Assembly (NCBI RefSeq): GCF_910592395.1
Contig: NC_088312.1
Location: forward strand, 5,766,001 to 5,830,000
Direction: 5' to 3'
From: Lineus longissimus
Lineage: Eukaryota; Nemertea; Pilidiophora; Heteronemertea; Lineidae
Length of the DNA stretch: 64,000 nucleotides
Below are positions 1 through 64,000 of this stretch, piece by piece. How positions within the stretch are numbered: position 1 is the first letter of the stretch; each line of letters begins with the position of its first letter. The translations under genes and the position numbers were made by a program. The notes under the pieces are model-generated. The model was not told where the DNA came from. It worked only from the letters and a program-made list of their open reading frames with translations, and searched no databases.

Positions 1-383
1 ATGTTGTAGAATAGGATCGATTGACAGATTTGATATGTTTTGGGAATAGAAAAGCAAGATATGGGGTCATTGATGGTGTGTCATTATATCATGATTGTGT
101 CACTTGCCGTGATATTTGAGAGGTGTATAGGTGATGAAACTTTTCAGAGTTATTTGACTTTGTATATTTACAATAAGTTTGTATGACTTGTGTCGACTTT
201 TAAAATATGTAAATGTTCATGTATCAACATGGCGCAGTATGTTTTATGCAGTGTGACTCCAGTTTGGAGTCACACTTTGTGTTGATGTATTGCATGATTG
301 TTCTTCTTTTGAAATTTGTAAAATTTGAAAAAGCAGTCAATAAAAAATCACACAACTGAGTTCAAGATGTTTGTATGTCGCAG
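1..383 (+). other. 3' UTR-like tail of an upstream ZF terminal exon
   Basis: No coding frame is visible. AATAAA at 339-344 lies about 40 bases before the acceptor of the next ZF exon copy, as expected for the 3' UTR of a terminal exon whose coding part is left of the window. The perfect hairpin at 251-275 is listed separately. The assignment is inferred from the repeated layout of the array. Confidence 0.4.
251..275. repeat. Perfect 10-bp stem-loop
   Basis: GTGTGACTCC (251-260) and GGAGTCACAC (266-275) are exact reverse complements around a 5-base loop. It lies in a presumed 3' UTR, about 65 bases before an AATAAA. It could be an RNA structure or the core of a small palindromic element; function unknown. 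Confidence 0.6.
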
Positions 384-662
384 ATTTCTCATTACAGTTC
401 AGTGATATGAGGACGGCTTGAGGACTGGTGCTGCTGCGAAGTCCAAAGCAAATTTTGCTGCACATTGTGGATTCATTCTGGAAAGGATCCCTATCCGTGC
501 TCACTTTGCGATCAAGGATTTGATACGAATTGGCTTCTGAAGCAACATATGTTGGTCTACACAGGAGATAAAACCAAACGAATGTGATATTTGTGGATAA
601 AGATTTTCAAGCGAAAGCAATATATGAAGACACATTGACTCATATGAAACTTTAACTTTTAG
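384..662 (+). pseudogene. Decayed C2H2 zinc-finger terminal exon
   Basis: This is a degraded copy of the ZF exon at 807-1094. It starts after a similar acceptor (cag, 381-383) with the same ATTTCTCAT opening and ends with the same ACTTTTAG. In between, the finger frame is broken by small indels and stops: a TGA falls in the first codons, and a TGA replaces the codons before the second finger's HLR-like helix. Remnants of CxxC, the TGEKP-like linker and CGKRFS are still recognisable at the nucleotide level. It appears to be a dead member of the array. Confidence 0.75.
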
Positions 663-806
663 GGCAGTGCTACAACATTGACTATTGTGTTCCTTCATAA
701 AAAGATTTCGCATTGATAATTTCTCTTGAAACTTGTCAAAATGTTCGCTCAAAAGCATTTATGGCCAAAATCCCGGCACTGATTTCCATATCTTTATGTC
801 TTGCAG

Positions 807-1094
807 ATTTCTCATAACAGTGAAACAGTAAGAGAACGGCTGCGATGTCCTGTGTGTGGTTTTGTAGCAAAATCTCTGGCCAGTCTCGCACCTCATGTTC
901 GGATTCACTCTGGAAAAGATGCGTATCCGTGTCCGGTTTGCAATAAAGGATTTAATACTAGCTGGAATTTAACCCAACATCTACGTATCCATACTGGAGA
1001 GAAACCATATTCATGTGATTATTGTGGGAAAAGATTTTCAATCAAAAGCAACATGAAGTCACACTTGGTTACTCATATGAGACCTAACTTTTAG
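807..1094 (+). CDS. C2H2 ZF alternative terminal exon (array 1, copy 1)
   Basis: The exon follows the acceptor cttgcag in phase 0 and ends with its own TAG, giving 95 residues. It encodes three C2H2 fingers: CPVC...HVRIH, CPVC...HLRIH after YP, and CDYC...HLVTH. A canonical TGEKPY linker joins fingers 2 and 3, while SGKDAY replaces the linker between 1 and 2. AATAAA follows at 1218-1223, before the next acceptor, which supports a self-contained last exon. Multi-finger C2H2 proteins normally bind DNA; the target is unknown. The shared N-terminal part of the protein must lie upstream of the window. Confidence 0.85.
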   Translation: MSHNSETVRERLRCPVCGFVAKSLASLAPHVRIHSGKDAYPCPVCNKGFNTSWNLTQHLRIHTGEKPYSCDYCGKRFSIKSNMKSHLVTHMRPNF

Positions 1095-1322
1095 CATGGA
1101 ACAAGTTGAGCAAGGACTAGGATGTACTTTTCGGGGAGGATATTTAGTCACAAGCATTGCCCGTGGTTGATATATATGAGACAGAAGACGTAGGCACGAA
1201 AGATGGCAACTAAAGAAAATAAAATACATCTTCTTTTGCAGTTTTCTCTTCAGTAAAGAAATAGATGATGGGAGTGTTATGAGTATAACACAACTGATCT
1301 TTCGTATCATTATATCTTGCAG

Positions 1323-1610
1323 ATTTCTTTTAAGACTTCACAGAAACAATGGAAATGTCCACAGTGTGATTATCAGGCTAGATCTTCATGGAACCTTTCT
1401 CTGCATCATAATAGGATCCATCATTCAGGAGAACGACGTCATGTGTGTTCTGTATGCAATAAAGGATTTATGACTAACTGGGAGTTGAGACGACATTTGA
1501 GGGTCCACACAGGAGAGAAGCCATATGCTTGTGGAATTTGTGGAAAAAGATTTTCTGTTGAAAGTAGTCTCAACAGACATCAAATGACTCACATGAAACT
1601 TGACTTTTAA
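1323..1610 (+). CDS. C2H2 ZF alternative terminal exon (array 1, copy 2)
   Basis: A phase-0 exon after tatcttgcag, with 95 residues and its own TAA. There are three fingers: CPQC...HHNRIH (one residue longer between the histidines), CSVC...HLRVH and CGIC...HQMTH, the last two joined by TGEKPY. The opening ATTTCT and identical length tie it to the exon at 807, its closest relative; the residues facing DNA differ, so specificity would differ. A polyadenylation signal AATAAA is at 1819-1824. Confidence 0.85.
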   Translation: MSFKTSQKQWKCPQCDYQARSSWNLSLHHNRIHHSGERRHVCSVCNKGFMTNWELRRHLRVHTGEKPYACGICGKRFSVESSLNRHQMTHMKLDF

Positions 1611-1865
1611 AGGGAGAATGTGGTTATCTCTTATATTACTTGGGTAGTTCTAGTAGGTACATGTTTACTCTAATGGAACATTTTGAAATAATTCATATTT
1701 GAGTAGGATGGAATCATATGATTGAATTGGTGTGGACATTGTACATTTCACCTGCATCTTGTCAATTTCACTTGAGGTGACTCATTGAAACTTTGATTAT
1801 GTACATTTATCTAATATTAATAAACATTTAGAAGTAACGAATTCCTGCTGATTTTGTTTGTACAG

Positions 1866-2083
1866 TTTGAATGCAGCACCCACGTTTCATCTTTCCACCT
1901 ATGAGTCCTGGTAATGTTGAACTCTGCCTGTCAAATTTAGGAGGACCCCGTTTGGATGTCTGTTATGTGATTGATATAACTTGTTCGCAGAAAAGTAATC
2001 TGAAGAAACACATACAAATCCATTCAAGTTCTATGCGTTTGCATAGGATGCATGTTGAGTGTTTTCTCTCTAGATTTCCGTGA
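1866..2083 (+). pseudogene. Degenerate ZF terminal exon
   Basis: A good acceptor (tttgtttgtacag) ends at 1865, but the phase-0 frame reaches a stop after about 12 codons. Another frame (1871-2083) retains a finger tail, QKSNLKKHIQIHSS, with a preceding Cys pair that no longer makes a proper CxxC. It looks like a frameshifted, dying member of the array. A novel 70-residue peptide from the shifted frame cannot be excluded. Confidence 0.6.
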
Positions 2084-2407
2084 ACCCAAAAAGAGGAAAA
2101 TGTCGTTGAAAGTTCTCAGTCTCTGGATGTTCTTTTTGTCTCTGACGAAAGTATGTTTCTCTTGAGTTGATAGTGGGTGATAGTACATAGAGATAGGATG
2201 CCAGTGAACAAATGTAGGGGTGACCAGCTCATGGGAAACATAGTGTTAGCGATGGAGTAACTTGTTTGGCACTGGTTAGTATGCATTGTAGGTGAACGTC
2301 TGAGGTATTCACAGAACTCTGATGAGAGCATTGTATTCCTCTGCAATTTTGATTTCAACATAATCAACTCAGTATCTGACCTGCAAAATTTATTCTTCTA
2401 CTTGCAG

Positions 2408-2698
2408 TTCTTGTGGCCACAGCTTCAGTTGGAGTCAAGAGCAGCATTGTTGGAACAAAATCTCGTCCAAGGATTCATTTCTCCCAATGTAGGAAATCGT
2501 AATGTCAGAATGAAGTCAAATACTGGAGGTCATCCTCATACTTGTCATATTTGTGAGAAAACCTTCTCACAAAGTAGCGATCTGAAAAGGCACATTCGCA
2601 TCCACACTGGAGAGAAACCATTTAAATGCAAAATATGTGGAAAAGGATTTACTCAAAATGCCCATTTGAAGTGCCATATGCTGGTTCATATTAAGTGA
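2408..2698 (+). CDS. C2H2 ZF alternative terminal exon (array 1, copy 3)
   Basis: Phase-0 exon after cttgcag, 96 residues, stop TGA. A 40-residue non-finger leader precedes two canonical fingers (CHIC...HIRIH and CKIC...HMLVH) separated by a perfect TGEKPF linker. It lacks the third finger found in its neighbours and is the most divergent member of the first array. No clear AATAAA was found close to the stop. Confidence 0.85.
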   Translation, partial: FLWPQLQLESRAALLEQNLVQGFISPNVGNRNVRMKSNTGGHPHTCHICEKTFSQSSDLKRHIRIHTGEKPFKCKICGKGFTQNAHLKCHMLVHIK

Positions 2699-3130
2699 CA
2701 GGTTTTTTACCTCCATTTGATACACTCAAGGATATTAACGTGGACCTTTCATGAGGTTGTTCTTCGGCAGATTCAAACTGTGGCAAATTTCTGCAAGTGC
2801 TATTGGGGTTATTTGGTGTTGGCTGGTTTATTAGCTCTGTTTCGTATTGTCACATATGTTAGTCTTTGTCTGTCCAAAATGTTGTGTCAGAGACATTGTG
2901 ATTATTGGTGTGATTTTGTTGCAACAGGCACTTTTCACAAATGTCATATTTTTTTGTTTTTCAGGCAGAGAATGTGTCTTCTTTTAGTGGCGAAGGAATT
3001 CAAATGATGGCAAGATTCATTGTTGCTGCACAAAAATTACTGTGATGTTTTTTTAGCACAGAAAGAACTTATCCATAGACAACTCAAAGAAAGGTTAACT
3101 TTCTGAGCCTTTCCATTTGATTTTTTTCAG

Positions 3131-3457
3131 TTTGGTGTCAGAAGAATGCATTGGAGGGGTTCAATTCCACATGGTGAAAGTGTTTCTCTGGAGGACTCGG
3201 CCACATTCCGGCACAGACAGCTCTGTCAAGTCTGCAAGAGAGTTTTCAGTGATCTTGACGCCCACATGCTTACTCACGTGAAGGAGAAACCACATGAGTG
3301 CGATTTTTGTGGGAAACGTTTTGTCCAGAAAGTTCATTTGAAGCATCATAGAATGATCCATACGGGAGAGAAACCATACGTTTGTTCCATTTGTGGGAAA
3401 GGTTTTAATCAAGGCAGCAATTTAAAGGGCCATATGATGGTCCATCTGAAACTGTGA
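3131..3457 (+). CDS. C2H2 ZF alternative terminal exon (array 1, copy 4; FGV type)
   Basis: Phase-0 exon after tttttttcag, 108 residues, stop TGA. It opens with FGVRR, a start shared with the next two copies, then a short leader. The first finger is abnormally short (CQVCKRVFSDLDAHMLTH: nine residues between the second Cys and the first His instead of twelve). Two canonical fingers follow, CDFC...HRMIH and CSIC...HMMVH, joined by TGEKPY. Close similarity to the exons at 3735 and 4253 shows tandem exon duplication. Confidence 0.87.
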   Translation, partial: FGVRRMHWRGSIPHGESVSLEDSATFRHRQLCQVCKRVFSDLDAHMLTHVKEKPHECDFCGKRFVQKVHLKHHRMIHTGEKPYVCSICGKGFNQGSNLKGHMMVHLKL

Positions 3458-3734
3458 TCTCTTAGAAAGAAACTAACAAATGTTTTGTTTCGATTCAGTG
3501 TATGTGATAGGAAGGAGTTGAGAAACTGTTGGGTTCTATTCTGTTTGCTTCTGATTCAACTTTGGTTGTTTTTCTTAAACGTCATTGTTTCATTATTTTC
3601 AGGAAAGGATTATGTTGATATTGTAGCAACAGTTTTGTTTTTTTAGCCTAGAAATGATCAAGTTCTCAAAACTAATTCCAGGCACAATTATAGTTCCAAG
3701 TCATTAACAAAACTTCTTGTCAAATCTTTTTCAG

Positions 3735-4022
3735 TTTGGTGTCGAGAGAAACCACGAGAAGGGTTCCAAGCACTGCCAACTCTGCCAAATCTGCAGAAGA
3801 GCCTACAATGATCTCGAGGCCCATATGCTTACTCATGCAAGAGAGAAACCACATGCATGTGACTTTTGTGGTAAACGTTTCGACAGGAAGAATAACTTGA
3901 AACAACATAGGATGATCCATACAGGAGAGAAACCATATATTTGTTCTTTTTGTGGGAAAGGTTTTAATCAGAGCAGTAATTTGAGGGTGCATATGGTGGT
4001 CCATCTAAAAACATGTCTGTAA
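3735..4022 (+). CDS. C2H2 ZF alternative terminal exon (array 1, copy 5; FGV type)
   Basis: Phase-0 exon after ctttttcag, 95 residues, stop TAA, with AATAAA at 4049-4054 right behind it. It opens FGVER, then the short finger CQICRRAYNDLEAHMLTH, then CDFC...HRMIH and CSFC...HMVVH joined by TGEKPY. It is a tandem duplicate of the exons on either side with a shorter leader. The proximity of stop and polyadenylation signal strongly suggests a last exon. Confidence 0.87.
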   Translation, partial: FGVERNHEKGSKHCQLCQICRRAYNDLEAHMLTHAREKPHACDFCGKRFDRKNNLKQHRMIHTGEKPYICSFCGKGFNQSSNLRVHMVVHLKTCL

Positions 4023-4252
4023 CTTAACCCAGTCGTCCATTTTTTAACAATAAAGTTATTGACTATATAGAAGAACACTTCAGAGACATAACTTGATGTG
4101 CATTGCATCTGTTTTGTTATTTGAAGGTCTGTGATGATATCCATGCATTGTTGGAGTTTGAGTTACATTCATGTTATATTTTGGCAAATATCTCATCGGT
4201 CTTTGGTAACTGTGATATCTGGTAACAAAACCTCTTTTTGGATCCTTTTCAG

Positions 4253-4609
4253 TTTGGTGTCCAAAGAATTCATGACAGGGCTTTGAGGCATCAGCCATTT
4301 CGGCCAAATCAGCATGGTGAAAGTGTGTTTCTGAAGGATTCGAGGACACCGCAGAATGGTCGGCTATGTCAAATCTGCAGACGAGTCTCCGATGATCTCA
4401 AGGCCCATATGCTGACTCACACAAGAGAGAAACCACATGCATGTGATATTTGTGGAAAACGTTTTGCCCACAAGGGTAATATGAAGCATCATAGAATGAT
4501 CCACACAGGAGAGAAACCATATGTTTGTAGTGTTTGTGGGAAAGGTTTTAACCAAGGAAGTAATTTGAAAGGGCACATGGTCATCCATCTCAGGAATCAT
4601 TCTGTCTAA
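4253..4609 (+). CDS. C2H2 ZF alternative terminal exon (array 1, copy 6; FGV type)
   Basis: Phase-0 exon after ccttttcag, 118 residues, stop TAA. It opens FGVQR. The leader shares HGESV.L.DS with the exon at 3131, so those two share a leader segment missing from the middle copy. The short finger CQICRRVSDDLKAHMLTH is followed by CDIC...HRMIH and CSVC...HMVIH with TGEKPY between them. Same array logic as its neighbours. Confidence 0.87.
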   Translation, partial: FGVQRIHDRALRHQPFRPNQHGESVFLKDSRTPQNGRLCQICRRVSDDLKAHMLTHTREKPHACDICGKRFAHKGNMKHHRMIHTGEKPYVCSVCGKGFNQGSNLKGHMVIHLRNHSV

Positions 4610-5118
4610 ATTCTTTGTAATGTCTTATTGGTCTTTGGTTCAAGAAATCTTGCTGTGATCATCGGTGGTCTTTGAGGTTGAAGTTGTGAGGCTTCTTTAA
4701 TTGAAGTACAAGTCAAAGGTTCTAACCATTTGATGCAATATATCCTGCCTGACCCCCTGTTATTTTCTGGAAGAAGTCTGATTGGAGTCAAATGTACATC
4801 TAACTTGTCTTTAGATTGTCTTTGGATTGTGAGGAGGGTGTGTGTTTATGATTCGGTACAGTTTATCTCTGTTCTGTATTGCTCATTGAACGAAGAGTGC
4901 AGCCAAAGTTGAAATCTTGAGTGGGGAGGAGTACACATTATTTTATTGTAATCACAGAGAATGATTTATATATCATATGGTGAATTCTTCTCTTCCAGAC
5001 AGCATCTAAGAAGGCTATTACAAAAATATTGTCAGGCAGATAACGATTCTTTGCATTTGAAAGGACAAAGAAGTGTATCACTATAAAATTCAATTGGTTT
5101 ATCCTTGACTCTTTTCAG

Positions 5119-5487
5119 ATTAGAAGACTCCAAGGGGGTGTCATAAATTATCCTGGTAGTAGTATGCTTCAAGGTGATATCGATACTGAAGATATGGACA
5201 ACAAGCACTTCTGCAAAATCTGCAACACATTGGTGATCAACCTTGAATTTCACATGCTAACTCACAAAAGAGAGACACAACATCGGTGTGATGTTTGTGG
5301 AAAATGTTTCACTCGCAAGGATAATTTGAAGCAACATCAGATTATCCACACAGGAGAGAAACCATTTGTTTGTTCTATTTGTGGAAAAGGTTTTAATCGT
5401 GGTTATGGCCTGAGGTCCCACATGTTGGTCCATGTCAAGAAGTCACCTGCAGTAAACCAATTTCTTTTCAGATCATTGTCAGCCTAG
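5119..5487 (+). CDS. C2H2 ZF alternative terminal exon (array 1, copy 7)
   Basis: Phase-0 exon after actcttttcag, 122 residues, stop TAG. A divergent leader is followed by a short finger (CKICNTLVINLEFHMLTH) and two normal fingers (CDVC...HQIIH and CSIC...HMLVH) joined by TGEKPF. It has an extra 18-residue tail after the last finger. It is the last ZF exon of the first array; a strong AATAAA at 6141-6146 could end its long 3' UTR. Confidence 0.85.
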   Translation: MRRLQGGVINYPGSSMLQGDIDTEDMDNKHFCKICNTLVINLEFHMLTHKRETQHRCDVCGKCFTRKDNLKQHQIIHTGEKPFVCSICGKGFNRGYGLRSHMLVHVKKSPAVNQFLFRSLSA

Positions 5488-7494
5488 CCTGTAACTTTTT
5501 TTCAGCAATTTTATGTCATAAATTCATCTCTTTGAAAGTTAGAGGCTTTAATGAAAGAATATGTTCTTTCTCATTTATTTTCCAGCATCAGTGTGGTGAT
5601 TCAAATTGATATCTGGTTATGGGTCTCTGTATGACAGACTTGCTAGAAATGGGTTATTGAATTGTAGGGGCAAATTTTAGGGGGGGTCTGTTGTCTATTT
5701 CCGATGGCCCATCACCGCTCCCTGAGCATGAGGGCCTTCAAAATGTATTCCATCTAGCTATAGTCATGGTGCTCTAAGTGGCATTTTTGGCTCTGAACCA
5801 GCACCAATATGTCGCGAGTATAGCTCAACATTTTCTCAGGTTTGTGTACATCCACCGTAGGGGTTTTCGTGTTGTTGCATTACGAGCTGTTCGTCTTGTC
5901 AATAGTTCCAGCTGACCATTTGTGTTCATATGTACCAAACTTTTATTTCTTGTGCAGATGTGCACTGTGTTGAATGTAAAGAAGCATTGTGTTGAATGAA
6001 TGTATGACAAAGTTCCTTATGGATTCCTGCTATCATGTTATCACTCTCTCTAAACAGGATCTATATCACCATCAGAGCTTGCCTGGCAGTAACTCTGGTC
6101 TTCTCTTATCGTTTGTTTATGTATCAGTTAATATTTTGTAAATAAAAAATTATAGGTCAAGGGCACCTCAAGTTTATCCTTAGCATAGAAGACATCAGAC
6201 TAATCTGTTTATTGAAATGCTCTCGGTATTTGCCATGTTGATCTGACTTAAAAAAATGTGAAGTTTGGAACTGTATTATCAAATGTAATGCAAAATTATA
6301 TGTAGTAGCTGGGCCTTCATTTTGCCATGAGAGTATTTTATGCCCTAGATATTGACATGATGTGCTGTGGGCTTGACTTGAGAGACCTTGGTGTTAGAAT
6401 ATTACTACATTGTCACTGTGTTGTATTTGATTGAATACTGTATGAAAATTACCAGATTTTTAATAATTACATTAAAAAAAATTCATTGTTGTGTTATTTT
6501 TTATCTCATCTGGGCTGTGAACTTGCTGATATTTCACTCAGTGTCCCTCATGTGGAGATCAGATTTTCCCTGCCAACCCTCAGTGTGTTAGTTCGACTGA
6601 TAGAGATCGAGTTTCACAACCCATTGGAGACAACAGCGCCTACTTCCTCTAACCACAGAGGTTGTATACACCCTTCCAATGTCTGAACTAGTTTTGACAA
6701 CTACACTGGTTTTGAAGCTTTTCCAGTTGTGACTAGTCTAATTGTAAATATCCATAGCATTGAGTTATCAAACTCTTACGTTTATAGCAGGGATGTTTTA
6801 TAGAGAGCATCATTGTTAATACATGCTGTAAGATGAAGTTGGTTGTGACTTTGTCTTTGTTGACCATATCCTGTGGTTGTGACAACAAACACTGCTCCCA
6901 AACAAATTTGAATTTATTTTGATCTTCTATGTACCTAACGTCTCATTTCAAGTTAAGTAAAAGCCAATGCACTACTGGTACAACCAGACAAATCTTAGAG
7001 TAACTTAGACACAACCAAAGAAAGTGGGCGTGGCTGTCTTCAGTATCATTTTCTCAACTACGAATCTCCTTACGTTTCTCTAAATATGGCTGTCTTCAGA
7101 AAAATAAAAAATAATTGGTGCAATAAAACAGTAATTACGGACGATTCTTATATGCTTTCCCTATGATGATAGAGTATCTGTATACCCCGCAAATGTATTG
7201 ATTTATAATCGGTAAGAATGTGCAATTGTTCTTTGGCAAAGTGGTGGAATTGGCACTTTTTTGAATGAAGATACACTGTTTCTGCATAACCTGTATGTAA
7301 ATCAAATCAAAATGTATAAGTATGTGGGGGTCTGTTTGAGGATGGCTATGATAGCTGAGAGGATAGTCTGAATAAGCCTACAGTAGTAGGTAGAGTCGCT
7401 ATTAGGCACTCGCATGACATTACCGCTTCTTGATATAGGAGGAACTGAATGATTTTGGTGATTAATTGTACGTCTTATTCACTTTTTATTTCAG
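5488..7494 (+). other. Non-coding: long 3' UTR / spacer between the two ZF units
   Basis: No finger, conserved ORF or RNA gene was recognised. AATAAA at 6141-6146 is the likely end of the first unit. The remainder up to the acceptor at 7494 should hold the promoter and 5' UTR exon(s) of the second unit, or simply be an intron if the two units are one gene. Short ORFs here (e.g. 6388-6686) look like chance. Confidence 0.4.
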
Positions 7495-7510
7495 AGACGG
7501 TGCTCTGCAG

Positions 7511-8146
7511 ATGAAGAACGGAAACATGCCAGAATCTCAAGAAGAGAGCGCAAACCCATTTCCTAACATGCAGGCAGAACTGCACCGGAAAGGATCAATC
7601 CTTACAAAAGCTTGGGCTGATCTATTCAGCTACCTAACCAGATATCAGGCCGATCTGATGGTGAAGGAAAACGCTGTAGAGATTGCACAGAAAGAAGTCG
7701 ATACGCGTAAGCAACAGATCGAAGAGATGAAGTCTTTATCGCTAGATTCTGAAGAGTTTTTAAAGTTGCAGGACGATATGCATGGGAAGGAGCGGTTGTT
7801 GTTAAAAGTACAGTCTGAACATTCTGTGACTGAGACACAGTTGAAGCAAGTCCAGTCTGACTTGACAAACCATATGGAACTGTTGGAAAACTCGCGAGCA
7901 GATTTATTAGACAAGCATGCGGAATTGATTCGATATCGTGGAGATATCGAACGGTTAAAGTCTGAATTGACTATCAGGGAAGAGCAGTTACAAATTAAGG
8001 ACAATTTGTTGAAAAAGTTACAGTCACAGTTGATGCGGGAGAACATGGAATTAAAGGAACAGTCTGAGATGGATCGACACGCCCTGCTGCTTGAAAGGAG
8101 CGCACATGAAATAACAAGAAGAGCACTTAAGGACAAACCGAAATCA
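7511..8146 (+). CDS. Coiled-coil exon of the second ZF unit (probable start exon)
   Basis: It encodes 212 residues starting at ATG 7511. A short polar leader (to about residue 25) is followed by about 170 residues of heptad-like coiled coil rich in Glu, Lys, Gln and Leu, presumably for dimerisation. The donor GTAAGG follows 8146 and leaves phase 0, exactly the phase of the Ser-rich exon and all ZF exons downstream. Two acceptors precede it: tttcag ending at 7494 (strong, out of phase) and ctctgcag ending at 7510 (adjacent to the ATG). The simplest reading is a 5' UTR junction at 7494 with translation from 7511. If the donor is not used, the frame stops at 8167 and AATAAA follows at 8384. I do not recognise the family. 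Confidence 0.75.
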
Positions 8147-8478
8147 GTAAGGACAAATTTCAGTTGAAAACACTGCAGTTGTTTGCAGCTGGGGAGCTGG
8201 GTTACATCTGAAATTCATAAGCGAGGTTGCCTTATCTCTTAATGGTTATGTGCATGTGCTGTCTTTGGACTTTTCGTTTTATAGATGAGAAATTGAAATT
8301 GTGATGGAGATGGAGATTTTGGGCTCTGAAAATCTTCATAGTTGAAATTTGTGTAGTGCTAAAGTTACTCAACTTGATTTGAAAATAAAGCCCATTTTCT
8401 GGTATACACACATGTTCATTCTACAGATGAATTGTATTTGTACCTGCCTTTACTATATCAAGCCTCTTTTACTTCCAG

Positions 8479-9141
8479 GGGTCGCCCGTGACGTCTTCAG
8501 CGACAGACTTTCCAAACTCTCCACCAAGTCTCGCCCTCTCTGTTGAACAAAAGGACACCGGTCTGTCATCCATTATATCTGCAGTCGAGAAACAGGCACA
8601 AAGACAGCACCAGTTGATTGAACAGGACTGTCACATCATGTCAAGTTCTCAAATGGATCTTCCAATAAGTTTAAATCAAGGTGCTAGTGATGGTATTAAC
8701 TATTCAAGATCAGAGACCTCTATATTACACAATCCTAATCAAAAATTATGGGGCAATCGATCCAGAAGAGCAAAGAGATTTCGACCAAATCACCCGAATG
8801 AATCGAACGCTTCTCTCAGTCAGCCTATATTTCCAAAACAGGAACCAGTTGAACCAAGTCATTCCTCCTCGCCTGATCATGCTGACCAAAGTGAGGTTTT
8901 CTTTCCGTTGTCTGTGTCCGAGGATGCGAATGAGTCTATGGACACTCCAGGTGTGGTTGGGACTGATACCGAAATGAAGTCAGTTAGTTGTAGACCTGCA
9001 TCTGGCATGTCGGGGTCGCCAGAGACTAGTGAAAGTAGTCAAATTGGTCAAGGGTTTGGTGCAAGTTCTGGGACAAGTGAGGGTCAGGGGCTGATGTCAG
9101 TACCTGGGGCAATGCCACAGGACAGTGGAGGTGATTCAAAG
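8479..9141 (+). CDS. Ser-rich low-complexity exon of the second ZF unit
   Basis: A 221-codon exon between acceptor cttccag and donor GTAGGG, phase 0 at both ends. The product is rich in Ser, Pro, Gln, Gly and acidic residues, with a basic patch (RSRRAKRFR). No folded domain was recognised; it looks like a disordered linker or regulatory region. The matching phase upstream (8146) and downstream (10195, 11026, 11750, 12612) supports a coiled coil / linker / fingers protein. Read-through of the donor gives a stop at 9249 and a finger-less form. It could be a cassette, since skipping it keeps frame. Confidence 0.72.
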
Positions 9142-10194
9142 GTAGGGATAAATTTAGTTGTGTCACTTAGTGAGACTGGGTGGCAAAAAGAAGTAATACA
9201 GAAATCTGCAAAATTGGGTGAATTGCACGAAATGAACAGCCCCAGATGATGGCACAAACCACAGCAAATCCTGAATTCATCAGTGCCAACATATTCAGTG
9301 CCAGAGATAGGTGCAGCATTGTCAGTCGAAAACAAAAAACGAGCTGTTGCGTGTATTTCATTGAGTTCACCTACTTCTGTAGATTTCCTGTTGTCCCTTC
9401 TAAAGCCACGCAGCTCTTTTCTGGAATGCATTCATCAGAAATGATGTGGAGAGTTAATTTTGATGTTTAGATGTTGGCAATTTTTGGTTCATGCTTACTT
9501 TGGGCCTTACACTAAGTTCCTTAAAAAAACATGATTTGGGTTGTATATAAGTATGCAGATGGCCAATTGAATGGTAAGTATGTAAGCATGTAAAATTTTA
9601 CCGGTCAGATTATAAATTTGACTCGTCACAATATAATTTGTGCGGGTATCACTCGCATTACTTTTGATTGGCTGATGTCACCTTCCCTCTATTATATTTA
9701 CGTTTGATACTGGTTAGCAAAGCTTTGTCTATAGCTTATCTGAGATACTAATCCATACCCATTGGGGCCTTGGACATTCAGTTACATGTACTTGGGCATG
9801 AATTTTGAGTAACATATATTGAAGAGAGAAATAGTCAGCACAAGGATGAAATATTGTGTGCTCCATTGCCATGCTGTTGGTTTAACCCAGACCAGCAAAT
9901 TCTACGGGTAGATCAGTTTGGTCTACCTCGATTAGCCGGTTGTAGCCATGGCATGTTTGATGAGCTGGTTATTCCTGGGACTGCTCATGTGAAGATAAAA
10001 TCAAGGTCTTGAGAATGTTTGATACCACCCCAGAAAGCTCCACACATGCCAAGTCAAATTCGGCCTCTTCTGAGTCACTTCATTACACTTCTGATGTAAG
10101 ACCATATTGTGAGTGACTAATCTGTCCATCGGGATACATCCCACACAGAGAATTGGATTCTTGTCCCTAATATCAGCTCTTTGCTTAATTCCAG
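9142..10194 (+). other. Intron before the second ZF exon array
   Basis: About 1 kb with no coding frame of note. It would be the intron joining the Ser-rich exon to the first ZF exon of the second array. No repeat or RNA gene was recognised. Confidence 0.5.
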
Positions 10195-10434
10195 CGGTTC
10201 TTCCTGAAACATGTTATAATGTCCAGAACACCCACTGGCCAGCAGATATGGAAGTGCAAGCTATGCCATCAAATGTGTGCCCGAAAATACAACATGACCG
10301 TTCATATGAGGCTCCATACAGGGGAAAAGCCATACTCTTGTAGAATATGTAATATGACATTTGCTCAAGCGGGGACTCTGAAATACCATCGATTTAAAGT
10401 TCACAGCAGCTCATTGAACAATTGTGACCGGTGA
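10195..10434 (+). CDS. C2H2 ZF alternative terminal exon (array 2, copy 1)
   Basis: Phase-0 exon after ttaattccag, 79 residues, stop TGA. It has two fingers, CKLC...HMRLH and CRIC...HRFKVH (the latter with four residues between histidines), joined by TGEKPY. A second possible in-phase acceptor (cagcag, ending 10245) sits just before the first finger. It is the shortest member of the second array. Confidence 0.82.
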   Translation, partial: RFFLKHVIMSRTPTGQQIWKCKLCHQMCARKYNMTVHMRLHTGEKPYSCRICNMTFAQAGTLKYHRFKVHSSSLNNCDR

Positions 10435-11025
10435 ATTCGGCAGGGGCCAATACACGTTTAGTTGTATTGTCGCATGATTCCGATATGACTTGTTCTCACC
10501 TCAGCTCTGTTCCATCCATCAGAGAGTCAGGTGGAACTGTATTGTCGTACTTGCTTTTACTAGTTTTAGGTAGGGACTAAACCCAATTTTCACTGTCTAA
10601 TTTGTGGTGCAAACAAAGCATGTAGCATGTAGAATCACTTCTTGCAGGATATTTTCCATCAAATTTTGGAAGGGTTCAACAGAGAAAACTTGACTGCATG
10701 GAATTAATTAGTGACTTTTGTTTATCTGCAGATTCTCAAGGAAAACCTGAAATTTCTTCTTTTAAATGAGATGACAATAGATTTTAAATTCTTGGGTAGC
10801 ACTTGACAGTGAGTGAGTTATCATTATTTGCTTTAGGAGCAAAAAATGAACAAAAATCCCTATTATTCTAGAGAACACTGAATTTAGAATTAATTGAAAT
10901 TATTCAGTATACTAGCATGTTCAGTGCTACCTCAGAATGCTGCATGAGATAAAATTGCAAATTATAAAAAACTTCCTGCCAAAATAGTGATTTTACAATA
11001 ACGCTACTCTGCTTTCCACTTTCAG
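10435..11025 (+). other. 3' UTR / intron between array-2 ZF exons
   Basis: No coding frame was recognised. This is AT-rich sequence between the stop at 10434 and the acceptor ending at 11025. The similar spacers at 11416-11749 and 12179-12611 also hold nothing identifiable apart from polypyrimidine tracts at their 3' ends. Confidence 0.45.
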
Positions 11026-11415
11026 GAAGAATCGGGCTTGGATGATTTTCTGGCTTTGTGTAAAATGCAAAAAATTTGGCAGTGTCCCATTTGTAATAAA
11101 ATCTTTCCGGACGGTCATTCATTGAGGGTGCACACAAGGGTACATACAGGAGACAAACCATTTAAATGTTCGCATTGTCAGAAACGGTTCACGCAGGAAG
11201 GAAATCTCCGCCGTCATATTCGCATTCATACAGGAGAAAAACCATATCAGTGTCAATTCTGTGACCGGGGATTTCGGAACGGTTCAGATTGGAAACAACA
11301 CGAAATGGACCATCAGTTGAAGCCGCATCGATGTCCACGGTGTGAGAGAGGATTTGCTAGCATAGCTGGGCTTGAGAACCATTTGAAACTTATGACTTGT
11401 AACAAGAAGGATTAA
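11026..11415 (+). CDS. C2H2 ZF alternative terminal exon (array 2, copy 2)
   Basis: Phase-0 exon after ccactttcag, 129 residues, stop TAA. It carries four finger units: CPIC...HTRVH, CSHC...HIRIH, CQFC...HEMDH and CPRC...H. The last ends HLKLMTC, making it a CCHC-type unit. TGDKPF and TGEKPY linkers join the first three. Three closely linked fingers would suffice for sequence-specific DNA binding. Confidence 0.86.
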   Translation, partial: EESGLDDFLALCKMQKIWQCPICNKIFPDGHSLRVHTRVHTGDKPFKCSHCQKRFTQEGNLRRHIRIHTGEKPYQCQFCDRGFRNGSDWKQHEMDHQLKPHRCPRCERGFASIAGLENHLKLMTCNKKD

Positions 11416-11749
11416 AGAGATTGAGATACAAACTATTGGGACTGGGTTATCTGGACATGTACAGCAGGAGAGTCAATACTAATTATAAACATCTTTTCTC
11501 TTTAGATAAAATCTTCTGGTACACACTTCAAAAAATGTGCTAATATTTTTCAAGGTTGAAAAGTTTTGTGGTTTAGGTAATTCAATCATTTCCAAAATAA
11601 TTTACAAGATAGAAACTCGGTCTGTCATCAATCTATCCCTAGACCCAGGTCACAACAGGTTTTCCATGCCCAATCTATATAGATGTATAATCGAATGTCA
11701 AAAATAAGTACATTTTGATAATTCGGCACTTTGTTTCCTCTTCTTTCAG

Positions 11750-12178
11750 AACTTTCTGCTGTACATGTCCCCGGAAAAAACAGAAAAGCCGTGGGTGTGC
11801 ACGGCTTGTCGTAAGACTTTTCGAAACAAGCAGCTTGCTGAGGTTCACATTCGCACACATACAGGAGAGAAGCCATACGTGTGCGAATACTGTGAAAGGA
11901 GTTTCGCCCAGTATGGCAACTTACAAAGGCATGTCCGGATTCACACAGGAGAAACACCATTCAAGTGCTCATTTTGTCAAAAAGGCTTCAAAAATGGCTC
12001 CGATTGCAAACAGCATGAATTCACGCATTTGGATAAACCTTTTTCTTGCACTGAGTGCATGAAGGGCTTCCGTACTGAAATGGCTCTAAAGACACATATG
12101 ATGAAACATTATACGGCTCAGGAAAGTCAGCAAAGTGTTGAGTTGATAAAGGGCAGTGGTGATACTCAGGCCCGCTGA
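11750..12178 (+). CDS. C2H2 ZF alternative terminal exon (array 2, copy 3)
   Basis: Phase-0 exon after cttctttcag, 142 residues, stop TGA. It has four C2H2 fingers: CTAC...HIRTH, CEYC...HVRIH, CSFC...HEFTH and CTEC...HMMKH. The architecture and third-finger sequence (KNGSDCKQHE against RNGSDWKQHE) make it the sister of the exon at 11026. Linkers TGEKPY and TGETPF are present. Confidence 0.86.
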   Translation, partial: NFLLYMSPEKTEKPWVCTACRKTFRNKQLAEVHIRTHTGEKPYVCEYCERSFAQYGNLQRHVRIHTGETPFKCSFCQKGFKNGSDCKQHEFTHLDKPFSCTECMKGFRTEMALKTHMMKHYTAQESQQSVELIKGSGDTQAR

Positions 12179-12611
12179 AGTAATATGACCTTAGGTGATG
12201 GACATTGGTCATCTGTTCAGGGTATGCACTGGTTGTGAAGATTTTTAACATCATTTCAAAAAGCACAGTTACTTTTCAGATGGGTCAGCAGCAAAATAAA
12301 CTATGTGTATTCCATGTTACAATGTAACCACGATGCCCAATCGGTGCAACTCTACTGGGTGCGGAATAGATTTCCAGTAACTTTAGACCCTCCTGTTCCT
12401 TTGTTTGTGGTGAAATTGAGGGATGTAGGTAATGGAATACGCCCCTCTGAATTTTGTTTGACAAATGATTCAGGCGGGTCTATTGTGGCCAGCAACTGGT
12501 ATATTCATTTGATTGGGCACCGTGGTAATGATGTTGAAGGGTTACATGTATACATTATTTGAAATGGAGTGGACTGTTTACTTTAACTTGTACTCTGTCT
12601 TACTCTTTCAG

Positions 12612-12938
12612 AAAAATGTGGCTGTACTCAACATTGGGACATCAAAATTCTTGCAGTGCACCGTTTGTGAAAAAGTGTTCTCAGATCGCCATGGATTGGA
12701 GACGCACCTTCGCATTCATACAGGTGAAAAACCATACATTTGTGAATTCTGTCACAAGGGATTTTCACAAAAAGGGAATTTAAAAACCCATATTAATCGA
12801 GTTCATTCAGATGAGAGACCATTTGAGTGTACCTTTTGTGAGAAATCATTTAAAAATAGTTACGATTTTAAACGCCATGTGCTTCGCCATAAAGTGAAGC
12901 AGGAGGCCTCCTTAGATTTAGATACACCTGGAACGTAG
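12612..12938 (+). CDS. C2H2 ZF alternative terminal exon (array 2, copy 4)
   Basis: Phase-0 exon after actctttcag, 108 residues, stop TAG. It has three fingers: CTVC...HLRIH, CEFC...HINRVH and CTFC...HVLRH, with linkers TGEKPY and SDERPF. It ends the second array; candidate polyadenylation signals lie at 13722-13727 and 14248-14253. Confidence 0.85.
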
Positions 12939-15036
12939 GCTAACCAAATCTCAAATGGCTTTTTAACTTATCTCTTTCATGTATTGTGTCATCTTGAGAC
13001 ATTCACAGAAAGATCTTTGAAAATTATAGACCCAGTTCTTCCAAACCTACATCGTAGATTTATTGGTCATGTTAGTGATAAAGTCAACCTTGAGTAGTAT
13101 TTTGTAATACAATACTGAACTGAAAACGCAATCTTTGTGTCCCGTCTAAAGACGCTTAGGGTACCTTAAGTCTGGGGTTGAATGATAGCAAATGTAGATC
13201 AAGCAAGCATCCAGTATTCCTGTTAGCTCTTCCATTATTGATGTGACTTTACATGTTTCAGTATTCTTTGGACAAAACTGGGATGTTACGAAAGGCTGTC
13301 AAATGTTATTTCTTGAGTTTACATGTATAAGGCTGAGGTAAACCTTCATAGCTCTGTTTATCAGTGCATTATTCACTTCAGTGACATGCTTTCAAGTGTG
13401 CTATTGATATTTGCTCCTGATGAAGAACTGATATTAGTCCAACAAACACAGAATCCAAATTTCTACCTCGCATTCTAATTGCGACACAGAGCCTTTGTAG
13501 AATCAACTTGATGGTCCTGATATATTGCATTTCATGTTAGTGGATGTTTTCCCAGTGACTTTTTTATTTGTATTTCTGTTAATATTGAAAAAAATGTGTA
13601 TTTAGTTGTGCCCATCATGTTACTGGATGATACAATCAGTATTAGTATTGAAACTTAAGATAAATAGATTTTATGTAACTATTGTGACGTATCAGATGAA
13701 GTCACGTGGCAAGTTTTACAAAATAAATCACATTCCACCGAGTTGAGCATTTTGGAGAAGAATAACACAATATATTAGAGTCATTTCCAACTTTATTAAA
13801 GGAGGAGTGACTCGAAATAGTGCCCTGTGAACGGTGACGAACATTCAGTGGACTTTTTGTGCTAATTTTTTAATGTATATCTGTAGCACACTCTGCATGG
13901 GAACTTGGTAATTATCAAAATTCCACATTGGCAATATCTGAAGGTGCTCCTCATTTAAACATTTTCAAACCAGAAGAGGTCTCAGTGAGCCGTCACTGGT
14001 GTATCAAAATATGAACAGTGATAGCGGTCATAACAAGAATTGGGGTGACAGCAATATTTCATGATGTTGTGCCTGAACGATGAGGCAACGATATCCATTA
14101 CTTAAATGTATTCAATAATATATCATTCTGAATGTTTTAGTATGAAAAAATACATGTTCAGAATGGAAATGTTGTAATTATTGTATTGTAATAATTTACT
14201 GCCACGATTAATAGATTTTATCGAGTTCTATGATGAAATGATTATAGAATAAAGAATGGAGACAAAATTTTTCTTCTGTTTTGTTTTGAGAAACCCAGAT
14301 AGGAAGTTGGCAGACCCAAGGGGGCCTCGGTTCTTCAAAGTACAAGTCCCCTGCCCTAAAATAGGAAAATGGCTATTTGATGTCATTTTGGACTAGTAAA
14401 AAGAATTTTCTCCTGGTGACTGCTCATGCGGGGAGATCAGAAAGAATTTGGGGAGATTTCCAGACTAGGGTGCAGCTCAAATGTGCTAAATTGAGTAGTC
14501 ATCAGAAATGAGCTATCTTCAAGGCTTCTAAACGTCTGGTCAGTTTGTTTAGAGAAATGAGGGAGTTAAGCAAAGGAAATCGAGTCATTGTAAATACGCC
14601 AGGCTGCATCCACAAGGTTTGGAGTTGGATATGAACATGACCCTCCCCAAGCCCGGTTATTAAGTTAATGCTCGAAGGCATGGGAATGAGTGTCCAGAAA
14701 ACTTGAAGATCAGAGGATACTCTGTATCCAATTCCCTTTGGCTACGACCTTTACAACTTTCAAAGAATTGAATTCAACTGCGCGCTGAATACATGCAGCT
14801 TGGACACACGATTGTTGAGCTTGAATCCGGAATGTACAGGCCAATAGCTCGAATAACAACGTTAAGAACTTTGAGCAATGAAACCACATTTGACATAGTG
14901 CTACAGAAGTTTCATCATTCTTACTATTGGGACACTAGAAGAGGAAGACAAAGTTGTGAGGTTCATGAGACAACATGATGCCTACCCTAAACATCGGCAA
15001 TAACTTAAAAAGAGACACAAATTGTAATAAACATTC
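12939..15036. other. Non-coding: 3' end of the ZF gene and convergent spacer to CCDC174
   Basis: AATAAA at 13722-13727 and 14248-14253 on the plus strand probably terminate the last ZF transcript. No coding frame, RNA gene or clear repeat was recognised in the remainder. CCDC174 converges from the right, with its own signal at 15037-15042. Confidence 0.45.
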
Positions 15037-15042
15037 TTTATT
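15037..15042 (-). terminator. Polyadenylation signal of CCDC174
   Basis: AATAAA on the minus strand about 170 bases beyond the CCDC174 stop codon; position and match make it the probable 3' end signal. Confidence 0.6.
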
Positions 15043-15210
15043 TTGATAAGAGGAAGAAGATTTTGTGAATGATTAATTTATTCAAACCAAACCAGGGAAA
15101 ACTGGATACAGAATGCTAAACATACAATGGAATTAGTATTGACACTTGAAAGATCAGGAAGAGCGCGGTGGTTTAAAAAATCCTTTAAGATGAGCCAGAG
15201 GGTTTCAGTG

Positions 15211-18200
15211 CTAACTTTTTGAGGCATTTTTGAAAAATTTCAAAGTCCGATCAATGTCCGAGTCATCTGAATAAGTTGGTGGTGGAGGGAACTCATTTTT
15301 TCTGCCTTCTCTGAATGAACTACTAGCAGTTCCACTTAACTGTCCTGTTCCACTTGTATTGGGCTTAGAATGACTGGAAGAGTCTTTGTAATAATCAGGC
15401 GGGGGAGCAAATTCTTGTGATCTTTTATCCCATTTTGATGAACGAGGTTTGTACGTATCGTAGTCATACGAAGGTGGTGGAGCAAACTCTGATGGTCTCT
15501 CGTCACGTAATCTGTCCATTTGTCTTGCCCAGTTCCAAGAGCTGTCTTCATCTGAAAAAAATATAACAGATTATAAGAAATGAGCAAGAGCGTTTTCAAC
15601 AAGGAAACCCATACATCAACTGATGAGCACAAAATACAGAAGGACAGAATCTGATCGCCATACAGCCAGGAAAGGTTCTGACCTAGAGTCCGGTAAGTTC
15701 AATCCATCAAGCATTCAGAGTGAACTTAAACTTAAACATCTCCTGACCTGTTTTTCCTTTGTCCCACTCCCTCTCTGATGCCTCTTTCTCTTCCTTTGGT
15801 AACGGACCAATGAATTCTTCTTTTTCCTTCTCCTCACTGTCTTCATCGCTATCCTTTTCTTCTGCAATATGATTGAGGAATATTGAATTGATAAGCAGAA
15901 CAATATAGGAGTGTGGCAGGGGCTACTAAATGATGTTACCAATGATTAGTCTTAGTCTGCTCTTCCATCGACTTCCATACCACAAGGACATGATTTGGTA
16001 AATGTCTTCAACTCGGACTTCTTCTTCACTGATTATATTCACTTTAAAACAAGTTTTACATATTTTGATTTGATGCCAATTATGACCCAGTTATACAGAT
16101 TTCCGCCAATAGTTTTGAGGGTCTGAGTCCACATGTGTTATAAAAATCTGATATTGATTTACCTTCCTCATCAGATGGCAGAGGATCTAATCCCATCTTC
16201 ATCCTCTTCCTCATCTTGACTTTTTTCAGCCTCTCTGCCTTCAAAGCCTTCCGCTTCTCCTTCACCTTCTCTCGCTGGGCACGCTGATTCTCTGTCTGTA
16301 GAGGAAATACAATTACATTTGAGGCAATTGGGCCCTTAGACAAAACAGTTTATCATTCTGTGCAAATTAGAGGCATTTAGCTGAAGCTGTTATTTAGTGT
16401 AAATAAAACGGCTTTGAAAACCAATGAACATTACCGGTAAAAAGTATCATGATATAGGGTTAAAGACAGGGCCAAACACAGAAAAATCAGTGCATTCGCA
16501 CACTATCTATACCTGATTTCGAAGATCATCCAACGTCTTCATTTGTTCCTTCCTTTGTTCCTCATCCTTTGCAAACTTGTAGTAAGCAGTGCCGTGATTT
16601 CGGACCTCTGGAAACAACACATATAAACTTACATTCGAGGGCACCATGGCATCTTGACAGCTAGAATCCCTTTAAATATTTCAGAAGTATTTAAAAGATA
16701 AGCAATCTGCCAAGAGCATGAGATTTAGTAATTTTGTAATTCTACTGAAAGTATTTGCATGATTCGGTGCTTCCATCTATAAAGCTTCTGCACCTTCACA
16801 CATACAATTCTTATCAAGAATATGAAAATTTGACTTACCATCAAAACGGATATTCTCATAGTGTACAGGTCCGGTTGGTTTCTCCATGGCTTCCTTCTCT
16901 TCTTTCTCCCACTTCTCTCTCAGCATCTGGCGGTACATGTCAGATGATAGCAGATCAGGCATCCCCTTGGCATCAAACTTCACACTGGTACCCCCACTGG
17001 AGCATTGCCCTGGCTCGTTTCCCAGTTCCCTGTCCATTTCCATGAATTTAGGAAGATCTTTTTTCATGCACCTCCTAGTCCGACCAAGTGAGTCAAGATA
17101 ATCAACCCTGAAATCCAAACAGACAATACTTTCAACTTATTTACAAGGAATTTGACATGGCTCTGTTTGCTAAGGAAGGTGGCCAAGGCAACAGAACATG
17201 TTCATCACAAATTGAATTTCTGTACTGGTATGGCAAAATCACATACTTTTGTTGTTTTCTTGGAAATTCATGCAAAATGATAAAAGTGACCAAAGGTGAG
17301 CTTGTCCTTTGGCTCTAGCAAACCAAACACAGACTTGCATAGAACCCATCCAAGTGAGAATGATCAGAATCTCACTGGTGACGGACTCTTTCTCAACTTT
17401 AGACAGAGCTACTGACTTGACTCTTCCTTGACTTAAGACAGCTACTGTCTTAAGTGGTGAGCAACAAAGAACACAGAAGTCAAAGCAAAACGTTCTGAGG
17501 AAACTTGACAGGTCTATTACCATTCTTCTCCAGGATTGCTTGGAGGAGGGTCACTCCCTTCTTTTTCTTCTCTTTCCTTGCTCTCTCTTTCCCTCTTCTT
17601 TACATGAAAATCATAAATGGCTTTCTGCTCAAAGTCTACCAGGTAAGGACTTTCCTCTAATTCATCTGCAATCAAATATTAAGAGTGAATTTTCAGTAAA
17701 TGCCAAAACAGTGAAGATTGTAATATTACACAGCACATCTTTTAATATTTGAATAGCCAAGTTGTTTTTTCAACTGCGGGAAATCCTAGGTTTAGGAGAG
17801 GAGCAAAGTTTCTATAGGGGTTCTATTTCAAATTTATTGAGGTTTAACTTCAACAAGTCTTACCTGGTAAGTTCTGAGGATCTGTTAACTTTTCATACAG
17901 TTTTGACTTGGCTTCAAGTGCTTTCCTGTAAAAAATGATACAAAATATTAGAGTCAACAAGAGAATGGTATGTCGTAAGTCAGACTATATCCCTTTTCAA
18001 TGCAGAGAATACATGGTTCATAACTTTTTTAATTTTCTAGAGATAATGGAAGGTAGAACAGGTACTCGTTAGCAGTGTGCCATTGACTGAACTAAATTTA
18101 ACTAACCTTGATTTTTCCAAGTCATCTTCTTCTTCTGCTTTTGCTTCCAGATCTTTTTGGGCTCTCTCAAGCACACCTATGTTTTTCTTGTCCCATATAT

Positions 18201-18801
18201 TGAGTTTCTGAAAAGAATTGCGGGTTTTGATCAGCAAGTATGTTGTGAGAAAGTTTTGACACTGGTTGTCAACAATGTCAACCTCAAATCATCATTTCCA
18301 ATCAATGTCAAGCTACAGATACACACCTTTTCAGTTGGTCTGGCTTTGATGTAATTCCCCTTGAGCAGTTTTTCCTGTTTAAGTTCTTCTTGTTTGCGAT
18401 ATAACTCTGCCTTCAAATCAATAAGCTGAAAAATTAAGATAAAAATTGTGTGATTAGGACCCAATCTAAAGAATTGAAAATAATACATTCAGCATACATC
18501 AAAGTCAAGACAATGGTGTGTCCAAGGATTAAGGAGGTCACATACGATACATCACTTGACTTAGGGTAGGCCTATAGCATATGGCAATTGGCATGGCATG
18601 TCGATGAGGACCAAAGAAGGCCACTGACTTGGACTTGACAGGATTTTCACTGCCAATTTTCTCAGAAGATGAAATAACAACTTAAAACGAACATTCAGCA
18701 TTCACCAGCCCCGACAAATTTTTTACTCCAATGTCCGACAATAGATTTACATTATTGACTTGAGTCATCTGATAATCGGTTTTTATAGTTGAAGAATTCA
18801 T
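15211..18801 (-). CDS. CCDC174: CCDC174 orthologue
   Basis: Ten coding exons, 469 residues (human protein about 467): 18801-18751, 18425-18327, 18207-18107, 17925-17864, 17665-17521, 17107-16839, 16607-16513, 16295-16163, 15861-15748 and 15551-15211. Family-diagnostic stretches are LIDLKAELYRKQEELKQEK, the VDYLDSLGR.RRCMKKDLP block, GPVHYENIR, and a basic coiled coil REKVKEKRKALKAERL. CCDC174 is a nuclear protein linked to the exon-junction and splicing machinery. The first exon (17 codons, donor GTAAAT, phase 0) is the least certain; its upstream frame is also open to 18975. The last exon carries three EF.PPP.Y repeats where I recall one related motif in human. The gene is divergent to TAF12. 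Confidence 0.92.
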
Positions 18802-19859
18802 TTTGGGTACTTTTAAATGGAATAGTGATCGTTCGTGAGAAATCAAAGCGAGCATTGTAGGATGGATAGATTGTGCACACGTTCTTTGCCGTACCGAGGA
18901 CGATTCCATATTTTTCTCCATCTCTGAAGCAAAAGAAACTGATTTTTTTTCTTCTGCAAATAAAAAATTGCTCAAAATATTAAATTGGGAAATTAGCCAG
19001 ATAATGAGATAGGCCTACTTTCAAATATCTGTATATTTAATTTATCCTAATATCACCTTATTAATAATCATTAAAAGGGCCCAAATGCTTTAAAAACAAT
19101 ATAATATACTTATTTTAGTTTTCACTTTATTCTGTACCGCTCTCATATGATTATTTTCGTGAAGGCTGTGTGATTTTCTGTAGAATTTCTTGATCATAAA
19201 TTTTCTTGTGTTCAGTTCACCATTTTGTCCTTTTGTGAACGCACCTCCAGTGCTGAAACCTTTTTTTCACCATAAACCGTCTGCTTTTGGTGCTCTAAAG
19301 TTATTGAGCTTCAACACCAGTATGACAAGCAGTGAATGAACAAATATATATGCCAAAAAGTAATTAGAAATTGAAAATAGAGGTTGGACGGTTCAATCTC
19401 TCCAACCCATGCATAATTACAGACTAACACTGCACTAGGCCTACAGAGTCTACAGTACAGTTACACTAGAGAGGTGGACGTGTGAAAGGAAATTGTGTCC
19501 CTAGAAAAAGAGTTCCCAAGCCTGTAAAAACATCTAGAAAGGTGGTGTCAATGTAGCCTTGCATTGTATCCACCAATGAAAACAAATCCCTGTTGTCTCT
19601 GTCATTGGTGCATGTTATTGTTGTAGCTAGGGCGGTAGCCTAGGGTAGGCCGCTAATTTTGGCTTGCTGCACTTGAATCATCCTCATCCCCATCCCCCAT
19701 GGCGTCATCCACGCACAGTCCGGCAGAGAGGTTGATCAAGATTTACCAAATTTGCTCACGCAGTCAAGTCCCCTCCGATCCAGCCTAACTTTTTTGTTAT
19801 GCCTGTGACTTGATTTCTTTTCTGTTTTCAGAACTCTGTGACTTGGACTTGGTAATATT
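18802..19859. other. Divergent CCDC174/TAF12 upstream region
   Basis: The roughly 1 kb between the two start codons should hold both promoters. A plus-strand acceptor tctgttttcag ends at 19831, so TAF12 has a non-coding 5' exon in this interval. A TAGGCCTA-like word occurs several times in and around this interval, possibly a dispersed repeat word. No recognised promoter motif was found. Confidence 0.5.
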
Positions 19860-22800
19860 ATGAACAGTGCTAATTCACCCAGAAGTAGGCCGATCATGGA
19901 ACCTCAACTTGCTGTAAGTTTTTCTTGATCTCGTTTCTCTTTGTGATGGTTTTTTTAATGTCAATTGGTGTGGCATGAACTTCAGAGTACAATGGACTTT
20001 TCTCATGCTTCTGGGGCTTGTTGCTCAATTGGTGTTACAAGAGACAAACACTTTTGTTAGCTCAACTAAGTGTTATCTCTTTCAGTAATGATTTACAAAA
20101 GAAGCATTAGAACTTTATGCTAATGTTGCTGCTTATGAAGTATAAACAGTTTTGAACAGTGTTTCTTTATTGCATGATGTATATTGTTTCGCTAGCTTTG
20201 TTTAAAATGTTGTCGTGAATTTAGTCGTTGTCCCTTTGCAGCGTGCCCCAATGCCAGGCATGCCCATGGCCATGGGTGCTCCAATGATGAGGCCCATGGC
20301 CTCCAGTCCAGGTGGTCACATGGCAATGAACAGTGGCCACATAGCTCAGGTACATTCCAACAGTATATGGTTTTGGTGCACGTTCTCTGTCAAGTGTCAT
20401 CCATCATTTATCTCTGCAACAGAATATCTAAATGGGCCTGCTTGTTGGTCAAGTGTCTTCTCCTGAGATCTTTTTTGCCTTTTTTCACTTTGTGCCTTGA
20501 AACAAAAAAGAGTTATTGTCTGGAGCAGAAGAATCATTATGTTTTAATTTGTATACCATAATGCACTCTGCAAGAAATTGTTGTTTGAAAAAAAAAATTA
20601 ATTAAAATAAATTTTGTCAATGGGTGATATGAATAAAGACTAAAAAATGCTTTTACTTCAATTTTGTACAGAAAGGCCTAGTGTATATGTACATGAAGTT
20701 TTAGACAAAAGCATTTGCTAGTCTTTATTCATATCACCCAATATCTCGGTCTGAATTGTAATACCGGTACCCCTAGTTTAAAAAAGATTGTTTGACCAGA
20801 AAGCATTTCACCATTGGGATTGAATCAAAGTGTGTCGCTGCAGTGATTTTACACTATATATTTGAGACTCCTTATCATTCTGTGTGTTAAATTTTCTAAT
20901 GTTATTCAACTTTCAGCCTCATCCTATAAGTCAGATGAGTCTCTCTCCCAGGCCTCCCATGGGGCCACCTCCATTGGTTGCCACCCCTACTTTACCAAAC
21001 AGCAATCATGTTGTTTCTCAGCCACAGGTACAATGGCAATGGTTTCACTTTAAAGTTTGGGGCTTTGGATTCTCACTAACCACTTTCCATCCCTTTGCAA
21101 CTGGTTTCTGTCAGTGTCATATAGCCAGTGGTGGTGTTCAGTTTAACATACCAGTGATATGTTTGGGGCCCTACGCTGTTGTTCAAGACAGAGATCAATC
21201 AAGCAATCAGTACGGAATACCCATCTGCCCTCCACTGTCTAAACCTGAAAGAAACCCTGCAAGTTGCAACAATAGTCTAGTGTTATCGTGTGATGCTTTT
21301 CCTATCTTTTTGTGGATAGCTTTAATGAGTTAGATATACTCCGTGTAGAGGTTCTTCACTTACACTTCACATTACATCATGCTGCAGCCATTTTGGCCTT
21401 CAAAATGTCAAACAAATTTACAGCAGCAAACCTAAGGGGATGACCTCAAAATGTCATAATGTGATGGTTTTGTCTCATCAGTCATCCTTTATGAACTGAC
21501 TGTCATTGCCGACCTTGGCAGATTACTGGGAATCATGTGTCGTCGGTGAAAAACCTCTATATGCCTTTTGCAGATGGAACTTTGGCTGGGCTATTTCCAC
21601 ATGCATTGTTCACTTTTGTAACTCTAATTCACCTTTTCAGAGTCCTGGCACCTTCCTTTTGACAACCTGACCAGTATATTTCATCATATATTGTCCAGTC
21701 ACTTTACTTTTTGTTCCATCACAGTGTTCTTTAAACTAAAGTGCCTGTTCTTAAAGTAGCCTGCGTTGGCCGAAATTCCGCTGAAAAATGATGTTGCTTG
21801 ACTATTCAACTTCTGTTCGAGTATACCAGGCATAGTCGTTTAGATTTTTTGGGATTTGCCTAATCTCTCACATTGTCATTACCCTCCTATTTCATTCCTT
21901 CACAGTTTTGCTTGAATGGAGTGTTTCACCTTCAGCTTCCTTTTCCCTCAATAGTTCTCTGTCGTCTCTTGGAGTTGAATATGCTCAGCCTCTTACCGGT
22001 GGAGTCCTCCGAGATAATGTTTACTTTCTGGACTGGTGCTAGATTCATTTATATCATTATACACTGCCTAAACCTAGACTTATATATGCTAGATTTTAGA
22101 TGGGTGCTTTGATGCATGAACATCTCATGGCCTTGAACAGAAATTGAAGTTTTCTCTGAGAATGCTACCTTTAATTCTTCACCTTTTAAAATTTACATAT
22201 TCAGCTTCAGAAATGTTTCAACATTCAATCACTTCCGTGTACAAGTAATACACCTCCTGCCTCTAACTTTAGCATAACATGTTTTGCCGAATATTCCTAA
22301 TGATTCTTTGTGTAAGACTAAGGGTACATGTAGATAGGTTTTAACATCAGTAGCACAATGTTAGAACTTCCAGAGTATTTTTCTTCTTTACTCTTCCTGT
22401 CTGAAGACATGAAATAATTCATTTCAGGTGGACTACAATGACAAATCTATCAAGTAGACATCAATAAAGGAATAACTCTTTGAGAATCTTTAAAAGTCTT
22501 TGAATTGCTTACACAATTTTATGAAATGAAGGACTCCGTTGGTGTAACTTTTACATCTGTTAAGGGTAAGCCTACGGGAAATTTTAAAAGTCACATACTT
22601 TTAAAATGAAATCTCTCTCATCAAAAGGCAGTTGTCTTTGAGAGATACTTTACTCTTGGAGCGCCAGTTGTATCAAAACAATGCAGTCCGCTTTTCCATC
22701 TTGTAGTCTAATACTGTGATTGTTTTTCAGCCTGTGCCAACCACTCCAATCTCCCTCTCGACTACCAATGTGATGACAACTAGCACTGTGTCCAGTGTGC

Positions 22801-23925
22801 CCTCCATGTCCACTGACTCTAAGGTGTTGGACAAGCGACGTATACAGGAGTTGGTAAAGGAGGTGGATCCATTGGAACAGTTGGATGATGACGTGGAGGA
22901 GGTGGGTGGAATTTGAGGACGAAGACACTATGTCTGTCAGATAACATGAGAAATAAGAAAGTCAGAAACTCTACTGTCACTCTAAATTTTCCAGACTTAT
23001 AACATCATGCTATGATATTACTCGCACTGGACCATACTGAGTGTGAAGACTAAGAGATGTCAGAACCATGAGGGTCAACATATCTGTGTTGAATCATAAA
23101 TGTATCCTGTCTTTCTTCTTCAGGTTCTCATGACGATAGCAGACGACTTCATTGACAATGTTGTCAACAATGCATGTATATTGGCCAAACATAGAAAAGC
23201 AAATTCTTTAGATGTGAAGGATGTACAATTACACTTAGGTGGGTTCTTTCATCTAAAACAGTTTGCCATGCATCCTTAAAGCAGTTTGAAAGGCTGTTTT
23301 GGAGTGACAGCCCTACTTAATAATGAAGGCTAAACGATATCTTTTTTGCATGCTGATTGATTTGTAGTAGATTTCAGAATTCCTAAACACACTGGAGATA
23401 TACTGGATCTGTGCCTAAAATCTCCTGTTTACGATTTCTACAGTATCTACTGGTATTTTCTCTTGCTCTTGATTTGACTTTTAACTAATAGTCTTCCTGA
23501 TTGTTTTTCAGAACGTAACTGGAACATGTGGGTTCCTGGCTTTGGTTCTGAAGAAATCCGCCCATACAAAAAGGCAACAACTACTGAGGCACACAAACAG
23601 GTAAACATTCAAGTCAGTTTTAACCTGCTCTTAAAAGAAGGAATCAGTGGCAGTTTTCCTATCTCTGCTGTGATATTTCATTTACTATTACTTCACCTGA
23701 TTAGAAAAAGATTTCACCCGTGATCAATTTCTTATACAGATACATGTATTTGTGTTCAAGGCTTAGAACCTCCATTTGAGGAGAAAACCAAATAAGCTTC
23801 CATCTAAGACTGGTTAACTCTCTTTCTTTGTCAAACAAAACCTGTTTCCTTTCTCCATTACTCAAAATTCTCATCTTTCTTTGCAGAGAATGGCTTTGAT
23901 ACGAAAAACTATGAAGAAGTATTGA
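19860..23925 (+). CDS. TAF12: TFIID subunit 12 (histone-fold TAF)
   Basis: Seven coding exons, 228 residues: 19860-19913, 20242-20349, 20917-21027, 22731-22901, 23124-23238, 23512-23600 and 23887-23925. The N-terminal third is low complexity, first Met/Pro/Gly-rich (PMPGMPMAMGAPMMRP) and then Pro/Ser/Thr-rich. The C-terminal part is the TAF12 histone fold: LDKRRIQELVKEVDP, then DDDVEEVLMTIADDFIDNVV, then KANSLDVKDVQLHLERNWN, followed by WVPGFGSEEIRPYKKA and a basic end. TAF12 pairs with TAF4 in TFIID (and with ADA1 in SAGA) through this H2B-like fold. All junctions are in phase. An ATTAAA at 24667-24672 is a possible 3' signal. Confidence 0.95.
20621..20740. repeat. 120-bp foldback (MITE-like) in TAF12 intron 2
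   Basis: Arms 20621-20654 and 20707-20740 are inverted copies matching at 32 of 34 positions, around a 52-base loop. This is typical of a small non-autonomous foldback or MITE insertion. No coding capacity; no clear target-site duplication was identified. Confidence 0.75.
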
Positions 23926-25124
23926 GAGTCACGAGTGCTACCCGTTTTCTATTCAGTGGATAGGTGTTGTGTTGTTATTGAGGAGGCTGTTGCCAATGGC
24001 TAAGAATGGAAAGAGAGTGGAGACAGGTTTTAAGTTCGTAACACTCTCGGTTGGAACGTTCACAGTGGTTCTATGACGTTATAGAGGAGAAGTTAAATGT
24101 CCAGGGTTGCTTTGAGACAGTATTCTTGTTCAGTTTCACTGGTGTAATGACTTGGTGCACATCTGCTGAAAAGGTGGATTCCTTCACAGAAAATTACAAG
24201 TGTCACTGACTGACGGCTGGATGGACCTTGCTCCTTGAACATTCCAGGTGTATATGCCCTGATTGTATCAATTAGGGCTTGCATGGTCACATTGTTGTTT
24301 GGTTTAGTGGGACCATCTTTATATATGACTTACCGGGATCCTTGCTGCCTGCAGATAGCGGTGACATATCATGCTTATGTAGGTTCCTTGTGTACTCTTC
24401 TGAGCGAGCATGAAGATAAGTGCGCTGTTCCTTCCCATAAGGTACAGCACTTCTGGACTCTAGAGTGGCTACCCTCAGGCTCTTAACGAACCAATGGAGC
24501 AGGTGGGCACAGACATCATTGAGAAATATTGAGGGTCGTAATGCAAAATGCACAAAGACTTAAAGATTTTAAGAAAAATTAGTGTCTGGCAGGAAAATAA
24601 TTGCTGACACCACTTCTCTTGTGTGTCCGATTTATTATTATTATTATATTATTTATTTTAATACCAATTAAAAAACCTCAAAGATCAATTTATTCCCATT
24701 TCTCATTATTCCTGTACAAATCTTCTTGTTAATTAATCTTATGGCCCTTTTTTCAGAACAAACAATGTGTATAAAGTTGGGAATCCTCTTTATCATGTTT
24801 ATGTGGATTGGAGGAGAAAGTAAAATAATTATAGTCCTGACTTCTTTTGTATGATCATGATATCATTGAATACATATTGACTATTGCTGGTATTGATGCG
24901 TTTGAATTTTTGTAAAGTCATAAAATATACAAATAATTGACATACCAGTACTTACTTTATTTCTTCCTTTAAATATTGGTTTCTGAAGCAGGTTTGAGAG
25001 GATATTTTTCATGAAGTCAAACCTGACCGAGTTTCCTAAGCGTAGCAGTTACTGCCTTACAAGGAATACTGTACCACCCGCTATACCTTGCAAACCACCA
25101 ATAGGCTGTGATGCACCCAGGCTG

Positions 25125-25390
25125 TGCTGAAGTTCCTTTGCCCAGCTCAACAAGCAGCCCAACTTGGTCCCAAGCCATTGCCACTACATCAACCCTCTTG
25201 CAGGCCATGTAGCTTTGCCAAGCTTAACCAGCCTTACTTTGTCCTGTTAGTCATTGGTGCGTCTAGACCCATTACCAAGCTGAACCAGCACCCTTACTTT
25301 ATCCCAGTCATTGGCCCATCCACCCTATAGAGGGTGCTATACCTTTGTAAAGCTCAAACAGCCCAGTTGTAGGCACATCCACCTCTACAA
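25125..25390. repeat. Degenerate tandem repeat, unit about 60 bp
   Basis: A unit resembling CCAAGCTxAACCAGC, followed by CTTACTTT.TCC, a CATTGG word and a CATCCACCC-like word, recurs about four times with drift (starts near 25140, 25216, 25275 and 25348). Minisatellite-like; no coding role seen. Confidence 0.55.
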
Positions 25391-25978
25391 TAAAAGGTAT
25401 ACCCATGTCACCAAAAAAACTTCCCCTCAGTTTTGCTCCTCTCGATTGCACTACAATGGATTCTGGTGGCATAGCATCAGTGAAATTGATTGTCCAGGCC
25501 CTGCTAATGTAAAGCAACATTGGACTTGCATTATTGCAGGCAGCGAAATGAAAGAGTTACTTTGACACTCGCTCTTCAACATTTTGAGCCACAAACAGAC
25601 TTTTGCATGTTCTCCCCTTGCACACCAAGCTCAGTATGTGCCAAGTGAAAAGCCAAGATGATCAGGATGTCAAATAAATAACCCTGTGCTCAATTTCGAG
25701 TAATTGGTGCTTTTCTAGCTCATCAAAATGATATTAAAGGCCAAAAAAGATTGATAACTGCATTGAGTGGCGTAATGATTTATATAAGTAGCAGAAAATA
25801 GGAAGAACTACCAGTGCCATAGGGCCAATGACTTGATAATTACACATTAGCCTTGGCATGTTCACGTAATTGGCCTTGTCAGGAAGGAACACAAACATCT
25901 TGGTGACCAGGATGACGCCTCTCAAAGAACAACCGAACTGGTTATTAAACAGAAAACTAATAAATTTCATAAAACACA

Positions 25979-25984
25979 TTTATT
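25979..25984 (-). terminator. Candidate distal polyadenylation signal for DYNLT1
   Basis: AATAAA on the minus strand, about 2.1 kb beyond the distal DYNLT1 stop. Plausible for a long 3' UTR but not proven; nearer, weaker signals may be used instead. Confidence 0.35.
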
Positions 25985-28098
25985 GCAAAGAATGACATTC
26001 TACAAATTAGTCACACCTGACAAATAAATGTACAACAAGCCAGTTAGAATGTCGATCTCGCAAGTGTTAGGAATTTTTCTCAAACATGCAGAAGACACAC
26101 CACCTTCAGCACTTCTCTCTTAATATTATCCACTGAGCCAATATTGTACCCATCCAGATCCTCAAAGTTTCCTTGCAGATCAGAATGATTGTCATATTCC
26201 AATTTTTGCAATGAGACAGTCAGACAATTGGAACAAGGGACAGAGGATCTGGGTGTGAGGATGACCACTGTCTGACCTTCAATTCAATATCTGCATGTCT
26301 GAAGTCTCATCACGCCAATTTACAAAGCAGTAGCTTGTTGACATTGTCGCACCAGAGACTGGCAGTTTGTAGATTTCCTTGATGATAATCTTCTTAAATT
26401 TTCGAGGGTGACTGACAATGTCAAGGCATTGGTTGAGGGCAACCCACTGTATGAAGCCAATATAAGGCAAGACAGCAGCGAAGTTCCAAGGCAGCAGCAA
26501 GCAAAGGTTTTACACTTTTAAACTGCAGTCAGATGTTGAGAGATCAAATGACGTACACAATACGGTTTTCACCAATGACACTTACAACCAATAAATTGCA
26601 ACAAGCTGGCTTTAATTTACATAAAATGTATTACACATGTACATAATATATATTGAGTAGTCAGTTATTTACAATGGAAATGTCAATGATAGGAATAGTT
26701 GAAGATAGTTTTTTTTGTAAATGATGGAACTATCAGTTTTAGGTTCCTCAATTTGAAATAATGAACTAATAAAATCGATGCTGGAGACTATCCATGATTG
26801 TTCCATCTTTTACAAACTGCATGAATATGAAGAGAATCTGTGCCTGAACTCAAGAATATTATCAAGGGGCAGTCTCAGAATGTTTCGACATGCAGCATCT
26901 AGATCATACATAGCAAAATCACAGCCATTATTCTGACAGGGCAGCAACAGGACTTAATATCATCAGTTCGTAGAACCCTTGCCCCCTGTACCAGAAAATG
27001 CCAGATATTTTGAATTGGTAACAAAGACATATTTGCTATACATGCTGTAAAAATGCCATCCCTGTAAATATTCTTATGGCCAAGCAGATGAGAATTCAAC
27101 AGAATTTCTGCACACAAATTCTTCCTTCGAGAACTTCACACAGAACAAAAAGTCTACCACTACATTACGACTACATTGGGCATCAAAGACCAACCAAGTA
27201 CCGTACGACTTGTCTGATTTTGATCGAATGACGTAAACTGCAATATATTTGATGACTAACTTAATAAATAAATCAACTCTAGTGAGAATAAAATGATTAA
27301 TGATTTCACACTTTTAACAGAAAACATTCATTACAAAAAAATATGTACATAAATTATTTCTGAGAATGAATTTGATTTTATATCATTGTAAGTTGATGTT
27401 ATGTCTAATTATGCAAGAATTGACACCCACTTTGGCTTATCAGTTTATGTACAGCATAAAAGCTTAAATACATGTACTGGCCCATATGCTTCCTGAAGTT
27501 ATGTGTCTGTTCTAATGAAATGAGCCAGGTTCTTGATACCAGAGGATTGCTAATGGAACAAACATCTTACACATAATTCTGGAACTGGTAATCCTTTTTA
27601 AGATATTTGGAAGTTATACATTACTTGAGGCAAAGATAAAGTCAGTTCAGAAGGCCTACAGAGCAAATTATGTACATGAATAGAGGATGCCAGCAACAAA
27701 CTGACTGGCTATAAACAGAGAAAGTAGGAACTTGACAAAAATCATACTCAACCAATACATGTAACAATCAATTTCTTTTACACAATTACATATGAATATG
27801 AAGGGTGAAAATTTTTTTGTACAATTTCACACTTCCTTTCACTTTCCAGTTTCTATAGAACAAATAATTTCTTTGATTATGAATTGAGAAATATCCGTCG
27901 TTGTTATTCCTGAAGTTGGTCAACGATTGTACTTGTAGATACCGCAAGGAGGTTTCTGATATTGAATTTGAGGTAAGGTTGTCTATCACCATCTGGGCTA
28001 TAGGGGTAGGCCAGAAAGCAGCGGTGGTAACTGGTCTTTGGTGCTGTTCGTCCAGGATGATAATCTAGAATCTGTACAAGTTGACACGCACGCATTAT

Positions 28099-32179
<4,081 letters not shown>

Positions 32180-32272
32180 TTTGACTGAAATATCGGAGCG
32201 TTTTTGTAAAATACTGTCTGTTTCCAGGAATGTGCGTGAGTGATGTCCTCGTTGACAACCAATTCTCGGCAA

Positions 32273-32282
32273 TCTCGCGAGA
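32273..32282. promoter_or_regulatory. TCTCGCGAGA promoter palindrome
   Basis: Perfect 10-base palindrome about 95 bases upstream of the DYNLT1 start codon, with a CCAAT at 32259-32263. TCTCGCGAGA is a known core element of housekeeping, often bidirectional, animal promoters. It fits a promoter serving DYNLT1 and possibly the TALDO1 side. Confidence 0.6.
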
Positions 32283-33030
32283 CAATAGTCTATGGAGCGC
32301 ACCTGCGGAAGTTTTTTGGCGCAAAATTTAAATCTATCATGTGTCCCATGTCCATGCACCCGGTCCAGCATCAGCAATCCACCTTCTGGGATGAAGGAAG
32401 GATCCCCAGATCGACTTAAAACCTTTAGGTTCATTCAAGACAACAACTAAACATACTGGTGTTATTTTACTAATAGTGGTCTAAAGGAGGAAGAGGAAGG
32501 AACCCCACCCAGTGTTTGACTATTACTTTAGGTCACAAGACAACTATTCTGTACACTGAATTCATCCTCTAAAGCAGATATGGTCGGGCCGCCTCATCAC
32601 ACTTCTATCACTGCGGCGGAGTACATGAAAGCCCTGAATAATTGTCACAAAGGAACGGAGTGGTGAAATATTTTAGTTACACTTATGAAGTATAGGTGGC
32701 GAGTAGTCTAAAATTTATTTTAGTGGTAGTGGTGCCCTATAAATTTGCTAGCGCTATCTATCGATGCCCGCGCTGATTACCGATCCGTAGAAAGCGTAGC
32801 GCTATCGCTCGATGGCGCAGATCCACTGATAGCGCATAACATATTCATACTCAATATCGTGCTATCTCTGAAGGACCCTTGGATCTTGGAGATGGGCTAT
32901 TGTTATTGTCCTTTCTGTAGGTAGGCCTATGTTGCAGGCAGCATAACTCAAATATCTAAAATCTAAATAGCAAGGAAAAGAAGCGCATTATAAAAATAAA
33001 ATATAAAGTAAAAAAGAAAAAGAAAAATGT

Positions 33031-33103
33031 TGTCCACAACCGGATTCGAACTCGCGACCTTTGGATCGAACATCGTATTCTGCCATCTACCAACTGCTCT
33101 AAT
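33031..33103 (-). tRNA. tRNA-like remnant (pseudo-tRNA or tRNA-derived SINE head)
   Basis: On the minus strand, GAGCAGTTGGTAGA (D-arm/A box) is followed about 30 bases later by GGTCGCGAGTTCGAATCC (T-arm/B box) and then a T-rich run. The spacing is tRNA-like. However, the acceptor stem does not pair and the anticodon arm is distorted, so this is not an intact tRNA gene. A SINE head or decayed tRNA copy is most likely. Confidence 0.5.
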
Positions 33104-33772
33104 GTTTCGAAGACGTCTGACGTCATGTATTTGTCGAAATCTGATTGGCTGAAAGTCCCTGTACAAATGTACAATGTACTGCCCGAAAGGTTCAGGAAAA
33201 AAAATTCGCTAGTGCCTTGTCATTCCCCTGGTGGGGACTTACAGAAATTGTTGGCTGTGGTAAACGAGAAGTCTCCGGTCATTCACAGCCGGCGGCTGGT
33301 GTGAGCATCTTGACCCTCAAGCCTTGGAGCCACTCCGCCGACCCGGACTCCGTTACACCAACGGACCGATTAACTCTGATGGTTCAGAATGTGAAAGGTG
33401 AGTCTTGCTGAAAATTTATTGGAAGGAAATCTTGATCTTGACGTACCTGAGTTTGACCTTTAGCCTGATCTGTCTCATGATTCATGATTTTAAATTCAAC
33501 AACCATTCATTTGGCGGCCACTATCCCGACTGTGGTGTAGCACCCGACTGTAACTGGCATGAATAGGGAATACGCTGGTTATGGATGTCAGATCGTGGTT
33601 CCTTGACAATTGCAAACAATTTCACTGGACGTAACCCACGCGGCGACACCAAGGACCGCTGGCTGATCTATTGATATGTTCGTAGTATAGGGTGTCAAAG
33701 TCGGAGAGAAGAAGAGCCACTCTTCTCTTGTAGGGGGTTCACTTGGAAGTGTTTGCATTTGTTGACCTATAA

Positions 33773-34148
33773 ACACAAGATTTTAATCCTTCAGTCTTGG
33801 GTTTGGCGGAGAGAACTAATCTTACATAAGTCCTATGTCTTTATGGCAATATTTATTACTGGGATCCAGTACAGTGCCGTACTATCCAATATTCCTGGGG
33901 CTGTTGGAGAGGCTTCTTGTCTAAACAGTGCCATTCTGCCCCCTCTCAGGCATACATTGGTAACTAATGAACTGACTGAGAAATGAAAGCAGGTTAAACA
34001 CAAGGTGTTAATTCTTCGGTCTTGGGTTTGGTGGAGAAAACTAATCTTACATAAGTCCCAAAACAATATCACATGTCTTTATGGCAATATTTATTACTGG
34101 GACCCAGTACAGTGACGTTCTATCCAATATTCTTTGAGGCTGTTGGCA
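33773..34148. repeat. Direct duplication upstream of TALDO1
   Basis: Segment 33773-33907 is repeated at 33998-34148 with high identity, sharing TCTTGGGTTTGG, CTAATCTTACATAAGTCC, ATGTCTTTATGGCAATAT and a CCAGTACAGTG block. The second copy has about 14 extra bases. The unit offset is about 225 bases. It lies 150-500 bases before the TALDO1 start, so it may double promoter-proximal sites. Confidence 0.75.
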
Positions 34149-34303
34149 ACTAGCGCCAAAGCCAGCCACGTGCTATTTTCCCGCCATTAATGCTGGGTTC
34201 AGACAAGGCCGGACAGTTTACAAGAAGCGACAACCACAACTAACAAAGATTGCCGACTGTGTGTTCCCTTATCTTCATAATTTATAGGCCCTATAAATCC
34301 AGT

Positions 34304-37300
34304 ATGAGTTCACCGCCGCCTGCAAAAGTTCAGAAAATGGCGTCTGCGTTAGAACAGCTGAAGGGTTTTACGACTGTTGTTGCCGATACAGGTGATTTTG
34401 AGGGTAAGTTTTAGGTGTAAATTCTGTATTTCCTCCTCTCTCAGCTCATGCATGACATGACATGACATGACATGATATGTATAATTCATTAATAGTACAG
34501 ACTAGGCCTAGGCTATATTCAATGCAACTTGTCTACTGGGTAGGCCAAGACCTGCCATGCCAAGATATATTTTGCTGAGTCATTGAAGAACTATATCAAA
34601 TAGACCCTTTTTATACACCAGGCGGAGGAAGTCATTGTGAGCCCAAACAAATATAGGCACAACGAACGAATAAAAGATCATGTGGTATGTGGCTATGCAG
34701 TCTTTTGTTTGCTGCTTGTTTGTTGTGGCCTTCAGTGGCTTCCTCCGCCTAATGTGAGGGCCATGCTGTTGGCTGGCTGGTGTCATGGTGCATGCTGAAC
34801 TTAAAACAAAATATTGACATATCTATAGACGGTACACTAGTATGTCATCATAGAGTGTTTTCAAGATCAGCCATGGAGGGCAAAACAATGATTTGTCGTC
34901 CCTGACGTAAAGGCCTACGCCATTTGTTAAAAAATTGGAATTTGTAACCACAAGTAATTGCGAACGGTGTACCTGATTGTTATGATAGTATTTGTAAGGA
35001 GGCTGGACTATCTTATCATGATTCTTACTCAGTTTATGGTCCTCATTTCTTGCAGCAATCGCCAAGTACAAGCCTACTGATGCCACCACCAATCCTTCCC
35101 TGATTCTGGCGGCAGCCAAGATGCCCCAATATAAACAGTATGTCAAAGATGCAGTCGCCTATGCCAAAGAAAATGCCAGGTAACAGAACTATTCTCATCA
35201 TAATGTTTTGACGCCTCAAGCCTAAAATAGATTGGCGTAGTCCGTAATTTTTCCAATTTTCGTAAAAAATCTTACTTTTGTTCCTCATTTAATAAAATCG
35301 TGAGTCATGCCACCAATGATGGGAACAACCATTTATGTTTTACCTCTTCTCTCTTACAGCTCTTATTCAGAACAACTGAATCTTGCTATGGATAGGGTTT
35401 TCGTTTTGTTTGGTGTGGAGATACTGAAAGTTGTGCCAGGGCGAGTTTCCACTGAAGTTGATGCTAGGTAATGAAAATGCTACAACAGTTCCTTGAATAC
35501 AGTCTAACCATTGTTCCCTTTGGACAGCACATATGCATGTATAAGGACAAGATAAGTTCCCAGTCTGAAGCTCTGATACCACTATTGTTTTGCTGACTTT
35601 TCGTTCTGTATAATTTGCTGGGTTTTACCGGCCTCTCATTTACACTAACCTGACCTGGTTTGAATTGAATAACTTTTATAGGCAACCAAATTTATGTGCT
35701 TAAATGACCAGCTGTATCCAAAATTGGTTCATCAGTACCAGAATGTTGTCGTGATCATATTAAAATATCACAGCCCGGTATTTCACATGATGATTATTAT
35801 ATTCCTACAGGTTATCATTCGACAAAGAGGCTTCAATTGACAAGGCCAAATCATTGATAAAGATGTATGAAGATATGGGCATATCAAAAGAGAGGGTTCT
35901 TATCAAATTGGCTTCCACTTGGGAGGGGATTCAAGCTGCCCGGTCAGTATAAATGCAATGAAATTGAAATTGAAAAGTACTAGCAGGCCTCTGAGCAGGG
36001 ATCTTTTCCATAGTCAATTTTCTCAGCCATAAATAAATAGACAAATCCATTTGATTGATTTGTGTCAGGATAATAGGTCTACCATATGCTTAGTTATTAG
36101 GGTTATCTTTGTTATGAAGCAAGTGTGACTGAGACGAGACTGTATAAGGGCATGCTGTGTTTCTGTTTTTATTCTAATGTAGTGAATTTTACTTTCAGGA
36201 CCCTGGAGGCAGACTTTGGTATCCACTGCAACTTGACCTTATTGTTCGCTTTCTGTCAAGTAAGTAGGTCAGGTCTAATTCTACTCTTTTGTTAACATCA
36301 TGTTAGCCACCTCTCAACCAGTTATAAACCATGTGGGCCTATAATATTTCAACATCCACCTCCTTGCTCCAGAACTTGTCACAAACCCTGAAATGTAATG
36401 AATTGACGTTAAAGTTGGCCTAAGAAATCCTAATTCTGAAAAATATGATGCGTTGTGTTGGTCACCCCTGCCTTACTTTTACAGGGCTAACTTTTGACTC
36501 TTATTGATACCACTGCTGCCATGTTTGTGTTAACCAGTACAAACTGGCCCCAAAGCTGCAGCAGCTTTCATTCAGGGAGCTTTTAAGATCTAGAAAGAAA
36601 ATTTTCAGCCCCCCTATTTGGCATTTGGTCATATGATGTTCCTAAAGATGCTTGATGGCCTTCGGATCCATGATCCACTTCAACTTTTTTTATCATTTCA
36701 GGCTGTATCATGCGCACAAGCTAAGGTCACACTGATTTCACCATTTGTTGGTCGTATCTTTGATTGGTATGTGCAGAATTCTGACCAGAAAACTTTTGAA
36801 CCTTTAGAGGATCCAGGTGAACTGATTTCAATTATTTTATCAAATCTTAAAGAGCTACCACTTATTACTTTGCTGTGAAGTGGAGACAAGTTGTCCTTCC
36901 AAATAGTTGTACATCTGACAGTTTTGGAAAATGGGGAAGGCTGCAAGGCTATTGATTTCGGTTGATAAATCTTCTGTACTTGGCGACTCTGTAGTGATGC
37001 AGTGTGAGAGTCTTGTTGCCAAGCACGTCAGGTAACTCGTTAGTTGTGTTTCCCATGGTGTTCAGGTTATTGAGCTACTTCATTGAAGTTCGCAATTCTG
37101 CCCTGACCCTGTGTCCATACAGCTAATCCTTGACACCATTTGGCCCGATTTCTTGTCTCTGGGCTTTGTGCTTTGGACAGTCCTGTAGTACACGACTCAT
37201 TGTCACTGGTCCCATATTGCAAGAGTATTGATCAGTGTTATTTGTGGAGTAGGTGGTGCGGCATCCTATTGTGTGTCGCTTCAGAGTCTGAAGCTGGTAA

Positions 37301-38294
37301 CTAACTTAGCTGATGATTCCTCCGAGCTATATAACTCTATACCAGGTACAAGTGTTGGCCATAGTCTTACCTTTTATTCATGACCTCTTTTATACATAAC
37401 TTGCAGGTGTCAAAAGCGTGACCCAGATATACAACTACTACAAGAAGTTTGGTTACAAAACTGTAGTGATGGGTGCTTCTTTCCGTAACACAGGGCAGAT
37501 CACTGCTTTAACTGGATGCGATTATCTGACAATCAGGTGAGTGATTCAGCCAAAAGGTAAAGTTTGTTTACTGAATTCTAGTGTCACTCATTTTGGAACA
37601 GGTTTCAAATCTTTGAATAGAACCTGGCTGCCATGGCAAGCTCCGTTTGTAAAATAGTTAAAGTGTGTATCATTTTTAATCTGTTAAGTTTTTAGTCAAG
37701 TGGCAAATGTGCTGTACAGTACCTCGATTGCAAAATCTCCTTTTCCTCTTTTAGTCCTGGTCTTTTGGAGAAGTTGACCTCATCTGAAGAGAAACTTACT
37801 CAATACTTGGATGAGAAAAAGGGTAGGTGAATGTTCATGAATTTAAGCTGCTGCACCACAATGTCATGTACATGTACCCATCGATTATGATTGGTTAGGA
37901 TCACAGCAGGCTGCTCGACTAAACATTTATTGCCATGGGAAGGGATTTTCTTGAAGAAATCTGGCTGCTTGTTAGAATGTCATTTGCTCCTGAAGATTGG
38001 ATCTGATGACAAAATAGAATGTTAATACAATTGGAAAAATATTTTCTTGAGAACTGTCTTGTCCTCTCACCTTTAAGGTTTTTGCTGTTAAATAGCAAAA
38101 GCTAATCCCTTTAATGTCAACTTTCAGCCCAAGCACAGAATTTGACTAAATTAGATGAGATGGAGGAGAAAACATTCCGCTGGATGTTGAACGAGGATCA
38201 GATGTCAACGGACAAACTCTCTGAGGGAATCAGGAAATTTGCTGCAGACGCCATAAAACTCGAAAACCTTCTTGCAGAGGAACTTAAGGCATAG
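34304..38294 (+). CDS. TALDO1: Transaldolase
   Basis: Nine coding exons, 334 residues (human 337): 34304-34403, 35056-35179, 35360-35467, 35811-35942, 36199-36259, 36702-36816, 37407-37536, 37755-37822 and 38128-38294. Landmarks in order: VVADTGDF (catalytic Asp), [28 protein letters not shown], and [10 protein letters not shown] with the Schiff-base lysine at about residue 143. Then come [43 protein letters not shown] and a C-terminal [10 protein letters not shown]...[14 protein letters not shown]. It transfers a dihydroxyacetone unit from sedoheptulose-7-phosphate to glyceraldehyde-3-phosphate in the cytosolic non-oxidative pentose phosphate pathway. AATAAA is at 38955-38960. Confidence 0.97.
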
Positions 38295-38954
38295 ACAATT
38301 TTGTTCAATTTGTTATTTAAGTCGCACCAGTATCGATCGTGTATGGACTTCCCTTGAAATGGATGAACAAATTGTATATGCTGTACAAAATCTTTCCTAT
38401 CCGCTGATGACTTGTCTGAGTTTTCAGTGTAAGGCAGGGCAGTTCTCTGTCATGTCTTCTTTGACTGAGAAAACGGCCAAAATTTGGTCCAGTGAGTAAA
38501 ATTTATAATCAATCTCAAACTGTAACTCATTCTTTCACAAGAGATCCAATTTTGTTGTTTGATACCTTGTTTGTAGATATGTGGAAGGAGCCACTTCCAC
38601 ATTCATTGATTTGTTCAAGCAGTTGAACCTGGATTAAAAGTAAAAAGTCATTCCAATAATTAATGTATTGCTTATCAGGGTAGATATTGTCTACTTGGTG
38701 GAGGGCGTGTCATAAGAATCAAATTCAACTTGTATGGTACCTTTCTAAAGTTTCGAAATCCTGAATTTGACAGGTTTGACTGTGCTTATGTTTGACGTCA
38801 ACTCTCTAATTCCAAAAAGTGCTGTTTTGCAAATTGTTGCCATAGTTATGTTTTATATACTCAAAGAGAGGAGACGGTATCAGAGGAACTGCATGTGTTC
38901 TGAAGGTTTTCATGGCCATATGTGTAGGACTCTAATATGAGAAACAACATTAAC

Positions 38955-38960
38955 AATAAA
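38955..38960 (+). terminator. Polyadenylation signal of TALDO1
   Basis: AATAAA about 660 bases after the TALDO1 stop; the first good signal on this strand. Confidence 0.55.
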
Positions 38961-39244
38961 TTAGCTGTATACTTGAATACTTCTGACTTGGCGTGATCTG
39001 TTTGGTGTGTATCACGGTACATCGAGGTACATCAGAAACCTCTTTGAGGCTTTGGAGGACATGAGGAGTATGACAAAATCTGACTGTCCTGCCATCCTGG
39101 TGGCTTGCAGACAATTCTAAACATTGAAAGCCCCTTGCCGGACTGGATCCCCTGGAACAGAATCTGTCTCTGTTTTGTGAAAGTACATGCACTGCCTCCA
39201 TCTGCTATTTGGCACCACAAGGCTACAAGCTGCATGTAAATCTC

Positions 39245-39960
39245 AAATACTTCCATCTAATCAGGGAGGTTATTTGAGGTACAATAGAAAGATTAGAAAG
39301 ACCTTTCATGGTGTCTCCTCTCAGGCGGTTGCTGTCTCTAGAATCAATATGATTGTGACTGTTGCATTACTGGGCACATGATCGATTAAGCCCTGCTCCT
39401 AATCAATGCATGTTAAACAACCTTTTGAAATAGTGCTGTTCAGGGAGATTAGAAAGATTAGACATATCATGGTGTATCTGATGCAGATTATGAGAGAAAA
39501 ATGGGAACAGAGTACAACCCTCTCCTGTTGGAGACGATGGAACAACCAACGCCGCTAGCTGGTTATCTGATCATGCTGTTCGTCGGAGGCACAACCTTAA
39601 AATTCCAAGGTCCTCCAACAATAAGACACCTTTTGAAAGAGTCCTGATCGAGGGAACAGGACGTTTGTCCCCCTAAGAAGAGACATGTCATGGTGTATCT
39701 CTGATGCAGATCATGAGAAAAGAAAGGCAAAGGGCACAAACATCTCTCCAGATGACTTTGTTGTGTTGTGCCCCATCCCAATCAAAGTAAGTGTAGGTAG
39801 AAGGTACAACCATGTCCCTTCCGTATTGGATGAGACATGCGACAGACCATTGGAGGAACGTTTTTTAAGAGAAAGACATAAAAATATTCCCATTGGCACT
39901 CGAACTTAGGTGTTGTATCCAACCCTGTCCCTTTAGAATTGAACGAGACATGTCACTGGC
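39245..39960. repeat. Degenerate direct repeats, spacing about 200 bp
   Basis: Blocks containing a CTTTTGAAA word, an AGGGA word, then ATGTCATGGTGTATCT and GATGCAGAT.ATGAGA recur near 39417-39500, 39630-39720 and, more weakly, 39270-39330 and 39850-39960. The repeats carry no shared frame and look like ageing tandem DNA. Confidence 0.5.
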
Positions 39961-41887
39961 GGTCCTTGAGCGACGAAAGAGGCAGAAATATGTATATTCC
40001 CCTGACATGAGAAAAACACACGTCTAAAAAACACAACCACATATATATTGTTGTTGGGTGTCCCTTGTTGGTCAGTTCTCAATGTTTTAGCCACTTGTTC
40101 ATCACTTGGCCGAGGTGTCAAATCGTAAGAAGTGTTACAGGATTGATGGCTGTTTGTTAATGGTAATAGGTCAGTAATACTCTGTCATGTTCTCTAAAGC
40201 TAAAAATCAACCATAATTGTTTCACCGGGAGCCGAATGTCAAACTGAATCCTGAACAAAGCGCAATCTCCGACCTTGGTCACTTATTTGCCCCGTGGGCG
40301 AGCTGTGAGCAGGTATAATTGATTTGGACCACGTGCCCTGCCACCGTCCCGACCACCTGTGTCCCGACATTACCGGTCCCATCCTAGCTGACAGGCGACT
40401 GATTGCGCACCATTGAAGGCTCCCACTCCGATTTCAACTTATCTCGAACCCCGCCGTCTAGAAAATCGGCCTCTATCATATTTTGAGCTAATGCGTCCAT
40501 GGATGTTCCTCACAAAATGCTCCTTTTTCCGGCGACTGCTTCACAAGCGGATGACCAAATGTTTTTAGGGACTCAGCCTCCGAAGGAAATATTTAGTTAA
40601 ATATTTTCTATCTTTTATTCGATCTTTCGTTCTTGAAAAATGGAAGGAAGGACAGTTGCATCAATCTTATTACATGTACATGTAGTTGTCGCGACGTTTC
40701 CTTTCCGATTTTGCAGTTCAGCTGCCAGCACATCAGTGCGGTGGGGGTTCGAGCGTTGTCTGAGACTGTACGTCATCATTGAGAGCCACTACCATGTTTT
40801 GAAATTCTTCAACTTTCTTAATGGATTACAAACTAAAGATATCAGGATTGAGATAGGAATATGTTGTTTTCGAAGTATCACGAATATGTCATTCAGTAAG
40901 AATACCCCTTTGTCGGTTTTGCTCAGTCTGGGTTGAAAACTTCGTCCTCAGTCAAAATATCTGTTTGAAAGTTGTCCTTAGTACAACTAGGTTTTTAGTA
41001 GTTTCAAACTTTGTATTGTGTCCGTTGTCTTTTTCAAAGTCGTAGCAAAGATATTCCTGCTATATCTACTAGGTCAGATCGTATACACACTGGATTATCT
41101 TGACAAAGAGAGTGTCCTTCTCCCTGGTACCAAATACATGAGCTGGTTGTGCTGCTATCCCTGTAATAGCTAGGTCAATCTTATAAGGGAATGATTACCT
41201 CACCAAAGATTGTGTCATTGTCCCTGTTACCCCTAGATACAGAGACATGTCGGAGAGAAGTCGTAGCAAAGATACTCTGTGTGCTGCAGTCGCAACCTTT
41301 GTCTTTGGAGACCATGACTGCCTTTGAAATTGCTCAGGTGTAGCGGTGATGGTCACCAAGACACTAGTTGTGACAAAGGGCACATCAATGAAGGCAGAGA
41401 AGATGAGGGTCCTCATAGTTCCTAGGTACATAGGGAGTGTTCCGTTTCCCCAATTTCTGACCTGAATGTGTCATTGTCGTCATCTGATGAGCGAATGTGA
41501 TTTCTTGTGATATGATTCCCTGGCTTGCTCACAACGACATTCCCCATGGTAGAATATATCTTGGGATTGGCTATATCTTGTGATTGTTTTGTCCATCTGT
41601 AATGCTCCCAGGCATTCGTTGCTTTTTTACCCGAATGAGACATTCAATGACTTATTTTTCCAGCGAATGTGATTCCCTCCAGTCTCAACCAGTGTCTTCG
41701 AGGCCCGAATATATCAATACCTTGCCAGAGAATAAAACAAAATCCCGAAGACACTGGCTGTGACAAACAGCACTCACCTATGTCATAAAAAAAAAGTGAA
41801 TTGTCAATCTAATGATCACTGCCATGCCATGTGCTGGGCCATTTTTATAGGATGTCTCCTATTGTGATCTGGCGGACTTGCACGTTG

Positions 41888-41925
41888 GAGCAGAAAGCCG
41901 AGACGGCTCTTGGCCGTTTCTGCTC
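41888..41925. repeat. Short palindrome
   Basis: GAGCAGAAA at the left and TTTCTGCTC at the right are perfect 9-base arms around a GC-rich core that can itself partly pair (GCCGAG / GGCTC). Function unknown. Confidence 0.55.
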
Positions 41926-43469
41926 AGAAAATGGACCCGCCCTACAGTGAGGGAGAAAAGTGAAAAATCTCTCAAAACTAAAAAACGTGGTCATTGCAGC
42001 CTTTATCTTCAAAGATAATGTAAAGTTTTTTCTGTAAGATTGTTAGTTTAAGGACTATGAATTGCCCGGTTTGTGAAGCCTAACACGTATTTGAGGATTG
42101 ATTTGATGACCGACACCCCGCAAAAAATGTTTTGAACGAGTCCGTAATATTTCGTGATATTTCGGGTAATTTCGGCGCCCGTTTCAACCATGATGGAAGC
42201 CCCGTATCTGCAGACGATGGACATTTCGCAAATTTTGATATTTTGTGGTTAATTTTTGTCCTCAAAGACAGCTTTTTTTGAGTAAGTAAGAGAAAGGTTA
42301 TGTCCAATTTCTTCTTTATGATCTCGTGATCATGTGGATTGCATTTACTTTGATTTAAGTCAACGTGTTCACTTGTTTGCCGTTGGAGAAGTTGGCGGGA
42401 TGTTTTGCGCAAAATTTGGCAATGCGCAAAATGGCTTCAATGCATCGAGAAAATCAGTCGCGAAAACCGATCAAAATCCGTCAACATCCTTGTCAATAAG
42501 CATCAATAATACTACTTTTTGAGTTCTATGTGAAATTCTACTTTTCTAGAAACAAATATTGTGAAAAAATATGTGTGCGATGGAAGGGATTTTGAACACG
42601 GAAATTGTAAACAGAACCTCGTGGACGCTGTGTTCAGGATAGGAGAATACATTGCTTCGCATGCTTTGATGCACACTCGTGATTATTTGTAAACAATGAA
42701 CACGAATTAGACTACTGTTTGCCTGCATGAAACTTAAAAACTAGTGAACAGAACTTGTTATTCGTCATTATAAGTCTTTCTTTTTGGTTTTTAGGTTGAA
42801 TTCGGGGATTTACAATGTCCCCACTTCATGACTTTGTTTTTCATGAATTTGTCCGAGGAATTGGTGAATTGATTGAGTAAACAGTGCAGAAATTGACAGC
42901 AGAATGGCCTTTGGTGAGTTATTAGAATCCGCATTTCTGTTGTTTTCTGTTTTTCGGTCCATTTTGAGGCGAAGAAGTTGATGGCATGTAACCTTGAATA
43001 GCGCAGGCACCCTGCGAAAATGAATTTCGGCCATTTTGAAGCAACCCTTTTCACAGGAAAGGTTTGTTTACCATTGCATAAAAGTAAAAATATACAAGCT
43101 TATTCGGGCAATTTGAAGTTGTCCATGCCTTTCAATGTTCATGATATTTTGAAAGCTTTTGGTGATGATTTGATTTAAAACATGACTTTTATGTCATGGT
43201 AGACTTATGCTGCCTGTGAAAAGATGGCCGAAATTTTTTTGCATATGGTCTATTGGTTGATTCCTTTGATTTTGAGGTAGAAATCACAAGACTGATTTGT
43301 CCCAAGCGTTTTAAATAAATCTTTGGTCATTGACATCAAGCAGGTTTACTGGGCCATATTCAACTTTTTGGGGGGGGGGGGGGGCAGTATCCCTTGCTTT
43401 GGCTGGACTCTGGCTGTTACTCTGTGATCTGTTGGAGCCAATTTTATTGTCCTTGTAATCAACAAAATT

Positions 43470-44145
43470 GTTTATTTCTGCAGGATCAACATTGAAGACG
43501 AACATGCGAAAACAGGGTTGAAAAGAACAACTGGCCAGGATGGTTGCGCCAAGCTGCACTGTGGACAACTGTTTGGGGAGAAAAGGGAGCCAGGCATCTC
43601 TGGAAGGGTATTACAAAGTTAAGCATTGAAAACTCCGTGAACTTAGCAGTATGTGAATGTCTTCACCCAAGTTTATGGACAGACCATGCTCCTCATCCAT
43701 TGTGGAACATAAGGCCACAATGCATCTTCATTTCTTTTGGTCTTCTCCCGACTGAAAGAAAGGCCCATCTTTCCCAATGTGGCCGTTATCCTTCTTACTT
43801 GTGGTTCTTAAGCAGGCAAGATTTCTTTGCTCTGCTTCACCGATGGTCCTGTGGATGATGCCGCACTCTATTCAAAAGACCAATGTCTGGTGTAGGTAAT
43901 AAACATGTAAGATGTTTCAGGAGTCACAACCTTAAGGGAATTTATATCTTCAACTCTCCCAATCCTGGACTGGGTCTTGTTTAGCAACCATGAATGTAAG
44001 ACGTTTCAGGAGTCACAACCTTGAGGGAATTTGTGTCTTCACCTGTCATAATCTTGGTCTGAATGTTTATCTTCTACACGTCCAAATTTGGCTTTGCAAT
44101 TTAAATTAAATTTGTCTTCTGCAGGATCATGATTGAAGACTGGTT
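43470..44145. repeat. Direct repeats around 43.5 and 44.1 kb
   Basis: The word TTCTGCAGGATCA..ATTGAAGAC occurs at about 43475 and again at about 44117. Between them, a 49-base block (43905-43953) is repeated at 43994-44042 with period 89 and near identity (ATGTAAGA.GTTTCAGGAG at its start). This is nested tandem duplication without coding content. Confidence 0.6.
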
Positions 44146-47100
44146 CCCTACATGCATGAGCATGGTGAAAAACAAGGACATAGGCTTGAATAGTGGCCCG
44201 AGATGTTAAGAGTGGACGACTGTCTGTAAAGTAAAGAGGTTCTCGGTAGTTATAATTTGTATATTGGTGCTCACAGAAAACTTGTTCACCTTCATGATGA
44301 ATAGAACATATGTCTTCACCTTTGACATGTCCCAATACGAAAATGAAAATATTGAGTTCATAACTTAGCTTCAATTAGGACACTCTTCTTAACACGCGAT
44401 TTGTGATGTAATGTGAGAGGAAACTATGGTGTCCCCGAAAGAAACTTCTGCTTTCAACGTGGCCTATATCAGCTGCACCACCTTAAAATGATCAGATGGT
44501 TAGAATTGGTCAGCTTAAGGCAACATGCTTCAGCGTGATGTCAAAGAATCTTGTGTGATAGTCTTCAAATACCTTTGTGACAATTCAATGTTTCGAATTC
44601 TTTTTCAGCCTATTTCAAGATCAGGGGCATGGATGTAACCGAGGTTGTCCAAGAGAGACCCGGCATCATATTACTGTAGGAAAAGACGACACGGTTTGGT
44701 TACATGGCTAAGTATCCACTGACAAACTGTCAAAAAGGGGTTGGCGACTGGTGTGCCTCCCAGCTCCCCTTTAAATATACAGCTTGAAATGATTCCTTGC
44801 CTGTGATCTGAGGCAAAGAGAGAGCTGCTGAAACAGATGCCAGTCATTGGACCTGTGACATTGATGGATGCCTGCACAGGAACAAAAATTTGCGATTGGC
44901 CAATTTAAGGACAACCAAAAGTTGACACCATATTGCATTTACAGGAATTGACAACATCACAATAGGCCACTGAGGGCGAGGACGAGTCTGTGACAGGATG
45001 CCTTGCCACATATCTACAAGGTAGCTGCCTCACTTAGGCAAATGTGCTGTGATGAGAAGAGCCACTGGATGAAAGGATGAATGCGACCAAGATGTCAAAG
45101 TTGGAGAAAGTTTATGACTGTGTAATGGCTTACTGATTTGTGATAGGTCTATTTCTGTTTCAGCATGGTTTCATGATCTGAGGACAGGGACAAAACAAGA
45201 GGGGCCTGGTGAAACCATCGCTTAGCAATGATGCACTTCGAACCTCACATTTGGAACATCTGCTTTGAACGAGACCTAGGTTCGCACCAATATTTAAAAA
45301 AAAATTCCCCCACCAATATTGTCAACGCCACCAGCAAGAGTGTTTTTAAAAGATTAAAAATTGGGTTTTTGACAAGGGTGATATTTCCTTGCAGTTAATA
45401 GAATTTGATGTTGTATCACACTGGCCGAGGGTTAATCTTTAGAAATTGAAAACTTCGGGAGGGGAGGATAAACAATTCAAGAGGTCAGAGAAAAAGGAAA
45501 TCACACCAAGAATTGTCAATAACTGGTTACAAATTTATGCGTTCTAATTGTTGAATTATTTTTCAGCCTGCATTGTTTCGAGAAAGATGAGATGGGGAGA
45601 TGCACCATATTTTGAGAAACATGGGTCCATTACATCAAGGTCTATGCATAACCCATGTGCACAACCGCACAGATCTTGATCAAAGAGGGAATCAGTAAAC
45701 TTTTGACGGCGCTAATATTTCTGGTAAGAAAAGTGGTCTCCATTTTCCTATGCTGGTTGGAAAGCTGTTAAAAGCATTTGAGTATCTTGTCCTTCATTTG
45801 GTCAAGAGTAGTGGGTTCTTATAGGCTCGTGCTGACTTTCTCTCCTTTTCAATTAATCCGAGTAAAATTTCACGAACAGTATGATAAAATAATACTATGG
45901 TACTTGTTGCTAAAACAGCTTCTTTTTTGCCCAGTGTCTTCTTTGGCAGATGATTTAATCTACGTGTGGAAAAGCCAGTAGACCGTTCCATGTCATTGTT
46001 TATTTGTGTAAATTGTGGTCCTTTCCAGCTCCTCCATCTGATGGCAAAGACTGGAAAAGAGAACAGCTACCGCACCATCGTCCCCCTGGTAATCAAGCCA
46101 AGATCAGTCCACATGCTGAGGGTTGCCATTACCAACACCACTAACAAGATTTCACTGATCATGTGACCGCAGCAAAATCTGACTGGAGAAAAATGATGAA
46201 GGAATCTACAATGTCGTTGCAAGAACAAGCAATCTTAAGAATACAAGGTTTGTATGCCATGTGAATCTGTGCATGATAGATTAAACAGTAGCCTATCAGA
46301 AAGAAAGCACGTATGTCCAGAATGACGAGAATAATAAGTCAAAAAGTTTATAATATGATTTTAGTCATAGCACTCAGGTCAAGTGTTGTCCTATTGTGTT
46401 CCTATAACAGAAAACTTCACATTCTGAATAGTTGTTAGTCTGTAGTGCTAGCAAGTTCCTGGCGGATAAGGTTCGAGAGAGAACTGCGATCATCGTACGA
46501 TGATGTCCTTGTGCATTTGACAACCCCCTCTTAGTAAGCCGGAGGCCTTTCATGGTGGCTATTACTAAAAACTCTGTCTTTGTAGAAGAAATCGTCAAAA
46601 TCAAATGAACTATTGTCGGATTTTCAGCACCTCAACGTGAAAACCACTGGTAATTGAGGCTGGTAAAGTGCTGTGACATCTCACGTAAACAAGCTGGGTT
46701 ATAGACAAGGATCATGTCAACTAAGAGTTGCAAGTTCAAATGTCTTTGTCTCCGAAGAACTGTGCATTTCATATGGATCAGCTGAACACGATAGGGCCCC
46801 TTCCATTTGGAGTGGAAAAGACGTCTATCATCTATGGTTTGTACATGATCAAGGGTGTCCACAGTTTCTTTGCTGGGATAATGGAAAGCAGTAGAATTCA
46901 AGGATGGTGTGACAGCATTTCCAGTCCTTGCCAAAGATCTTAAGTTTGATGATATCATCCCATCATATATTGCAATTTCCACAATTATTTAATTGTCATC
47001 TTTTAGTGGCTCTCTTTAATTAAAAGTTTAAGAATGAATAGTAGAGCATATTTGACAAGACCGGCCAATTTGGATACAAGTCATTGTCCCTAATCGAGAG

Positions 47101-47541
47101 AGGCTCTAGTGATTCATCAATCCTGTATAGACCACTTGGCTTTACAGCGTACTTGGGTTAAACGTGGCCGTGGGAAACGCCACAGTTAAATGAGTGCAAG
47201 AGGAGATCATTGAAATCACTTGACAGAAAACTGTGCTGAACATCTTTTTCTTTTACTCAAATTCAGTCCTTATCATTATTTCAGCTTTGATTTACGCGTT
47301 ACATCCTCAGATGATACAGAACATGCAAGACATGGAGAATGTCAAGAAGAACTGTGTAGCACCGAAAATACCTGAAGACTGACTTTTTCAGCTAAGAATG
47401 ACTTTGTAATTGTCAATCAAAAGGTTTAGATGTTATACTTAAATTGCTCAGGACTATGGCTTACTCTTAAGGTAGCCTTGAAAACATTTCATCCTGGATG
47501 CAGAGAAAGACTGTATAGTTGGATTACTTGTTAATTAGTTT

Positions 47542-49259
47542 GAGTGTTAGTTTTCACTGGTGAAGGATACAGACACAGATGAGAATCGGCAGTGAAGCCA
47601 CTGAAGGTCCTTCTCAAGCAAGGAACCAATGTCTTGGTATTGCAGCCATTGTAGCTTAAGTAGTGTAGTGACCTAGATGTAGTTTTTTCCAGTTATTAAA
47701 ATCCATGGGGTTAGTCGCATTTAACCTCGAGACTGTTGGACTCGGTCCACTGAATGTGATAAAATCATCATAGTTGAATGTCTAGTTCTGCCAATTATTT
47801 TGGAATTCGGTGAGGGGTGAAAACTATATTTCTTTTAAAAAATACTGTAAATGAGGTGTTTTACCTAAATTGGAATGCTATGTAGCAAAGAATGCTAGGT
47901 AGCAAAGAAAAGTACTCAGAAAGTCCTTTCAGAAGATATATAATGCAAGTAGCTTTGATGATTGATTGATTTTTTTTTAATTGTTGAAAATAGTGTTTTT
48001 GAAGAAAAATCACATCCTGGTATTGCGACAGAAAAAATAATGCGATCTCAAAGAGTTAAAATCCATTGGGTTAGTCGCAATAACCTTGAGTCTGTTGGAC
48101 TAGGTCCACTGAACTTGATAAATAATCGACACTGATTTACAAATGAAATGAAGAGTCTGCATTTTGGTGTAACTCCATATAACTGTCAGGTGATTTCGCT
48201 CTGAACTTGTGACACTTTGATCGGTCTGAAATAATCATTATCCCACCCCTCTGGGAAAAATTTGCAGCCAGATTGCACCATTTCCTGTTACCGTCTGAGA
48301 GATGGCGATGTCAGGGGCGCATGACGGTGGTTAAACCTATTGCGAATGGGCAGCACAATTGGGTGTAGGATATTCGGAAACCATTGCACACTCCTGAATC
48401 TGCGGTGGGTTGGTACCCCACGCTACGTAAGGAGTAGGTTGACGGGTAAGCCTTGGTCCACGTGAATGGGTCGTGCCTTAAAAATGATGAGAAGTTGCGA
48501 ATTGACGCCCTGTGAAGTGTCCTTCGACCAGCTAGTGCTAATCCGGTCACTGTCTCCAGGTCACCATGCCTCGGTCAATGAGCGGGCGAAGCACCCAATG
48601 GCTCCGTCAGGAGTACATCGTCAACTTCAGCCCGTAGTCAAACCGGTACACGCACAAATATCTTAGTTGAGAGTGGGGGACATCAGTAAAGTGCTTCTCA
48701 TCGGGGTAATACAGTACCACTGTATACAATGACCCCATTTTTTGTTGGATTCATTTCCACTGAGGAGTGGTCGATTATGAGAATTTCAGGCCAGTCTGAT
48801 TGTCACCAGTACAGAGGGCAATTATCTAATAGTTATGTGGCTTTCCCTCAAACTGTATACTCTTCCATGTCAATTGTAAATTAGTGTTGCTTGGTAGTGT
48901 TGGTTGCATTTATAAATTAGTATTGCTCGTTTTACCTCACATCTCGTGGGCAGAAAGAACAGTAGTGTTAGTTTTCACTGTTAAAGGATAAAAAGACCGA
49001 TGTGAATGAGCAGTGAAGTTCCTTCTCAAGCGAGGAACCGACGTCTTGGTATTGCAGCCACTGTAGCTTATACATGTAGTTGTTTTTAGTTTTTAACTCT
49101 TTGAAACTGTTGAACTTTGGGTAAATCAGGCACCAGTAATGTTGAGAACATCAGGCCAGTCTTGATTGTCACCAGTCCAGAGGGAAAATACCTCATAGTT
49201 ATGTGGCATTCCTTCAAACTGTTTACTCTTTTGTGTCATTTATAAATTAGCATTGCTTG
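47542..49259. repeat. Mosaic of three interleaved direct-repeat families
   Basis: Family A: 47542-47660 and 48964-49070 (TTAGTTTTCACTG ... CTTGGTATTGCAGCCA). Family B: 47696-47760 and 48056-48119 (TTAAAATCCAT.GGGTTAGTC ... GGTCCACTGAA). Family C: 48779-48892 and 49144-49259 (TCAGGCCAGTC ... ATAGTTATGTGGC). The order A-B-B-C-A-C indicates segmental duplication followed by drift; no ORF is conserved between copies. Confidence 0.7.
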
Positions 49260-50080
49260 TTTCACAACACATTCAGTGGCGTGGACTGGAGACCGTCTTA
49301 TTTGGGGATGGCCTCTGTGATTCTATTATACAATGAGGCATATAACGGAAGTTCTAGTGCTGTATGTGATTTAAGGTTGTGCATTGTTTGTATATTTAGG
49401 TATTGGAATAAATATTGTTCATTTGTGCGAGTGCCATTTGGTTTTTTGCTTTATTTTACTCTGGCATGACATAACAGGATTGGACGTGCAGAAGAGATGA
49501 AATAAGGTGAATAGGCAGAACTGCCAGAGCTTTGAAAAAAAGTGGGCAGCCGCTCAAGAATCTTGAGAGCACCTCGTGTTGTAACTTGCAATCCTTTATT
49601 ATTTATGCATAGATAGGCGTCTTCAAACTACTTCGAAGTTGGGCCTAATGCCTTTGCATGGAGTCCCAGCAGGATTAATCTCGTGAATGAATCTTTCTCT
49701 GGTGGTGCAACTGGGACAATGTTGCAACCTGTGGTTGACGCCTGTCAGTAGATTAGTTTTGGGTTGTGACATTGTCTCGGCAATGAGCAACCGTCCATAA
49801 GAGCTGAACACCAGTTGCTCTGCGTCCATTAACATTGGGCCTGTTGCACTCCAAATTGGTGTTGACCCCATCTGGGCTGGTGGTACCTACTATACTGTCT
49901 GTTGATTAATGCTGTATTGAGCGACACCGTAATCTCCATTTGCCTCTGTACTCCGAAGATGTGAGAAAAAGGCACATCCTTATGAAGTACAATTGATAGG
50001 CAGTGGTTCCACACAGGGGGGTTTAATTGTGCAAGAAAAATGGTATATCCATTTCCAAAGGCAGACATTTTTCAAAAATG

Positions 50081-50254
50081 AAATATTCCCAGGGTCGGAG
50101 CCAAATGGGATGAGAGGGTTAAAGGAAACCTTGCTCCTAGGAAAAAGTGAAAAATGTCTTTATACATTACACCTGCAATTCATTTTTGGATCCTGGGTAC
50201 AAGGTGGTTTATTAACCCTTGCAGCCCATTTGGCTCGGACCGTGGGAATATATT
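50081..50254. mobile_element. MITE-like foldback, about 174 bp
   Basis: Arms 50081-50122 and 50212-50254 are imperfect inverted repeats: AAATATTCCC, GGTCGGAGCCAAATGGG and AGGGTTAA at the left answer TTAACCCT, CCCATTTGGCTCGGACC and GGGAATATATTT at the right. Non-coding core; a small non-autonomous element is the best reading. Confidence 0.65.
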
Positions 50255-50721
50255 TTTTTGTAGGAATTTTCATTGTTTGGGAGAGTATTTAACCTTTATG
50301 GCGATATTTGCCCCCTTCAACCTCTGGCTAAAAAGCATTGACACAGTCTTGCATACTAGCCTCTGCCCATTTTGCAGAGTAGTAATGACCACAGGCTTGG
50401 TCGGGAGAGATCACAATCTTGCAGCACCAGAATATGTGTCATTGGGATGGCAGTGGTGATAGTACTATGCAAAACGAATTATTTAATTCGTCACGGAACT
50501 AATGACAGTTCAAGTTGTCTCGGATCTGTCCTGTCAATTTCAGGCAGAGGTGCACTAACAAGTCTCCTAGTCCTACAAACTCAAATCAAGCGCAAGCTGA
50601 TACTGTCAAGTAGCTTAGTGGTTTTTGTCTAAGAGAGGTCCTAGCTTCCAGTCTGTTGTCACAATCGCCTATTTCTCAAAGCTGAAGTTATGGCCTGAAA
50701 AAGTAGTCAAAGGACATGCTT

Positions 50722-50958
50722 AATTTCATAGTAAATTGGCGAAGGGGACAGTGGTGCTGTCTAGCGGTAAAAAGTGGAACTGAACGTTTTGGGTAAAGAT
50801 TTCAGTTCTTCATTCTGCCGCGAGACAGCGCCACGCTCAATTTCACAGTAAATTGGCGAAGGCGCCTGTCATGCTCTCTAGCGGTAAAAAGTGGAACTGA
50901 ACTTTTTCGGCAAAGATATCAGTTCTTCATTCTGCCGCGAGACAGCGCCACCGTCGCC
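50722..50958. repeat. Tandem pair of 117-bp palindromic units
   Basis: Two copies, 50722-50838 and 50839-50955, are near identical over most of their length. Each is itself a long imperfect hairpin: GGTGCTGTCTAGCGG ... GGAACTGAA pairs with TTCAGTTC ... CCGCGAGACAGCGCC across a 16-base loop (arms 50752-50784 and 50801-50833 in the first copy). It could be a foldback element that duplicated in place, or a hairpin RNA source. Confidence 0.75.
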
Positions 50959-51039
50959 TACGCTTATTTGACAGAGTGCGGGAAATTGATTACCTTTCCA
51001 TCAATTAATGACTTTTTGAGCAATTATTTATCATCCTTT

Positions 51040-51045
51040 TTTATT
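51040..51045 (-). terminator. Candidate polyadenylation signal of UTP20
   Basis: AATAAA on the minus strand about 510 bases past the UTP20 stop codon; the nearest good match seen. Confidence 0.4.
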
Positions 51046-51552
51046 CTAATTCTTACAGTCAGTTGTAAGCAACATCTTATGAAATAGAACCCCCCCCCCA
51101 AAGAATATTGCTTGTAAGTCTTATCTCATACGAGATTAATTCAACTAACATACATGATTATCTGCTTTGCCCTCAAACACGGCAACCAAAGAATGTAATG
51201 CAGTGACAACATTGAGATGTCCTTATATTCAGATGAATTTGCAAATCAAATTGTCTGAGGAACAAGCTATTGGGAGATTATACCATGAGCAGATATAGAA
51301 ACGGGAGTCCTGATACTTTGCAAGCCCAATGTATGGGCAATTAAGGGGGGCTGCATCTCCTGAATAGTTTGTAAATTCTTTCAGCAACTAGGGCCTACTA
51401 GTACTCTATTTCCATTACAACACAAGCAAATTTTGAAATGAAATGTCAATATCCTAGAAAAATCCTAATGTCTTTCCATGATGGTCATTCATTTGTTATT
51501 GAAATATCCTTAAAAACACACCAGTGAAGTCCTGAAGTTATAAATGTCTCTG

Positions 51553-54500
51553 CTAACTCTCCTCCAACATCGCAATGTTCTGTAGCTTCAACTTCTTTGC
51601 CTTCTTGGCTGGTCTGAATTCGGCAATCTTTCGTTTCTTTGCATCACGTTTGGCAAGATGTTTCTTCATTTTCTTGCGAGCGGCTGCCTCTGGGTTCGAC
51701 ACAACCTGAAAATATAATCATGATTCAATAGGACATGAAAAGGCAATTTTATTTTTAAAAAACAATTTTAAACTGACGAGAATTATGTCCAAGACAAAGT
51801 ACAACTGCCATCAAGTAATGTCTACAAAGAGGAACCCCCTCACTTGAGCTCGACATGCCTAATGCTACAGGATGACCCTCTACTGAGATTCAGAGTTGAG
51901 CTGAAGATTCAAGTCTACAGCGAGTTACTCTAACATAAGAAACCCCACTATTGGGGGTATATTGATATTACATCACAGTCAAAGGACACTTTTAGCCCAG
52001 AATTTCATGTGGTAGAACTCTTGTTACAGCCAAAGAAATGAATCTATGTCTGCTTCTGGTTTGAAATTGTGCACATTTTCTTGGTAGCCCTGTGTGGTTG
52101 TGGACGATTTGAGCTGAGTCATTACTTTGATTTCCTTGTTGTCCAATGTCTTGGAGATGATCCATTTGCATATCAAACTTACATTCACCGCTTTCTGCCT
52201 CTTCCTTTCTTCTCTCTTGGTGAATACATCCTGCTGAACTCCAGCGTAATTCTTCGTGAACGTCTCCACGCCGACTATTCCCTTCATCATCTCTATCACT
52301 TCATTGCCGAGGACTTTTAAACTTTCATCTGAAACAGGATTGTGACGTATTCAATCCAATAATACGGTACAGCTCCAGTATCACAGAAAAGATGGATTAG
52401 ACTCTCTCACCTATTCTTGATAGGCATGACCTGTGGATGTCTTCTACCCTAAAATTAAAACTGGAAAGAACTAAGTGCTTTTGGAAAGAAGTGGCTCCCT
52501 GACCTGTTGGCCAGGAGTCTGGCGCTCTAACTACCATGTCACCACACTCCAGTATTATTTGTCTTTTTCTGTCAGTCGCATACCATAAAGGTAGAGGACA
52601 CTCCTCTGCTTCATTGCAAGTTAGCTCCTTGAACATGAAAGTTAATAGCATAAGTGACCACTTGGTCGCTGCTCCTTATCATCCCCAGAACACAATTTCT
52701 GTCGAGCAAGGATCAATTGATGGAAGGTGCAGTATAAGATTCTTACCAGCAGCTGACGAGGAGTCGGTCGTCTCCCTGAACAGCGGTGGAAGCATGAAAG
52801 GCAGAAACTCAGGGAGGTGGTCTGATCCGAGGTCCACAGATACGGCAGCCATCCACTTGAACACACTGCTTCTCTAGAGAAGAAAGGTGATGTTTATATC
52901 ATACAACTTTTGCAGAAAGAAACTGAAAAAGAACAGTCATGTTTTCTCTTTATTTGTCCCCAGCAGCATATCACAAACAAACAAACTACAAGAACTGCTT
53001 ACTATGAATAACTGTACTGTTGATAATAATACGGCATGCCCAGGAAGATATCCAGCCAAACATTGGGATACCAAGACCTTATATACCATATCATTGCTCA
53101 CAAGCTCAAAGTCTTACAAATTCATTACGATAGACTAAGGTTTTAAACCATCACATATGAACCTATACACGTAGTTTACCTTTAATGTTACTTTCGGATT
53201 TGTCGTAGCTTCAAATTTGGCCTCTCTTGTCATTTTCTTGGTCAGCCACTGTAAATGTAGAGTGGTGAGCTCTGTTTCATCACTAGGTGGCTCTTGGGAT
53301 GTGATAACTCGGATCGCCTTGGACAGAAATACCAAATTTTTGATGATCTGAAAGAAAGGTTCAGGAAGATTTAGCAATAATGATAGTGATCTTTTATTTC
53401 TAACGTTTTCTCTTACTTTTTCTCAGCATGTGCCCTACAAAGGATCTGAGGCACTTGCCAAGTCCCGTTTAAAGGATGATGCAACCAAAGTAAAGTTATT
53501 TGCCCAAGGTAACAAGCAATTCAGTCACACAGTCAAAAGAATTAATTTTCCAAGTTTGACATCAATCACAAAAGTGGACTATCACATTCCCAATTCAACT
53601 GCCTGCAGACAATTGAGATAATCAAGAGAAAACGTCAACTGTTGATACTGAAAGGTGAATCAATAATAGTGTATAATAATAATATTGAAAATATTTTGAT
53701 CAGTTGAAAGATTAAATGAGTTAAAGGGAGTATTTCCAGATCTATATGAAAAACTTTCGAAGAGTGTATTTTGTTGCCTATTTGCACCGTCGGTGACAAT
53801 TTGAGCAGAATTGACAACCAAAATGGACAACAATGAATCATTCTAGGACAAGTAAACAATCCCAAGACAAGTCCAGCCTGGGCATATATTTGAAGAAAAG
53901 AATAATTTGCGTATTGTAAGTATTTTCTGAAGTCATGATAAAAGAACTGCCTACAAATAGAAGTAAATAAGGGCCTTGAAATAGTAAATAGAGCATAGCC
54001 TTAGATAAGTCTAGCCAAGTCAAAACCTGATTTCAAAAAAGACTTTTGTAAGCTTTTACAGGGATGTTAGGTTGCATATAATTGACCCAGAATATTTCAG
54101 ATATAGATATAAGAGTCCTCAGACGTATTCACCAGGTCCTTAAGAATGTAAATGAAGTCTGATCTATTGAATGTTAGAGCAGGCACCACACTGCTTCGAT
54201 TTTAAAATATTAGTACAGATGCTATAACTGTACCAGTTGGTTTGGATCATACAAGAACTGCCCTGGATCATTGGATATTCCTACTGCACTACCCAACGAA
54301 AGAGGCAACTGAACACACTGCACCAAAACTGTTACAAGCTCCATTTCTAGACAATTTCGAAGCATAATCTTGAATAATTCACTCTGCACAGGATTTGAAC
54401 TCATTCTATCTAGGATTATCCAACAAACTTGCTTTGAACTCATGCCATTTGGGGATTCTTTACCACCTCCCTCTCCAGGATTATTAACCATTTGTACTTT

Positions 54501-57500
54501 TTTATCAATGATTATCTTCTGAACAAGTTCAATTCAGAATGGAACTTCTGAACTTATATTTAAGACTATGAACTTGGCCTTTCCACAATCGAATTTTGAT
54601 ATTGTTTTATTCTGGATAATCTGCCTTTTGAACTTGTTTGACTCGAAACTATCTATTTTTCGAAAACATTCCAATCAAGATTATCTAATAGCAGAACAGC
54701 AACCTGAATCCAAAAAGAGATCTTTGAAAAAACATTCGGAAAAGACATTTTCAGAACCTCATTCAGGAAATAATTCCGCTGAAACTCGTCCAGGAAATAA
54801 TTTGTCCAAAATGTCAACAACAGTGAAAATGTCCATCCCAACAGGGAGCACAATGACCCAGAAACAGACAACTACAACAACGACAACAACAACAAAGAAA
54901 CCAAAACAAGTCATGTTCAAGGTCGAAAAGAAAGAGATGAAGGTCGAGTCAAGCCCGATACTGATGGGACCAAAAATGATGCCACCAGGACAGCAAAAGA
55001 AAAAATCAAAAAAGCCATCGGATTCCTGCGACGCTAGCATGATCTTGGATAGTTGCATTCATTGCTATGATGGCCAACATGTCTCTGACGAGGGCAACCT
55101 TACTTTCGAGGAGTTTCATGATCTGTTCTTCCACAGCCAATACCCACATAAGACAATTATTCTATGCGACATCAACGTGCAGCCAAGTGGTGAAAAGCGC
55201 CGGGTGAGGTTCACCAGCTGCGGGAAATTCACACAAGAGAATAATACCGAGCGTCACGCTGAGGATTTCTTCGTGAAATACATTGAGGAGAAATTGACAC
55301 CCCGATTGATCGACCAAGAAGAAGTAAGTATCAAACTGTGGATGAACTACAGCCCGTGTAACCTCCCTGATTACAACTGCGCCAGAAACATCCTCTCTTG
55401 CATGAAAGATCTAAAACGCTGGGAGATCGAGGCATCGCTGACGGTCGTCTTCAGCCACTTGAATGAAATCGAAAAAATATTCCCCAAGGAACACCGAAGA
55501 GCAAACTCAGATGCCTTACTTCTTCTGCTCATGGATCGCGATACAGAACTTCGTCCATTCAATGGCTACGACTGGATGGAGCTGCTTTTTCAACGCACCC
55601 CCGATGCCAAGGATTTTCTCTCTATGGATTCGGAGGACATACAAGACCTGATAGAGAGTCGGAAAGAAACTGACAAGGTGAACCGTGCGTATTTGTCCAA
55701 AGTCTTGAAGGACCACCGCAAAGAGTTAGAAAATTGTATAGGCACTGTTAACCAGGAGCTAGGCAAGCTAGCATTTTATTGAGGACTGAACCAATTCATG
55801 AAACGAAAGAGGACACAACCCTAGTTCGTTGGTTGCACTATCTCATAAGGAGTTTCGCTACAATTCACATCACTTGAAATGGCTTCCATATTTTAGAGAT
55901 TCCAGGAGAGATGAGAAAGAAGTAAGAATTTAAGAAGGACGCATTAGAAAAGCTGGTGGGTTCTTTGGCTTTTGCTCATGCACCGGAACAGAAATGAATG
56001 TAGTGCTAATAAATCTCATTATTTTGTAATTAGCTTTGCATAGGAACATAATTCTATAGCTTATATTTTCATATGGGCGTATTTTTCTTTTTAGAATTAA
56101 ATCCAACCCTAGCAGTTTGTTTGAAAAATCAGCCAGTTATGTTGGAATCTTGGTCAACATAGTCAGTCGAGGAATGTGTTGATTTTCCACTTCAAAATTA
56201 TTTACTTTTAAAAATGCACCTTGATAGCTCCTCAACAGTCCCCAGAGAATTTTCAAATCAGACACAAACCTTATGAATGAAAGTGCCCCAAGATGAATGG
56301 ACTGTTAAGGTTCAACAATTCTATTCACTTCATCCATTGAGGTCAATTACTGAATCCGCTCTCCTCTTACCCTAGTCTCCTAACATAGGCGACACTTACC
56401 CCAAATGAACTATGTAGGTTCTCAGGATCAGACAGACCAGCATTTTGGGTCACAGAATCTACACAGCGAACATGCTGGAATTGCTACAAAATCACTTCAT
56501 TTCTGGACCACAAGATTTCTTTAGGGAGGTTTCATAAAACGAGAATGACCTCTAAACACAACACATTCCCAAAGAACACAAGCTTTGGCATTAGTATTAA
56601 TGGTTACGCTAGCAATTAACCTAATCATCTCCTTCCTATTCATAGGCCAATGGTACATTTCACAGGTATATATGAAATTTAATGTGTTTTTGGCAATAAA
56701 GTAATCAACATTAACAAATTGTGTGAATTATTATGTTATTCAACAGGACCATGCAGTCAGATCAAATACAAGAAGCCGAATTGAAATGCACCCATGAGAG
56801 GAAAAGTTGAGGGTGTTTAAAATTTGAGCAACAAAGGTATTCAACATAATTTTACTCCACAAGTCTGTCATCTCTACAGCCATATAAACCCGGTAAAATT
56901 GGACCATCTTAACATTCACTGACACTAGGAAATATAAAACCTGTCCAGTTTGGGGTGGGTTGTCAAAATTGGAGCTCCTATTTCCTTTTCAATTGATGAC
57001 TCAGAATCAAAATATAAAATTCACGTCCAACACTTTTCACCAGTGAGGGGTTCTGTAATAAACAATTCATTTCCTTGCATCAGTTATGTCAAGATGGTTC
57101 CACATATAAGGAAATGAACGATTCTCCTACCTGCTCTGCTAGATCCTGGTCCACTTGAGACTGGAACTGAGAGATACACTGAGCAGCAATTGTCCTCAAC
57201 TGAAAACGGGAAGATATGTCTGTCAATTCTTTAGTTACATTGTATTTCAGAATAATGCAGCACATGCAACTACATCCAAACTGAAGAACAGAACATATTC
57301 ATGCCATGCCACTCACTTCACAAACATGCAGATTCAAGCCGGAGGATGACTGGCTTCAAAAGAAGAAATACACATTTGGATGGAAGAGCCTTCACCGCAC
57401 TGCGAAGGATGGGACCAACAAGTCCCCCAGATCTGGAATAACATTCCAAGTTCATTGTGTCTGTAGTGACTTCAGAGATTGAGAATGCTGAAGTATTGAA

Positions 57501-60500
57501 CATAAGCTTTCATTTTATGCATAACATCCCTCTTTAAAATAACAACAATGCACAAACCTTATTTCTTGTATCGACTTTCAAATACTCTGAAACGACTTTC
57601 TTCTTCTTTGCCTTTGGTGTTGTAGTCTCATCAGCAGATGTGAGTTCTTCAGGTTTCCACGCACCGAACATCAAGCCCAGTAACTGAGCAGATGCAAGTC
57701 TTACCCAGGTGTAAGGGTAGAGGAGGAGCTCAATGGTATAATCTGAACAAGAAAACATAACAAACCGATATTACAGTCAATGTCTGAACTGCAGTGTCCT
57801 TGTTCCGCTGTTACTCCACGCCCCAGTGTCAGGTCAAAACTAGAGGAAGCAAGCCTTATCCCTGATGCTTGAATGTCAAACTGGATCACTCCCCATATAC
57901 AACTCAGGAATATTGAATGCTTCAAAATCAGCCATCATGCCCAACCTTATTATTTGTTAAATGGCCACCGAGTTATATAGTCACAATTATGTTGTGACTA
58001 CCTTTATCACAACTGCCTTATGATATAAGCAAAACCCAATACGGCAGAATAAGCTTACCCCATATTTTGTTAACATGTTCTGTCCACTTTGAATCCCTCA
58101 CAACACCACACTCCTTGAATATCTTGATGAGAGTGGAGAGTGTTATGAATAGCAGATGGTCACTGTTTCTCACGTCAACGTCATCAGAGCACTGCAAAGG
58201 GAGGATTGGCATGATATGAGGAGCAGAGCTCATTGATTAACAAGAATAAACCTCAATTGTAAATTGTAACCAAAGCAGATCAAGATATGAGCAACTGGCA
58301 CTTAAGGGATAAAATGTGATTCCTTATATAGTGGTGTCAAAGACAAAGCAGACTGAAGATACCACACAGTTAACTATAAACTCTAACCCTCCAAAGATCC
58401 CATTAAGTGACCCAAGAGGGACTCCAACTCCAAAACCAAAGCAGGAATTGGAAACACTGGGCCTTAATTGGTGCGAAAGTGATACAAATAAGCGTAAAAT
58501 CTGCAGAAGTTTTCACACTATATACTGCTGGAGAAAACTTTCTGGAAAGATCGACAACATTTACCGAAGTGTATTTGCTTGGTTCCATATTATCCACAAC
58601 TAATGGTATTGCATTCTGCAGGCGGCCGTCAAACTTGGTGCTCTCTACCTCCACAAACAGACCAATCAGCTGCAGGCCCAGTTGACGATGGACGCCCTTT
58701 TGATCGCCGCACCAACTCAATGTAACTGTGAAGAGTTCATCTCTACGTGCATTATCAACCTGAAAAATCAAAAGAATCGTCAAATTCAATATCGTCCTTG
58801 ATAGACAGGGGTCCACTTAGGAAGTTTCCATGGCAATGATTATCAATAACTAATTGAATTCACACACACCTTCGCCAGTAATGTTTTGATAACTAATGCA
58901 GCCTTTTTCCGACATTCTGATGATTCATCGTTGATCAACCTCGAAGCCAGGGGCACGAAGAACATCCCAGCATATTCATCGACAATCTGGACTGGAAAGC
59001 TTGTGAAGATTGTTGCCAGCAGCTCAAGGACTGAATCCCGTCCAGATTCTAGTTCATAATTCAGCTGCATCACGAAGAATTCCAGGTGGCGCTTCAGCTT
59101 GGTTCCGAGCGGGTAATTAACGAGAAACTGCATGAGGACTTGGCGACACTGGCGTCTGACATGCGGAGAATCAGACGTGATGGATAGTTTTGATATTTTC
59201 GTCATGACGTCCACCATTTCTGGTATGTGTAGCTTGCGAGATAGGATGGCCTGGAGAAGGGAGAAGGCGGTTGCCTGCCTGGTGTAATCATGGATATCTT
59301 CCTCAGCATATCCCAGCAGGATCTGCAGCTGCTCGGTGTTGATGACGTGGTACTTAACATCTCGAACAAGGACAGTCACAGCCTGAAAACATGAGTTACA
59401 ATGTTAAGAGATTGATTTCACAATAAATTGAAATATTGCTATTTTCCATTACTGAGCGAGAGAAATCTTGGTGATTAAACACTTAACTACCCTCAGTGAA
59501 AAAATACGAATCAAGTTTTGCTTCAGAATCAAATTCCGTTAGAGAATAAAGCCATAATTTAATTCAAGACACTCACCTTGAAGCAAACTACAACAAGGTC
59601 GAAGTTTTCTCCCTTGGCTCCACCAGCCACAGCATAATTCTTCAACAAGACGAACAAACTCGAGGCAATCTTTGTGATATTCTCCTTCAATGACGGAAGC
59701 TCAAACTTGAACACCCAAGACAGACATCGCAAAGCTAGGGTGGCAATCTGGAAGATTGAAGACATAAGTATTTGATAACATTATGTTAAATACAAAAAGG
59801 TCACAGAGTACATTATGATACAGAATATTGGAGAAACAAATTATACCATACCTTGACATGTTTTGATTTGATGCACTCTGTCATTATTGTGATGAACGGG
59901 TCAAGCATCTGGAGATGTTCGATCTTTGACGGCACTAGGCTGGATCGTTTCAGGAGGTAATGCAGCAACTGAAAACCAGAGAAAATGTTAGAACTCCTCG
60001 AGTAATGGGAGACTGCATGGGGCCTAACAACAGCGATGAAGATCAGGCACCCATTAACAACGAAGGAAATAACTTCATCAGTTGGTCAACCATGCACTCA
60101 CCTTGCACTGATAAAGGAAATGTTTTCCTTCCCACAGACTCATGTTCATCACATTGATTATTTGTTTCAACAGATGAAGATGTATAACTTTCACAAGCGG
60201 TAGATCCAATTCCAGGCGAGCATTCAGAATACTTGTTCTCAAACACTACATGAAAACCAAGGGGATAACCAACCTGTAAACCAAATTCCACGAGTACATG
60301 TAAGTTGGTTTTAAGTGTATTGGTAGCTTTCACACCACCTCTTGGAGGGGCTTTGGGAATGAGGTATGTACTCTGTGGCTGCAGACGGGTGTCCTGTGGC
60401 TTGGGAGCTTCTTTCTTTGCCCTGGAATAATAATTGGTTACAGTTAGTAAATGACACATAATGTTTTTCCCAAGAACAGTTCTCCCAAACTTTCTTAACA

Positions 60501-63500
60501 AGGGTTATTAAGTCACCTTACATCAATTGACCTGAGATGTTAAATTGAGATTCCTCATATCAGGTACCAAGGCAATTATAGACTTAATTCAAGTCAACAG
60601 TACGCCGTGTGTTGGACTCACTATGCCAAACAAGGAGTCACTTCACCAAACAACCAAACTGGTGCAGACTGTAGCAGCGCACAGCAAAACATGCACAATG
60701 GGTACAAAATGCAGTTGAAGAAAAGAGCAGCTTACTTTTCACTTGAGGTTACAAGAGGCATGGTCTCATTGACAAGTCCATGGACAAAGACCATCTGCGT
60801 CTCCACTGGCAGGTCCTTATTCTCCATAAGACCCAGGGTGATCCTATGCAGTAACGTCTCCACTTTCTTAGTCACCTTGTGATTCTGGTTGGTCTCTAGG
60901 ATCTAGAAAATGGAAGAAATAAATGTAAGGTCTTCTATTGTTGCAATCATCAAAAAATCTACCGATCTTCACTTTAACATACAATATAACACAAAGCATG
61001 TCCCAAAGAAATTCTTTTCACCAACAAATCAACTTACCTCTTTCAATGGAAGTATAATCTTCGTGATTGATGCTTTCCCAACAAATCTAGAAACCATTTC
61101 ATACGAGTCAAAACTTTTAATACTCTTCGCTTCCATCAGCTTCCCAACAATGCCATCCACCTCCTTCTCAGCACTGACTGCACCGAATAACTCCTCATTG
61201 AAGATCTCAGTGAGATTCTCCAGGGAGGAATCAAGATCTCCGGCCTTGAGTTGTGGCTCCATGTTCTTCAGGAGAGCGTGAACCGTGTAGCCAAGGACAT
61301 GAAGCTGAAACAAGGAGAGTATGATGACTGGAGAGATAAGTGAGGTGTCTCGATCTTCTTAGACTTATAGATGATGGCATCACAAATATTCAGAACCAAG
61401 CTGATCACTTCAATTTAGTGTTTACCTGATAGCCTCTCCTGAGGGCCGCCCTGAGCTCCTTCAGGATGTAATTGAAGTATTTGTTCCCTAGCGACGACAT
61501 GATCTTGATGAGAGTATCACGCGCTACGTCTCGGATGTCTTTGGCACGAGAACGCAGGAAGGCACACACTTTCAACAGAACACTGAAAAAGATCAAATTT
61601 GATAGTGACTTATTTGTTGTGTCTCATTCAATTCTTGGCTACTGATGGTTAACTATATCAGCAGTAAATATAAGTCCATAAAAGTCTAAATGTGACACCC
61701 ACCTTGGTAAATACACATTGAGCACCCCCTTTGGCATCCTCTGTAGTAACTTGACCATGGCCAGGGCAATGGGAACTCGTAAGATCTCACTATCTTCAGC
61801 ATATTTACTCTTGGCTGCCTTGTGCTCATCATCACTCTTTGCCTACAAGAAATGGAACACATATATTCAAAACATTTAAATGCACTCTACTCTTAGAAAT
61901 AGGACCATTACAATTCGATATAAACATTTTCTTTCGCTGTGATTCAGAGAAACACTTCAGGATATCAAATCAGTTTGTTTTACGGCTGAGTTTGCCTTTT
62001 TATATCACTCAGTTTTGAAGCAGGGCAAATGTTTTCTCTCGAAGGAGCTACTTTGTATGACATGTGAAAAATTTATAAGTTCATGCCGACACACCCCTAT
62101 TAGTACTAACCTTTTCAATAAGACAATTTCTCAGGTCAGGCACAATACTTTTTACAACTGTCTGGTGTATTCGCGTGGCAAGTTCACGTGAACACTTGAC
62201 AATGCCATCCACAACAGTTTGTGTCTCGGCAGACGTGTCATCCTGGGTGTCGTCTGCTCCAGGTTCTTTCACGTCTGCTTCCTCATCACTATCTTCAACA
62301 ATGTCGTCTGCTGGTTTTTCCTCAACATATTCAAGGACTGGTTTGGTCTTTTTCACTGAATGAGAATATAAGGTTTCTTAGCATGAATTAGCCAAGAAGT
62401 ACTGATGACAGGTCACTAACGTGTTTTATGTAAATGAAGAATAAACATCAGCACTGGTCGGTCTTTGTTGACATGTAATCCAGGATGTCGTCTGCAGCAG
62501 GTTCTTTTACACTAGCTTCTCCATCAACAGTGTTTGAGTTCTCCCATTTTTCCTGATGTTGACATGAACAGTTCAACTTACCTGCATCATTGACTGGCGG
62601 CTTCAATACATCCCCAGCTCCCTGGGTGGCAGACAGATCATAGTGGAAGGCATTCAAAATTGATACTACTAATCTGCAACACAGAAAGACATGGTCATTA
62701 ACGCTCAAGATCATATCGATGCAATGATATTTAGCTTACCAAGGAAAGTGCAAGTGTGTTCATCATTGGAATCCAAATCTCTAGCTATCACTCAGAGCAG
62801 TACATAAAGCTTGTGTCATTTGAACACTGCACTTGATCTAGTCACAAGGTATGGGTGATCGCCACTTAATGTCCTACAAACATGATTGGCTTGAAACCCA
62901 CATCATTAATATCCTAAGCACAGACTTAAGCAGAACCAATTGAAGAGCAAGCAGTATAAACCTATACTCACTTGACCATAGTTTTTTGGTTTTCAATACT
63001 CTTTGGCAACAAGTAAAGGTACGATTTGAGAAGTTGCAGATATTTTGACCACGGTAGTAATTTACAGATGCATCCAATAGCTTCAATGGCTGTGTCGACT
63101 AGGTTGTGCTGCTTGGCATATTCCGGACATGTGATGTAGACAGAGGCCATGGGCATCACGTAGGAGAGAAGGATGTTGGCAGGGATTGGGTGGTTTGCTA
63201 AATGCTTGATGAATTTTTTCAGGCCACGAGCTCGACGATGTGTCTGCAGAATAGAAATGATTATCAAAATCCATTGATTATAGAAATACCAGTGAACACT
63301 AAGATAAGTTTGAGACTAGTCACAAGGTGTACCATTCTTTGGCAACACTAACTTAGTGAGTGAACACCTTGAGCTGCCCTATGCAGGTTCGTACTGCACA
63401 ACAGCTATTTGGCCTATCCATGACAAATTAGCTTCTTTCATTATTCAATCTCTATCAATAAACCACACAAAAACTAACAGATAGAAAAAATCGATCTACT

Positions 63501-64000
63501 AGGAAAATCATACCTGTATATGACATATATTCTCAAAGAAATCCACCTCAATGTCTGTGTCTGTCAGCTTACTGAGATGATTAAGAGCGCTGTGCTGAGG
63601 GAAGGCCCTGACGGCCATAGCAAGAACTTTGATGAATTCATGTCTCGGCACCTCACTTTGTGACTTGATGCCTGATTTGATCAAGGGTAGGAGCGTTTCC
63701 ACGACAGTTGCATTGTATGTTTTGTCATCTAACTCAATGCTGGACAGTCTCCCGATGATCTCCTGCATGCAGTAGGATGAACTATCTCGGAGGGACATGT
63801 CATCAGTCTGAAAAAAATAAAATGGTCTAATGTGAGAGAAAACCACACCTACCCTGAACAGTACTGAGAGACTCATCCCTGCTATCACAATAGGAGCAGG
63901 TTGAACCAGGAATCAAGCTAGCAACCTTAGGCAAATTTGATATTTAGTAAAAAGGCAAAAGCAGCATTGCAACTTACTGTTGTGAGGACAAATGCACAGT
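51553..64000 (-). CDS. UTP20: UTP20 / DRIM, C-terminal ~1,260 residues (5' part beyond right edge)
   Basis: Exons, 5' to 3': 64000-63978 (partial), 63807-63514, 63243-62972, 62673-62582, 62355-62111, 61842-61703, 61582-61426, 61304-61038, 60902-60736, 60421-60274, 59968-59852, 59747-59577, 59382-58870, 58759-58565, 58191-58059, 57742-57558, 57199-57131, 53347-53180, 52873-52747, 52328-52183 and 51705-51553. Phases agree throughout. UTP20 is a giant HEAT-repeat protein of the nucleolar SSU processome needed for 18S rRNA maturation. Diagnostic stretches: DYTRQATAFSLLQAILSRKL, DVARDTLIKIMSSLGNKYF, FNEELFGAVSAEKEVD, YPYTWVRLASAQLLGLMFG and a Lys/Arg-rich tail ending MLEES. An acidic, poorly conserved insert (EDSDEEADVKEPGADD) lies in exon 62355-62111. 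Confidence 0.95.
54568..55782 (+). CDS. AID/APOBEC-like cytidine deaminase, single exon, nested in a UTP20 intron
   Basis: A 404-codon uninterrupted frame. Residues 1-81 may be 5' UTR: the first Met (54568) starts a hydrophobic stretch (about 12-24), and Met82 (54811) is an alternative start giving 323 residues. Then come a Thr run (101-109), a Lys-rich linker (110-150) and the deaminase. Zinc motif: H230-A-E232 in TERHAEDFFVKYIEE, with S-P-C264 and C271 in MNYSPCNLPDYNCARN. The HAE and the Ser-Pro-Cys before CAR resemble AID/APOBEC enzymes, which deaminate C to U in DNA or RNA. Spacing between cysteines is six residues, wider than the usual two to four. A helical C-terminal extension runs to 404. 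AATAAA is at 56008-56013. Antisense to UTP20, within the 53348-57130 intron. Substrate unknown; catalytic residues intact. Confidence 0.85.
   Translation: MNLAFPQSNFDIVLFWIICLLNLFDSKLSIFRKHSNQDYLIAEQQPESKKRSLKKHSEKTFSEPHSGNNSAETRPGNNLSKMSTTVKMSIPTGSTMTQKQTTTTTTTTTKKPKQVMFKVEKKEMKVESSPILMGPKMMPPGQQKKKSKKPSDSCDASMILDSCIHCYDGQHVSDEGNLTFEEFHDLFFHSQYPHKTIILCDINVQPSGEKRRVRFTSCGKFTQENNTERHAEDFFVKYIEEKLTPRLIDQEEVSIKLWMNYSPCNLPDYNCARNILSCMKDLKRWEIEASLTVVFSHLNEIEKIFPKEHRRANSDALLLLLMDRDTELRPFNGYDWMELLFQRTPDAKDFLSMDSEDIQDLIESRKETDKVNRAYLSKVLKDHRKELENCIGTVNQELGKLAFY
56008..56013 (+). terminator. Polyadenylation signal of the nested deaminase
   Basis: AATAAA about 225 bases after the deaminase stop, on the same strand, inside the UTP20 intron. 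It supports an independent transcription unit. Confidence 0.6.
62463..62540 (-). pseudogene. Decayed partial duplicate of a UTP20 exon
   Basis: On the minus strand this reads GEASVKEPAADDILDYMST, clearly related to EEADVKEPGADDTQDDTSA in the neighbouring UTP20 exon at 62355-62111. The nucleotides also match over about 60 bases (CATCC.GG.TGTCGTCTGC and the adjoining AGGTTCTTT word). It lies in the adjacent intron with no in-phase acceptor/donor pair, so it appears to be a dead internal exon duplication. Confidence 0.6.

What the first reader, a model, noticed from the sequence alone, without database searches (positions are those of the whole stretch)
54568..55782. Intronless AID/APOBEC-like deaminase with intact catalytic residues
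The frame encodes an H-A-E and S-P-C...C zinc site of the AID/APOBEC type in an apparently invertebrate genome. AID/APOBEC-like families outside vertebrates are known in several invertebrate lineages and have been linked to innate immunity. This copy has an unusual N-terminal Thr/Lys-rich extension and a long helical C-terminus, so it may be an undescribed clade with its own substrate.
Basis: partly seen in the sequence, partly recalled or inferred. Interest (0 to 1): 0.88.

Follow-up and report, generated by a model that had tools for sequence, protein, structure and literature searches.

The report
APOBEC4-type deaminase in a ribbon worm
The frame encodes a real zinc-site protein of the DNA/RNA cytidine deaminase family that best fits the poorly understood APOBEC4 type and sits, without coding introns, inside an intron of a ribosome-assembly gene in what appears to be the bootlace worm; it is a new member of a known family rather than a new clade.

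The parts
54811..55782 (+). probable coding sequence, 323 aa from M82 (context aaaATGt) to the stop
   Evidence: codon-position GC changes from flat to coding-like here; start codons listed; inference, no transcript data
54568..54810 (+). probable 5' untranslated or intronic stretch that happens to be open in frame; the hydrophobic stretch after M1 lies here
   Evidence: GC by codon position 0.37/0.33/0.30
54811..55017 (+). residues 82-150: Lys/Thr-rich linker with an ACN microsatellite; 15 Lys, 14 Thr, 3 acidic of 69
   Evidence: sequence
55054..55065 (+). C163-x2-C166, paired with C28-x2-C31 of human APOBEC4; C218 (55219-55221) is paired with C87 in the two pairwise alignments but not in the five-sequence one
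55105..55587 (+). AID/APOBEC deaminase domain (Pfam matches at residues 180-340)
55255..55263 (+). H230-A-E232: first zinc ligand and catalytic glutamate by family knowledge
55354..55380 (+). P263-C264-x6-C271: the two cysteine ligands, APOBEC4 spacing
55603..55779 (+). C-terminal tail, residues 346-404; modelled largely helical at low confidence; no similarity to the four references
56008..56013 (+). AATAAA polyadenylation-type signal, 225 bases after the stop
53348..57130 (-). 3,783-bp GT-AG intron of UTP20 that contains the whole frame in antisense
   Evidence: joined exon peptide matches UTP20_C at 4.9e-8, over cut-off, and human UTP20 (E 0.0037; ungapped over residues 2535-2566, across the junction)
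57131..57199 (-). UTP20 exon upstream of that intron (LRTIAAQ...LAEQ); its own 5' end is read from a ttttcag acceptor by eye
53180..53347 (-). UTP20 exon downstream of that intron (IIKNLVFLSKAIRV...); donor gtaaac follows

Best explanation
[quoted passage not shown] Shown: a coding-like frame, the family match, and the exact APOBEC4 zinc-motif spacing. Inferred: H230, C264 and C271 hold one zinc ion, E232 activates water, and the domain binds single-stranded nucleic acid and either deaminates cytidine to uridine or, as reported for human APOBEC4, binds nucleic acid without detectable deamination. The Lys-rich linker would add affinity for nucleic acid. Its coding part has no introns and lies antisense inside a UTP20 intron, which fits the early retrocopy origin proposed for APOBEC4 in the literature.
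Confidence: 0.8

Rival explanations
1. A classical invertebrate AID-like deaminase (as in sea urchin and Lingula) whose PC loop gained four residues independently.
Against: Both spacings, x30 and x6, equal human APOBEC4; sea-urchin AIDLs fit PCxxC (PMC5956068); the PC half prefers APOBEC4.
Confidence: 0.12
2. A member of the NAD1 or SNAD4 clades, as the raw Pfam ranking suggests.
For: NAD1 is the top Pfam hit, 36.9 bits, over its cut-off, and 38.6 bits in the genome-wide search; SNAD4 31.4 bits, over its cut-off.
Against: Human APOBEC4, AID, APOBEC2 and APOBEC3A score 100.1, 223.2, 195.2 and 187.5 bits on NAD1, so this model catches the whole family. NAD1 is reported from vertebrates and SNAD4 from sponges (passages of PMC8201067, and PMC11004436). 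No signal peptide is seen by eye after M82; no predictor was run.
Confidence: 0.05
3. A sub-reading of the best explanation: an APOBEC4-type protein that does not deaminate and acts by binding nucleic acid or promoters.
For: Human APOBEC4 showed no detectable deamination and its HIV-enhancing effect survived a zinc-site mutation (PMC4889046, abstract and passages). N299 stands where the four references have Tyr or Phe in loop 7 (alignment).
Against: The four motif residues H, E, C, C are intact. Y261 keeps an aromatic that human APOBEC4 lacks.
Confidence: 0.4
4. A silent retrocopy or decaying pseudogene inside UTP20 (independent of the clade question).
For: No coding introns, antisense inside a host intron; no transcript data; codon-usage score weak.
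Against: No stop or frameshift over 323 codons, coding-like codon positions, intact motif. No parent copy was found with protein queries, which cannot exclude a split, divergent one. No A-run of 7 or more and only one 11-base flanking match remain, so if it is a retrocopy it is old.
Confidence: 0.08

Closest known systems
APOBEC4 (human sequence compared; APOBEC4 and related enzymes reported from cnidarians on)
   Same: HxEx30PCx6C motif; no coding introns; CxxC before the domain; SPCN, an FSxL...E..FP stretch and LxPxxGxxW in the PC half (alignment); a lysine-rich stretch
   Different: Lys-rich stretch lies before the domain instead of at the C-terminus; HAE instead of HPE; Y261 instead of Asn before SPC; N299 instead of the loop-7 Tyr; about 25% identity (42 of 170 aligned pairs); C-terminal tail unrelated by sequence
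SpAIDL1-9 (sea urchin) and LaAIDL1/2 (Lingula)
   Same: invertebrate AID/APOBEC-like proteins with HxE and PC...C
   Different: PCxxC motif and 193-194 aa for SpAIDL1 and SpAIDL4a (PMC5956068); no sequence of either group was held here to compare
AID, APOBEC2, APOBEC3A
   Same: family and zinc motif
   Different: C-x2-C (AID, APOBEC2) or C-x4-C (APOBEC3A), no CxxC aligned before the domain, weaker similarity over the PC half

Membership tests
AID/APOBEC family | match to curated family profiles above cut-off | tested here: met
   NAD1, APOBEC_N, SNAD4, APOBEC2 above cut-off
AID/APOBEC family | HxE ... PC...C zinc and catalytic residues | tested here: met
   H230, E232, P263, C264, C271
AID/APOBEC family | five-stranded deaminase fold with converging zinc ligands | tested here: inconclusive
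   single-sequence models with mean pLDDT 37.4 and 40.5; Foldseek with the second model (residues 165-350): the first nine rows are APOBEC3 or AID, but E 0.10-0.47, TM about 0.2, and 0 matches at E <= 0.001
AID/APOBEC family | C-to-U deamination of single-stranded DNA or RNA | not testable with these tools
   needs a laboratory
APOBEC4 | HxEx30PCx6C spacing | tested here: met
   exact against PMC4889046
APOBEC4 | PF18775 at or above its cut-off of 27.2 bits | tested here: not met
   21.4, 22.4 and 25.7 bits for frame, domain and PC half; best model for the PC half only. I therefore call it APOBEC4-type, not a proven APOBEC4
APOBEC4 | no coding introns | tested here: met
   one frame holds the whole domain; transcript data lacking
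APOBEC4 | closer to APOBEC4 than to AID, APOBEC2, APOBEC3A in pairwise comparison | tested here: met
APOBEC4 | grouping with APOBEC4 in a tree of many species | not testable with these tools
   protein database switched off
Classical AID-like (SpAIDL type) | HxE-x(24-36)-PCxxC | tested here: not met
   six residues between the cysteines; definition from PMC5956068
SNAD (secreted) | N-terminal signal peptide | tested here: inconclusive
   none visible by eye after M82; a hydrophobic stretch follows M1, which is probably not the start; no predictor run

The most novel reading that the evidence does not exclude
The worm protein is an active APOBEC4. With human APOBEC4 it shares, outside the active site, cysteines (C163-x2-C166 and, in pairwise alignments, C218) that could form a second, structural metal site typical of the APOBEC4 type. 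If it deaminates, APOBEC4 was ancestrally a working DNA or RNA editor whose activity vertebrates lost or changed.
Probability: 0.25. Interest if true: 0.65.

Novelty: new member of a known kind. Interest (0 to 1): 0.38.

Why it matters
APOBEC4 is poorly understood: the paper seen here detected no deamination by the human protein (PMC4889046). An intact, intron-free copy in a nemertean, keeping an aromatic residue next to SPC that the human protein lacks, offers a distant form on which activity, substrate and the shared extra cysteines can be tested. I found no held paper that reports it: full-text searches with 'apobec' + 'nemertean' (1 paper), 'cytidine deaminase' + 'nemertea' (the same paper) and 'apobec4' + 'lophotrochozoa' (0 papers); in that one paper the passages seen mention APOBEC only in the background and reference list. 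The main survey, Krishnan et al. 2018, is not held and may cover related sequences.

Tried and rejected
Protein database search: switched off for full frame and domain, so no homologue set, no tree, no deep alignment for a fold. Relatives in viral and prokaryote contigs: 5 and 13 stretches matched a pattern, 0 confirmed. Structure: two single-sequence models, both too poor to use; the Foldseek list is reported, not relied on. Solved-structure sequence search: nothing related (none; two unrelated hits at E above 1). NAD1 as family: rejected because all four references score 100 to 223 bits on it. Second copies: the frame and the domain as protein queries find only themselves. The APOBEC_N and APOBEC4 family queries did not list the window's own gene, so they cannot show absence; NAD1 did. 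These three gave five weak extra places, none over a cut-off. Looked into: C8:3536540 (L010), which I take for chance inside what looks by eye like a tetraspanin gene although Pfam gives its 44 residues APOBEC2 4.1e-4, a warning about such E-values after a genome scan; C11:1620805 (L006), which has stops inside; C1:24431478 (L004), left open. Not looked into: C2:22086079 (L005) and C19:134775 (L007), each with a stop inside. Retrocopy marks: no A-run of 7 or more and one 11-base flanking match. A codon-usage score trained on 22 other frames of the window (2641 codons) was too weak to place the start; not all of those frames have Pfam support. My first guess for the gene at 16780-17136, SLU7, was wrong: Pfam says CCDC174.

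Full report
What is there. The frame 54568-55782 (+) runs 404 codons from ATG to TGA inside a 419-codon stop-free run. In 100 first-order Markov simulations of the window the longest run was 254. Pfam-A puts residues ~180-340 in the AID/APOBEC family: NAD1 5.3e-9, APOBEC_N 5.8e-9, SNAD4 2.2e-7, APOBEC2 5.6e-6, each above its curated cut-off (APOBEC2 by 0.1 bit); APOBEC4 3e-4, below it. NCBIfam, built for prokaryotes, gives nothing at E <= 1.

Zinc motif. H230-A-E232, then 30 residues, P263-C264, then 6 residues, C271. The paper on human APOBEC4 (PMC4889046; abstract and passages seen) prints its motif as HxEx30PCx6C, with E95 and C134. The spacing here is identical at both places. The sea-urchin paper gives H[AVS]E-x(24-36)-PCxxC for the family (PMC5956068; abstract, two of six parts of the text and passages seen). 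The exact APOBEC4 motif occurs once in the six frames of the window and in 0 of 60 base shuffles.

Gene structure. GC at the three codon positions is 0.37/0.33/0.30 over 54568-54810 and 0.47/0.34/0.55 over 54811-55779; 22 other frames of the window have GC3 0.30-0.59. M82 at 54811 has the context aaaATGt. I infer translation from M82 and a 323-aa protein. An AATAAA lies at 56008. Seven acceptor-like sites precede M82, so an upstream non-coding exon is possible. A codon-usage score did not separate the two parts well.

Nested in UTP20. On the minus strand UTP20 is recognised at 52027-52350 (UTP20_C 4.8e-8), 53138-53422 (UTP20_C 1e-4, below cut-off) and 61032-61358 (UTP20 1.1e-30), and at 63511-63912 (end of UTP20_N, 1.6e-7); 57537-57770 matches human UTP20 2472-2528 (E 0.0015). 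The exon in 53138-53422 alone matches human UTP20 only at E 0.74. One exon ends LAEQ at 57131 before GTAGGA, and the next begins IIKNLVF at 53347 after TTTCTTTCAG. The joined peptide scores 33.0 bits on UTP20_C, over cut-off, 4.9e-8, and matches human UTP20 at E 0.0037, ungapped over 2535-2566 across the junction (that piece alone 6.7). The intron 53348-57130 (3,783 bp) thus holds the whole deaminase frame in antisense. This fits the retrocopy origin proposed for intronless APOBEC4 (PMC8201067, passages), but no A-run and only one 11-base flanking match remain.

Genome and copy number. The window's genome has 391,118,348 bases in 30 contigs. Contig lengths C1 29.440, C2 29.188, C5 23.929, C10 19.402, C11 19.188 Mb fit chromosomes 1, 2, 5, 10 and 11 of Lineus longissimus within about 0.01 Mb (29.45, 29.19, 23.94, 19.41, 19.19; part 1 of 2 of the text of PMC8593623). 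C19 (15.889) fits chromosome 18 (15.89), not 19 (13.63). The paper counts 32 scaffolds, not 30, so another version is likely. The species is an inference. As protein queries the frame (E <= 0.001) and the domain (E <= 10) find only themselves, four candidates scored each; the NAD1 family search finds this gene at 38.6 bits. Divergent or intron-split relatives are not excluded.

How it may work. By family knowledge, the three ligands hold zinc and E232 activates water for C-to-U deamination of single-stranded nucleic acid. Residues 82-150 hold 15 Lys, 14 Thr and 3 acidic residues of 69, a basic linker. In the alignment Y261 stands where AID and APOBEC3A have the Trp of SWSPC, human APOBEC4 Asn and APOBEC2 Ser; N299 stands where the others have Tyr or Phe in loop 7. 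Human APOBEC4 showed no detectable deamination and weak single-stranded DNA binding (PMC4889046). Whether this protein is active is open.

Verdict. A genuine, intact, APOBEC4-type AID/APOBEC protein in a little-studied phylum, in a clade already described as old. New member of a known kind. PMC11004436, PMC8201067, PMC13428168 and PMC6651903 were seen as passages only; Krishnan et al. 2018 was not held, and what I say of it comes from papers that cite it or from recall.

Noticed in passing
L004:1435-1755 (genome contig C1:24431478-24431630 +): A 107-aa frame with HAE-x26-PCDAC (YHAEGAW...CSFSPCDACFQD), classical spacing; APOBEC2 9.7e-5 and APOBEC_N 6.6e-4, below cut-offs, genome-wide E 0.58. 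It may be an exon of a second, intron-bearing AID/APOBEC-like gene, or chance.
   Followed up: partly
783-12935 (+): A row of C2H2 zinc-finger exons, apparently several tandem genes; Pfam was run on one (11002-11412, C2H2), the rest are read by eye.
   Followed up: partly
16780-17136 (-): CCDC174 GRSR domain, 5.2e-16.
   Followed up: no
50718-50951: Two copies of a 117-base tandem repeat, 89% matches.
   Followed up: no
52027-63912 (-): UTP20 gene from the end of its UTP20_N domain to near its C-terminus; it probably runs on beyond the window end.
   Followed up: partly
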